Assembly (NCBI GenBank): GCA_037893245.1
Contig: JBAIAA010000074.1
Location: 744,001 to 808,000, forward strand
Length of the DNA: 64,000 bases
Direction of reading: 5' to 3'
From: Crossaster papposus
Lineage: Eukaryota > Echinodermata > Asteroidea > Velatida > Solasteridae
Shown here: positions 1-64,000 of the stretch, piece after piece
Numbering within the stretch: the first letter of the stretch is position 1
How the letters are laid out: each line of letters opens with the position of its first letter
Notes under the pieces: model-generated
What the model was told of the DNA's origin: nothing
The model's database searches: none
Seen by the model: the letters and a program-made list of their open reading frames with translations, nothing else
Program-made: the position numbers and the translations under genes

Positions 1-125
1 TTCAGCATCTATATGTATGATTGTAAAACTTCAGACAGGTCAGTTAAAAGATATTTACTATAAAATACAACCCCCCATATCCACCCATTATTGATAATTG
101 AAGCAATTACCAATTGTACCTTTAA
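1..125 (-). repeat. TTAA/AGGTAGGATACACC element, truncated by window edge
   Basis: End fragment of a dispersed element (family 2 here) whose full copies run from TTAAAGGTAG(G/T)ATACACC to the inverse of that sequence. Only the half containing the ACCAATTGTACCTTTAA end is in the window. Compare the complete copies at 2347-2692 and 50881-51283. Confidence 0.7.
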
Positions 126-587
126 TAAGGAAGTTTAAAGAACTGCATGTAGTGGAACCCTTTGAAGCATCCTGCAGTTGACTTTCATGTACCTAAAATG
201 TCATGGGATTTTATGTTATGGGTTTTAAAATGCCCTGTAAATGTCTAATGATTTACATGTATTTTACATCAAAAAGTTTTATTCTGTACTATAAGTCTTG
301 TCATGAGAACAAATTACATGTACCGGTGAAAGTTATCAAAAATTATGCAGTTGGGTGTATTTTTTGTAAGTTGTAGTTAGAGTTGAACAAAATTCTCTCT
401 CCCAAAAATCCAAAACCACAAAATATTTCACAATTGATGTTCACCAGCTTTAGCATTCATTGCTAGTATCTAACTGGTGTATCATGTTCTTGCAAGCTGT
501 TTGTCTTTTGACCTTGAACTGATAGCTTGGAGTTCAAGGGTTACCTCTATACTATAGGCATTGGGTGAGGATACCAGGGGTGTTCAC

Positions 588-710
588 AGACAACGTACTG
601 GTACATACATGTCATTGCATGTACAATGTACATGTATACTGTATGCATGTGTGTACCTACTGGTACCTACAGGTATGGTATACCAGTACCAGTACGGTAC
701 ATGTGTACCA
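588..710. repeat. TACATG/GGTACC-rich low-complexity DNA
   Basis: Dense overlapping copies of TACATGTA, GTACC and GGTAC words, which are self-complementary in short blocks. Similar stretches at 1326-1389, 11095-11135, 11860-11890 and 29738-29770. No coding signal. Confidence 0.6.
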
Positions 711-1325
711 CTACCCTGTACTTTTAAAGTGAGGGGTTCTGGCAAAGTGAGACGTAACTGGGCAGAGCTTGAAATGAGAATTCTTGTGCATCACAAAAGA
801 TAAAACAACTCTTCTTACAATAATAAGTTATAACTGTTTATATTAAAGTTCGCCTGTCTAAACATGTCACAAAAGTAAAAAGTTGAGAAAAAGGCCTTTG
901 AAGTTTTGAGTTTTGTACATTATGGTAATAATGGAATAATGGCTATTGTTTTTCATTAAAACCCTTTTATTCCATTACTTCCATACTATTTCTTAACAAA
1001 ATAAGTACCATAGGCATACCAAAGATTACGAATATCAATCAATCTGAAAGTTATAAAAAGAAGCGGCCACTCATTATTTTTTCCATTATGCCCTGTGCCA
1101 GTTCATCTCATTTTGCAAGAATGCCTCACAAATTTTGTGGCAAGGTCAATAGTACATGTATGTTGATCAACTGCACAATGTAATGACAGGTAATTTGCAT
1201 TATAAACTTTGACCTACCATAACTCTTGTCAAAGTTTTTGCATGTGATAATACAGGTACTTCATGTTGTTAATTGGTCAACTGTTTGACGATTATTAGAT
1301 AGAACATTAGGTCGTATGAATACAA

Positions 1326-1389
1326 AGTACATGTACACTGTACATGTATACATGTGTACATGTACCGGTACATGTACATACATGTACAA
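1326..1389. repeat. (TACATG)n-like simple repeat
   Basis: About 64 bp of alternating GTACATGTA and TACATGTAC words, almost fully palindromic. Confidence 0.65.
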
Positions 1390-2346
1390 GCAAAAAGTAA
1401 GTAAGCATTTACTTTGTAATAAAAGCATTAAGAAAAAGAAAATGCTTCAATTCGTATGAATAAAATAAAGTTTTACTGCTTAGCATTTACTGGCTGAAAT
1501 AGTAGTAAATGTTTCTAATTACTTGCAGTTGATTGCACAGCTGAATAGTTTATAACAATAGAGTAGAGTCTCTCTTTTGTGTCTCAAATTTGGTAATAAT
1601 ACAAGGTATTGAGCATGTACATGTACATCATGTTGTACCAATGTGTATCTGAGAGCAGGGACCTTTTTTCACAATCACTTTAAAATGCCTTCCTCACACG
1701 AATGAAGTGTCATTTGTACAATACGCAATTGAAACCTACACCATTACATGGTCTTTGTTCACAAATTCACCGAAAGTGTTCCCCTAACTTCCATGCTAGT
1801 CGATTGAAACCGGTATACATGTAAATTGCATGCACATACTCCACGGGCATAAATAGTTATGTCCACGTGTTTTTGTGACACTAGAAGGAAATTTATAAAA
1901 CGTGTTGCAAAACTTGATCGAGATACAAGCACAGTAGCCACTGCCTGCCTGCACAGTTTAGTCCTAACCTTCTAGCTGCAATGAGTAATCTACTGTGGGT
2001 GTGTCAACTCTCTACTCTTCCTAGGGTCATATGATCCATCCCTACTTGTTGTTTTTTTCTTTGCTCTAGCTCTTAACCCCCCCTTCCCCTCCCTTTTTTT
2101 TACCTTAACATTGACAACTTCCTGAGCCAGTCCAGTTGTGTATAATAGAAGCACCCGTTATTGTCTCGCCAAGAGGGAGGGGATATTTTTCATTAGCGGA
2201 CAACGGTGATCTTTGCTTGCGGGACAGGAAAACTCATAAAGGCAGGGCCTGCTTTGGGAAAGAGCAAAGTCATTGTTAAAAACCTGCACATTTTACTTTT
2301 TGTATTATTCTTTTTTCTTTTTTCGAGAATGATATATAACTCTTAC

Positions 2347-2692
2347 TTAAAGGTAGTATACACCATTGGTCCATGCTTGAATTATCATGAATGGGTAGAT
2401 TTGGGGGGTTGTATTTTATAGTAAATATCGTTTAACTGAGCTGTCCGAAGTTTTAGAGTCCTTGATGCCGAGAAAAGCACGAAAAACAGCGTTTGTTTTC
2501 AACCAGTGTCGAGCAGTTATTCTTATGTTATCTTTGTTTAAATTCAATTTTTTGGAATAATTACAGGATATCTAGCGCAATCATTTTGCTGGATGCCCAG
2601 AATCAACATTTACTTTCAGATGAGTAGGATATTTCTTAATAATTCGGTAGTAAATATTTTCGATATCTGCAAATGGTGTATACTACCTTTAA
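2347..2692 (+). mobile_element. Complete TTAA-flanked MITE, family 2
   Basis: Begins TTAAAGGTAGTATACACC and ends with the reverse complement, GGTGTATACTACCTTTAA, so the inverted repeats are about 18 bp and both ends carry TTAA. The interior has no gene. TTAA flanks are the target preference of piggyBac-type transposases, so this is probably a non-autonomous piggyBac-like element (inference). Other copies: 20457-20844, 33853-34210, 47301-47803, 50881-51283 and half copies at 1-125, 20050-20245 and 49423-49592. Confidence 0.75.
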
Positions 2693-3269
2693 GGTAACTA
2701 ACTGTATTAAACAAACGTGAGAGAATAATAAGCATTCTGCGAATTCATGGCACCCGGTGTGCTGTCATTTTCAAGAAAAGTAGATTTTTTTTAAAGATTG
2801 CATAAAAGTATGAACTAATCTGGTCATAAAATTCATCAAACATTTCAGGCCAGCAAGTGCTCATTCAGAGCCTAAAAACCTGACAAAAAAGTTAAGAATG
2901 CTGAAAACATCAACCTACAAAGACACTAGAAAAGCACTTTCCAGCAAAAATTCTACATTATCACTCAGATGAAAGTCAATAAGGGTCAAACAGTAGTAAA
3001 GTTTACACTTTCCAACTACGTGAATTGTCAAAGAAAGATAATTAACAGACACAGAATCTGAAGAAAACATTTTCCTGTTTTGGATTGTTATACACACATC
3101 AATGTTTCCTGTGCAACAAAATGTACAATACAGTTATTAGCCCCTAGCTCTAAACCAACTTAACTGTTGATTACAAAGCTCAAACATCAATTTAGTTTAG
3201 TTCAATTCAGTTTTCAAAAAAAAATTTAAGTGAAAACTCGATTTTCAAAAATGTTCACAAATTGGGAAA

Positions 3270-3430
3270 CCGTTTTTACACTTTTTAGTGGGAAACTGTT
3301 TTAACAACTTTCAAATCTTTCCACACGATTTTCACACTTTTTTCACACAATTTTCACACAAAAAAGAGGAATTTTCACACACAAGAAACCGATTTTCACA
3401 CTATTTCCAAAAGTGGGAAACCGTTTTTTA
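3270..3430. repeat. Local repeats of GGGAAACCG and TTTTCACAC
   Basis: GGGAAACYG(T)TTT occurs three times and TTTTCACAC many times within 160 bp; degenerate tandem structure with no coding support. Confidence 0.45.
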
Positions 3431-3469
3431 CAAAGATTTCCATTCCCATTTGCAGCGATATAGTTTGTT

Positions 3470-3889
3470 TTGGTTGCAAGACGTCCTAATTGCGGTATGC
3501 AGCGAGCGTAGGCCGCCGATTTAGGCGCCCTCTAATGTACGCCGTAGACAACGCAATGACTTTCGAATAGGCATCTTGGCTAACTAACCTAATCGTTAAA
3601 AAAAATTCTGAGCAGAATTGTGTTGCATTTGCTTGCGCATGTGACGAAAAGAAAAACTTGACTAATGAGTCAGCGATTATCTACGTTACGTCATGTGATT
3701 ATACGCGCAATGTCACACGCGCATGCAAATGTGACACAAAGTTGCTAGGAAATTTTCGAGCGCTTATGTCAGTTAGCCAAAATGTCTGTTCGAAGGTCAT
3801 GGCGTGGACGGCGTGTACACGTTAGAGGGCGCCCGCATTGGCGGCTCACGCGCACTGCATACCTCGATTAGGACACTTTGTAACCAAGA
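3470..3889. mobile_element. Palindromic MITE, about 420 bp
   Basis: The left arm (TTGGTTGCAAGACGTCCTAA at 3470) is repeated inverted at the right end (TTAGGACACTTTGTAACCAA). The similarity continues inward for about 75 bp through the GGTATGCAG and GGCGCCCTCTAA blocks. No coding sequence. Confidence 0.65.
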
Positions 3890-4063
3890 CTAACATGTAT
3901 GTTAAAGTCTTTCAACTGCATTGTACTGTTTTCCAGTACTTTACCAAGTCAATGTTCATGTAATGAATTTACATAATCTTGCGGCCCCTTTCCCAACCCA
4001 GGATAAGGAAATTGCTAATTGAATTGAAGAAAACAAAGAACGCAATGAATGGATACTAGCAGG

Positions 4064-5185
4064 GATGGTCTCGGTCTCGAGTAAGGGTGTGCGTTTACGG
4101 GTAGTATGGGACCCGGGTACCCTATTCCCGTCACGGTCGGGTACCCGGGTACCCGTGACTATTATTAGAATCATAACAAAAACCCGGAAGTATACACCGC
4201 GTCGGCACGTGCATGTACATCCCCGCTCACTCCACTAGCAAGCTGCAGCGCGACTGCCACGCTGGCATGGCGTGCTTACTTCCCTGCATTCCGCAACTAA
4301 ACAAATGCAAGGGCCTACTTTGCAACTCAGGGTTCGACGCAAACAAATTATAGTCACTCAAAACAGTGGCGGTCCAGTCAAAACCCTTTTCTAATATAAG
4401 TAGTCTGGCGGTCCAGTGAAAAAACAAAAACAAGATAAGTTAAGTGCGCGGTTTTCAGAGCCAGATTGTCAACAGCGATCCCGTATTGCATGGAGTTTAC
4501 TCTCAGCTTGTAATAAATGTTTGTAAATAAATTGACTTGCTGCTCCCCATAATTGCACGTCTACAGTGGCACGTCTTTTTCCAAAATAAATAAGGTTCAA
4601 TGAACTAAATCCTTTGAGTGAGCCGACACGAAATGTAGCAAAAAAGCCGACCGCAGATCTGCCGGGCTGGCCGCAGAGTTGATACAATAGAACCAAATAC
4701 CTCTCCTGCAGTATCAGGTTTCAAAACCACATTCCAGGTACGGGTCCGTGGGATCGTAAATTAATTCAGCACATTTTCCAAAAAGTAAACCTCGGAAAAA
4801 CTTACTCAAAGGACAACTGTAACAAAACACTGATACAATGTCAGCCGCAAGTTATAGCAGCTGTCAGAATTGTCGGTAAATAGACTTCAAAGGCATTTTT
4901 TTATCACAATGACTACAAAGAAAGCACAATCATCCGTTAGGCTGCTATCTAGACATCGGGAAATTGTTGGTAAAGACGTTTTACTCAGATGTTTTCTAAC
5001 AATTTATCGGCACGCAATGAACATAAAAGACGCTTGCCTTTCTGAAATAATGTGTCAACATTTACAAAGGCAGTTTCGGGTAATAAAATCGATAAATTGG
5101 AGCCGGGTACCCGCAATCAGCGGCCGGGTTACGGGTACCCGGGTACCCGGCACGGCCTTAGTCTCGAGAATGTCTCAAGACCTTA
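4064..5185. mobile_element. Probable foldback element with (C)GGGTACC arrays in its ends
   Basis: The left end reads GGTCTCGGTCTCGAG, then several CGGGTACCCGGGTACCCG blocks at about 4108-4158. The right end has the same blocks inverted at about 5100-5153 and closes with a GTCTCGAGAATGTCTC end. About 940 bp between the arrays shows no convincing gene. The edges are approximate. Confidence 0.5.
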
Positions 5186-5507
5186 TTTTCTCGGAATAAA
5201 CAGCATTTTTTTTAGATTGAAAACAGATAATGAATAAGGCCCGAAAAAATTGTTTACTATCCACAGATGACACGTTAATCCGTCGGGCAAAGCAGTTGTG
5301 AATTCCACAGAAAAAGTGTATATTTGCTGCAAAGGTTTCCTTGGTTGTTGTGGTTGACATGTATTTACGTCCGGGTATACGGATGTCTATACACTGAATT
5401 AAAAAAGAAATCCCGCCAGTGGTCTCGGTAACTTGAAAATAAATCCGGCGCAAACTGGTTAAGCACCATTCTTAAAAATCGTGAAAACCTTTGCTGCTTT
5501 AACCCTA

Positions 5508-5890
5508 ACTCCCTCACGGCTTTTACTGGAAAGTATCCTGAATCCGCCACATTCCACCAATTTTGGTTTGCAAACACTCCACCAGTATGCATTCTGGAGA
5601 GATCCTGAGTCCATCATAATCCACCAGCAAAAGTTTCATGGACTGTGATGGATTCAGGATACCTAGGTGGCATACAAAAAATTGCAGTGCGTTTCTCCAT
5701 AGAGTCCATCACAGTCCATCACCTGAATTTCTGTATCCTGAATCCATCAAACTCCTGCAGTAACGCTTGGCTTAAAATCCTCAATCCATCACACGTACTC
5801 CTCCAGTTGTTCAATATGGAGGTATCCTGAATCCGCTAAAATCCTCCAAAACAGGAAATGGATTTTGATGGACTCAGGGTGGTTAGGGTT
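5508..5890. repeat. Degenerate TCCTGAATCCATC repeats
   Basis: The phrase (A)TCCTGAATCC(A/G)(C/T)C and its inverse GGATTCAGGAT occur at least six times with irregular spacing. Related ggattcagg words recur at 6740-7165 and 24640-24765, so this is dispersed repeat DNA. Confidence 0.45.
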
Positions 5891-8110
5891 AAACAATAAA
5901 AATGTGAAATTGACAAATGGTGTATAACTTTAGGCTGCATGAACACGACGGGTATGGTAAATTAAGCAATAATACAAACAATATTGTAAACTAGTTTCCC
6001 AATCTACATACGGTAAATAATATGAAATATTTAGCCACTGTTTATGGAAAAACTGAGGCGAAACCTCTGCCACCTTAAATCCTGCTAAATCCCCCAAAAT
6101 GCAGTCTGACCTATTTTTCCCACTTGAGTAACAGGACAAATATGAAGAAAGGGAGAGTTACATATGTACAAGTAAAAAAAAAGCCGAGCAATTTCTCAGC
6201 ATCGATATCAATGGTCGCAAGAAACATTGTTCCCGGCTTTTTTAATATCAAAAGGTCACCCTGAGCGAAATCAAACTACCGGCTGAAGTCATCAGTGCTT
6301 TTGGAGAGACACCTTATAAATGCTATTGACTTGAGAGAAAGTCAAGAGTCGGGATTGGGCGGTTCTATTTTCTTTTTTTCTTTTTTTCTTTTTTCTTGCC
6401 TTCTCGCCTTTCTTTCTGTTTCTCCTGTGCTTTACTTCTTCAGAATTATTAAATGGGGATTTACGCACATGCGTGAAATATGAGCCATTGCACGGGCCGT
6501 TAAATATTGAAAGGCTAATGTATGATTGTACATGAACAATGGGGTGTTGGAACATTTTTCGTCATATGTGACGTTTACTACGATCATGGAGTAACTGCTC
6601 TTATTCCTCCACGCTACGATATAGATTTTCAGTATGTTTACTTTCTTTTGACATCTCCAAAAATTGCTGTTTTTGCAGAATAAAATTGTTTGAACATTAC
6701 ACTGAATGAATTGTTTTCCCCAAGTCATCTTGTCCTGAATTTGCAGGAATTTGCAGGATTGAGGGCGTTTTTTTTTTTTTTTTAATGCAGGATCCAGGTC
6801 ATAAGGCCTAAACTAAAATGCTGGATGATTTTGCACGATTGAGGTTACTTCAGGTAATTACTTGGGTATTTATCCAAATGAGGATTTTGGAGGATTGAGG
6901 TTATTTGTTACTTTGTACTTTCACACTGCTCATGCTCTATGGACATTCTCCATAGAGCTTCAGTCAAGGTGTAAGTTATGTGTCAAGGATAGGAAACATA
7001 TGCATCCAATGGTCATGTGTGCAAACCCTTGTTGTTATAGGGCACTAATTAGCAGCAGTTTGTGCCATGTTTGGCTGCTTATAGCTTAATGGTAAACCCA
7101 CTTGCAGGATTCAGGCAGTGGTCACCAGTAATAAATATCAGAGGATTTTTAAGGATTCAGGTTATGTGTAAGAAAAATGGGGTAGGGAGTTGGTGTTAAA
7201 AGTTTATAAAAACTTGTATTTAACTGCTTTTGCTAATGCTTTGTTAATGTTAAGGGACGGAAAAAACAGACTTGCTGTGATACATGTAGTTTCTTTTGTC
7301 AAAATGTTACAGAACAACAAAAATGGTCAGTTGTAATACTTACCACTCGTAAATTGTTCAGTTGAGAATATATACAGCCCTTGTTGACCCTTATTGCCTT
7401 TCATCTGAGTGATATGGTAGAATTTGTGATGGAAACTGCTTTTATAGTGTCCTTGTACACGTGTACGGTATTGATATTTTTAGCATCCTTTACATTTTTG
7501 TCAGGCTTTTAGGCTCGAAATTAGCACTTGTTGGCCTTAAATGTTTTTAATTAATTTTATGTCCAGGATAGTTGATACTTTTATGCAATCTTTAAAAAAT
7601 ATTGCCACATTGTTAAGTCTAGAATGGGATTTATATAAGGCTTGTTTTGTAGCCGAATGAATCTTGGTAATAAACTCATGCGGTACAAAACTTTGAAAGT
7701 TTTGTTTAGCATCATCCATGACATTGTTTCTTCATCTCAATAATTTGCATTTATTTCCTTTGTTACTCTGGTTGTGGGGACATACACCTAGCTACGCTAT
7801 TTTTGTGGGGACGGAAAATGCTATGGGGACATTTTTCTGTTCCCATAACTAATTTGCCTGACAACCCTGATAACGGGATGGCTGCCAGGTCAGAGACGCT
7901 TTTGGACAAACAGACCAATCGGTGTACATGTAGAATGATTGTACAAATTCAGCAAAAACTGGTGTTTACTTCAAAATCACATTTTTGTTTCAGATTATTT
8001 AATATTATGATGCCCTCTTTACTTGTTTTCATTAGCAGGAAATTATGACCCATTTGCAATTATTAATACAAAGACTCATTACAAATTTCTTTCTGTTTTC
8101 TCTGTTTCAG

Positions 8111-10900
8111 AACAAACACTCGGAACGAAAGCGACCTCATTGTGAATCGACAAATGGTCCAGATCCCCCAAACCTCTGTGATGCCCAGGCCAATGGATAT
8201 GAAGACCCATCCAACAAGCGTCCCTGCACGGAAATATCAGTTCAGATTGTTCAGAAGACGGGGGAGCAGACCGACCTTACAGTGACCACCACTATCCAGC
8301 AGTCGGGCGACAGCTCCGCCGAGGCTAGCAACAACAATCTGAGGTCGCAGAATGGCGGCTGCAAGACGGCCGAGTGTCCACTGCCATCGGCAGTCAGCCA
8401 CAACAACGGGCAGCACAAGGAGTACACGGAAGAGCGGCGCCAGTACCTGGAGAAACTCCTGGATGACCCAGAAAAGCTGGAAGAATTCATGAAGCAGCTG
8501 GAGAATGACCCCGAACAAATGAAGGTCTTTGAAGCCGAGCTGGATAAGATCTGCAACAAGATCCAGCAAGATCTGGGCGACGTACCCTTCCTCGACACGG
8601 CTAACATGGAGAGCCAACCTACACAGGAGATGAACACCAGCGGCGATACCATGCCCATGGCCGGGGGCTCACCAGCTATGCCTAACCTTGCTGATGGTAC
8701 CAAGTTGACCAATAAGCAAGCTGCTCCCACGATGCCTGTTGCTCCAATGGTTCGTGGAGGCGGAGCCCAGAGCTTCACCACTATTACCAGCCCCTCGGAC
8801 GGCAGCCTCAAGCAGCGTGTAAAGACCGAAATGACAACCTCCGCATCAGAATCTTCAGAAGTGTACGACCCCATGATGAAAGGACCTCCAAACACGGTAG
8901 CCACAGATGCGCGCACAGGCAAGGAAGGACCATTGCCGGCCATCGCAGAATTTAAATATCCAGCTATTTTTGATGCAACTAATATAAAGATTGAGCCTCA
9001 GGCCGGTGGCACTGTTGACGGACCCAATATACTGCAAGCTCAGTTTCAGCAGAATAAAGGACAAGGGAGTCTTGTGAACCAAAAGCAGACGCCACCAATT
9101 GTGAACCACAAGGCCATTGCTCAGTTGCAGTCCAACTATCGCAGTGCACAACAGCAGCATGGCGGTCCAAGTCCAGGCACACAACTGAGCCATTATGCCA
9201 ACCAGCAACAGCAGCTGCAGCAGCAGCAGCAGCAACAAGCACTGCAGCAACAGCAGCAGGGTGGTGGTATCACTGCGACAGGTTCTCAGTTTGGAATGCA
9301 GATGTCAAGGTCTCTACAGTCTCTCCATGATCAGCTAAAACAGAGACCCCAAACATTAGCTGGGGCCATTGGCAGCACTCCAAACCCCAACACAGTAATA
9401 AATACAGCCAGATTTGCCCACACCGATCAGGCCACTGGCAGACTGCCAAGCATGGCACAAATTTTTGCACAGAACAGGTTGAATTCGCAACAGCAGCAGC
9501 AGCCGCAGCAGCCGCAGCAGCCGCAACAGCAGCAACAGCCGCAACAGCAGCAACAGCCGCAACAGCCACAACAGCCACAACAGCAGCAACAGCAGCAACA
9601 GCAGCAACAGCCACAACCCCAACCTCAGCAGCATCAACCTGCTGCATTTCCAGTTGACGGAGCTATTCAGCAGGTTAATCAGAGCATGTCAGGGACTCAG
9701 CAGCAGCAATTGCCTCAGCAAGCTCAACAAAGGCAACAGCTGGGGCAGTTTATTCAGCAGGGCCCGACTTTGTCCCCGGCTAACCAGCGATTACTGAGAC
9801 AGCAGATGATGCAGCGGCAACTCCTGAGACAGCAGCAGCAGAGCCAACTGTCAAAGCTCCCCGCAGAGCAGCGGTTTCTGCTGATCAATAAACAACGCCA
9901 ACTCATGGCCCAGCAAAAGCAGAAGGAGTTTCAGATGGCCCAGCGGGGACCGCCGCCACGATATGACGAGACCCAGCATCGAAACCCAACTTTTGCCAAC
10001 TCGACTGGGCTGATTCAGCAGGCAGCAAACACCTCCACTAATCAATTGACTGGGGGGATGGGCAACAGCCCCCTTATGGCAGGAACTGTCCGACAAGGGG
10101 CTCCGTTGCAGCAAACCCTACAACAAGGGAACTTGCACCATCAGGGCATAAGAAGCAATCAGACAATGATCCAGACTGGACAGATTGGGACCACGGGTAG
10201 CCAGCTCTCCCAGGGCATGTACCCCAATCAGGCTCAAGCCCAGTACATTCGTAGACAGCAGCAGCAGCTGCTCCAAAGTGGGGCGGCAAATAATATGCAA
10301 ATGGCCAACCAGGCTGGCCAACCGGCAGGGGCAATGCTGAATCAACTTGGCAGGAGTAGGGTACAGGGACCAAATAGGTTGGCAGGCATTGGAGGGGCAG
10401 CTGGGGTATACATGAACTTGAAGCAGCAGATGAGTGGTCAGGCCCCAGGACAGATGTCCACACACAAACCCCAAGGGACCAGTGCCATGGCGGGCGGTAA
10501 CCCAGCAGCACAGAGCCATCAGGTCTCTACGGTGACACGATTTCCCAATAACCTCGTCAGCACCAGCACCAACATGCGGACCTTCATGCAGAATATGCCA
10601 GGGCAGAACATGAACCTGCACGCCAGCATGACAACGCAGGCCATGCTTCAGCAGCAAAGCTACACCAACCAGCCGAGCATTGTGACCACCTCGGTCATGC
10701 AACCGACCAATCACAGTGAGCCTTCCATAGTAACCGCCATGTCTTCGGTTGCCACTCCGACCACCCGTCACGGTTCTTTTTCAGCCAACTCCAGCCACTT
10801 ACCTATGGACCTGTTAGACACTAACGTTGGCTTGGGCAACAGCACCATGAGTAACTTTGATTTGGACCTCTTGGAAAACATCCTCAAAACAAAAGAATGA
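8111..10900 (+). CDS. MAML: Mastermind-like Notch transcriptional co-activator, terminal coding exon
   Basis: Mastermind proteins bridge the Notch intracellular domain-CSL complex in the nucleus to p300-type co-activators. A polypyrimidine tract and CAG end at 8110; the exon is phase 0 and encodes 929 residues plus a TGA at 10898-10900. Seen along the exon: basic KRPHCES/NKRPCTE segments (residues ~5-40), an acidic helical stretch rich in EE/LEKLLDDPEKLEEF (~105-155), polyQ tracts at ~364-383 and ~459-510, then an RLLRQQMMQRQLLRQQQQ segment with RGPPPRYDE (~555-615), which is the arrangement vertebrate MAML proteins show, and a short acidic-hydrophobic tail DLDLLENILK at the end, like the MAML C-terminus. 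The N-terminal basic domain is missing and should be on an upstream exon. Expected total of about 1,000 residues fits the family. The identification rests on pattern memory. Long antisense Leu/Ala-rich open frames are shadows of the CAG/CAA repeats. Confidence 0.85.
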   Translation, partial: NKHSERKRPHCESTNGPDPPNLCDAQANGYEDPSNKRPCTEISVQIVQKTGEQTDLTVTTTIQQSGDSSAEASNNNLRSQNGGCKTAECPLPSAVSHNNGQHKEYTEERRQYLEKLLDDPEKLEEFMKQLENDPEQMKVFEAELDKICNKIQQDLGDVPFLDTANMESQPTQEMNTSGDTMPMAGGSPAMPNLADGTKLTNKQAAPTMPVAPMVRGGGAQSFTTITSPSDGSLKQRVKTEMTTSASESSEVYDPMMKGPPNTVATDARTGKEGPLPAIAEFKYPAIFDATNIKIEPQAGGTVDGPNILQAQFQQNKGQGSLVNQKQTPPIVNHKAIAQLQSNYRSAQQQHGGPSPGTQLSHYANQQQQLQQQQQQQALQQQQQGGGITATGSQFGMQMSRSLQSLHDQLKQRPQTLAGAIGSTPNPNTVINTARFAHTDQATGRLPSMAQIFAQNRLNSQQQQQPQQPQQPQQQQQPQQQQQPQQPQQPQQQQQQQQQQQPQPQPQQHQPAAFPVDGAIQQVNQSMSGTQQQQLPQQAQQRQQLGQFIQQGPTLSPANQRLLRQQMMQRQLLRQQQQSQLSKLPAEQRFLLINKQRQLMAQQKQKEFQMAQRGPPPRYDETQHRNPTFANSTGLIQQAANTSTNQLTGGMGNSPLMAGTVRQGAPLQQTLQQGNLHHQGIRSNQTMIQTGQIGTTGSQLSQGMYPNQAQAQYIRRQQQQLLQSGAANNMQMANQAGQPAGAMLNQLGRSRVQGPNRLAGIGGAAGVYMNLKQQMSGQAPGQMSTHKPQGTSAMAGGNPAAQSHQVSTVTRFPNNLVSTSTNMRTFMQNMPGQNMNLHASMTTQAMLQQQSYTNQPSIVTTSVMQPTNHSEPSIVTAMSSVATPTTRHGSFSANSSHLPMDLLDTNVGLGNSTMSNFDLDLLENILKTKE
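9487..9640 (+). repeat. Coding CAG/CAA tract (polyglutamine with prolines)
   Basis: Within the mastermind-like exon: a mixed CAG/CAA run broken by CCG/CCA proline codons, about 50 residues long. A shorter tract lies at 9205-9262. Codon mixing should damp slippage compared with pure CAG. Confidence 0.9.
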
Positions 10901-11510
10901 GTCATATCAGCATCCCAAGACCCTTTACATTTTACTGATTTAAAAAAAAAAAAAATTAAGTTTACATTTTAAAAAACCCACAAATTTTCTTCACCATCTA
11001 CCTCAAAACAAAAATATGGCTCTGAGTCTTTGGTTATAGACTCATCGTTATTTTGTTCATAATGATTCATTCAGCGTGATTGATAGCTTGCTACATGTAC
11101 CGGTACAAGTATGTACATGTATGTAATACACTCATTGGTTATCTACAGCCTAAAGCCATGCAATATACATTTTCATGTACATGTACTTTGCATAGTTAGG
11201 GCACTGTACAAGTGTACAGACCTTGTAATGTGAACAACCCATTGAGGTATGTACTTAAATTACAAGACATGTTTATGCTCTGCTCAGTGTGTTATACATG
11301 TAATTTATTAAGGGAAACATTTGTTTTAAGGCATTCCTACTTCAGTTCAGTGACGCCCAGATTTTGTGTTCTGGGGACAACTATTATACTACAGTACATG
11401 TACTGTCATTTTTGTTTCCTTGCATTGACAAAAAGAAAAAGCTAAAAAACCACTCGGAAATTATGTCCGAGGCGCAGATGTAAATTATGTATCTTGGGTT
11501 GTGAAGTTCT

Positions 11511-11753
11511 GGGGCCAATTTCATAGAGCTGCTAAGCACAACAATTTGCTTAGTAAAAAAAAAGTCTTGCTCATTAAAAACAGGTTACCAGCCAAAATTC
11601 TTTGTGTTTTTCATGCTAAGCAAAAACCAGCTGATTATCAATCAAAAACAAAAAAGATCACGTGAAAATTTGGTCAGTAACCTTTATTTAGCTTAGAACA
11701 AATTGTCATGCTAAGCAAATTTGTGTGCTTAGCAGCTCTATGAAATTGGTCCC
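11511..11753. mobile_element. Palindromic MITE, family 3 (GGGGCCAATTTCATAGAGC)
   Basis: Starts GGGGCCAATTTCATAGAGC-TGCTAAGCAC and ends with the inverse, GCTTAGCAGCTCTATGAAATTGG-CCC. An internal CATGCTAAGCAAAAACCAGC motif is conserved in every copy. About 243 bp, non-coding. Other copies: 15276, 46128, 49813, 54850, 59552, 63604. Confidence 0.8.
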
Positions 11754-12393
11754 TGTTTTGTGAATTTGTTAACTGTGCTTGCCATGATTTGTTTTGAAAT
11801 TCTGGCCAAGTTTATCTGGATCGAACTATTCCCGTATGCCATGTTGTCAGGGCATGTACAAGTACATGTACACTTGTACAATGTACAGTTGGTTATATGC
11901 AATGACAGTTCCTTGTACAGATCAGCATTGAAAGAACTGCTACACTGTAAACCCATAACAACAAACTTGCTGGGTACTTAATTTAACCGTACGTTACATG
12001 TAAAGTCCGATACCGTGGCAAATGTTTGGTGGTCACTGGCATTCTAAATGGATTTCCATGTTGCTGTCATTTCAGTACAGTTACAAAGTCGACAAAGTAC
12101 AGGTACAATGTAGTGTGTACAACAACAAGTTGCCACGACTGCTGTACATGTACAATGTATGTTAAAGATAGGATACACCATTGTAATGTTCACCATTGTA
12201 AAGAAGTTTGTCTGATAAAACAAAAACAAACAAATAAAATGGGTTTTATTTTTACTTTTATTTTACATTTATAGGATCATTATTAGTAGTGTATGTACAA
12301 TAGGAGTTATATTGAGACTGCCTACAACATTTTTACCCCCCCCCCCCCCCCCCCTGATGAGAAGAAGTAAAATAATTTGCTTCATCAAGGATC

Positions 12394-12635
12394 TTAACCA
12401 GTTCGCGCCGGGATTATTTTAACATCGCCGAGCCGACGGGCGGGATTATTTTTAACGAAACTCGATCCGAAGCGTGTACAGGCTGATAGTGCCGGGAAGC
12501 ACACCCACGCATTTCCGGCCTTGCGCGCTGCCGACATACATTTCCGAACTTGAACTTGACGTGTTTATGCGTCATCCGTTTTGAATTTGGGGAAATGTTT
12601 GCGTTTATATACGTCATCCGGCGCGAACTGGTTAA
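12394..12635 (-). mobile_element. TTAA-flanked MITE, family 1 (CCAGTTCGCGCC)
   Basis: The element reads TTAACCAGTTCGCGCC...GGCGCGAACTGGTTAA, with about 16-bp inverted ends and TTAA at both edges. The interior holds conserved blocks GGTTCAGGC, GGAAGCACACCC, TTTCCGGCCTTGCTCG and GTGTTTATGCGTCATCCG. No gene. This is the commonest family of the window (about 19 copies); the strand given here is '+' when the copy starts with GGATGACG after the inverted repeat. Confidence 0.8.
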
Positions 12636-14020
12636 AATATTTTTATAAGGCTGAAGTTTAAGTGTGTAATTCCAAATAATAAAAAAAGTATTGATGGCAA
12701 TAATATCTTTTAGAAAAAGAGGTGAATCAATCATTATTGACTTGAAATAAGTCTATCAATTTTATGCCATTATTTTCTGTCTAAAAGTCACACATTTCCC
12801 ACTTTTTATTTTTTTTAGACAACTTTTAAAATTTTGGTCCAACAAAAACTTTTTAATAACCCTTTTCTTAAAAGATTTGTCGTGTTATAAGAATAAGAGT
12901 CGATGCTTTTTTAAAAACTATTTTGTACAAAAATAACGAAAAACTTAAATCTACAAAAAAGGGAGACTTTTTGGCTGTTTAAATACATTTTTATTAAAGA
13001 CAAATATTTGTATAGTATAAATAGATCATTTCTCAAATTTATATGGAGTCTTTTGAAAGTCATTTGTCATCCATCAAAGTTGTACATAAACATTTTGCTT
13101 TTTTGGTGTAGTTGTCAGTAAAATAAACAACTGTAAATGTACATTTTTGGAACTTTTTTTTGTTGTCGGATGATTTAATGTTGATAAGATAGTATTTACG
13201 TGTAGCTATATAAATGATAACTTTATGTTTATAATATGTATACTATGTAAGTTTTACTTTTTTTCTTCTTTTATTTTAGAGTTTTAAGTATTTTATCAAT
13301 GGAATTTTGCATGGTAGTTTTTAATTGTTCATGTGCATAAAAGAGGATGTTGTCATCGTCTCCTGTTAGGTTTTATGACCAGCGTATGGTTTTATAACAG
13401 AGATAGACGATCATTGGTAGGGAAACCGGTCTGTAGCAGACTACCAGTTGACCTAAGAAGTTTCACGGTGAGCGAGACTCCAAATGAAGTCCTATACTAC
13501 ATTTTCACAAAATTGATAATTTTCAGAATTCGCTCATGTCCACCGGCCGAACTAGGCGCTTTTGAAGCACTGGATGCCCATTGAGCTCTGATTGACTAGA
13601 GTTTGTGTGATCTGGAAACTGAATGTTACCAGTTTCGCAGCTCAGCTGCGCTGCCTGCAATTTGAAAGGTCATGGTACGTTTACCAGAATGCCGTGCGTT
13701 TCCTTCACTAGAATCTTGTAAGCTGCATCAGCGTTTCCCAGCACCCAGGATGGGCGGTGGGACCGAGCAAATTTTCAGAATTGATTCTACACGCCCATCG
13801 TAAGTCCGTCACAAGTCATCCAGGTTAAGTCACAAGGTGTGGAGACAAATCATGCAAAAGTCATTCCCAAATGAATCTTGTTTATCACCCTTACTGTGGC
13901 ATGACTTGTGGTTCTATCTTTGTGGGATGATTGATAAGTACTTGGCCAAAGGTAGAAAGAGATGAGCTTGCGTTAAATGAGTTTGAAAAGGGTCACATTA
14001 TCACCAGAGCCTCTTAAGCT

Positions 14021-14249
14021 GATCTTCTGAAACAGCTACAAGTGCTCTTCAACCAGGACAATGCTCCGGCCCACACATCCACAGTGGTCATGTCTGCCTT
14101 TCAGAAATGTGGATTCCAACTGGTCAGTCACATGTCATAATTTGGCACCGTCTGACCTCTTCCCGAAGTTGAAGGAGCTCGGTGGAAGCCATTTTGCTGC
14201 AGATAATGACGTAATTGATGCTGTTGATCACAGACTTCCAGACAGAAGG
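14021..14249 (+). pseudogene. Mariner/Tc1-type transposase fragment, broken
   Basis: One frame from 14021 reads LLKQLQVLFNQDNAPAHTS, the block around the second catalytic Asp of mariner-type DDE transposases. After a frameshift near 14125 the frame continues as CHNLAPSDLFPKLKELGG, the block around the third catalytic acid, where the usual PDLAPSD Asp is replaced by Asn. Upstream catalytic sequence is not recognisable. A dead remnant in the region downstream of the mastermind-like gene, same strand. Confidence 0.75.
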
Positions 14250-15275
14250 GATCATTATTCTTCATGACCTCTGACTCCTATTTTAGGCCAAGAACTTATT
14301 AATCGCCCTTTCATGTATGGTTACAGTACAAATTCAGTGCAGTATCTGCTTTGTGGGGGTTCCCTACTTTTTTTTTTTTTTTTTTTTCAAAACTCAATTT
14401 TAAACGAGTTTGCCTCTAGGGGATCATCTGTTTAGGCTGTTTTTGTGTGTGAATGAAAAAAGTGACAAAAGATTCCCAAAATGAGTTAGGATCTTGGCGT
14501 GTTTGAAAACAAACCAAAGCTGATGTGATCAAGGAATGTATTATTTTTATTATTTTCTTTTTTTCTTTTTCTGAAGGGTATTAGCAAAATCACCAGCCCG
14601 GTCAGAATACTGAATGGTTTGTCCATGTTTTGTTTGCTACATTCAGAGATCCGTCGTGAGAACGGAAAACCGTGTGGGTAGGATTCATGGACAGATTTCT
14701 TTCCCGGGTACTTCCCCTTAAAAATGTTCCTGCCCACCACCTGGTTATATCATAGTTTCTGTTTATAGTTCCTTCTAAACAAATAACTATGTAAAAAAAA
14801 AATGGCACGGGAAAAAAGTCCCGCCCATGTGGTGGGCCCAGTATTTCCCCATTCTTAACAGAGCAAGCAATAATATTTCCTGCTTGTATTTAGTAGTGAC
14901 CTAACGAAAGTCATCTTCAGAAGGAAAACACAATTGCATTCGGTGCTTGAATGCTCCTTTTAGAAATGATTCTTTTCCTGGTTGATTGTTGTGTTATTTT
15001 CCTGGTTGGATTATTTTTATTATTATTATTTTTTTTCAATTTTAAACTTTGTTTGTTTGAAAATAGGTTTTGACAGATTTTTGTAAGTTTTGTTTTGTTA
15101 CTTTTGTTTTGTTTTTTTGTTTGTTTAATGTTTAGATTGTTTCTTTAATTCCTGTTGGTTTCTGTAAAACCATTGCATAGATGTACATGTAACTATAAAG
15201 TTGATAGATAGACTAGTCTTTTTGTGTATGTTGGAGCAGGAAGCCCATTACCCATTGCCTGACTAGTCAACACCA

Positions 15276-15521
15276 GGGGCCAATTTCATAGAGCTGCTAA
15301 GCACACAAATTTGCTTAGCACAAACAAGTCTTGCTCAGTAAACGCAGGTTACCAGCCAAAACTCCATATGCTTTTCATGCTAAGCAAAAACCAGCTAAAT
15401 ACTAGTCACAAACAATATACATCACCTGAAAATTTGGTTCGTAACCAACCCTGTTTTTGCCAAGAAAGAATTTTCATGCTAAGCAAATTTGTGTGCTTAG
15501 CAGCTCCATGAAATTAGCCCC
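15276..15521. mobile_element. Palindromic MITE, family 3
   Basis: GGGGCCAATTTCATAGAGC end at 15276, inverse end (GCTCCATGAAATTAGCCCC) at 15521; internal TTAGCACAAACAAG and CATGCTAAGCAAAAACCAGC match the copy at 11511. Confidence 0.8.
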
Positions 15522-16092
15522 AGTTCAGAAATGACCAGCAGCAAATGGCTTCTTTAAAAACAACAATTAGTTACTTATCTGTATTGAATCGAAGAAGAAT
15601 AAGTCCAAGTTGAGTTTGTTTTTAGTTTGTGATTTGTCGTATCATGTGTATTAATGAAAGCACACCGATGACCTATCCGTTATATACATGTATATTTTTA
15701 ATTTGTCTGTCTGACAGGATGTCTATTTTTATATGTCTTGCCACAGATTGGCAAAGATTAAGAAACTCTACAAATTTCTACAAAATTAGTGTAGTTTTTT
15801 TTTTTTTTTAATTGAATCACAGAATTGCATCCAAAATTTGAAATAATATCCACAGTGTTTTCATTCATGTGGCGGACACAATTGCAGAACACTATTTGGA
15901 GAAGGTAAACTCAAATTTACTCACTTCAAATAGTGCTTTCATATTGTTTCAAGCTACACTTGAGATGGTTTGTGTAAAAAAATAACAAATTAAAGATGGA
16001 CAAAATTACGTCTTTTAATAAAATACACAAATAAATCACAAGGGAAACTGGCTAGGTAAATTTGCATACATTTTAAAGTGAACAAAGAAATT

Positions 16093-16162
16093 GGCAAGGC
16101 AGGACTTGAATCTGCGACCTCTGGAATACCGGACTGATGCTCTACCAACTGAGCTATCTTGC
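16093..16162 (-). repeat. tRNA-like head in SINE (not a functional tRNA)
   Basis: Read on the minus strand: GCAAGATAGCTCAGTTGGTA matches a D-arm/A-box and GATTCAAGTCCTGCC a T-arm/B-box. Position 33 of the anticodon loop is not T and the stem is imperfect. An RNA polymerase III promoter remnant is likely. Confidence 0.65.
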
Positions 16163-16479
16163 TCTTTCTATGTTGGGGGTCTCCCAAATTGTCAGTATCT
16201 TTGTTCAAGGGCGCTAGTCAGAAGTCATAAACACCAGAATGCCATGTGGCAAAAGATCATGCCCGATTTTACAATACAACCTGGGAAGCGACATTGTGGA
16301 GATGACTTTCTATCTTATATTACACAAATAAACCACAAAGGAAACTGACTAGGTAAATTTGCATAAATTTCAAAGTGGGCGTGATCCCTGGCCACACAGC
16401 ATTCTGGTGTGTATGAATTCTGGCTAGTACCCTCGAACAAATACATGTATACTGACAATTTAGGAGACCGCCAACATAG

Positions 16480-16551
16480 GGCAAGATAGCTTAGTTGGTA
16501 GAGCGCCGGTCCGGTATTCCGGAGGTTGCAGGATCGAGTCCGGCTTTGCCA
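16480..16551 (+). repeat. tRNA-like head in SINE, second arm
   Basis: Plus-strand partner of the 16093-16162 segment: A-box TAGCTTAGTTGGTAGAGC and B-box-like GGATCGAGTCCGG with an imperfect anticodon arm. Confidence 0.65.
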
Positions 16552-16607
16552 ATTTCTTTGTTCACTTGAATCACCTATTTTGAGTCTATTTTTGATCCTC
16601 TTGTTCT

Positions 16608-16818
16608 TGATCAGTTCGCGCCAGGATTATTTAAAACATCCCTGAGCCGAGGCGTGGGATTATTTTTAACGAAACTCGATCCGAGGCGGGTTCAGGCCGA
16701 TGGTATCGGAAAGCACACCCACGCATTTCCGGCCTTGCTCGTGGCGTTTTTATGCATCAAATGTTTTGAATCTGGGGAAAACTTTGTGTTTATATACGCC
16801 TCCGGCGCGAACTGGTTA
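16608..16818 (-). mobile_element. Family 1 MITE, diverged ends
   Basis: Starts GATCAGTTCGCGCC and ends GGCGCGAACTGGTTAC; the TTAA at each edge has decayed. Interior GCACACCCACGCATTTCCGG is conserved. Confidence 0.75.
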
Positions 16819-16855
16819 CAAAAGATTTGGAATGCTTTAGTGTACAGCCTTATAA

Positions 16856-17011
16856 TTAACCAGTTCGCCCCAGATTCAAAACGGACGACGCATAAACACG
16901 TCACGAGCAAGGCCGGAAATGCGTGGGTGTGCTTCCCCGATACCATCGGCCTGAACCGCCTTAGATCGAGTTTCGTTAAAAGAATCCCGGGCCTCGGTGC
17001 GAACTGGTTAA
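16856..17011 (+). mobile_element. Family 1 MITE, internally shortened
   Basis: TTAACCAGTTCGCCCC to GTGCGAACTGGTTAA; 156 bp, lacking the segment next to its left end. It lies 37 bp from the preceding copy in opposite orientation. Confidence 0.75.
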
Positions 17012-17546
17012 AAGCCTGCAGTCGTAATTATGTGTGTATTAGTCCATTCAGCCCACAATTGGTCCTCTTTTCTCTTTCTTTTAATTATTGGCATAATTTT
17101 TGTTGTATATATCCAATTGACTTGATTTAAGAAAAGAAACGATTGTTTCTATCCTACAATTCAGTTAGTTGTAAATATTATGTTATGCGGAAGATGACTT
17201 GTAACCATGTCAACGTGTATGAGCTTTTTACGTCGCTGTATATTATGTCGAGAATTTTAAGTCGTCATAGTAATTGATCAAATGTTATGTGTGCGATTTT
17301 TTGTTGCCATTGATAGAGACAATTTGTCCTAAGGACCAGCATGAAATACATGTACATGAAATTTTATTTATTTTCATTTTTTTTCTAATCTCATTATTAA
17401 AATGATAGAACAAAAACGTGGTCCTGATTTTTGTACCAAAATAAAATATTGAAAGCTATGTTTTGAAATTCTGGTCATTTCAGGCGTGATTGCATTTTTG
17501 TAGGTGTAATCCCGTAATTCCGCCCCACATTTGCACATGATTGTAG

Positions 17547-17552
17547 AATAAA
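17547..17552 (+). promoter_or_regulatory. Candidate distal poly(A) signal for the mastermind-like gene
   Basis: AATAAA followed within 30 bp by a GT-rich stretch (GTGTAAGGGTGTGTTC). No other plus-strand gene is visible between 10900 and here. AATAAA also occurs at 12233 and 13122, so the choice is open. Confidence 0.3.
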
Positions 17553-17673
17553 GTGTAAGGGTGTGTTCTTTCTGTACATGTTAACCTCAACAACCCTTAG
17601 GATTATTGAAACCCTAATGTCCAGTGCAGTACATTGTACTACAAAATACTACATAGTAAGACTACTGTATACA

Positions 17674-17852
17674 TTAACCAGTTCTCAACGGATGACGCAT
17701 AAACACGCCAAGTTCAAGTTCGGAAATGTCTGTCAGCAGCGAGCAAGGCCGGAAATGCGTGGGTGTGCTTCCCGGCACTATCGGCCCGAACCCGCTTCGG
17801 ATCGAGTTTTCGTTAAAAATAATCCCGCCCCTCGACCGCGCGAACTGGTTAA
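17674..17852 (+). mobile_element. Family 1 MITE, 5'-deleted interior
   Basis: TTAACCAGTTCTCAACGG to GCGCGAACTGGTTAA. The left inverted repeat joins directly to the GGATGACGCATAAACACG block. Confidence 0.75.
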
Positions 17853-18492
17853 CATCACCAACTACAGGAGGTGCATACCTTGCAAAAAATCATCATCATG
17901 AGCATTATTCCCCTCATTTGTATGGTCTACATACAATTTACTCAAGTGGTATTTTGTAGTATTAGGTGACATAAGGGTTTTAAACTAACCAATTTCATGC
18001 CATCCACAATAAACCCACATATATTTCTGTATTTTAATGATTTTTCTTGGGAAAAAAAGACAACAAAATAAATAAAAATTAGCGAGTGGGGGGGTTTGCT
18101 GCTTTTTACAACTTACAACTAGGGTCATACAAATGAAAGTACACACAATATACCCAAAATGTACACGAAGTAATTTCCAGTTTATTCTACCCTTGATTTA
18201 ACTCTTACAAAAATACAAATGTAACTGGAAAATATACCGGTACATTGCTTTGTTTTGTAAGGCTGCATCTTATTTGTTTACACTTTCCGAGTATTTCATT
18301 AGTTAATTTATTCATTTCCCAGATCATACAGAGTTGAACTCGCACTCCACCAACAAATTTCATTAACAACTATTTTTAACAAGAAACTGACATTTTGTTT
18401 GAGCAAGAGGGTATAAAGGTTGTTCACGCAGATCTGACGAGACACAACGCATCTCTAGAAATACACGCGTGTGCGGTTGGCTTATTACTGAT

Positions 18493-18563
18493 TAGTCTTT
18501 GTTTATATGTTAGATATACGCGATAACCTGCCATCGCGTATCTGACGTCTTGCCCAAAGACTA
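18493..18563. mobile_element. Small palindromic element with TAGTCTTTG...CAAAGACTA ends
   Basis: TAGTCTTTG at the left is inverse to CAAAGACTA at the right, and an inner GATATACGCGAT/ATCGCGTATC pair is also inverted. The right end CGTCTTGCCCAAAGACTA is identical to the end of the perfect palindrome at 40461-40631, so both belong to one family. Confidence 0.6.
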
Positions 18564-18851
18564 GTTTCCGATATATTGACTAGCGAAATCAATGTACTAT
18601 TGAAACATGTTTCCGGGCGTCCACATACGGTGATACTGCGTAATACAACTTGAGATTGTCCGGATTATCCGTTCAGGCACAGAGTAGTTATTTGACATAT
18701 TACATGTACATGATCTAGACAGTTCATTAAAGTAGAGGAAAGCTGTAAAAATTGAACTGTTTACCCCGTTAGCTTATCGCAGTACTTCACTAGTTAAAGG
18801 TGACTCGGACTCGAATACAACTCTGCCCAGATAACAAAATTACCTTCCAAT

Positions 18852-19093
18852 TTAACCAGTTCGCGTCGGGATTATTTTAACATCGACGAGCCGAGGGGCG
18901 GGAATATTTTTAACAAAACTCGACCCGAAGCGGGTTCAGGCTGACAGTGCCTGGAAGCACACCCACGCAGTCCCAGCCTTGCTCGCTGCTGACATACATT
19001 TCCGAACATGAACTTGGCGTGTTTATGCGTCATCCGTTTTGAATTTGGGGACATTTTTGCATTTATATACGTCATCCGGCGCGAACTGGTTAA
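18852..19093 (-). mobile_element. Family 1 MITE, complete
   Basis: TTAACCAGTTCGCGTCGG to GGCGCGAACTGGTTAA, 242 bp, TTAA at both edges. Confidence 0.8.
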
Positions 19094-19206
19094 CCACATT
19101 TTACCACAATGCAGTAAAAAATGCATGTAAATAGCAATGACATCAACAATTAAAATAATTGTCACAAGTATAAAGATATAGAATACATATTTCTTATAAT
19201 TTACTG

Positions 19207-19350
19207 TTAACCAGTTCGCGCTGGGATTCTTTTTAACGAAACTCGATCTGAGGCGGGTTCGGGTACCGGGAAGCACACACATTTCAAGCCTTGCTTTGAA
19301 TCTGGGTAAAACTTTGCGTGTATATTTGTCCTCCGGCGCGAACTGGTTAA
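19207..19350 (-). mobile_element. Family 1 MITE, internally deleted
   Basis: TTAACCAGTTCGCGCTGG to GGCGCGAACTGGTTAA, 144 bp; the central TTTCCGGCCTTGCTCGTGAC section is missing. Confidence 0.75.
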
Positions 19351-19356
19351 ACACCA

Positions 19357-19403
19357 CCCCCCCCCCCCCCCCCCCCCCACAAAACAAAAGGGGGGGGGGG
19401 GGG
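19357..19403. repeat. C22 run facing a G14 run (hairpin/quadruplex-prone)
   Basis: A 22-base C run (19357-19378), an 11-base A-rich loop and a 14-base G run (19390-19403), directly after a family 1 element. Either a real hairpin or an assembly-sensitive site. Confidence 0.85.
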
Positions 19404-20049
19404 TAATAACAAAATGTGATGGAAACATACTTGGAAACATTAATAATTAAAATGTTCTCTAGAAAAAAATATGACATCAGCTAAAGATTGAGAAGACACA
19501 TTTCTCATAATTTACTGTTACAGGGTACTCAAAAAATTCAGTTATTATTAATCTTAACAGAATAAATTTAAACATACTGATTAAAAAAATAAATAAAAGC
19601 TGGAATGTTAATTTTTCTCGGGAACAAATTTCATGCAACTTTCTACTTCTCTTAAACGTATTTGACATCGCTCTTTGATTTACTTTTATGGAAAAGTGCA
19701 CTTTCCGGACAAATGAAGCTCATTTTTTTTTCTGTTCAAATTGTGAACCCCAAATAGAGCATGTAAGTTGACCTCGAGATTTTATGAGAATACACTATAG
19801 GATCTACAATGTTAAACATTCTTTTTTTTTGCATTTTCTTCGCATCGTGACAACCCACTTGATTAAGGGCAATAAATGGGTATTCTGAAAGAAAATAAAG
19901 AATTCCGATTTACAAAATATTGAAAATATTGTGAATTTATGAATATTATAAAATAACATTTGTGAACCTCAAGATTATTTATTTATTAACCACTTCCAAC
20001 AGCGGAGGAACCGCCAATTACAGGAATGGAGATAATGCAGATATAAAAA

Positions 20050-20245
20050 AAAAATACTACCGAATTATTAAGAAATATCTTACTTATTTGAAAGTAAATA
20101 AAAATGTTAGGCATCCAGAAAAATTATCGCGCTAGATATCCAGTAATTGTAACGAAAAATCAAATTAAAAAAGAAAAAATTCACGATAGCCGGGCGGCGA
20201 TCGCGAAAAAAACAAGAACCAAATAAGAAACACTGCCCGACGCCG
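20050..20245 (-). repeat. Family 2 MITE, half copy
   Basis: Contains ACTACCGAATTATTAAGAAA, the AAAGTAAATA block and the GGCGATCGCG block of the family, in inverse order; one inverted end is missing. Confidence 0.6.
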
Positions 20246-20375
20246 GTAAAAAACAAACAATTTTGAACCAACTACTAATGAAAATTTCTAAAAATGCGTT
20301 TCGGACATGACTTCGTTAAAAAGGACAGAAGGAATAATTTCACGGAGTTTAGAGTCATGAATATCTTTACACGGA

Positions 20376-20448
20376 GTGTCGTGTCCGGGCGGTTAAGAAC
20401 TTGGTTTTCTGTTCCGCAGATCGTGAGTTTGAGTCCCGGTGTCGACAC
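20376..20448 (+). repeat. tRNA-like SINE head (Ser/Leu-like A box)
   Basis: GTGTCG at the start pairs with CGACAC at the end; A-box GTCCGGGCGGTTAAG and B-box-like GAGTTTGAGTCCC. T-stem mismatches argue against a working tRNA. Confidence 0.6.
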
Positions 20449-20456
20449 GTGTGTCC

Positions 20457-20844
20457 TTAAAGGTAGGATACACCATTGGTAATTGCTTGAATTATCATGA
20501 ATGGGTAGATTTGGAGGGTTTGTATTGTATAGTAAATATCGTTTAACTGACCTGTCCGAAGTTTTACAATCATGGATGCCGAGGAAAGCACGAAAAACAG
20601 CATTTGTTTTTCACCGGCGTCGAGCAGTTATTCTTATGTTATCTCTGTTTTTTCACGCTCGCCGTCCGGCGATCGCGAGTTTTTCTTTATAAAATTATAT
20701 TTTTCGGAATAATTACAGGATATCTAGCGCAATCATTTTGCTGGGTGCCTGCAATCATTATTTACTTTCAAATGAGTATGATATTTCTTAATAATTCGGT
20801 AGTAAATATTTTCGATATTTGCAAATGGTGTATACTACCTTTAA
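20457..20844 (+). mobile_element. Family 2 MITE nested in SINE
   Basis: TTAAAGGTAGGATACACC to GGTGTATACTACCTTTAA. Removing it with one TTAA rejoins the SINE as GTGTCC-TTAA-GCAAGGC, an empty-site argument for TTAA targeting. Confidence 0.8.
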
Positions 20845-21170
20845 GCAAGGCAATTAAACCACTATTTCTTCGTCTTTCGAATGGGACGTGAAGCTGGAGG
20901 TCCCGTGTGTTGTTTAATGCACGTAAAGGAACCCAGAAAAACTTATCTCTAAGAGAAGGGGTTTGCCCCGGTGTTTCTGGAGGATCAAGACAGCTACCTT
21001 CTCGTGGTGATCCGGCTAAGAGAAAAAAAAAGACCTCTCGAACTAAAGCTGTCAATCAGGACTTCGGTCCATACGACGACAACAGTTACTTTTTAGATAT
21101 TTGCAAAAAGTATACTTTTCCTGAGCTTTTTTTTCTAACAGTTTTCGCTTGCTGATTTCGCTGTGCATAA

Positions 21171-21293
21171 TTACTTGCTTTCCATCATTTTGGCCGTCTC
21201 TTCCCGCATCTTAAACTTCTGCACCTTGCCCGTTACCGTCAGCGGGAACTCAGGCACAAAGAAAACGATCTTCGGGATCTTGAAGTGGGAAAT
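21171..21293 (-). CDS. ACSF2: ACSF2-like copy A, exon 13 (C-terminus)
   Basis: Residues 579-618: ISHFKIPK, then [15 protein letters not shown] carrying catalytic Lys601 (A10 motif), ending [10 protein letters not shown] and TAA. Acceptor CTCGCAG at 21294. About 76% identical in DNA to exon 13 of copy B by hand alignment. Confidence 0.95.
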   Translation of the reverse strand: MSHFKIPKIVFFVPEFPLTVTGKVQKFKMREETAKMMESK

Positions 21294-24200
21294 CTGCGAG
21301 AGACATGAAAAGATATTGTGTCAAATAACCTGAGCAATTTTGGAGGAGGATTTGTAAACAGCATGAGTTGTTAGAGGTGAATAGCATTCTAACTACATGT
21401 ACATTGTACATGTACAATAAGGTTAGCATGTTCTTAAAGAATTGATAAAGTTGTCACAAGTCTTCAAACAAGTTGTAAAGGAGTCATCCAAAGTCATTTG
21501 TTTTATAACGAGTATGTACATGTATATTCCTGCAACAGTACTCTTAGGAAGAAATGGTGGTGTCATTATTCAGGCATGTGAAATGTCCTCTTTTAAGCTG
21601 ATTTTCTCAGTTTTGGTTTTGATTCTCGTCCTTTTTCTTCACTTTCTGTGAACAAAAGTAAAGGAAATATCATCCTTTTCTTATTTTTTCTGGCATAGTT
21701 TCCTCATTTCCTCTTTTTTTTTTTATATTGGTAATTACTCATATGCCTGATTATTAAAGGCATGGGGAGATGTAGATTTAGGGAGGCATTTCCGTGTCCC
21801 CCCTAAACCCTAAACTAAACCCTCCGCTCCTATTTAGACGCAAAATGTTACTTTAGCAAATTAGTTTTATTTATTGATACTTTTTGGTCCAAAATATGAA
21901 AGTACCAAATTTTGTGGGGGTAGGATAAGGGAAACTCGGGTTTATTAGGCGACATTAAAGTTAAACAAATGTTGTGAACGCTCCAACGGAAATGTCTCTC
22001 AAATGACCCATTCCCAATATGGCGCTTTTAACTAAGATCAAACTGCTTTGTATGATTATTACCCCTGATCATTGAGCCATCCAGCTCGATGCAGCCATTT
22101 TGGCACAAGGCAGTTTCAAAATCAGTCATAACAACCGTGCATCTCTGCCCTTACTCCTGGGTGGGGAGAAGCAGCAAGTGATAAAGTGTCTTGCCCAAGA
22201 ACAAACACCACAACCCCAGCTGGCTAGAACTTGAATCTACAACCTGCAGAATTACCCGCAGACCACAAATTTAGTGCTTCATACATTCGCATTTTTGTAT
22301 CACTGTGGAGACATGGCTTTGTTCTCGTGTACAAAATGGTTAGAAAGTCGAGCACGTTTTTCAAAATGCTCCCATTTTAACCATAATTTTTTTCCTGGGT
22401 TGAAATTTCGACCCAATATACCCTATATTATACCCTAACCCAAACACTAACCCACATCCTAATCCTAGTTTTTGAGTAATTTAAGTAAAATCCAAAAATC
22501 TAATTCGTGAAATTCCCAGTGGAGACCTATTCATCTATAGAAATTTACCCTCCGGAGACATTTTGTCTCCATTGTACACATTGTGTTCATGTCTCCAGAT
22601 GGTACCGTATTTCGCACCATCAGGCACATAAAAGTGACACAATATTTTAAATGAACTGCAGTTTCGGTCATCTTGTATCACCTTTGACCGGACAAAAGAT
22701 CTGACATGTTTGATTTTGTAAAGGCTCTGTACGCATTCACATCATTCCGTACACTTGTACAGTTCAGCAGGTGAGATCATGCTCTTCCTCCATGGTGAAA
22801 TCTATTAGTAAAGGAACCCAATGTCGATCTAGACCCTTTTTTTCTCAAATCTTCTAAAATCTCAAGTTATCTCAAATTTCAGGCAGAGCAAATGTCACAC
22901 TGACCTCTCCTTTGCAGAAGTCTCTGATTTCGTCTTCCGTCGCCGTTTGTCCTTCCTTTAGCTTGACCCAGGCACACACTATCTCCCCAAGACGCTCGTC
23001 TGGAATGCCTATTATCTGAATTGAAACATGGTAAGCCATTGAAAAAAGAAGAAGTGCACACCTTCATGTACAATAAATAAATATCATGTTCTGTAAGTTG
23101 AGCTCCGCAAGAATTAATCGGCTTTAGCTGCAATTCACATATCGCTGTTTGTGAGTTAGCCACGCCCATAACCAGTTTGCGCCGGATGACGTATATAAAC
23201 GCAAAGTTTTTCCCAAATTCAAAACGGATGACGCATAAACACGCAACAAACAAGGCCGGAAATGTCTGTCAGCAGCGAGCAAGGCCGGAAATGCGTGGGT
23301 GTGCTTCCCGGCACTTTTGGCCTTAACCCGCTTCGGATCCAGTTTCGTTAAAAATGATCCCACCCCTCGGCTATGTGATGTTAAAACCGGCGCGAACTGG
23401 TTAAACAACTTCGCACACGTGCAGTAGCGTACAAAGGGGCCCTGCATATACACTGCATTTCAAAGCGTTTGATGCACGTGTCTCTGACAGGATATCGTAG
23501 TGGTCTTAACCAGTTCGCGCCGGGATTATTTTTAACAGAACTTGATCCGAGGCAGGTTCAGGCCGATGGTACTGGGCAGCACACACATGCATTTCCGGGC
23601 CTTGCTCGGTGCTGACAGACATTTCCGGCCTTGCTCGTGACGTGTTTATGAGTAATCCGTTTTGAATCGGGGGGAAACTTTGCGTGTATATACGTCCTCT
23701 GGCGCGAACTCGCTAAGCCGGGTTTTCATTGGACTTTTTCTTCCATGGCCTCGCAGTAACACCACGACATTCCTTTGTGTAATTCAACTGTGCATTCCCA
23801 CTTGGACTTTTATACTGCAATGTAACGCGAGACTGGCAAAATGTCACACATTGTGGGCGCTGTGCACATTCACATTTGACCTCGAGACAAAGCAGTTTAC
23901 GTGTGGTCGCGGTACTTCTACAGGGCAAGGCTGTTCCCGTTGGACTTTTCAGCGTCCCTGATAGCTTACCGCGGCTAAGCGAAAACCTTTTTTGCGACTA
24001 CTTTCGGTCTGGTAGTTTTACATCACCGCTGCGGTAAATTGACAGGGATGTTGGTATACCGTGCATTCCCATTGGATTTAATTTTTTCATTTTACAGAAA
24101 AGTTGCGGTACGTTAACCAAACAAAGTCCAATGGGAACACGGATTTTCCAACTGTGTACAAAGCATTGTAGGCATTCGCATACTAAATAGGTAGTTTGAA

Positions 24201-27200
24201 TTAAAAAAAAAACGGAAAAAAAATCATTTGAATGTCCTCGGCGTATTTCTTGGGTTCTCATTGGTACCAGTGTATTCAATTTATAATACAAAAGCCTTTC
24301 ATTTTCTACGAGTATACTCGTAGTTGCGGAACCCGGTACACCTGTTACTAACTACGACTATACTCGTAGTGAGCAGTCAACGTGTTAGTTTGTTACTTTA
24401 GACAGCTTTATAGTACCTGGACATCGGCAATTTTGGGGTGTTTGTACAGGAAGTTCTCAATCTCTACAGGATAGATGTTCTCCCCGCCTCTGATGATCAT
24501 GTCTTTACTGCGTCCTACAATTGATACATATCCTTCGTCATTCATAATGGCCATATCCCTGCACAAGCAAAGGTACAAATATCATGGTACACTGTTATTA
24601 ATATTTCTGATAATGAAACTAACGAATCTGCAAAAGCACCCCAGGATGATTTGAGGATTCCTTTGTCATCCAGTTATATAACTCTCGAATACAACTCTGT
24701 TTGCAGGATTTGGGCACTGGATCTCAGTAACAAATAACGCAAGATTTTTAAGGATTCGGGTTACATACAGTTGTAACACTTTGGAATCAGAGGTTACTGG
24801 TGTCGGTTATATTTTTGCTAGTTGTATTATTTTATTATTATTATATTTTTTTTTTGGGGGGGGGTTGCTTATCACAGATAATACAGGGATACTACATGTA
24901 CAGCGTTTTTTCCCGTACATTACGTTATGGGGACAATCCATAGGGTTTGTGTGCAAAGGGAAATCTCTCTAAACTCAAACATTCTAAAATTCTAAAAATG
25001 TTCAACATCACCCTAATTTATCTTCTACATTTTCTGTCGTTATAGTCTGACCCAATTTTACCTAATAACCCCTTTACTGAAGACCCAACGTGCTATGGGG
25101 ACACGAATCTGTGCCCACAACTTGGTTGAGGCTAGAACATAGAGTCCATTGACCATGAATCGTGCTTAGCAAAAACGGAATCGTTTACTAACCCTGTGTG
25201 GAACCATCTAGTTTTATCAATAACTTCGTCCGTCTTCTTTTGATTGTTCCAGTAGCCCATCATGGTCGTGTATCCCCGGCTGCACAGCTCACCGGACGTG
25301 TTGCGTGGAACAATCTCCCCAGTTTGCGTGTCGATGATCTTCACCTAAAAATTAGTAATCGGTAAAATCGGGTTTTCACACTGTGAACACACGGACGTAC
25401 AAACATTTCATACATACTGTGGACCTGTGAACAATTGACGCCCACAGGATACGGGAAGAGGTTAAAGATTGTTATTATTATTATTATTATATATTTTTGG
25501 TAATGAAACCAAGGATCCCTAAGAAGGTACAGTTTTAGAGGTGGGAGGAAAACCCCAGAAGATTATCCTTGGTAAAACCCACGGAGTCAGGCAGGGACTG
25601 AAAACCCAATCGACATATTGGCCCAGGCCGGATTTGAACCTGGGTCATAGTGGTGGAAGGCGAGGAAAGAACCGCTACGCCAACCTGATTCCCCTTGTGG
25701 ACTTGCGTAGTCCGTTTTGCCCTTTTTTAAAAAGAGCTTTAGAGGAAATGGGGTTTTAGGGTTATCTGTAGACAAAATAAAGGGGAACACCTGTGAGGCC
25801 TAGAATCAATATTTGGGGTTTAACAATTTTTCTTAAAGTGATAACAATTAGTATTTGGCCAACATTTTCTTAACTACCTGAAAACAAAGAAATGTCCACA
25901 GCACCTGTGGAAGGTACGATTGGGTGAACAATAATAGTTCGCGTGTGTGTCTTTTCTGCATTCGGGTACAAAACATATGGTAGGTCTTCCGAAAAAGTTG
26001 AAGTACAAACAAAAGAGGACAAAGGGGTTTTCAGGTTAGGGTCCCCGATTGGAGGTAAATACACACTTGTGTGGGTGTGTATGATCCCAGAAGAAAAAAT
26101 ATTAGATGAATTTGTTTTAGTTCACCGGCGCAACTTACTTCATTGTGGGCCGTTGCCTTCCCAACGGTCGACACCCTCGTCTCAATGGGATCGTCTCGGC
26201 GAGTTTGGAAGATGACAGGAGACACTTCTGTCAATCCATAGGCAATCTGCACCAAGGGGGAAAACAATGCGTAAGATTGGTGGGTCATGTCCGAATTATT
26301 TGGCTGCGGCTTGAAATTATGCACAAGTCTATGAAATGTAGCTGCAGCCGCAAGCATAGCCGCTAGCATAATTTCAAGTATTCGGACCTGGTGCAAACAT
26401 CCAGCTGCCACTTTGGTTTCTCCATCATAACCATCTCAATGAAAGACAATCACTGCAAGAACTTGTTAGAAAGACATGAATCTGGGACTGAGAAATATTT
26501 TCAAATTTGTTTATACAAAAAATACTTGGAAATTGCACTCGACTTTCCATAGACTCTCCTCATCTGTACACAACAAAAATAGTGGCAGCAGTATACTACA
26601 TTCCTTTCAAACATTGCTTATACTCCACGACAAAAGTATGAAAGGAAAATTCAAATGCTACCGGTAAGGCATGTCAACAAATGTGACCTGTCACCACAAT
26701 ATGAGAGTGAAGTCGGGGAATATTAAAAATTGAGATATGGGTATTTTCAAATATTTGAGAAAGAGAGCTTTTCAATGGTTGGAAACACTTAGGGATTTTG
26801 CTATAAATACATTTTACAGCACTCCAGAAAGTCATGGGTTTCACAAGTTTGTGAGAAAACTTACCAAATAAACATCTTACAATAAACATCAACAAAATAT
26901 CAAAATTTCAAAAACGTGAGATAAGGACCTAATTTTCATATTTTATTACTTAGACCACTAATGGACTTTAATCCAAACACTAACTACACAAACACTTTGC
27001 AAAATCGCGTAATTTACAAGGTTATCGATCATCTGATCTCACCCAAAAAATGGGAACATTTAGAGGAGGACTTGGGATTTCCAAATAACGAAAAATCTCA
27101 AAATTGATCACCCCTTTATATTTTGACTTTGAATGATCACATCGTGCGATTTTACTCTCATATTGTGGTGACAGGTCACAAATGGGCAAAGTAAAAAAAA

Positions 27201-30200
27201 TAAAAATTGTTTTACCCGCAACATTCATTATACATACTGTATACACTGTGTTACAAATACTAAGTCATGTGAACAATTGAAGACTTCAGACGCAAAAGCC
27301 TCCAAGTCCACTTGAGATCTTTTGTTTAAAATTAGCAATCTTTATTCGGTTTTTAAGGTTCAGGTTTAACAAATTCACTGTTTTGAGATAGCTTAAGTGT
27401 TATATTTAGCAGTTTTTAAGCAAAAACTATTTGATTATCGAATACCAGGCACGGACAGTTTTTATTTGATATCGTTATCATTTTTCATGGAAGTGGCGTT
27501 TGGCGGCTTGTTGCGCCTGAAGTCTTGGATTATAAAACACTTTGTATTCTTACACAAACATCTTTCATATTCAGTTGCGCGATGCACTGCTTCATTGTCT
27601 CGATAGGACACGGCGACCCGGCCATGATACCCGTCGACAAGCTGGAAACGTCGAACTCTGCCAGTTTGGGATGGTACAGCATATCAATGAACATGGTGGG
27701 CGTACCATAGAGAGCCGTGCATCTATGGAAGGTGATCAGTCATAAATAGGGACGAAAATAGCAGAACAACTTTGATTTGATTTGATTTATTATTAGAGAG
27801 GTTTCGCCTGCGAACGGATACGGTTAGCTTAACAGATACGTCATCAATTTTCGCAAACTTATGACGTCACAGTTCTTCACTATGCGCTAACCGTGTACAA
27901 GGCACGGATATCTCGCTCGCTACAAGTAAATATAAAACGCGTACGGATAGCTAAACGTACGCATACGCGTATCCGTTCGTGTGCGAAATCTCTCTAATGT
28001 TTCACTAACCAGTACGCGTTGGATGCTGTGTATACACGCACAGTTTGTCCGGAATTCAAAACGAATGACAGATAAACACGTCATGAGCAAAACGGGAAAT
28101 ATGTATCAGCGATCGGCTTGCAGCAAGCAAGGCCGAAAATATCAGGGTGTGCTACCCACAGATGCCGGCCTGAACCCGTCTTTGATTGAAAAAACAATCC
28201 TGCACCTGGGCCTGGTCAATGTCAAAATAATCCCAGCGCGAACTGGTTAATTAACAGAGTATAAAGCAAAGAGTGTAAAAGTGATGATTGAGGGAGGCTG
28301 GTAGAAAACTAAAGTTTGTAATTAGTTACACACAAAATTACACCCAGCTTTACCTTACATACGCACTGTGGACATTCCTTTGTCTTCGTGTAGTTAACAA
28401 ACTTTGACTAAATACTCATTTTTCTCGCTTCCCCAAAACAAATTTACCCTCAAATTTGGATTATGGGCCTCTCAGCTGTCCCTTCTATCTTTTCTATATA
28501 TAACCCTAACCCGTTTTTCCTCTAGCGCTCTTTTTCGGAAACTGAAAAACGGATTGTGGACGTGTGCAAGTCCACACACCGTAACCTCTTCCCGCATCAT
28601 GTGGACCTATATTGTTTGGAGGTCCACAGTGCGTATGCAAGACTAACTCACAAGAGTCTATGAGAAGTGGCTGCAGTCGCTACTATTGACTCGTGTGTAA
28701 TGTCAAGCCGTAGCCAAGTAATTCAGACACTGCCTTCTGGTCATTTTTGAGTCATTTTCCAAACCCAGGCCTTGTCTCTGTGAGGCTTTAGGCATGCAGT
28801 TGGGAAATGGAGGTAGAGTCGCAGAGGGAGATGGATGTGTAGAGTCACAAATGAAAATGAAGTGAGTGTTATATTGGTGATTTAAACAGCCTTGTTCCTT
28901 AATATCGTATGCAGTTTGGCAATGGAGGTAGAGTCAGAGATGAAGATGAAGCCTTATTTATTTATCAAGTATTGGTGATTTAAACAGCCTTGTTAACAGT
29001 TGACTCTCAATACAAACTCACCAAGACCCAGTGTTGTAGTCGAGTCACCTATGTCGAGTCCGAGTCCGAGTCCCGAGTCACTTGGTCCGAGTCCGAGTCC
29101 GAGTCCCGAGTCACTTGGTCCGAGTCCCAGTCCGAGTCACGAGTCACTTGTTTAAATAATTAAATAGTTAAAATACTAGTTCAGCCAGTTCACGTAGATG
29201 ACTGGATGACTATTGATCTTTTTTTAAGGTTTTACCAATACTCCTTGCCCCTTCTCCAGAATATCTTTTTATTTATTTTTTCTTCAAAATAACAAATTAT
29301 ATACTGATTTAGTTATTTCATAAAGGTAAGTAGCCAACAAGTTTTATATTTTTCGCTTGCAAAATTTGCACATCGCACTTGATTTTGAAGTTTCAAAATT
29401 TGTTTTAAAGTTGGTGTAACCAAAAGAAACAATACGAGGAACGACAGATGCCATGGTTTAAAAATTGTTGTAGCGACTAGCGAACTGACGTGACCAAGCG
29501 TGTGTGGTGGATATGGTTAAGCCGCCTATGTTTTAACGTTAAAAAGAGGTAGCGATATAGCCACAGCCAGCTAAAACCGTCATTCGGACTCCGGAGACGA
29601 ATTCCTATTTCCCTGGTAATATGCATCAAGCAGTGGCTATGGTGTTAAGGTTGACAGAATACCATCGTTAATATTGGTGTCGTGCACAATAATGCTTTTA
29701 CAGAAATATATCCCACTGTTATTATGCGTATTGAACATACACATGTACATGTACGTACGTGCGCTGTACACTACATGGCCATAGCAACACAGTAATCACG
29801 AACACTATTACTTGCAACATCAGTGTAACTGCTTATTCCGTGTGCTAAACATTAACATTCCTACATGTGCATGACGATCAGATCATTGGAATTGTTTTTA
29901 ATATTTACAAAAAACTAAAAAAGGTATTGTTGGTGAAAATACGTGACTCGAGTCACGAGTCCTCGAGGTCAAGTCCGAGTCATGGTAGTCGAGTCCGAGT
30001 CCGAGTCCGAGTCCGAGTCTTTTGCCGACGTGACTCGAGTCAAGTCCGAGTCACCAAAATTGTGACTCAAGACGGACTCGAGTCCGAGTCCTGGACTCGA
30101 GTCATACAACTCTGCCAAGACCTAGCAAAAGTGTTTGTTATATGTGACCTGTGACCTGTCACAAAATGAGCGTAAAGTCGGCAAAATCAAAGAAAGGCAT

Positions 30201-33200
30201 AGTCAAAATTGTCTCAAAAACTAATTTTGTTTTTATCTGATTGTCCTGAAAAATTGGTAATTGATTGCTGGGGATTTAGTCTTTAAAAAAACATATAATC
30301 TCAAAATCGACCACCCCTTCAAATTTTGACTTTGACTGGCGGTACTGGGAAATCACTCCGTGCGACTTTACGCTCATTTTGTGACGACAGGTCACATATC
30401 GGTTTTTGTATTAACCCTCCTATATACAGGGCAGTTACCATAGAGCTGTCAGACCTTTCAAAACCTTTCAAGTTTTCTGGACTGAAAGGTTTTGAAAGGT
30501 GAGAAAGCTGTCTGACAAAAGGAACCTATGAAAGGTTTTGAAAGGTAAAACAACTCTCTGAAGAAACAGGTGTGAGAAAAAAAATACCTTTCAAGTTTCT
30601 GGACTGAAAGGTTTTGAAAGGTGAGAAAACTGTCTGACAAAAAAACCTATGAAAGATTTTGAAATGTAAAACAACTCTCTGAACAAACTTTTGTGAAAAA
30701 AAAAAAAAACTTTCAAAAGGTTTTGAAAGGTGTAGTAGTGCAGTAGCAAAAAATTCTGGAGCGTTTTGAAAGGTTCATACTTATTGATAGCCATTTTGCC
30801 CATTAAGCAGATTTTGAAAGGTTTTGAAAGGTAAAACCATAAGAGGGTTAAGAGGTGTGCTGCTCCTATTCTCTGTGCACATAAATCTAGAGTTGGGACT
30901 GAGGCTTTATGTTTGTTATAACAAAAATTTACAGAGTTTGTATTAAAAAAAAAAGAGTCGACTATCATTAGATAGCATAAGTCCTGGATATCTATGAATA
31001 TGCATGAGTGAAGACAGGGTGTTCTAGTTCAATCCTTCTGGATCCTGTGCGAGGTGAACAAATGTGCATGCTGGTGCCAAATGGAGAATTGTGTGACATA
31101 TTTTGTGCAAGATAATATTTTTTCCCAACAAGACTGACCTCTCTGCAGCTATGGCCGCAAGGGTTGCCTCGGCCTCGAATCCTGGGGAAGGGAACACGCA
31201 GCACGAACCATGCATCATCCCACTCAGCGAACCCCCGACCATACCAAAACAATGGTACAACGGAACGGGGATGCAGATACGATGATGCTGTATCCCCCAA
31301 AAAATAAAAAATCATCAATTTAACAATCCTATTTGTTTTGAGACTAACCTCTCTTCAGCAATTGCCCGGAGAGCTGCTTCAGGCTCAAACCCAGGGGCAG
31401 GGAAGACGGCGGTGGCACCGTGCATCATACCGCACAGCGTACCCCCGACCATACCGAAGCAGTGGTACAGTGGCACAGGAACACAAATGCGATGGTGCTG
31501 GAAGAACCAAATTAATGACAACACAATACAAACTCTCTGCAGAAATTACTTAACCAGTTCACGCCGGAATTATTTTAACATCGCTGAGTCGAGGGGCGGG
31601 ATAATTTTTAACGAAACTCTTTCCGAAGCGGGTTCAGGCTGATAGTGCCGGGAAGCACACCCAGGCATTTCCGGCCTTGCTCGCTGCTGGCATACATTTC
31701 CGAACTTGAACTTGGCGTGTTTATGTGTCATCCGTTTTGAATTTTGGGAATTTGTTTGCGTTTATATACGTCTTCCGGCGCGAACTGGTTAAAGGTGGAA
31801 TTTACCTTCTGCAGCTATCTAAAAGTAGCCAACTAAAATATTTTAAGGAAGCTTAATGGTTGTAATGATTTTAAAACTGCTGTCATTTTGAAAATAAATT
31901 ACAAAAGAATGCCATTTCCAAAGATGTGTTTCTGCAAATAGTGTATGCAAGCTTTCAAATGACGCATGAATGGGTGCTTTTATTGGTTCGTTCATTATCA
32001 AGAAATAATCATATATGTGACCCGCTCCGGGAAAAGGTGACATAAGTCGCGCTATGCATTTCTGAGTAATGGCCTCTTAAAGTTAATAGGGTAAATATTT
32101 TTTTCAATTTTTTTTTTTCATTTTTTGTCTTAAATGACATCTTTAATATCAAAAGTTTCAGATTTAATTAACAAAAAGATGGAATTCAATAAATAAAGTG
32201 AAACGAAACCTTTTAAGAATGCATGGTTTCAATGTATTTTCTTAGTTTTGTTGCGTTTCGAAGCCTGTTTTCTCAGTTGTGTATTTTAAATTCCATGAAA
32301 CTCATTATGCAAAAACGTCATATCACCGGAACGGGAGGGGCTATTGAGCTGTACTATATACCAAATGAAAGCTTATATCCTGAACTTTGTAATCATCTAC
32401 ATAACTCTAATTTTATGTCACCTTTTCCTGGAGCGGGTCACATATGTTCTGTTCATCAAACAGACATGTTCTGGAACCATGTCTATGTCATGGAGGTATA
32501 AAAGGACTGTTTTATAGCTCCATGATCCATTCATTTTTTTATTGTTTGGTTAATTTCATGAATTTTTTTCTTTTTTTTCTTTGGGGGGGGGGGGGGTGTT
32601 GTTTTAGAGCACTTAACCACCTCCGTGTGTTCCCCACGCAAGCACAGTCCCATACCTTGTTCTATGATGGGGTCTAAGCAGTTTGTAGAGTTTGGCGCAC
32701 TTTTGAAGTCGATGCCTAACCAAACCATACTCACACGAAGCAACATGTGTTCATCGAACACATTTCTAAGTTAATTTGTTTTGCAGTTTCTGCATTTGTG
32801 AACCCTTTTATACCCCCTTGATGTAAAAATAAAAAAATTAAGACACCTTTTCATGAAAGCCTATATTCCATCCAATATCAAAGCAATTGTTGATGATGTT
32901 GTGATGTGTCAAAGTGGCGCCCTTTGGAAAGCCTGTAGTGCCCTGCAAAAAGAAAAGAAAAAAGTTCTTGTTTCATAATTCATTACAGAAAAGAATTTTC
33001 AAATGAAGCACAGATATCTACCAAGGCGCTACATCATTATTACCCAGTTTATTGGGCCATTGAAACATTCCAAATACCATATCAGCCCCCTACCCCTAGC
33101 AGCTTTTGTACTTGAAGTCTTCAAATATTCTTAGTTGGTTCATGAAGATAAAACTTGGAGATAAACTCCGGCCTGGTGGGCCATCTTGGCTTGTATTAAC

Positions 33201-36200
33201 CAGTTCGCGCCAGAGGACATATATACACGCAAAGTTTCCCCCAGATTCGAAAAACGGATGATGCATAAACACGTCGCGAGCAAGGCCAGAAATGTCTGTC
33301 AGCAGCGAGCAAGGCTGGAAATGCGTGGGGGTGCTTCCCAGTACTATTGACCTGAACCCGCCTCGGATCGAGTTTCGTTAAAAATAATCCCGCGCCTCGG
33401 CTCAGTGATGTGAAAATAATCCCGGAGCGAACTGGTTGAGGCCGGTTCATACTTCGCGCGGAAGTCACTGCGAATCAAATTTGTTAAGGTAACGGAGAAC
33501 GTAAAAAAACGCACAATGAAACTTCAATTGTTGACGTCATGAAATTCGCTTCGCTTTCGCGTGAAGTATGAACCGGCCTTTAGACTATACTTTTCGTTTT
33601 ACTTTTTACTCACCGAGGTAAACTGTATATTGATGGGCTCATCAAACTGTATCTTTTTCTGAAATTCGTTCCTCAGTTTCTCCTCATTACTGCCTCCCAT
33701 ATTGTACAGGTCGGCAAAGTTGATTGTCCCTGGTAAATTATCCTGGCCTCGGAAGATTGCGATCTTTAAATCTGGCACTCTGTAATTAATATTACAATAC
33801 CATCATTACCAACTCACTATTGTTTTCTGTACATAAATTTACTAAGGAAATGAAAAGGTAGGATAGATCATTCGTAATTGCTTGAATTATCAGGAATGGG
33901 TGGATTTGAGGGCTTGTATTTTATAGTAAATATTGTTTAACTGACCTGTCCGAAGTTTTACAATCATGGATGCCGAAAAAAAAGCAAGAAAAATGGCATT
34001 CATTTTCAACCGGCGTCAGGCAGTTGTCCTTGTTATTCTTGGCGATCGCCGTCTGACGATAGTGATTTTTTAGATTAAACTAAAAATGTTCGCAACAATT
34101 ACAGGATATTGCAATTATTTTGCTGGATGCCTAGAATCCTTATTTACTTTCAAATAAGTAAGATAGTAAATTGTTGTTGATATTTTTTAAATGGTGTATT
34201 CTCTCTTTAATGTCGAAGGTGGGGGCATTAACAATGTTCAGGCTCATGAGCCGGTTTTAAACATAATTGTTTAATACTAGCCAAACACATTTTTATCTCC
34301 ATTTATAAATACCTCTAGGTAAAATAGTCAAAATATTTCAACAAATTTACAAATTTACAATTTTTGTTGTTTTGAAGAAAACCCCTCATGTTATTTTATG
34401 TTCCTCATGCACATGCTGTTGTGGATAATAATGCGCGTGTTCCACTTTCTGCTCGATATGGCGTGATGTGTATACATTGGTAGTATTGCGCATGCAATGC
34501 AAAGTTTCTACCAATAAATGGGTTATGGACTTAACATCAAAGGAGTCCAAATTTAACTTGACACCGAAAAAGCATTCAAAACTGGCTGCGTCATGTTTTA
34601 TCGGCCGTTTAAACATGCCAATGTATCGGGCTCTCAACCAATAGATATAGCTAAGATTTTTCAGGTTTTTATGAATAACAAAATAATGTGCTGTCATAAA
34701 AGAACAAGTTGTCATATACCCCCAAATACCATTCCAAGTATTTAAATAACATCCACTTACTTGGCACATTCGAGCTGGCCCGGTTTAGCAGTGTCGAGCT
34801 CAGGACAGAGTTCACGAAGCAGTGCGTAGTAGTCCAATGTCCGGAAAGTCTGGTCACAGACAATGGCTTTGCAGCCCGACTACACATACAAAAATGCTTG
34901 AAATTGAAATGCTTCAAGTTAAAGCTCAGTATACATTTTGCAGCTATCCAAAAAGTAACCAACCAAAATACTGTTGAAAAGCTTACTTGATGTGAAGATA
35001 TTAATTCTTCCAAATAGGCACTTAGGGAGACAAATTAGCATAAGTTTTAAGGTAATAAGGAGACAGTGGCACTTAGGGAGACATTTCAGTGTCTCCCTAA
35101 GCGTCTAGCTACAAATGTACCCTAAAAAAAATATTGGGGAGTTATTTTTTTCCTAGAACGACAGAATTTTGGTCTAAATAGCATAAATCTCAAAGATCTT
35201 GGAGAAAAGGGTTAGGGTAAACAAGTTAGGACTGTTTTAAATTTGTGTATATCTCTATGGGATTGTCTCCCCAAACTTGTGCCTATATTGACTCTAAAGT
35301 AATTATTCTCTAAAGAAATTATTCTTTCTGGCATGCTGTTGTTTTGAAGAAAATAATAAAAGAATGTCGTTTGCAGAGACGTCATTTTTAGAAATTTCCA
35401 TCAGTAGTTGGTTTGTAAAAGCCTTGTTACAACGCACACGTGCGCGCGTGGGAACATTACTCGGTTCAGTGCGTGACGCATGCGTAGCTGCACTCGGCTG
35501 AATGAAAATGCGCCCAATCGCCAATTATGGTCGCAATTGAAATTGTGACACGATTAATTTTGAATACAATTTTATAAACAAATGTCTGTCAGCAGGGAGC
35601 AAGCCCAGAAATGCGTTGGTGTGCTTCCCGGTACCATCGGCCTGAACCCGCCTCAGATCAAGTTTCGTTAAAAACAATCCCGCGTGTCGGCTCGGTGATG
35701 TTAAAATAATCCCTGCGCGAACTTGTTAAACAAACAACAAAATTGGCCCATGCTAGGGCACACATATTATCACACTCCTAGTACAAATTTAAAGTATTCA
35801 GAAAGTATTCAGAAAGTATTCAGAAAGTATTCAGAAAGTATTCAGAAAGTATTCAGAAAGTATTCAGAAAGTATTCAGAAAGTATTCAGAAAGTATTCAG
35901 AAAGTATTCAGAAAGTATTCAGAAAGTATTCAGAAAGTATTCAGAAAGTATTCAGAAAGTATTCAGAAAGTATTCAGAAAGTATTCAGAAAGTATTCAGA
36001 AAGTATTCAGAAAGTATTCAGAATGGAGTAAGAATGGAGTAAGATGTAACTGTACCAGTTTCAGAGCGTACTCCAGTTCATGCACCCCGTAGACTGGGTT
36101 AATGTTGACCATGATAGCACCGATGCGTGATGTAGCAAACTGTGTCAGCACCCATTCTAAGGTAGAAGGCCCCCACATACCCACTCTATCCCCCCTCTTG

Positions 36201-37975
36201 ATGCCAAGGGCTAGGAGGCCGAGCTCTATCTTTTTGGTCTGAAAAATTAAGAGGAGACAAATTTTAATGCGAGTCATGTAGTGAACATGTCACACCCCAT
36301 CTTCCTATTTGAAAATAAAACATGGCTCACCCATGATTACAAAAATTCATGTGGGTCTATCATGTATGCACCATACACGTCACATCCTAGCTTCTCATTA
36401 AAAAAATAATATTTCCACAGCATGTACACAGTGATGCTAAAGTCTAAAATACAATCTTAATTTTTTTTTTTTTTTTTTTTTCTAAAAAGATAATAACATT
36501 TATCATTTTTTTCAACAAAAAAAAGAAAAAAAGAAAAGGCGGCGGCCTCCAAAAAGGAAGCGGGTGGTGACGCTAAACATTTAGCTCAGCTACCTGCAAA
36601 AACTGTATGTGATTCAAAAAGGTGTAGGATTTACAAGATGTTGATGTAGCTTACCAGAATTTCTTGGAACCATACGGCAAAAATAATAACGGTGCTACTG
36701 CACAACACCTCAATGATTCTCAAAAAATGTAAACGTTGAGAAGTTAACCCCAATAATGCCAGACGCAACACAGTGCATCAGCAAAATAAGTCTGGTGCAC
36801 TTTGATGCATTCTGCTGGCAACACCAGTGCATTTACACCACAGTCTAAGACTATTGAGAGCTAGTCCCCATTGAACAATGTCAGAGGTGGATCCTGCTGC
36901 TTTGGGTGACTAGCGACTCTGAGGCAGTTTGAGCTTGACATTTCTGACCTGATGGATTTTGCTGACCTGGGCAGGGTTTTCACTTTGGCAAATGATGCAG
37001 ATTGATGCATCTGGCAGGGTTAGGGTTAATGTAGACAAATTGTGTTGTTGTTGTTTGTTTGTTTGTTTGTTGGGGTGTTTGTTTGTTTGTTGGGGTGTTT
37101 GTTTGTTTGATTCGTTTTACTTGTTATCATTTACCTCCTCTCTAAATTCTTCAAAAGTCCTTCTTATTCCGTCTCTGACAAAGACATGTGCATCTCTGTC
37201 GGGGTATTTCTCAGTGGTTTCATCCATGATTCGTCCGATGGTCTTCCCAATCAGTGGGGTGGGTCCAGCATTGTGGAAGTAACTCAACTCTTGTTTGGAG
37301 TAGACAGAGCTTAAACAAACAGCAACAGACGTAAAAATAGGCAGTTTAATTCATGCAAGCCGGCGATACATGCACTATTTTCGATGCCTTTTTTGTTGCT
37401 GTTTAAATACACGCGACTCTGCGATGCTACATTACAGCCATATTTAGTCACAACTTTTTAATTGAAACTGTCCTTTAAATGACAATTTGTTTTAAATCAA
37501 CAAAAATCTGTAACTTTGTTTAGGGTTAACGGTTAACTTAACCTTAGTACTATGATCGACGACTGACCCCATTTATATAATATTTACAGAATTGAAGGTC
37601 AAATACCCCCCACCCCACAACTTCCCAATGACCACCCCACCCTCCTCCTCCCCCTCCCCCTCCCCATCCCCTTTATTTTGGTACAGTACAGGTGGAGGTC
37701 CAATGAACCCATCAAATGTCAATACAATGACACTGGTGAGTGGTGGCAGTGCAACGCAATAACGATGCACACGTACAATATATGTGTATACACCCACACT
37801 TTTGTACATACCTGCTGGACAAATATCTTTGATGGGTTGAAACTGTCGGTCCCCATTGCAATTTCCCCTGTTTACAAACCAGGTTCTTCACTGCATTTTC
37901 TTTCTGGGCACTTCGACGAGTCCCGATCGACTCTAAACTAGTCTTCCCGATCGCTCGCACCAAATACGCCCGCAT
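21171..37975 (-). CDS. ACSF2: ACSF2-like mitochondrial medium-chain acyl-CoA synthetase, copy A (whole gene span)
   Basis: ATP-dependent ligation of fatty acids to CoA in mitochondria; ANL superfamily. Coding exons on the minus strand: 37812-37975, 37135-37309, 36056-36238, 34761-34879, 33614-33779, 32847-32942, 31349-31497 (7a; or 31139-31287, 7b), 27554-27722, 26139-26246, 25193-25344, 24417-24558, 22905-23015, 21171-21293. All junctions have GT/AG and fit phase, giving 1,857 nt, 618 residues plus TAA (human ACSF2, from memory, about 615). Seen: Arg/Lys-rich N-terminus lacking acids (import signal, ~1-35), ATP loop [11 protein letters not shown] (268-278), YGLTEVSP (410-417), TGD (493-495), [16 protein letters not shown] (509-524), catalytic Lys601 in [10 protein letters not shown]. 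An in-frame TAA lies 15 nt upstream of the ATG. No convincing TATA box or poly(A) signal. Introns are packed with transposon copies. Tandem paralogue: 48932-64000. Confidence 0.95.
22085..22270 (-). mobile_element. SINE fragment, antisense
   Basis: Minus-strand reading shows a B-box-like GATTCAAGTTCTAGCC, then TTCTTGGGCAAGACACTTTA, a string common in tRNA-headed SINEs. In intron 12 of copy A. Confidence 0.5.
22283..22622. repeat. Dispersed repeat (GGAGACATGGCTTTGTTCTC)
   Basis: About 320 bp matching 58302-58625 almost throughout (TCGTGTACAAAATGGTTAG, AAGTCGAGCACG, GACCCAATATACCC, GTGGAGACCTATT). The two copies sit in different introns of the two paralogues, so it spread independently of the gene duplication. 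Confidence 0.7.
22905..23015 (-). CDS. ACSF2: ACSF2-like copy A, exon 12
   Basis: Residues 542-578, from [16 protein letters not shown] to RDFCKGE, part of the mobile C-terminal subdomain. Acceptor TTCAG, donor GTCAGT. 105 of 111 bases identical to copy B exon 12. Confidence 0.95.
23168..23404 (+). mobile_element. Family 1 MITE
   Basis: ATAACCAGTTTGCGCCGG to GGCGCGAACTGGTTAA in intron 11 of copy A; the left TTAA has decayed to ATAA. Confidence 0.8.
23506..23716 (-). mobile_element. Family 1 MITE
   Basis: TTAACCAGTTCGCGCCGG to GGCGCGAACTCGCTAA; the right edge is decayed. It abuts the next element. Confidence 0.75.
23713..23960. mobile_element. MITE with CATTGGACTT/AAGTCCAA(T/C)G ends
   Basis: Begins GCCGGGTTTTCATTGGACTT and ends TTCCCGTTGGACTTTT. 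The family also appears at 24056-24143, 45613-45899 and, as a fragment, 47808-47853. Confidence 0.45.
24056..24143. mobile_element. Short MITE, CCGTG...CACGG
   Basis: CCGTGCATTCCCATTGGATT at the left is inverse to AAGTCCAATGGGAACACGG at the right; 88 bp. Confidence 0.6.
24308..24371. repeat. Pair of CTACGAGTATACTCGTAG palindromes
   Basis: A perfect 18-bp palindrome at 24308-24325 and a near-perfect variant at 24352-24371, 45-65 bp downstream of the exon 11 donor in transcript sense. Function unknown. Confidence 0.7.
24417..24558 (-). CDS. ACSF2: ACSF2-like copy A, exon 11
   Basis: Residues 494-541: completes TGD (ATP ribose contact), then [16 protein letters not shown] (A8/hinge region; Lys512, Asp513) to HPKIADVQ. 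Donor GTACTA, acceptor TGTGCAG. 137 of 142 bases identical to copy B. Confidence 0.95.
25193..25344 (-). CDS. ACSF2: ACSF2-like copy A, exon 10
   Basis: Residues 444-494: [30 protein letters not shown], then WFHTG completed in exon 11. Acceptor TTTTTAG, donor GTTAGT. 149 of 152 bases identical to copy B although the flanking introns are unrelated. Confidence 0.95.
25530..25705 (-). mobile_element. tRNA-derived SINE, antisense
   Basis: Minus strand: GGTTGGCGTAGCGGTTC (A box) and CAGGTTCAAATCCGGCC (B box), followed by a body rich in GTGGGTTTT. In intron 9 of copy A. Confidence 0.6.
26139..26246 (-). CDS. ACSF2: ACSF2-like copy A, exon 9
   Basis: Residues 408-443, containing the A5 motif YGLTEVSPV that contacts the adenylate, through [12 protein letters not shown]. 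Acceptor GGTGCAG, donor GTAAGT. Only 72 of 108 bases match copy B, in sharp contrast to exon 10. Confidence 0.95.
26683..27179. mobile_element. MITE, family 4 (GTGACCTGTCA...TGACAGGTCAC)
   Basis: GTGACCTGTCACCACAATAT-GAG at the left is inverse to CTCATATTGTGGTGACAGG-TCAC at the right; 497 bp. Also at 30143-30395 and 57172-57558. Confidence 0.75.
27554..27722 (-). CDS. ACSF2: ACSF2-like copy A, exon 8
   Basis: Residues 351-407: [12 protein letters not shown] (acyl-site wall in ANL enzymes), then [13 protein letters not shown] and NMKDVC. Acceptor CCATAG, donor GTAAGA. It must be joined to either exon 7a or 7b, both ending in phase 2. Confidence 0.95.
27792..27998. mobile_element. Palindromic MITE, ATTAGAGAGGTTTCGC ends
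   Basis: ATTAGAGAGGTTTCGCCTGC and GAACGGATACG at the left are inverse to CGTATCCGTTCGTGTGCG and AAATCTCTCTAAT at the right; 207 bp, CpG-rich. Confidence 0.7.
28005..28250 (+). mobile_element. Family 1 MITE, diverged subtype
   Basis: CTAACCAGTACGCGTTGG to AGCGCGAACTGGTTAA. It shares the CAGATAAACACGTCA and ATATCAGGGTGTGCTACC variants with the copies at 51620 and 59798, so a subfamily exists. Confidence 0.7.
28358..28637. mobile_element. MITE with CATACGCACTGTGGAC ends
   Basis: CATACGCACTGTGGAC at the left, GTCCACAGTGCGTATG at the right: perfect 16-bp inverted repeats, 280 bp, no gene. A related CATACTGTGGAC fragment lies near 25410. Confidence 0.75.
29031..30113. mobile_element. Foldback element with (GAGTCC)n arms
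   Basis: Left arm AGTGTTGTAGTCGAGTC followed by GAGTCCGAGTCC arrays (29050-29150); right arm has the same arrays (29945-30105) ending GACTCGAGTCATACAACTCT. The terminal AGAGTTGTA-GAGTC signature is shared with 50369-50594 and 51793-52394. About 790 bp of AT-rich interior without a gene. Confidence 0.6.
30143..30395. mobile_element. Family 4 MITE, short copy
   Basis: GTGACCTGTGACCTGTCACA to TGTGACGACAGGTCAC; internal TGAGCGTAAAGTCGG and ACTTTACGCTCA are inverted. Confidence 0.75.
30462..30850. repeat. Tandem repeats of about 124 bp, rich in GAAAGGTTTTGAAAGGT
   Basis: CTGGACTGAAAGGTTTTG begins two near-identical units about 123 bp apart (30478 and 30600), followed by degenerate GAAAGGTTTTGAAAGGT blocks to 30850. 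Inside intron 7 of copy A. Confidence 0.7.
31139..31287 (-). CDS. ACSF2: ACSF2-like copy A, alternative exon 7b
   Basis: 149 bp, same phase as 7a (starts phase 0, ends phase 2), acceptor GGGATACAG, donor GTCAGT. Reads [16 protein letters not shown], then [16 protein letters not shown] and [17 protein letters not shown]: 38 of 49 residues equal 7a. The segment contains the PLYHCFG motif (A4), which lines the acyl pocket in related synthetases. Intact splice sites and an open frame argue against a dead duplicate. Its 3' half (PSPGFEA-ATL) resembles copy B exon 7 more than 7a does. Confidence 0.9.
31349..31497 (-). CDS. ACSF2: ACSF2-like copy A, alternative exon 7a
   Basis: Residues 302-350: [16 protein letters not shown], then [16 protein letters not shown] and [17 protein letters not shown]. 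Acceptor CTTCCAG, donor GTTAGT. Only a 61-bp intron (31288-31348) separates it from 7b. Joining both gives 298 nt, which is not a multiple of three. Confidence 0.92.
31550..31792 (-). mobile_element. Family 1 MITE, complete
   Basis: TTAACCAGTTCACGCCGG to GGCGCGAACTGGTTAA, 53 bp upstream of exon 7a in transcript sense, so it sits close to the regulated exon pair. Confidence 0.8.
32012..32446. mobile_element. MITE with TATGTGACCCGCTCC ends
   Basis: TATGTGACCCGCTCCGGGAA at the left is inverse to TTTTCCTGGAGCGGGTCACA at the right; the inverted repeat continues through AAGGTGACATAA. About 430 bp in intron 6. Confidence 0.75.
32847..32942 (-). CDS. ACSF2: ACSF2-like copy A, exon 6
   Basis: Residues 270-301, starting [15 protein letters not shown], the glycine-rich ATP-phosphate loop (A3) completed by TS from exon 5. 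Ends IGFHEK. Acceptor TTTGCAG, donor GTGTCT. Confidence 0.95.
33196..33439 (+). mobile_element. Family 1 MITE
   Basis: TTAACCAGTTCGCGCCAG to GAGCGAACTGGTTGA, right TTAA mutated to TTGA where the next element begins. Confidence 0.8.
33439..33580. mobile_element. Short MITE, AGGCCGGTTCATACTTC ends
   Basis: AGGCCGGTTCATACTTCGCG at the left is inverse to CGCGTGAAGTATGAACCGG-CCT at the right; 142 bp, 34 bp from exon 5. Confidence 0.7.
33614..33779 (-). CDS. ACSF2: ACSF2-like copy A, exon 5
   Basis: Residues 214-269: [29 protein letters not shown], then [10 protein letters not shown]. Acceptor ATTACAG completes an AAA codon split after exon 4. Donor GTGAGT. Confidence 0.95.
33853..34210 (+). mobile_element. 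Family 2 MITE, diverged
   Basis: AAAAGGTAGGATAGATCATT to AAATGGTGTATTCTCTCTTTAA in intron 4; the ends are partly decayed. Confidence 0.7.
34761..34879 (-). CDS. ACSF2: ACSF2-like copy A, exon 4
   Basis: Residues 175-213 plus two bases: [18 protein letters not shown], then [15 protein letters not shown]. Acceptor TGTGTAG, donor GTAAGT. Confidence 0.95.
35010..35290. repeat. Repeat with GCACTTAGGGAGACA/GTCTCCCTAAG
   Basis: (G)GCACTTAGGGAGACA occurs twice, with an inverse GTGTCTCCCTAAG and, at the far end, GTCTCCCCAAACTTGTGCC. A related fragment lies at 21755-21960. Probably one MITE. Confidence 0.45.
35300..35570. repeat. Dispersed repeat (GGCATGCTGT...GTGCGTGACGC)
   Basis: Shares GGCATGCTGT, AAGAATG(C/T)C, CAGTGCGTGAC and GGTCGCAATTGAAATTGTGAC blocks with 45439-46078 and, more weakly, 55930-56260. 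Confidence 0.5.
35579..35729 (+). mobile_element. Family 1 MITE, 5'-truncated
   Basis: Begins inside the element at AAATGTCTGTCAGCAGGGAG and ends TGCGCGAACTTGTTAA. Confidence 0.7.
35791..36023. repeat. 11-bp minisatellite (AAAGTATTCAG)n
   Basis: About 21 perfect copies, no spacers. It ends 32 bp from the exon 3 donor of copy A, so it begins almost at the start of intron 3 in the transcript. The open frames it creates are periodicity artefacts. Confidence 0.95.
36056..36238 (-). CDS. ACSF2: ACSF2-like copy A, exon 3
   Basis: Residues 114-174: [19 protein letters not shown], then [18 protein letters not shown] and HELEYALKL. Phase 0 at both ends. Acceptor TTTTCAG, donor GTACAG. Nearly identical to copy B (about 6 differences in 165 bp) except its first 18 transcript bases, where half differ. 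Confidence 0.95.
37045..37112. repeat. (GTTT)n with TTGGGGTG interruptions
   Basis: Simple repeat starting 22 bp downstream of the exon 2 donor in transcript sense; contains two 24-bp units of GTTTGTTTGTTGGGGT type. Confidence 0.8.
37135..37309 (-). CDS. ACSF2: ACSF2-like copy A, exon 2
   Basis: Residues 55-113: [32 protein letters not shown] and [10 protein letters not shown]. Acceptor TGTTTAAG completes the codon split after exon 1; donor GTAAAT. Confidence 0.93.
37812..37975 (-). CDS. ACSF2: ACSF2-like copy A, exon 1 (start and import signal)
   Basis: Starts at the first ATG after an in-frame TAA (37991-37993). The first 35 residues, beginning [18 protein letters not shown], hold many Arg/Lys and one acid, as expected of a mitochondrial presequence; ends QRYLSS plus two bases, donor GTATGT. 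Confidence 0.88.
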
Positions 37976-38122
37976 TTTTTTTATTTTTTTTTATCTGCAA
38001 TGCTGAACTATGGAGGAATAAGAAGGAACTGAACTGCATGTACAGTACACACAATGTTTGGACACAACCGAACCCACGGTGGCTCGTATTCGCCAATTCG
38101 TTGCGCAGGCCTTTTTTTTTTT

Positions 38123-38380
38123 ACGGCGTTATATCGCCGTACTGTTGCGTTATATCGCCGTACTATTGCGTTATATCGCCGTACTATTGCGTTATATCGC
38201 CGTACTATTGCGTTATATCGCCGTACTATTGCGTTATATCGCCGTACTATTGCGTTATATCGCTGTACTATTGCGTTATATTGCTGTATTTGTATTGCGT
38301 TATATCGCCGTATTTTTATTGCGTTATCGCCGTATTTGTATTGCGTTATATCGCCGTATTTTATTGCGTTATATCGCCGG
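38123..38380 (+). repeat. 21-bp tandem array, left arm
   Basis: Seven or eight near-perfect units followed by degenerate units in which CTA is replaced by TTT(G)TA. Confidence 0.9.
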
Positions 38381-40180
38381 TTTTTTGTGGTAGGGCCTAC
38401 ATGTATATCACCGTACTTATTTCGCTACATCTGTTTTTATTTAATTGATTTGGTAGTTGGGATAATGTGGACAATAGCTTCGCCTAAATCACGTGACCTT
38501 GACTTACAATATTATTTTGTAAAACACTAAAAATAGATTCAGCCGCGGAAAACCATAATGTTGACACAAAAATCATAAACATCGGCTCATTAGGTACTGA
38601 CATAATATGACACTTATTATGCGCAAGGCAGCCATCTTGGAAATATGCAAATTAGGATATATAGTGGGACATATTGGGACAAAGAGTTCTGACCTGTTCC
38701 ATGTTTGACTCTTTATATTTTTCAAGCACTCAAAATTTCTCAAAATTATATCTTCCTCATGCAGACTGGAAGGAGTTTCTGTGGCTTACACCATCCAATT
38801 GATTCCCTCATGTCTTGATCGATACCCGCTTCTATTATATGTTGCATATTGATATTAAATGACACAGTCACTGATTTTAATTGCCTTTTTTATTTTATCT
38901 AATAAAAAAATATTTTTGTAAAACTCGTTTACTTTAGGGTAATATAATGTTTCAATTATGTATTTTCTTAGGTTTACTGCCATTTTAATTCAGCGACAGT
39001 GGGCTTGAATACACCAGAAATATTAATAATAATAATTTATTTCGGTGGCAACATCAACATTCCTCATTTAGAGGGATGCTAAAATCATCTTGGATTATTT
39101 TTGTTAGCTTAATTTTATTTATTTATGAATTGTATATTTTTATTTATTATTATTTGTTTGGTTTTATAATAATATGGGTATCAATTTGTTTTTGAACTTA
39201 GTTGGAGCGGAAAAGTGGCAAATAATTGACTTTGGCTGAGGAAAGGCCCTCTTAAGAACTCATATTATTATATTTAGTCCCACTCTTTCGGACGAAAACA
39301 CACACCCATCGTTAGAAGTGTTCATTTTAAAACTAAGTTATAAGGCAAGGGGTGGTTGCACACCTGCCGTGTCCCTTTAGAATACGACTAACATCAAACT
39401 TTTGGCCGTCTAATTTTATTAATTGCTCAAAATTAGATACTGGATACATTAAGATCTTTACAGCCATCTTTTTGCCAACAGTTCAACACGTCTTGCACCT
39501 CTCGCTTTTAGCGGCAGAAGATTAGCACGGATTTAAACAGCGAATTCAATTATAAGTTAAAATAACAGTGGTATTGTTTTTAAATGCGCATGCGCCTAAT
39601 AGCCGTTCACGTTTTGTGGTTAAAACAAAATTGCGGCGCCTAAATTAAAACTCGAAACTTGCGTTTTTCAATCTCCGAGTTTTCCGAATTCGCGTTCAAG
39701 TTGGTGTGTCCGTGCTTGTGTCCGATTTTCTTTTTCGAACGAATTTTAAAAGAAGTTAAGGGACAATGGAGACATTTTTGCATAATTATATTTTTTGCAT
39801 CGAATTATCATACAAATGCAAGGCTAACCCCTTTTCCAATAATTTAAGGGACAATGAAGACATGTTTGCATAATTATATTTTTTGCATAATAATTATTAT
39901 ATGTTGACCTAATTTGCATACAAATATAAGGCTTACCCCTTATCAATGAATTTAATAATGTACTCTTACGAATAGCTTTGCTTGTTTGCAATGACAGGCC
40001 TTTCCACAGTTTTAAAAAGTGATTGTTGTCATTGCTCAAATTGCGCGCTAAGTTTAGAGCGAAAGTTCATTAATATTATTTATTTTTTTAAAGATTTTTA
40101 AACTGTATAAAGCCTGCCAATACAAACCAGCACATTTATTTGTTAGAGTCCATTATATTCTTTTAAAATTAAAAAATATT

Positions 40181-40432
40181 TAACGCAATAGTACGGCGAT
40201 AACACAATAAAAAATACGGCGATATAACGCAATAAAAATACGGCGATATAACGCAATAAAAATACGGCGATATAACGCAATCAATACGGAGATTTAACGC
40301 AATAAAAATACGGCGATATAACGCAATAGTACAGCGATATAACGCAATAGTACGGCGATATAACGCAATAGTACGGCGATATAACGCAATAGTACGGCGA
40401 TATAACGCAACAGTATGGCGATATAACGCCGT
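40181..40432 (-). repeat. 21-bp tandem array, right arm
   Basis: The same unit in reverse complement, degenerate units facing inward, mirror image of the left array. Confidence 0.9.
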
Positions 40433-40460
40433 AAAAAAAAGAGACCTGCGCAACGAATTG

Positions 40461-40631
40461 TAGTCTTTGGGCAAGACGTTGCTTAATTTGCAGCCACGAG
40501 AGGGCGCTATCGCGACAAACCATCATCACTCGCCATCCTGTCCGTAACGGACAGGATGGCGAGTGATGATGGTTTGTCGCGATAGCGCCCTCTCGTGGCT
40601 GCAAATTAAGCAACGTCTTGCCCAAAGACTA
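40461..40631. mobile_element. Perfect 171-bp palindromic element nested in the foldback right arm
   Basis: 85-bp arms (40461-40545 and 40547-40631) are exact reverse complements around one central A. Flanked by the 9-bp direct repeat AACGAATTG (40452-40460 and 40632-40640), and that 9-mer is present once at the equivalent point of the left arm, so this is a clean later insertion. Ends TAGTCTTTGGGCAAGACG, related to 18493-18563. Confidence 0.85.
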
Positions 40632-41382
40632 AACGAATTGGCGAATACGAGCCACCGTACGAACCAGCTGAAATTGTGTTTACACAAGGTTCACGTATTT
40701 ACTATTGTTGATTTGTAGTTCTGTAAGCAGCCGCGGATCCAGGGGGATCTAATATTAAGGGTGGGGGGGACGTGCCACCGGGTGAAATGAGTAAAAAATA
40801 AAATAAACGGGGGTGGGGGAAAAGAGGGGGAGTAGACCACAGGGCATGGCCGATTATCTTGCACTTTCTTGACGCATATCGTGAATCTATATAAATCTTA
40901 CTTTAAACTACTTAGCAAGTTGTTGGGAAACTCACAAATAAAATCCCCAGACGATCTGCGAACCAGTACTCGATAAAATCTTCATTTAAAATTCATGTTT
41001 TTCCCGTTTCGATGCACAAAACTGCCCAGTAAACAATTACGTCATTATTTTTCAACGACCAATCAACGAGGCCCTTTTGTCGTGGTGCGGTACGTTTGTG
41101 CGAATAGTGGGCAAATGGACCAATAGCGGGCGCTGTAAAATAGAGCGAGCGTAGGCGCTGTTTACAGCAAGATGGCCGACGACACGAGCTGCTCAGATGA
41201 CAGCGATTCGAACACGAAAAAGTGTATTATGCACGTTTCAGATGCAGATTCCAGGGTTTTGTCGTTCACTGAAAAAGGTTGGAACAAATTCCACGCTTGT
41301 GCCGATAGGTGGAAGAATGTTTCTACTTCTACCAAAGCAGAAATCGCCGAAAAAAGCAGAGATGATCCTCGGCATTCCAATA

Positions 41383-41773
41383 AGCCAATTTGGTATTCCA
41401 ACTGCACATGCGCACATTTTCCCTTGACGATATTTCTTTCGATATAAATTAATAACATTTCATCGATTGCGTGCAAAAGCATAGCGGGGTACCAGCAAAT
41501 TTCAAGAGATCGCCGTGTTTTAAAGTTACTAAGTAACATATTTTTGTTTACGTTTTGGTGTTTTCAGCCGCTTTGTGTGGCCAAACTTTTGTTCGAACAA
41601 ATATTATTTTTTTTCTTTCGATTTCACAAGAAAATGTAAAAAATGCGGATTTGGTTACCACGTCCCCCATAGCCTTGTGTGCATTTGTCTGCCGTGTTTG
41701 TATCACTTGACCTCCTTGAGAAAAATTGTTGAATCTTGTTGTGCACATGCGCAGTCGGAACTCCAAAGTGGCT
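41383..41773. mobile_element. TA-flanked palindromic MITE in exon A
   Basis: AGCCAATTTGGTATTCCAAC-TGCACATGCGCAC at the left is inverse to GTGCACATGCGCAGTCGGAA-CTCCAAAGTGGCT at the right. TA on both sides (41381-41382, 41774-41775) suggests Tc1/mariner-type insertion. Confidence 0.65.
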
Positions 41774-42223
41774 TATCGTACACGCACTGGTTGATGTACG
41801 GCCGGAATCAGTGTCAAAGGTATGTGATGATGTAGTTGAGTAGATTCCGTTAAAAAAAAGGAATAGGGCTTTTTCAGCATTAATTTGTCTTAATCCAAGA
41901 ACCACCTATTCCTTCTATGTCCCCATAGATTGTGTAATTTGCACTAAACATGTTTTAAATGGAGATTAAAAAGAGTTATGACCATTGTTGACAATTTCTG
42001 TCGGGTCATAATTCGGAACCCATAATTCTTAGAGAGTTTTTATACCTCAAGCGATCTTCTTCAATTCCACAAGGGCAAAATAAAATAGTTCTGCTTCCAG
42101 CTCTAAATAGGCATGCAACTTGGTCACATGGAAATTGAAACTAGGGTAGGAACACAAATATACATGTAACTTGTCACTAGTACTGAAAGCAGTTATTACT
42201 TTATATTAGGGGGACAACAATTT

Positions 42224-42246
42224 AGGGGGGGGGGGGGGGGAGAGGG
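42224..42246. repeat. G-rich tract
   Basis: An uninterrupted run of about 16 G, then AGAGGG; G-quadruplex-capable, position-sensitive in assemblies. Confidence 0.7.
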
Positions 42247-44033
42247 ACATTTATATAGTACATTTTCCAGTACATTTTTCTATTCTTAACCTGGTGGAAG
42301 CTCATAATAACGTCCTTATTTGTCAGTATTTTTTATTTCCTTGCCTTTTTTTTTCCTGGAAATAAAACAACAAAAAACCTGCCTGCTTGTCTAATTGTAT
42401 TCCTTTACCCCCTCACTGTCAATATTTATGTTTTGTTTAAATTTCGTTTTTTCCCTCCAATTGTATTTATTTACTTTCCTGTGATTACACAATGTCCAGA
42501 ATAGTATAATAGTACGAGTTGAAAGAAGAAATGTTACATTCTACGAGGCGAAGCAAGAATGCAACATTTATGAAGGATATTTTGCATGACGGAGCAAGAA
42601 AAATATAATAAAAATACATAGAGCAGGGGTCGGCTGGAGATACAATGTAGTCTTCATGTACACATTTAAGGTTTTAGTCAGGGTTCCATAGTTTTAAAGT
42701 TAAATCAATGTGAAAAATACGGCATTCCTGGAACCTGTACTTTGAAAAGAATGTTTTTCTCATAAACAAAATGCATTCCATGTTTGTGTTTATACCTGTG
42801 TCTTTAATAAATTGTGGACAGATATGCTCCACTTTATAGAGTGGAGTGAAGCATATCTGTCCAACATTTTTAGATGTTGTTGTATGTATAATTTTACCCA
42901 TTATTAATTTATCTCCAGATTTCAATTCATCGGGCACTCTATTTATAAATATTCCCATTTCCCTCCCCCCCCCCTCCAAATATTCTCAGATGCAGATACG
43001 ACGGAAAAAGACACATGCGAATGCAGCACTGAGCCCCCAAGGAGAAAACTGCGTTCAACCTTTGGCTTCTTTCCAAGAAACCAACAAAAACTTCACAATA
43101 CTGCCACGTATATGCATCATCTGCAAAAAGACAGAGGTGGAGGTTTGGACAAGAAGACCCGAACAACTGTCCTTGACAAACTTTCACAATGCCAGACGCT
43201 AACTGCAAGAAAGCTTCTGGAAGCAGCGAGGAAAAAAGATCAGTGGGTGCTCTCACAGATCGAGAAAAAGGATCTTGTCACCACAGAAACATTGTATCAC
43301 ACAGTCTGCTTTCCATCCGACTTTCCTTAATAAAAACTCAGCTGGAAATGGGCAAAATGTTTGTTATAACAGAATTGTGTATGTAAATCAGTACGAGTTG
43401 TTGTTCACCCACTCAAATGTACATTGTTAAAGACATGGACAAATTTAAGTTTTACCGTTAAGAATAAACATGTATCAAAGGCTAAAGCTGGAAAACCCTC
43501 TGGTCGTGTATATATTTTTTTTTATACAATTTAGATTTCGATTTTTACCCCCCCCAAAAAAACCCAAAAAAACAACAAATACTTAACACAAATTAAATTA
43601 TAATAAAAAAACAGAAAAAGAAAAAAAGAAAATGACACTTTATCCAAAAGTTAAAAATATGGCAATAACAAAATGAAAATTTGTATTGGGACATCAAACC
43701 ACACCCTAATTCCTCCTAATCGAATTCTGTCTCTGTATAGTCCCTTTTTAGCAAGCAACAGCAATGAGCAATCATTATTCCCATTGAAATTGTACACAGC
43801 TTTCCAATCCTGGTCAATAGAGGGCGCCCTCTATATACAGGTCATTAAAAATGCAAATATTTAATTAACTGGTGAACTTGCGATTGGGGATTTTGGTTTT
43901 TCGTGATCCACATGATCCCAGCTAACAGACTGCAGTGATTCCACTTAGATTCAAGAGGTGCGCCAAGGAAATCAATTTCTGAGCACATTTTGCAGCCATG
44001 CCCTGTGGTCTAGAGGTAAGAGAAAAGGAAGGG

Positions 44034-44117
44034 AGGAGGATCGGATCGATCGGAGGAGGATCGGATCGATCGGAGGAGGATCGGATCGATCGGAGGAGGA
44101 TCGGATCGATCGGAGGA
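44034..44117. repeat. 20-bp tandem repeat, four copies
   Basis: Unit AGGAGGATCGGATCGATCGG. The inner GATCGGATCGATC part is nearly self-complementary. Confidence 0.9.
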
Positions 44118-45438
44118 TCTGCTGTGTCTATAATTTATTGTTGGCATGACAAAAAAGGGTTATCAATCCATGGAACCCAAGTTTGCGACCCGCACCCGTT
44201 TAATTTCTCCATGCACATCATGAAGCCCTCTCAGGGTCTCTACTCGCAGCGAGAGAAGGAGGCCAGACATTGGTGTTATCCGCAGAAGACAACATGAACC
44301 CGCCTGGCGTGCATCTAGCCGCTTGATGGTATCAGATCGAGGTGGCTCCCAACGTATGATACTCGGACTACCTGGCATCGAGGTTCGATAAATAATCCCG
44401 CGCCTGGTGGACATGTGGTCATTGAATTGGCAGTACTATCCCCTCCATTGCCAATTACCCTTTTATTGCAGTATATCTGGATAAATGTTTATGTTGTTAT
44501 TGTTAATGACCTTGTGTAAGAATGTTAGTTGGTTGGTTTGTCCATGGAGCTATGGTTTGTCCTACCCAAGCTAGTGTCCGAAAGCTCATTTTTTTTGGCG
44601 ACAGTTTTGCTATATTATATATATATATATTTATATAAAATATTCTCGCATGTTCCAGTTTTGGGTGTGGCCCACATTCATAAACTTATATATATTATAT
44701 ATTTATAATATGTTTATAATCTCCATAATTCTCCATTTTATCTCCATAATTATAATGTTAAAAACTTTTGCTGAAAAAATCAGAGGAAAGAGGTCAGGAT
44801 CGCCTCAGATTGCACCAAAACCATATAGAATCCAAAATTTTCCGGGGCCCTTTTCCCCGGGACTTCAAATTTTCCAGTTTGGGGTGTGCCCCCATCTAAA
44901 AAATCCTAGATCCGCGCCTGGTAATTAAGCGGCATCCCGCCGGAGCAGAGAAAGATTATCGCGGTACAAACTTCTAAAATGCAGAGTGCGATACTACCCA
45001 AAATACCCGTCCAGGTTCATGGGTAGAATCGACGCGGCAAAAATGTCCATGAACCCGGATTTACTTGTGTTTAATGGCCCATTATCCTTGTAGTTGTACC
45101 CTATCATTCTGCATGGATCGTAATATCGTATAATGGCAATGCACGATGAATAAATTTTAATCTAGTTGTAGCATGGAGGAATCCTCCATGGTAATTACCC
45201 TCTTTTATAAAAAGTGTAATAGACACCAGTGATAAATGCCCTACTTCAAAATTATTTTTAAAATACTCAAAACTGTCACAGATGTTCAGGCTCTACAGAA
45301 AAATGATGATAAATATCTCATCTTTCAATTTCTTTTCAATTTTTGTTGGGTTGATTGTTGACTTTTTAAGATATTCTCACTCAAACTAGAACACCCCTAA
45401 AAACGAATGGCATTTCTCAAGCTGGAAAAGTTGTCATT

Positions 45439-46078
45439 TAAAGGGGTAATATACCTTTTGCAGCTACCCCAAAAGTACAAAAAAAAAAAAAAAAAAAAAT
45501 AAGCTTACTTGTAGGGATATTTATGATTCTAAACTGAAATTAGTCCATCTGGCATGCTGTCATTTTAAAGAAAATAACAAAAGAATGCCATTTCCAAATG
45601 TGCATCTAAATAAGCCGCGTTTGCATTGGACTTAATATTGTCCAAAGTTACCATACGTCGTAGCTAGCCGCGTTCGCATTGGACTTAATATTGTCAAAAG
45701 TTACCGTATGTGATTGTCAAAGTTAACGGTGTTAAATCCTCCGCTAGAAGCTTGGGCCTGTAGATCTTACTGTTGCGGAGGGTAAAATGGACGATTTGAC
45801 AATTAAATGTTACCCTCTGTCCGCATTGGATTTAATTTGGTTAAAGTTGACAACAGTCTTCGTAGGTTTTACCAAAAAAGTCCAAGGCGAACGCGGCTGC
45901 AAATAGTGCGCGCAGGTATTCGATCGACACGCTGGTACGCGTTGGGGCTACGATTGGTCTGTTCAGTGCGTGACACGCGCATAGCTGCAATCCGCTGGCT
46001 GAGAACGCACCCTAAACGCAGCGGTCGCAATTCAAATTGTGACTCGGCTAATTTTGAATTGAAACCGAAATCTTAGAA
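45439..46078. mobile_element. Dispersed element interrupted by a CATTGGACTT MITE
   Basis: Starts TTAAAGGGGTAATATACC near 45438; matches 35300-35570 on both sides of a 287-bp insertion at 45613-45899. Confidence 0.5.
45613..45899. mobile_element. MITE with GCCGCGTTTGCATTGGACTT end
   Basis: Left end GCCGCGTTTGCATTGGACTT, right end AAGTCCAAGGCGAACGCGGC; a second copy of the left end lies at about 45668, so the element is partly duplicated. It interrupts the surrounding repeat after AAATAA. Confidence 0.65.
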
Positions 46079-46127
46079 TATTGTTTTCTCAGAATATGCA
46101 GTATTCACAGAGCTAACAACTTCATCA

Positions 46128-46369
46128 GGGGCCAATTTCACGAAGCTGCTAAGCACAACAATTTGCTTAGCACAAACAAGTCTTGCTCATTAAAAACAGG
46201 TTACCAGCCAAAATTCTACGTGTTTTTCATGCTAAGCAAAAAAAAGTTGATTATCAATCAAAAACAGTAAAGGTCACGTGAAAATTTGGTCTGTAACCTT
46301 GTTTTTGCCAAGGACACATTTTCATGCTAAGCAAATTGTTGTGCTTAGCAGCTCCGTGAAATTGGCCCC
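46128..46369. mobile_element. Palindromic MITE, family 3
   Basis: GGGGCCAATTTCACGAAGC to GCTCCGTGAAATTGGCCCC, 242 bp. Confidence 0.8.
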
Positions 46370-47300
46370 AGGTCTGTTGTCAAGCACCTTTTTGCTGCTT
46401 CAAATGATAAAAATGCACAACCGACAAATAGTACATAAAATAGGGGTCTAGCGTTGGCCAAGGTATGCCATAAAAAAGAGTAAAAAATTGAAGGCTCGAG
46501 ACTAGCAAGTCCAGAAAATAATGTTTTTATCTGTATACAGATAACATTTCAGGTGGTGTGAAACAAATTAAACAAACAATACTGAGGTTTTTTTTCTAAT
46601 TAATTACACTATTTCAATAATTTGGTGAACCCACCTTTTATCTCCTTGTGCCCCAAAATAACTATACATGTATTGCACTACACCAAGCTTAAAACAATTA
46701 AACACACAGAAAACTAGACCAAAACAAAGAGACAAACAGTTTTTTAAGAGGTTTACTCTGCATAAATATTTAATACTACATATTTAATACTGCATATTTA
46801 ATACTAATTGTAATAAAATACCTTTAAAGATAGAATTCCCAGTACATGTATTACAAAAATACAAACTTTTGTTTGCATAAATTGTATTCAAAAATATCTA
46901 TAAAATGTATAACATTGGGAAAACTTGTTTGTAGAATATGCCAAGCTTTTCAGTTGATTTAGTTGTACATGAGAAAATTGAATCAAAATTAACAATCAAA
47001 ATACTTTACTTTTTGCTTTATTAGTATAAAACATAAAGACCTTTCCACTTACATATATTATTGCATTGTTCAGTCGCATTCACAATTATAATTCATTTTT
47101 AATCTTTCTATCTTTCAACTGAAACCATATATTGTCACCTTTTTGGGGGACAATATTAAATCTAATGGGGATATTGACATCCCTGTCAACTTACCGCACA
47201 GCGTGTGCAAAATGTGGCATTCTGCCAATCACTGGCATCAGTGTTAAAAAAATGATAAAAAATGGGAATGCGTGGTAGATTTGCTTGAAGGAATGTTGTG

Positions 47301-47803
47301 TTAAAGGTGGGATACACCAATAGTAACTACTCAATTTCTCACAAATGGGTGAATTTGGGGGGGTTGTATTTTATAGTAAATATCATTTTATAACCAGTTC
47401 GTGCCGGGATTATTTTAACATCACCGAGCCGAGGCGCGGGATTATTTGTAACAAAACTCGATTAGAGGCGGGTTCAGGCCTTAGCACACCCACACATTTC
47501 CGGCCTTGCTGGCTGCTGAAAAATATTTCCGGCCTTGCTCCTGACGTGTTTATGCATCATTCATTTTGCGTGTATATACGTCCTCCGGCGCGAACTGGTT
47601 AACTGACCTGTCTGAAGTTGTTCTTATGTTTTTCATTTTTTTCCGCATAAAATGTATTTTTCAAAACGATTATAGGATATTTTAAGTGCAATCATTTTGC
47701 TGGATACCTACAGTCATTAATTACTTTTAAAAAGTAAGATATTTTGCAAAAAATTTTGTAGTAAAAATGTTTGATATCTGCAAATGGTTTATCCTACCTT
47801 TAG
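47301..47803 (+). mobile_element. Family 2 MITE carrying a nested family 1 MITE
   Basis: TTAAAGGTGGGATACACC to GGTTTATCCTACCTTTA; split at its internal ...ATATCGTTTAACTGACC site by 47390-47602. Confidence 0.8.
47390..47602 (-). mobile_element. Family 1 MITE nested in family 2
   Basis: ATAACCAGTTCGTGCCGG to GGCGCGAACTGGTTAA. Unsplit family 2 copies have TTTAACTGACC here, so the insertion went into a TTAA. Confidence 0.85.
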
Positions 47804-48494
47804 GTTTCCACGTGGACGCGAAAGAAAAAGTCCAATGGAAACACGGCTTTACACTTGTATCCACCAACACATTTCTTTTTAGTCTTGATCCCCCAACAAA
47901 ACAAGAAAGTTATTTTTTTCTCTAAGCTACTATTATTTTCACAATGGAAACTTAAGATATCTTAACAAAGAATAGATAAAAGAATCATTAAGAGTATATT
48001 ATGGACAGAGATAATAAATTGTGAAGCAAATTGTTTTGTACCCTAAACCTATTGACAGACAATCTACACACATCACAAAAAGTAAGTTTCCCCTCTTAGT
48101 CCAGGGAAAATACTTAATTTTGTTTTGTTGACCTCACACAAACTGCAATAGAATATTTTTTACCACAGTGCACTTCTATAAGCTCCCTAGAACGACATAC
48201 TAAAAATCTCAAAAAATTAAAGTGGTGGAAATATGGCTAATTTGCATAAATCGGTAATCCCTGCCGCGTAATATATTTATTCCTATATTTGGGTATATTA
48301 TTATTATTTATAAGTTTATTTTGGTGATTCTACTTACATATCCATAATTCAATAACATTTTCTAAAGCATAAAAATGACTAAATAGTTATGCGAACATAG
48401 TAATTATCCAAAATGACAACTTTGTGAACCCATAAATGTGCGCACATTACAGTATTAATGAGTCTGCTCACATGCTGCTGCTGGGGAATAGCCA

Positions 48495-48645
48495 TCCAGA
48501 TCTTAACCCATTGAGCATCTTTTGGACTAGCTGAAGCGTTCTGTGAATGCTGGAATCAATGAAGAATGTACTCTCGCTGAATTGGCACAATTGTTGCAGG
48601 AGGAATGGATGGCTATTTCTCAGCAGGATTCTTTGTTCCTGTAAT
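48495..48645 (+). pseudogene. Tc1-like transposase C-terminal remnant
   Basis: A PDLNP block followed, after a frameshift, by an IEHLLD block, a stop, then LKRSVNAGINEECTLAEL, AQLLQEEWMAISQQ and TAA. This matches the SPDLNPIExLW...L.EEW..I order at the end of Tc1-family transposases. Dead. Confidence 0.6.
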
Positions 48646-48931
48646 ATATCTGTTGTTCTCTTTTGTGTCACAATCCTCGGTCGTAATACTTGTTACTTGT
48701 TTCAGCTAACCATAAATACTAACTATGTCTTGTAATACATCATTTTAAAGCAATTATTTCTTGTAGATTTGATTTTTCTAAATATCTCAAAACGTCAAGA
48801 TGCCTACTTTACAGCCCTTTCGTCGTGGACGGTCTTCGGCTCGGTCTATTACCGATTGGTCATCGCCCAACCCGGTCAATTATCACGCAGTAATGACCGG
48901 GTCATCGCCCTGTTATTCCCTAATTAAAATA

Positions 48932-49054
48932 CTACACAATGCCCATTATTCTAACCATCTCTTCTCGCATTTTTACCTTCTGCACTTTTCCTGTTACAGT
49001 CAGCGGGAACTCGGACACGAAGTGAACGATCTTGGGGATATTGAAGTGAGCAAT
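48932..49054 (-). CDS. ACSF2: ACSF2-like copy B, exon 13
   Basis: [26 protein letters not shown] with the catalytic Lys, ending MVRIMGIV and TAG. Acceptor CCCTGCAG. Confidence 0.94.
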
Positions 49055-52000
49055 CTGCAGGGACAAGTAATAAATGGTAGGTTGGTTGCTGTCATTTCAG
49101 TAACCACCAGTGATGTCGGGATGTCTCGAGACCTGGTCTCGGTCTCGGGACCTTTTTTTAAGTCTCGGTCTTGGTCTTGTCCTAGCAAAATCTCGGGTCT
49201 CAGAGGGGCAGTCTCAAATGTGAAGGTCCTGGTCTCGATGCCACAGTCTCTGGTTTTACACTCGAGACCCGTCGAGAGCACAGCAAAATATGTTGCACCA
49301 CACAAATTACGTTGCACCACAAAAATCTAGTCTTGATTCCGAGGACAGAACAGAAAACTTAAAGGTGCAAACATCCAAATACCTTACTTGACTGTAAGTG
49401 AAAAAAAGTGAATAAATTCACCTTAAAGGTAGGATACACCATTTGTAGATATCGAAAATATTTAATACCGAATTATTAAGAAATATCTTACTCATTTGAA
49501 AGTAAATAATGATTCAAGGCATCCAGCAAAATGATTGCACTAGATATTCTGTAATTATTTCGAAAAATTAAAATTTATAAAGAAAAAATTGCAACAAAGA
49601 AACATCAACACTGACCTCTCCTTTGCAAAAGTCTCTGATTTCGTCTTCCGTCGCTGTTTGTCCTTCCTTTAGCTTGACCCAGGCACACACTATCTCCCCA
49701 AGACGCTCGTCTGGAACACCTATCACCTTCATTATAAAGAAAAGCCAATACAACAAATAACAACAGTGGTTATAGACAGTGGTTATCGATGAACGAATCC
49801 TTGATATTGCCAGGGGCCAATTTCATAGAGCTGCTTAACCAGTTCGCGCTGGGATTATTTTAACATAACCGAGCCGAGGTGCGGGATTATTTTTAACAAA
49901 ACTCGATCCGAGGCGGGTTCAGGCCGATGGTACCGGGAAGAACACCCACACATTCCCGGCCTTGCTCGCTACTGACAGATATTTCCGGCCTTGCTCGTGA
50001 TGTGTTTATACGTCATCCGTTTTGAATCTGGGGAAAACTTTGCGTGTATATACGTCCTCCGGCGCGAACAATTCCTTGAGCACAAAACATAATTGCTTAG
50101 TAAAACCAGCTTACCAGCATAACTCCAAGATATGGATATTGTTTGTGATTGGTACTTAGCTGTTGTTAGCTTAGCATTAACAGTCGCATGGAATTTTTGC
50201 TCTTTACCTGATTTATTAAGCAAGGGTTTTTGTGCTTGAGCAAAATTGTGTGCTAAAAGCAGCTCTATGAAATTGGGCTGAGGAGAAAAGCTGATATCTT
50301 ACTAAAGAAATACATTTAGTAGGACAAATAGGGCAGATTGTGCCTTTGATGATACAAGCATACAATTTGCAGGGATGTAGTCGAGTCCATCACAAGTCCC
50401 TGCAAGTCCTTGCAAGTCCTTGCAAGTCCATCACAAGTCCTCCAGTTCCAATTCAAAAGCAAAATTCAATGACAAAAGCATTCCTTTGTCATTGTTCATC
50501 TAGTTACTTGTGACTGCCTTTATGAAGGGACTTGTGACTGGCTTCACGAAAGGACTTGTGAACGGACTTGCAGGGACTCGACTACAACTCTGATAATTTG
50601 GCACACAGTCAGAGTATGTCATGAGAAAGATATTTGGATATAGGGCTATCGCAGATTTATCTCTGAAAAAATATCTAGGTAAAATAACATTTTTGAAAAT
50701 TGTGAAATTTGTTATTGTACCTATATATTTCTTGTGAATTCTCCCTATATTCCGTGAATGGGTTCAAATCAACTAGTCTAGTTTCCTAATCTGATAATTC
50801 CAAAATCGGATAAATTACTCTGTTTTGTCTGAAGGAATTCATTTGTTTCTTGGTTTTTCCAGCATCTTTGATCACAATACTTAAAGGTAGGATACACCAT
50901 TTACAGATATCGAAAATATTTACTACCGAATTATTAAGAAATATCTTACTCATTTGAAAGTAAATAATGATTCTAGGCTTCCAGCAAAAGGATTGCAATA
51001 GATATCCTGTATAGTGTAATTATTCTGAAAAATATAATTTTATAAAGAAAAATTTGCAATCGCCTTCCGGCGATCGCAAAAAAACACAAAAATAACATAA
51101 AAATAACTGCTCGACGCTGGTTGAAAACAAATGCTGTTTTTCGTGCTTTTCTCGGAATTCATGATTGTAAAACTTTGGACAGGTCAGTTAAACAATATTT
51201 AATATGAAAAATACAACCCCCCAAAAAAAATCCACCCATTCATGATAATTCAAGCAATTACCAATGGTGTATCCTACCTTTAAAATATGCATCCACTAAT
51301 TCATATCCACCCAAAGCAAATGGTGTATACTAATTAAAACTCTAAAATACTCCTACACAACAAGGTTAGGATAGCCCTGCGATACAATGTACCTGGACAT
51401 CGGCAATTTTGGGGTGTTTGTACAGGAAGTTCTCAATCTCTACAGGATAGATGTTCTCCCCGCCTCTGATGATCATGTCTTGACTGCGTCCTACAATTGA
51501 TACATATCCTTCGTCGTTCATCACGGCAATATCCCTGAAGTTGGGAAGAACATAAAAGTGAACCAGTTGTTAATATTTCCAAAATGATTTGAAAGGCTAT
51601 GCCAAACTTGAATGACTGCTTAACCAGTTTACGTTGGATAATGTGTATACACACACAAAAATTTCAGGAAATCTAAACGGACGACAGATAAACACGTCAC
51701 GATCAAGGCCAAAATTATCTGTAAGCAATCGGCTCGCAGCGAGCGAGGCTGGATATATCAAGGTGTGCTAGCCACAAATGCCGGCCTGAAAATGCAGAGT
51801 TGTATTCGAGTCCCTGCAAGTCCACCACAAGTCATTCAGTCTCAAGTCAAGTCACTAGCTATTCAAATGAACTTGTAACAAAAGCATTATTTGTCATTGT
51901 TCAACCAGTTACTTGCGACTGGCTTTATGAAAAGACTTGTGACAGGACTTGTGACAGGACTTGTGACAGGACTTGTGACAGGACTTGTGACTGGCCTTGT

Positions 52001-55000
52001 GACTGGCCTTGTGACTGGACTTGTGACTGGACTTGTGACTGGACTTGTGACTGGACTTGTGACTGGACTTGTGACTGGACTTGTGACTGGACTTGTGACT
52101 GGACTTGTGACTGGACTTGTGACTGGACTTGTGACTGGACTTGTGACAGGACTTGTGACAGGACTTGTGACAGGACTTGTGACAGGACTTGTGACTGGAC
52201 TTGTGACTGGACTTGTGACTGGACTTGTGACTGGACTTGTGACTGGACTTGTGACTGGACTTGTGACTGGACTTGTGAAAGGACTCGTGACTGGACTCGT
52301 GACTGGACTCGTGACTGGACTTGTGACTGGACTTGTGACTGGACTTGTGACTGGACTTGTGAAAGGACTTGCAGGGACTCGGATACAACTCTGTGAAAAC
52401 GCACATGTATAAAACAAAGCGTGACGTCATTATGTCTGGGGCTTATGAGCTACAGTCAGTGCTATCCAAGAAAAAAAACTCAAAAAAAAACAAACCCCAA
52501 AACACTGATACACCAACAGGTGCAATTATACTAATTCAAGAAAGATATATAGGTTTGTTTATGGTGTAAATAGAGGAAACATCCCTGACCCATGTCGGTG
52601 AATCGGGGTTTGGTGTGTAATAATCGAGGACGTCCTCGATTTAGATTCGTGTACAAAACCAATAAAAGCTGTCAGAAGAAAATCATCAAGAGAAACAAAA
52701 TAAATCCTTGATTTACACCATTAAAAAAACTTGTGTGTGTTAACTTAGTACTCACCCTGTGTGGAACCATCTAGTTTTATCAATAACTTCGTCCGTCTTC
52801 TTTTGATTGTTCCAGTAGCCCATCATGGTCGTGTATCCCCGACTGCACAGCTCACCGGACGTGTTGCGTGGAACAATCTCCCCTGTTTGCGTGTCGATGA
52901 TCTTCAACTGTTTCCAATGATGAGTGTTTCAATTTCAAGTATTTTTTAAATACAAAACTTGTTAAAGTTAGTATACACCCTTTTCTTTTACTGTTATTTT
53001 CAATGTCCATAACATAGTGACACTGACTCATTTTTAAAGTTTCGTGTTCATAGTTCCTTTAAAAATCAAAAAAATGTACCGGTAATGCTTTTTTTGTAGT
53101 CTGGTTCTGTAACTTCCAAACAGACAAAACAGAACAATTTGTGGACATCCGGAAATTATCAGACTAGTTTGCTGGCACCCATTCTTGAACGTGTAACAGT
53201 ATTTCAAATAAAATGACTAAATTTCATAAATTGTGATGCGATCAAGCAAAATCAGTCTGAAGTAGGCCTTGGTCATTTTGGGGATTTTTACATATTCTTT
53301 TGTAGCGTACTTCATCAGGCACCATTTCAATGAAAACCCCATGTGAATACGACCTTTGGTTAAAAATTTACCATTTGAACACCAGCACGTTAAAAATAAA
53401 GAAACTGAGAAAATCATGTTTTTGTATCACTTCCCTTCTGAACTTGGTTAAAAGAGTATTTTCACTTTGTAAAAGAAAAATATTTTCCCAATCTGTTTTT
53501 GTAAAATCTGATTTTTCCACCCCTACAAACATATTTTGGCCCGATATCAAAACAAGAATTGCCGAGTTCCGACTGATTTCGCTTGATCGCATCACAATTG
53601 GGGACAGTTTTTGAAAATAGTCAGATTTTTCCAAAGATTGCCGGCCGACAAACGTTGGAAATTAATACAAAATTCCACTTTTCCTGAAAATCACAGCACA
53701 CCAGATGCCGTGAATTCACAACTGAGACTGTTATTCACTTACAGTCAAGTAAGGTACAATGTATTTCATAATAATTCAGTATTTTTTTGTTTTGTATTTA
53801 CAAATGGTGTATACTAACTTTAAAGGGTACTAGAAATACAAAACTTTAATATGGCGAGAAAAACGTTTTAATAATGCTGAATACTTAACAACTGCAAAAA
53901 CTTCATATTTGTTTCTATTCGTTCATTAATCGTGACCCTAAAATAAAAACCAATATGCGCCGTGCCCCGCCCATAAAAGATGACGTCACGGTAAGAATAG
54001 AGTGTGGCTGTACCAGGCTAAGCCTAGCCTTGAATACAAGGCTATGCTGTATCCGCAACGTGGGATCATCGTTTGCCACAACACTAAACGTGTACATAGC
54101 CCGCAATGCATTATTATACATACTCAGCTGGTTCTCTATAATAATGCATTGCGGGCTATGTACACATTTGGTGTTATGACAAACGATGATCCCACGCTGT
54201 GGAAACAGTGCAGCCTTGTATTCAAGGCTAGGCTTAGCCTGGTATAGCCACGCTATATTCTTACCGTGACGTCATCTTTTGTGGGCGGGGCACGGTGCAT
54301 ATTGCTTTTCATTTTAGGGTCACGATTAATGAGCAAACATAAACAAATATGAAGTTTGTGCAGTTGTTAAGTATTAAGCGTTATTAAAGGATATATTTCG
54401 CCATATTAAAGTTTTGAATTTCAGTTACCCTTTAAAGGATTATGAATACAGCAGTGTGCTTCTTTTGTGTGTGTCTAAACTGTATTTAGCAAGAGTTTTC
54501 TTTTTATCTGTATACCAATTTTGTATTGAATCAATGCATCAAATTTTGAGAACCTATGAAAAGAGTGTAATAAAACAACACAATTTTGAAAAGCAATATT
54601 TTAGACACACTTACCTCTGTGTGGGGTGCTACTTTGCCTACAGTGGTAACTCTTTTATCAATTGGGTCATCCCGGCAAGTTTGGGTGATGACTGGCGACG
54701 TCTCCGTTAGTCCATAACAAATCTGAAATACGAAAATCCCAAAGGAAGTTTGACTTTGTTGCACAAAAAAAGTTGCATATTCTTGCTTTTATTGAACATT
54801 GGCCAAAAAAACTTTAAAAAACCAAACAGGGGATCAATGGCACAGAGCTGGGGCCAATTTCATTGAGCTGCTAAGCAAACAAAATTGCTTAGCACAAAAA
54901 AGTCTTGCTCAGTAAAATCAGGATACCGGGCAAAACGTTGTCATGCTAAAAACAAGCTGAACATCATGTTACAAACGATACACTACACATCACCTGAACA

Positions 55001-58000
55001 TTATTTGGTTTGTAACCCTTTTGTTGTCAAGTACGAATTGTTATGCTAAGCAAATTTGTGCTTGGCAACTTATGAAATTGACCCCTGCTAACCATACAAA
55101 TCTGCTAAGCAAAGATAACACTTGCTTAGCGAAAATAAATAGGTCACCCGGGCCGGCCAAAACTGCATGACATGTGTACTGTTTACGACTGGTTCTCGGT
55201 AGATATTTGCTCAGCACCTAATTCTGGCAAGTGGCATTGTCTGGTTAATAGAAATTGGGCTTAAAGCAAACAAATCTTAATCTTACAGAAATGTCCTTCA
55301 TGTTGAGGCGTGTCATGCACTGTTTCATCACCTCGATGGGACATGGTGACCCGCCCATGACGCCCGTAGACAGACTGGAAACGTCAGTCTCCGACAGCCT
55401 TGGGTTATGCAGGTAGTCGATGAACATGGTAGGCGTGCCGTAGAGAGTTGTACACCTGTGAACAAGGGTTTTTAGCAAAATAAGACGGAACTGGGCAGAG
55501 GTTGAAACAAGGGTTTTCAAGCATTTAGAATGACAAGAAAATTATCCTAACAAGTCAACCAGTTCGCGCCGGATGACGTGTATATATACACGCAAATTTT
55601 ACCCCAGATTCAAAACAAACGACGCATAAACACGTCACGAGTAAGGCAAGAAATGTCTGTCAGCAGCGAGCAAGGCCGGAAATGCGTGGGTGTTCTTCCC
55701 GGTACCATCAGCCTGAACCCGCCTCGGATCAAGTTTCGTTAAAAATAATCCCCCACCTCGACTTGGTGATGTTAAAATAATCCCGGCGCGAACTGGTTAA
55801 TAAGTCATTCCTGTTAAAAATTTGCATTTATTGACATATCACCAAAGTAAAATGTTAAGGAAAAGGTCTTAAAGTTTAGAGTTTTGCACATGCGATAGGG
55901 AAAAAAGGTCAATTGGTTTTCCTTCAAAACACTTAAAGTTATAGTATTCCATTTGTCAGTTGTGCATTTTTATTGTTTAAAGCAGCAAAAGTTCTCCAAA
56001 TCTAAAACTAACCTGACAAAAAGTTTCAGCTCTGTCAGTGATCTATATTTCGAGGAACTAATATTCTAAGACTTAGATTTTGAACCAACTATTTAAAAAA
56101 AATGCATCTTTGGCAATTTCCGTTAGTTGGTTTGTAATCCATGAGTGGTACGCACAAGCATTGACACGACACACATAATGCGTGGGTGTTAGTATTGACA
56201 CGCACATAGCTGCAGTTTAAGAACATGCCCTGAACGCTGAATTCGAGCATAATTTAACCCTAACCCCCTAGGCCTTACTTTGGGCTAAAGAACTGCGTAC
56301 TACAGAATACTACTTAGTATTTTGTAGCATTGGGTCTCTCTGTGACTGATGATTGGGTGTGTACTGACAGAGTACAGATACTGCCAACTACAAGTACTAA
56401 TAGTGGCAATACAGGTCAGTAATACTTACCTGGCAAAAAAATGCAGTAGTCCAGCCTTGACCCAATGTGTCCCAAGTGACAATTTTTGCTGTAGAGTTTA
56501 GAACATCTTACACAGCATACATGGGCCATGCACACTCAGCAAGCAGAGGGACCCAATGCTAAAAAGTACTACGAGTGCAATAAGGGGTGAAGTACCCAAT
56601 ACTAAAAATTACTACAGGCATTGCACACAAGTCAGTGAGAGTACTGCATACTACTTTTTACTACTAGTAGTAAAAAGTAGCATTAGGTAGGGTTAGGGTT
56701 AAATTCATTCTTACTTATTTGAACACATGGCGATAGCGCTCTTTGTAAATAAATTCCTTGCGACGCTATCCAAATTCAGCATATGTGCACTAAAGCAGCC
56801 TTGCGAACGACATCCACGTTTTTGTCACGCAAATGTTGTTATATTGTTTGGCAATTACGTTTTTGTCACGTAAATTTCGTTCTACTTTTTGACCTGCATT
56901 TGTTAGCAGCACTTGCGCAACACCATGCATTGTCTACTAGGCAGAAGCCTTCTTGTTTTACAAATAAACAATTTTGGGCAGAGCAGCTCCGAGCTTCGTG
57001 AGGAACACATCTCTCAACACAAACAATACTGGCTATTTTTCAGTTCGCTTGTTGCAACGTATTTGCCTTGTTATTCACACTCGTTGTGAACTGTATTTGC
57101 CGTGTGTTTATTCACACTCGTGAGTTCCCCTTCGGTGCTAGAATTGGTGGCATTTGGAGAGTGGCACATATGTGACCTGTCATCACAAAATGAGCGTAAA
57201 GTCGGCAAAATCAAAAATTGAGATATGGGTATTTCTAAATTCTGTGGAAACAGAGCTTTCCAATGGTATATAACACTTGGAGGTTTGATACTCAATATTT
57301 TTTTGTATTTATTTTTTTTAGTCTGGAGTGTTAATAAAGAGATTATGAGAAAACGGGCATTTCTTGCGAGAAATTGTGAAAACAAATTTTGTTTTTATCT
57401 GATCGTCCTGAAAAATTGGGAATTGGTTGTTAGGGATTTAATCTTAAAAAAACCCCTATAATCTCAAAATCGACCACCCTTTCAAATTTTGACTTTGACT
57501 GGCCGTACTGGGAAATCAATCCGTGCGACTTTACGCTCATTTTGTGATGACAGGTCACATATCGTGGAAGGCTGCGTGGTATGTATCAACTTAAATTGTT
57601 CTTCACTTTACATGTATTTTATCATGTCTTCACGTACATGTATATCATACGATGAGTATATACAAGAGTTGGTGACATATCTTGTGGTGGATACACAGTA
57701 CCAATTTAAACATTATGAGTATTATTGCATATCCTTGGCATGCGTAGAATATTGAATTAGGTCTGATAACCTCACGCATGATAGCTCTTGCTGCTGTTTA
57801 TACTTTTATGACTACCCGTTAATTCTTGTGCTGTGTATAATTATGAATGATTTACACTTTGCTGTGAGTTTTAACTCAAGTGAACTGTCACTGACATGCA
57901 ATTTGTCAGAATGGCAGGTGAAGAAAATAACATGTCTAAAAAGATTATCTTTCCCTCTCATGAACATGATTCAAATAATTCCGGGCGCTAGTAATTGTAT

Positions 58001-61000
58001 ATTGCATATCTATTAATGTTTTGGAATTAAATTAATGAAATATATCGTACTGATTTGGTCTAATGAAGACCAAAGGCTGTGCTTGTTGCAAAATATGAAC
58101 TACTTGTACATAACAGGAGCAATGTGTATTTAATAGCCAAAAAATCTAGAAGATAAAACATTTCTCTTGCATAAGAACATTTTCTGCAGTGAGGTGACAG
58201 CTAGGAAATATCTAGAACAAAATTGCTCATGTAGAGATGACATGTTTTACCTGTGAATAGTTTAGTCCCGTTTGATTTCAGTTAACGCATCATCAATACG
58301 TGTATTCGTATTTTTGTGAAGACATGGCTTTGTTCTCGTGTACAAAATGGTTAGAAAGTCGAGCACGTTTTTCAAAATGCTCCCATTTTAACCACAATTA
58401 TTTTTCTGGGTTGAAAATTTGACCCAATATACCCTATATTATACCCTTACCCAAACACTAACCCTAACCCACATCCTTACCCTAGTTTTTGAGTAATTTA
58501 GGTAAAATCCAAAAATCTAATTCGTGAAATTCCTAGTGGAGACCTATTTATCTATATAAATTACCCTTTGGAGACCTTTTCACTCCCATTGTGTTCTTGT
58601 CTCTAGAGGGTACCCTATTTTGCACCACATGTACATGAACTTGTACCTTCTATCATCTTTGGACTGGAACTATAGGTTCTCGAGGTCACTCGCTGTTCGT
58701 ATGTGTTACTGCTTGTATTCAATTAAAATCGAGCAAGGAAACTAAATATTTTGATACATGAATTAGTTAAGACCTACAATTTCATTATGACCTGTTATAA
58801 TTTCAGATTGGTTCTATAAATGTGTATTAGGACAATAAAGTAACCGTTGTAAATAAAAAAGGTATTACCTTAATGTTAATCTCCATGGGCTCACCATAGA
58901 GAAACAACTTGTGGTTACTGTACAAGTGTTGAACCTTTATTGGCAATTGTACCCTTTCCTATTATTGATATTAATATTAATATAAAATTGTATATAATGA
59001 ATTCCCAGTGGTAATTATTGTAATTTACTTTTATGATTGCAGGTTATTACCACAATTGACTGTCATTTAAGTTTTATTGACTTACGTTAAATTCCATTTA
59101 TTTGTCATACCTTGACTTGTATGAAACCTGTACATACATTGTATTTATACAACAATTATATTCTTTTGAAATATTGTTGATAATAAAACTTCTTTATCCA
59201 ATTCCGGTTGCTCTGAGTCTCCTAGTTCTGTGGCGCTGTTTCCTAGTATTATAATTTTATTATATTACTACTTAGTTACATTATACTGAGACTGACCTCT
59301 CTGCAGCGACTGCCTCAAGGGTTGCCCCGGCCTCAAACCCAGGGGAAGGGAATACGCAGGTTGCCCCATGCACCATCCCACACTGTGAGCCTAACACCAT
59401 GCCAAAACAGTGGTACAACGTAACGGGGACACAAATGCGGTGGTGCTGCAGTGTGAAATGTGAGACGCAAAAATCAGAACAATTCATGGGCGATGCCTTA
59501 AAAATATGAATTTAACAAAAAAATACAAACACATCCTCACTGTTTTAACCAGGGACCAATTTCACAGAGCTGCTAAGCACAACAATTTTCTTAGCATGAA
59601 AATTTTCCCTTGGCAAAAACAGTTTTACAGACCAAATTTTCATGTCATGTTTATTGTTTGAGATTGATATTCAGCTTTTCTTTTTGCTTAGGACGAAAAA
59701 CACATGGAATTTTGGCTGGTAACCTGTTTTTACTGAGCAAGACTTTTTTTGTGCTGAACAAACTTTTGTGCTTAGCAGCTCCGTGAAATCGGACCCTGTT
59801 CGCGTCGGATGCCGTGTATATATATGCAAAGTTTATCCGGGATCCAAAACGGATGACAGATAAACACGTCACGAGCAAGGCCAGAAATGCCGCTCGTAGC
59901 AAGAGAGGCCATAAATATCAGGGTGTGCTTCCTACAGATGCCGGCCTGAACCTGTCTTGGATAAAGGTTCGTGAAAATTTTACCAGTACAGTACAATTTG
60001 TTTAAAATAGACAGGCATGCAGCTGGGAAGTAACAAACCAAACAAGAAAATTATAATCTTTAAAAAATTTTGTAGTGTTTTTAAATTTCGATGGCATAGA
60101 TGTGAAGTGAAAAATGAGAAAAATCAGCTGATCTAAAAGAAAGTTGCATGCCTGATATAAAGAAATCTCTTGTTTCTCCCATAATTTCTCTGAAAAATAA
60201 TCAATAATATGAAGAAAAAAATTAATATAAAAAAACCCCACATTAGGCCTACATTGGTTTTTTCCCCAGTGATCTCATACTTTACCTTTTCATGGTAACC
60301 GATCATCAGTCCTATGTTAAATGCATTGTTGACTATGTTGTGATGTGTTAAGGTAACACCCTTTGGAAAACCTGTAGTACCCTGCCATCAACCAAACAAA
60401 AAAACACACAAAAATACATCCATTAACTCTGCAATCGTTTGATTTTCTAATTTCTATTCATAAAGGACACTATTTGCTTTTGATGTAATTTTCAAAAATT
60501 AATGTTATATCTGTCATATCATCTATGCATACATGTGTATGGAGGGGGGGTTGAATAACTAACATATATTATTTTGATCAAGGCCAAAACTCACCGAGGT
60601 AAACTGTATATTGACAGGTTCGTCAAACTGTATCTTCTTCTCATATTCATCCCTCAGTTTATCTTCATTGCTGCCGCCCATCTTAAGGAGGTCGGGAAAG
60701 TTGAACGTTCCCGGCAAATTGTTCTCACCCCTGACGATAACTGTTTGTAGAGTAGGGAGCCTGCAAGGCAGTTTATTGCAATTTTTTTTTGAAAAGGCCA
60801 GTTTCTTTCCATTGCAAAACACACCATTTTGGGCAAACTAAACTGACTATTCCTTCACAAAAACAGCAAGTATATACCCAGCACGATTTAAGGCAGAATG
60901 GACCCTGTTTTTTTCCTTATACCCTATACACATTCCAGACTATTGTTACCTACTACACCCCCTTGTCGATATCGGAAAAGAATTTCTGAGATTCCGGGAA

Positions 61001-64000
61001 CACAATGACCAAGACAAGTTTACTCTGCCTTATATCTTGCTTTGTGACAAATGGGCAGTCTGCTCGAACAAGCACTGTTTTTAACCAGTTCGCGCCGGAT
61101 GACGTATATAAACGCAAAAATTCCCCCAAATTCAAAACGGATGACGCATAAACACGCCAAGTTCAAGTTCGGAAATTATGTGAGCAGCGCGCAAGGCCGG
61201 AAATGCGTGGGTGTGCTTCCCGGCACTATCAGCCTGAACACGCTTCGGATCGAGTTTCGTTAAAAATAATCCCGCCCGTCGGCTCGGCGATGTTAAAATA
61301 ATCCCGGCGCGAACTGGTTAAAAAAATTCAAAGATAATTCACGGAAGTTTACACATCTCTACAGCTGATCAAAATAATGTTTTCAATGTTTCGTTTTTTA
61401 GATAAAAGTACAATTCCTGAGCCTCTTGCTAGTTGCAGCCCAGAAAATGGCGACGTTACATGCTCTCACACGCAACCGTGCAAACAGTTGATTTCTGAGG
61501 GCTGTTTAAACACTTTGTGCCAGGAATGCCAGGATTAATTTGAGATTGACCGGACCCAGCCACAGGATTTTTTTTCAGGAACCGCGACTCGTGACAGGTT
61601 TAGGCCGGTATCTGCAGGTAGCACACCCTGATATTTCCTGCCTTGCTCGTGACGTGTTTATTCGTCAACTGCTTTGAATTCCGGAAAAACTTTGCGTGTA
61701 CACACGGCATCCAACGCGAACTGATTTATGGTTGCATACGCATTGAGATTTCTATTGTTACATCACTGATTTAAGCAATTTTTTTCCCTCTATGGTTAAG
61801 CATGCTTTTGCAGCGCTTACTGCTACGGTCTCAGTGAAATAGATGGAGGTTCTGTTACATACAATGTACGTTAGCACAAAATTGGCTAACAAGCAGGACT
61901 TTTAAATTGGGCCCAGAGAAGACCACACCAATTTCAACAAAAATGTTAATTGTTACATAACAATGGAAACAAATTGAAAGGAATTAAGCATTGGTTAGTT
62001 TGAGAGGAATAATGGTTGAGGCAAAACAAAGCTGCCTGTTTTTACTTAGAGTTTTCGCTGAGTGCTAAGCAGCTTTGGAAATAGCAGAAAGAAGCATTGA
62101 TTTCTAAGCATTTGTAACTAATACACAAATAAACGGCCACAAGAAAACTGACTAGGTAAAAGTAAACAAAGAAATTGGCAAGGCAGGACTCAAACCTGTG
62201 ACCGGCGCTCTACCAACTGAGCTAACTTGCCCTATGTTGGCGGTATCCCAAATTGTCAGTATCTTTGTTCAAGGGTGCTAGTCATAACACCAGAATGCCG
62301 TGTGGCCAGGGATTACGCCCACTTTGAAATTTATGCAAATTCACCTAGTCAATTTCCCTTGTGGTTTATTTGTGTAATATAAGATTAAAAGTCGTATCCT
62401 CATTGAGTGATCCCCACAATGTCTCTTCCCAGATTGTATTGTAAAATTGGGCGTGATCCCTGGCCACATGGAATTCTGGTGTTTATGACTTCTGACTAGC
62501 GCCCTCAAACAAAGATAATGACAATTTTCCCAAATTGCTGAGTTGGTAGAGTGCCATTCTTTGTTCACTTTGACATTAGTAACTAACTAACTTAGCACTA
62601 CTGAGTTGTGCTGGTTTGCCAATGTCAAGCTCTGGGCAGATATCTTGCAGCATTGCATAGTAGTCTAATGTGCGAAATGACCGGGCACAAACAACAGCTT
62701 TGCATTCAGACTAAAAAATAGAAAATTAAAAGAAAGTAATCAAACTGAACTAAAAGTAAATTTTAAAAACAAAAAAATGTTGGTTAATTTCATCTGTGTG
62801 TGTAAAATAAACTGAAACACTCACATTAGACTGTTGAAACTAGGCAATAATTTCCAGATTTTTGTGAGAATCATAAATCCGATATTTGTGAGAATCGTAA
62901 ATCCGATTGGGTTCAAACTTGGTATGTGGGTAGACCAGGATGTGTTGTAGATGAAAATTGAGGTGACATCATGTAACGATATGAATATGAATTTATGAAT
63001 TATTCAGTTTTGGACCTTTAAGCCATATCTCATTAATGGAACATGCTAAATTCAAAATTATATTGGTAATCAGGTTGTTAGGTCCACACATTTTTGGATA
63101 AAAGTGTGTGATGTCATGATGACATCATAAAAAATGGATTTGTAAGTAGAACAAGACCTAATGTCAGGAAACTTTAAAAAATGAAATGAAAATTGATACA
63201 AAAATGAAATGAACAATGAAAGAATAAAATGTTCTGTTTATCAAACAGACCTAAATCTCTAGTTTTTTTAAAGAAAATGATTCTGGAATATACTACCATT
63301 CTCAGAGCGTACTCCAGTTCATGCACCCTGTAGACTGGGTTGATGTTGACCATGATAGCACCGATGCGTGATGTAGCAAACTGCGTCAGCACCCATTCTA
63401 AGGTAGAAGGCCCCCACATAGCCACTCTATCCCCCCTCTTGATGCCAAGGGCTAGGAGGCCTGTTACTACCCTATCGGTCTTGAAGAGGGGAAAAGAGCG
63501 CACAGACATTGTATTTAATTGATTTAGAGAATGGCTATTAACGGACAGTCTTTTTCATGTATGTGATCTACACAAGGGGTCTCCTATACAATAGCACTGC
63601 CCAGGGGCCAATTTCATGGAGCTGCTAAGCACAACAAAACCACAAAATAGTCTTGCTTAGTAAAACAGGTTGCAAGCCAAAACTCCATGTGCTTTTCATG
63701 CTAATTGCAAACACCAGGTTAATACCAGTCACGAACAATCACCTGAAAATTTGGTTCGTAACTAAACCCTGTTTTGCCAAGGAAAGATGTTCATGCTAAG
63801 CAAATTGTTGTGCTTAGCAACTCCATGAAATTGGCCCCAGTTCTTTTCCCAGTTCTCTTCCCAGTTCTCTTCCCGGTTCTCTTCCAGCTTAGCACAAAGA
63901 AATGCTTTTCCCGCTTAGCACAAAGAAATGCTTTTCCCGCTTAGCACAAAGAAATGCTTTTCCCGCTTAGCACAAAGAAATGCTTTTCCCGCTTAGCACA
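48932..64000 (-). CDS. ACSF2: ACSF2-like mitochondrial acyl-CoA synthetase, copy B (exons 3-13, 5' end outside window)
   Basis: Tandem paralogue of copy A, same strand, 11 kb upstream of it. Minus-strand coding exons: 63297-63479 (3), 62592-62710 (4), 60595-60760 (5), 60286-60381 (6), 59297-59445 (7), 55287-55455 (8), 54615-54722 (9), 52756-52907 (10), 51393-51534 (11), 49616-49726 (12), 48932-49054 (13, TAG). Every exon has the same length and phase as in copy A and all splice sites are GT/AG, so it looks functional. ATP loop [21 protein letters not shown] and the lysine of [10 protein letters not shown] are kept. Oddities: GRSQDMII where copy A has GRSKDMII, and only one exon 7. Exons 1-2 are expected beyond 64000. 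Confidence 0.94.
49108..49275. repeat. Degenerate (GGTCTCG)n sequence
   Basis: Repeated GGTCTCGG/GTCTCGAGAC words, akin to the left arm of 4064-5185, in intron 12 of copy B. Confidence 0.5.
49423..49592 (-). repeat. Family 2 MITE, half copy beside exon 12
   Basis: TTAAAGGTAGGATACACC, then GATATCGAAAATATTTAATA and the conserved centre, breaking off 24 bp from the exon 12 boundary. Confidence 0.75.
49616..49726 (-). CDS. ACSF2: ACSF2-like copy B, exon 12
   Basis: [16 protein letters not shown] to RDFCKGE; acceptor ATAATGAAG, donor GTCAGT. Apart from its first 12 bases, nearly identical to copy A. Confidence 0.94.
49813..50278. mobile_element. Family 3 MITE split by a family 1 MITE
   Basis: GGGGCCAATTTCATAGAGC at 49813, GCTCTATGAAATTGGGC at the right. 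The insertion follows GAGCTGC, where other copies continue TAAGCAC. Confidence 0.75.
49835..50069 (-). mobile_element. Family 1 MITE nested in family 3
   Basis: TTAACCAGTTCGCGCTGG to CTCCGGCGCGAAC; the right terminal bases are lost. Confidence 0.75.
50369..50594. mobile_element. Foldback MITE with CAAGTCC repeats, unexpanded form
   Basis: GATGTAGTCGAGTCC and CCTTGCAAGTCC repeats at the left; GGACTTGTGACTGG, GGACTTGCAGGGACTCGAC and TACAACTCT at the right. The core ACAAAAGCATT..TTTGTCATTGTTCA is shared with 51793-52394. Confidence 0.7.
50881..51283 (-). mobile_element. Family 2 MITE, complete
   Basis: TTAAAGGTAGGATACACC to GGTGTATCCTACCTTTAA in intron 11 of copy B, TTAA at both edges. Confidence 0.8.
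51393..51534 (-). CDS. ACSF2: ACSF2-like copy B, exon 11
   Basis: [18 protein letters not shown], then [18 protein letters not shown]. The Lys-to-Gln change lies one residue before the Asp that acts as domain-rotation hinge in related synthetases. Acceptor CTTCAG, donor GTACAT. Confidence 0.94.
51620..51785 (+). mobile_element. Family 1 MITE, right end lost
   Basis: TTAACCAGTTTACGTTGG, then CAGATAAACACGTCACG and GGCCTGAA, cut off where the foldback element 51793-52394 begins. Confidence 0.65.
51793..52394. mobile_element. Foldback MITE with expanded 12-bp minisatellite
   Basis: Ends GCAGAGTTGTATTCGAGTCC and GGACTCGGATACAACTCTG. The right half is an array (51930-52366) of about 36 units of GGACTTGTGACT, with variants ACAG, CCTT and CTCG. 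Because 12 is a multiple of 3, all six frames stay open; these frames are not genes. Confidence 0.85.
52756..52907 (-). CDS. ACSF2: ACSF2-like copy B, exon 10
   Basis: [15 protein letters not shown] to RWFHTG. Only 3 of 152 bases differ from copy A. Acceptor GAAACAG, donor GTGAGT. Confidence 0.95.
52962..53823. mobile_element. TTAA-flanked element, TTAAAGTTAGTATACACC ends
   Basis: Left TTAAAGTTAGTATACACC, right GGTGTATACTAACTTTAA: 18-bp perfect inverted repeats. A second inverted pair (TTGTGATGCGATCAAGC at 53231 and its inverse near 53580) suggests an inner nested element. The ends resemble family 2 (GGTAG for GTTAG). Confidence 0.75.
53820..54435. mobile_element. 616-bp palindromic TTAA element
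   Basis: TTAAAGGGTACTAGAAAT and TTCAGTTACCCTTTAA ends; arms of about 300 bp are inverse throughout (ACTTTAATATGGCG, CATTAATCGTGACCCTAAAA, GATGACGTCACGGTAAGAAT, TAATGCATTGCGGGC). Its left TTAA is also the right TTAA of the preceding element. Confidence 0.85.
54615..54722 (-). CDS. ACSF2: ACSF2-like copy B, exon 9
   Basis: [16 protein letters not shown] to [12 protein letters not shown], with the A5 motif. Acceptor ATTTCAG, donor GTAAGT. It starts 180 bp from the 616-bp palindrome. Confidence 0.94.
54850..55085. mobile_element. Palindromic MITE, family 3, diverged
   Basis: GGGGCCAATTTCATTGAGC to TTATGAAATTGACCCC. Confidence 0.7.
55287..55455 (-). CDS. ACSF2: ACSF2-like copy B, exon 8
   Basis: [36 protein letters not shown] and NMKDIS. 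Acceptor TTCACAG, donor GTAAGA. Confidence 0.94.
55556..55800 (+). mobile_element. Family 1 MITE
   Basis: TCAACCAGTTCGCGCCGG to GGCGCGAACTGGTTAA in intron 7 of copy B; left TTAA mutated. Confidence 0.8.
57172..57558. mobile_element. Family 4 MITE
   Basis: GTGACCTGTCATCACAAAAT to TTTGTGATGACAGGTCAC, with AGCGTAAAGTCGG inside each end. Confidence 0.75.
58302..58625. repeat. Dispersed repeat matching 22283-22622
   Basis: Same order of blocks as the 22.3-kb copy. In intron 7 here, intron 12 there. Confidence 0.7.
59297..59445 (-). CDS. ACSF2: ACSF2-like copy B, exon 7 (single)
   Basis: [49 protein letters not shown]. Acceptor ACTGCAG, donor GTCAGT. No second exon 7 was found in the 3.8-kb intron that follows or the 0.8 kb before. 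Confidence 0.94.
59552..59797. mobile_element. Palindromic MITE, family 3
   Basis: GGGACCAATTTCACAGAGC to GCTCCGTGAAATCGGACCC; abuts a family 1 copy. Confidence 0.75.
59798..59990 (+). mobile_element. Family 1 MITE, subtype with truncated ends
   Basis: TGTTCGCGTCGGATGCCG, CAGATAAACACGTCACG, ATATCAGGGTGTGCTTCC and GATGCCGGCCTGAACC match the 28005 subtype. Confidence 0.65.
60286..60381 (-). CDS. ACSF2: ACSF2-like copy B, exon 6
   Basis: [17 protein letters not shown] to IGYHEK; the P-loop-like ATP motif. Acceptor GATGGCAG, donor GTAAAG. Confidence 0.95.
60595..60760 (-). CDS. ACSF2: ACSF2-like copy B, exon 5
   Basis: [43 protein letters not shown]. Acceptor CTTGCAG, donor GTGAGT. Confidence 0.94.
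61081..61321 (+). mobile_element. Family 1 MITE, complete
   Basis: TTAACCAGTTCGCGCCGG to GGCGCGAACTGGTTAA, 241 bp, TTAA at both edges; a good reference copy. Confidence 0.85.
61532..61727 (-). mobile_element. Family 1 MITE, strongly diverged
   Basis: Recognisable by GGTAGCACACCCTGATATTT, CGTGACGTGTTTATTCG and CCAACGCGAACTG. Confidence 0.55.
62163..62569. mobile_element. Inverted dimer of the tRNA-derived SINE
   Basis: Same architecture as 16079-16566: AAACAAAGAAATTGGCAAGG left, TTCTTTGTTCACTT right, tRNA-like head at 62175-62233 (minus) with CTACCAACTGAGCTAACTTG; the right head is reduced to a GCTGAGTTGGTAGAG fragment. Confidence 0.7.
62592..62710 (-). CDS. ACSF2: ACSF2-like copy B, exon 4
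   Basis: [18 protein letters not shown] to [16 protein letters not shown] plus two bases. Acceptor TTTTTTAG, donor GTTAGT. Confidence 0.94.
63297..63479 (-). CDS. ACSF2: ACSF2-like copy B, exon 3
   Basis: [50 protein letters not shown]. Acceptor CTTCAAG, donor GTAGTA. Confidence 0.95.
63604..63839. mobile_element. Palindromic MITE, family 3
   Basis: GGGGCCAATTTCATGGAGC to CTCCATGAAATTGGCCCC, in intron 2 of copy B. Confidence 0.8.
63840..64000. repeat. 26-bp tandem repeat running off the window
   Basis: Starts with four (A/C)TTCTCTTCCC(A/G)G-type units, then a 26-bp unit beginning CTTAGCACAAAGAAATGC repeated at least four times to the edge. GCTTAGCACAA is also the inner end of the adjoining family 3 element. 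Confidence 0.9.

Follow-up and report, generated by a model that had tools for sequence, protein, structure and literature searches.

Gene A, an ACSF2-like gene on the minus strand of the 64,000-nucleotide stretch of Crossaster papposus DNA analysed here (the window), contains two homologous versions of its exon 7, 7a and 7b, arranged in tandem. The pair probably represents an ancient tandem duplication of exon 7 that has been kept as a mutually exclusive exon pair in this echinoderm gene, and from the sequence we infer that both copies are used in RNA. In the proposed mechanism, exon 6 would be joined to either 7a or 7b, and the chosen copy to exon 8. The two resulting enzymes would be 11 residues apart, with ten of the differences behind an unchanged gate/contact motif. 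The 61-nt intron between the copies would hold its candidate branch points about 44 nt or less from the 7a donor, too close for both halves of the spliceosome. As a second safeguard, products joining 7a to 7b, or exon 6 to exon 8, would be out of frame and degraded. Mutually exclusive splicing is considered the most likely outcome because of the short distance to the branch points together with the premature stop on double inclusion.

Two ACSF2-like genes in tandem

Gene A was traced from exon 2 to exon 13 (37289 to 21171, minus strand; Table 1); exon 1 and a targeting peptide were not found among the ATG frames listed. Its predicted product is an AMP-binding (ANL) acyl-CoA synthetase. Both isoforms carry PF00501 and PF13193 above cut-off (296/74 and 289/74 bits), and ACSF2 and the bacterial PRK12583 fatty-acid CoA ligases likewise have full AMP-binding and C-terminal domains. 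PRK12583 (NF009233) is also the best NCBIfam model for both genes of the locus, at scores below its cut-off of 832 bits (756.8 bits for gene A over exons 2-13, without exon 1, and 717.1 bits for gene B over exons 3-13). The term ACSF2-like, chosen in the preliminary description, thus fits as a family label on the basis of the two Pfam domains and of the closest, if sub-threshold, model. Identity to bacterial relatives, taken as the best 80 of 589 sequences seeded on KKIQFDE and YHCFGMV, is 50-56%. Identity to what we take to be the human ACSF2 sequence is 47%.

The tandem paralogue, gene B, had escaped the preliminary description. A match to its exon 2 lies just outside the window, and its exons 3-13, 11 exons in all, have the same lengths as those of gene A when either 7a or 7b is counted as exon 7. 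Among at least 33 matches to the ACSF2-like query in the 1.02-Gb genome, A and B were the only ACSF2-like loci found, the remaining matches being 24-36% identical. Comparison of positions 30000-33000 with phage records by megablast gave no match, as expected.

Table 1. Features of the ACSF2-like locus, in window coordinates
Feature	Position	Strand	Remarks
Gene A exon 2	37135..37289	-	
Gene A exon 3	36056..36238	-	
Gene A exon 4	34761..34879	-	
Gene A exon 5	33614..33779	-	
Gene A exon 6	32847..32942	-	P-loop; ends in phase 0
Gene A exon 7a	31349..31497	-	149 nt, phase 0 to 2, 49 residues
Intron 7a-7b	31288..31348	-	61 nt; candidate branch points TTGAT and TTTAT
Gene A exon 7b	31139..31287	-	149 nt, phase 0 to 2, 49 residues
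Gene A exon 8	27554..27722	-	
Gene A exon 9	26139..26246	-	
Gene A exon 10	25193..25344	-	
Gene A exon 11	24417..24558	-	
Gene A exon 12	22905..23015	-	
Gene A exon 13	21171..21293	-	stop TAA
12-nt perfect complement	31525..31536 with 30933-30944	-	28-39 nt before 7a; in the intron after 7b
Gene B exons 3-13	48932..63479	-	tandem paralogue
Gene B single exon 7	59297..59445	-	49 residues

Two intact versions of exon 7

The preliminary description had reported two exons of exactly 149 bp, both running from phase 0 to 2, both with GT/AG sites and lying 61 bp apart; the coordinates and splice sites agree with this. The donors read GTTAGT (7a) and GTCAGT (7b), and the acceptors end in ...TTCTTCCAG and ...GGGGGATACAG, respectively. 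At the DNA level, 109 of 149 nt are identical (73.2%), and the 40 differences are distributed over codon positions 1, 2 and 3 as 11/4/25. At the protein level, 38 of 49 residues are the same, and a recount of the substitutions returned the 11 given earlier. The frame is open both in 6-7a-8 and in 6-7b-8, the first base of exon 8 completing an Arg codon after either copy. Use of both exons had been proposed to shift the frame and to meet a TGA at codon 22, and the first stop in 6-7a-7b-8 is indeed a TGA at the 22nd codon when the 7a-7b junction codon is counted as the first. The frame is also broken when both are skipped, as had been claimed, the direct 6-8 join running into a stop as well.

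When used to search the 1.02-Gb assembly, 7a and 7b retrieve each other (E 1e-21 to 2e-21), and the sole further match reported genome-wide is exon 7 of gene B; three candidates passed a first look in each search. The resemblance of the two exons is far from chance. Mutually exclusive exons have been recognized by similar length, compatible splice sites and reading frame, and homology, with exons of tandem gene duplicates named as a class of false positives (PMC3228551). Measured against these points of that source, 7a and 7b have 149 nt each, GT-AG sites with the same phases and open frames with exons 6 and 8, and homology in both DNA and protein. Both are located between the single exons 6 and 8 of gene A, while gene B lies elsewhere with exons of its own.

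Selection on both copies and age of the duplication

Estimates by NG86 gave dN 0.137 and dS 2.98 between 7a and 7b, the latter being saturated. In neutral simulations started from 7a with an equal number of differences, the mean was 24.4 residue changes, and 11 or fewer changes without a stop were obtained in 0 of 5000 simulations per set-up, the three set-ups starting from 7a, starting from exon 7 of gene B, or treating only half of the 7a/7b differences as neutral. On this evidence 7b very probably functions as a coding exon. Because stop-free outcomes were common among the neutral simulations (45% from 7a and 40% from exon 7 of gene B), the lack of a stop does not on its own speak for 7b. 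A branch codon model with three free omegas returned 0.10 for 7a and 0.105 for 7b. The test against omega = 1 gave a rejection for 7a (p 0.0004) and a weak one for 7b (p 0.03), with p 0.06 for 7b in a two-omega model; the omega of gene B exon 7 was 0.43, and omega = 1 was not rejected (p 0.71). Among the best 80 of the 589 bacterial relatives, 12 positions of exon 7 are invariant, seven of them inside a search seed, and neither 7a nor 7b departs from any of the 12. Exon 7 of gene B (59445-59297) is altered at two positions that are invariant in the same 80 sequences (P9T and L21Q). By this measure gene A keeps two clean versions while gene B drifts, and gene B has possibly acquired a relaxed or changed function.

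The divergence between genes A and B provides a scale for the age of the pair. The unconverted exons 4, 5, 6, 8, 9 and 13 are 66.7-76.4% identical between the genes, and since 7a and 7b are 73.2% identical, the exon duplication is estimated to be about as old as the gene duplication. Over exons 4-9 and 13, identities between A and B are 67-79%. Exons 3, 10, 11 and 12 of gene A are 92-98% identical to their counterparts in gene B (63479-63297, 52907-52756, 51534-51393 and 49726-49616), a near-identity that is likewise absent from the preliminary description. With dS at 0.055-0.16 in these four exons, the two genes seem to exchange sequence, apparently by patchy gene conversion between the tandem paralogues; for the other exons compared, dS is 0.88-2.7 or too high to compute. 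Searches with blastn (word 7) and tblastn revealed no second exon 7 or remnant of one in gene B within the window. Gene B may have lost 7a, or 7b may have arrived from gene B, and these are two candidate histories of the pair.

Predicted control of splicing

For some invertebrates, an intron of about 60 nt is a routine splicing substrate. Apart from the one between 7a and 7b, 21 introns of genes A and B measure 213-3841 nt, and the gaps between myosin exons in the same genome (n = 16) are at least about 104 nt. The myosin sample consisted of 91 matches that yielded 16 usable pairs, the gap being the distance between match ends, such that a short read-through intron inside one match would be missed. 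In the 61-nt intron, the YUNAY motif places candidate branch point adenosines at +34 (TTGAT, 27 nt from the 3' splice site) and +44 (TTTAT, 17 nt), and no match to the looser NUNAN motif lies farther than +44. In human exon pairs, a distance of less than 50 nt between donor and branch point is regarded as potential steric interference, and a survey of 629 human clusters counted 57 (9%) below 50 nt (PMC5740500). The distance of 44 nt or less from donor to predicted branch point compares with a limit of about 50 nt that is a vertebrate one (PMC5740500, PMC7969005). The earlier suggestion that the 61-bp intron may be too short for efficient splicing is borne out in part: the predicted branch points and the status of the intron as the shortest sampled speak for it, but the limit is that of vertebrates, and we infer the steric block from the distances.

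Joint inclusion shifts the frame and leads to a premature stop, and decay of the resulting transcript is predicted. The splice sites give no sign of a U2/U12 incompatibility, as no U12 consensus was seen at either donor. The 61-nt intron displays no special RNA fold (z -0.51), and its pairing with the flanks is at chance level (66 and 101 of 200 shuffles). A 12-nt perfect complement connects the introns on either side of the pair (Table 1). Such a pairing arose in 1 of 300 shuffles and is thus rarer than those of the 61-nt intron, but it was chosen out of three comparisons, and near-copies of the word with at most one mismatch number five in the window against 0.61 expected. As a lead only, RNA pairing through this complement could help to mask 7a.

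What the exchange alters in the enzyme

The 11 substitutions from 7a to 7b are V6I, T20S, C22S, A28S, T29C, A30C, A34S, P39A, A42T, R44A and E48A; the gate/contact motif PLYHCFGMV is the same in both. A model of a bacterial relative was used for secondary structure (mean pLDDT 87, and 77-78 over residues 241-260), with an offset of 238 in the numbering, anchored on the invariant His250 as position 12. In this model, exon positions 14-26 are predicted to form a helix, 29-32 a strand and 39-48 a helix. Apart from V6I, two substitutions (20, 22) would then fall in the rear half of the pocket helix, four (28, 29, 30, 34) in or near the strand after it, and the rest (39-48) in the helix that comes next. 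Contact and gate residues have been described at the alignment indices 373, 375, 378 and 381, corresponding to the CoA-channel His/Trp, luciferase Phe247, Thermus Trp234 and luciferase Thr251 (PMC6122825). By motif alignment to that source, they map to exon positions 12, 14, approximately 16 and approximately 18, all of which are unchanged between 7a and 7b. The idea that the exchange alters the acyl pocket therefore stands only in part: the gate/contact segment is indeed encoded by the exon, yet the aligned contact and gate residues themselves are the same in both versions. Position 22, one turn past position 18 by helix periodicity, could line a deeper part of the pocket, whereas position 20 would not.

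Both alternative residues occur in the best 80 of the 589 bacterial relatives at 8 of the 11 differing positions, so many of the changes may be neutral. The exceptions in these 80 are position 22, where Ser is unseen, position 30, where neither Ala nor Cys occurs and Met is found in 68, and position 42, where Ala is unseen. Since residues at 22 and 30 are unseen in the bacterial relatives, a shift in substrate is possible and may be centred on these two positions. It is also possible that the two are equivalent enzymes with different expression. No solved ACSF2 was present among the 60 PDB sequences listed of 230.

Alternative explanations

One copy, most likely 7b, could be a remnant of the duplication that is dead or scarcely used, and the fact that gene B manages with one exon 7, with no remnant of a second copy in the window, is in line with this. 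We consider it improbable, as both copies have kept frame, exact length, splice sites and most residues despite near-saturated synonymous change; none of the 5000 simulations reproduced this conservation, and omega = 1 is rejected for 7b at p 0.03, a modest rejection that goes with p 0.06 in the model with two omegas. A further possibility is that the pair acts as an on/off switch, inclusion of both exons or of neither giving a premature stop and less enzyme while the coding versions are equivalent. Double inclusion and double skipping do both give stops, and the bacterial relatives that hold both residues at 8 of 11 positions (best 80 of 589) are compatible with many changes being neutral. 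Such a switch is nevertheless quite unlikely, because double inclusion is expected to be rare with an intron of 61 nt and because the long conservation of residues in both copies exceeds the needs of a poison exon. That diverged haplotypes or paralogues were merged in one contig by the assembly is scarcely credible: tandem paralogues are present at the locus, but the window is free of Ns, the exons differ by 27%, which is beyond ordinary allelic difference, and 7a and 7b follow each other between an exon 6 and an exon 8 that are each single, while gene B is a separate gene.

A different question, concerning origin and not function, is whether recombination between the tandem genes carried 7b out of gene B into gene A, which would make the pair a by-product of exchange and not of a local exon duplication. 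Exon 7b is nearer to exon 7 of gene B (78.5% identical, dS 0.96) than to 7a (73.2%, dS 2.98), and the near-identical exons 3, 10, 11 and 12, set among exons that are far apart, indicate that exchange occurs. We nonetheless find this origin doubtful. The identity of 7b with exon 7 of gene B is barely above that of the other unconverted exons, no significant mosaic break was detected inside exon 7 (p 0.27), and inspection by eye shows no similarity in the 61 nt on either side except for the initial eight or nine bases of the intron, shared by 7a, 7b and exon 7 of gene B. By either route, the pair is best read as mutually exclusive. What holds of this claim, as made in the preliminary description, is a tandem exon duplication with the expected hallmarks, the conservation of both copies and the shortest intron sampled, while exclusive use is predicted.

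Relation to known exon pairs

The closest precedent is found in the gate exons of mammalian ACSL1 and ACSL6, a mutually exclusive pair that covers the gate motif, comprises 26 residues and carries a Tyr/Phe gate (PMC1543647, PMC2868784). The ACSL6 isoforms are described there as differing at 11 residues, the same number as in 7a/7b, and as having a roughly 10-fold difference in activity with oleate. The two systems share an exclusive pair, the enzyme superfamily and an exon placed over a (V/L)PLxH gate motif. Against this, the ACSL exons exchange the aromatic gate residue (Y/F) before LPLAH within their 26 residues, whereas 7a and 7b have 49 codons and 2 nt, start 8 residues before PLYH, leave the motif unchanged and vary mainly behind it; VPLYH and the residues preceding it are the same save for V6I. 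ACSL forms without both exons are also reported in these sources, whereas skipping both in gene A breaks the frame. As boundaries and enzyme family differ, an independent origin of the two pairs is likely, and with the gate unchanged as well, the gene A pair does not belong to the ACSL gate exons and can at most act in a similar way to their switch. Exons 4a/4b of OGDH offer another parallel, being homologous exons of a metabolic enzyme separated by a short intron; in human OGDH the branch points are 25-41 nt from the donor, under the steric limit (PMC7969005). OGDH is a different enzyme, and the branch points and exclusivity in gene A are predicted ones.

No report of an exon pair of this kind in ACSF2 was found in the open-licence literature. 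The main text of PMC5740500 contains no words beginning with 'ACS', and neither ACSF2 nor ACSL is mentioned in the main text of PMC9741552 or of PMC9013439. The gene A pair would be a new instance of the already known device of exclusive exons. One tentative idea is that the exon of the PLxH gate segment was turned into an exclusive pair by duplication twice independently, in the ACSL genes of mammals and in an echinoderm ACSF2-like gene. This segment would then be a recurrent site at which splicing tunes the choice of fatty acid, and two solutions would coexist in the echinoderm, with gene B having one version and gene A the exon pair.

If both forms are made, tissue or stage could determine which version of a single fatty-acid activating enzyme is produced, and a second, apparently independent case would stand beside ACSL1/ACSL6. 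Exons 7a and 7b also constitute a clean 11-residue variant pair for studying the influence of residues behind the gate on acyl preference, and at this one locus an exon duplication can be compared with a gene duplication in a natural setting.

Further observations on the window and the assembly

An element at 31550-31792, 53 nt upstream of 7a, has 20-nt inverted terminal repeats (TTAACCAGTTC...GGAA, 95% complementary), and pieces related to it are dispersed across the window. Tandem repeats were seen in introns of both genes. Intron 3 of gene A contains 21 copies of the 11-nt unit AAAGTATTCAG with 100% matches (35791-36023), and intron 10 of gene B contains 36.5 copies of a 12-nt unit with 96% matches (51934-52371). 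Two arrays of 21-nt units are located about 2 kb apart at 38126-38379 and 40181-40429; their units, GCGTTATATCGCCGTACTATT and TAACGCAATAGTACGGCGATA, look related in opposite orientation. On the plus strand, a glutamine-rich open frame of 954 codons (8036-10900) appears Mastermind-like by eye and has no Pfam match. Another contig of the assembly has a cox1 with 13 TGA codons when read by the standard code. With TGA read as Trp and AGA as a sense codon, this cox1 stays open for 518 codons, and AAA occupies sites where animal COX1 has Asn (FSTNHKDIG, YNVIVTAHA, FGNWLIP), which fits the echinoderm code. A frame that looks nad1-like by eye and three of four tRNAs detected upstream of cox1 are on the opposite strand, an arrangement seen in starfish; the mitochondrial sequence thus points to an echinoderm, probably a starfish. 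Elsewhere in the same assembly, a separate contig of more than 5 Mb carries three long acyl-CoA synthetase frames lacking introns, as well as three cox1 matches in frames without stops under the standard code, and is probably derived from a bacterial symbiont or contaminant.
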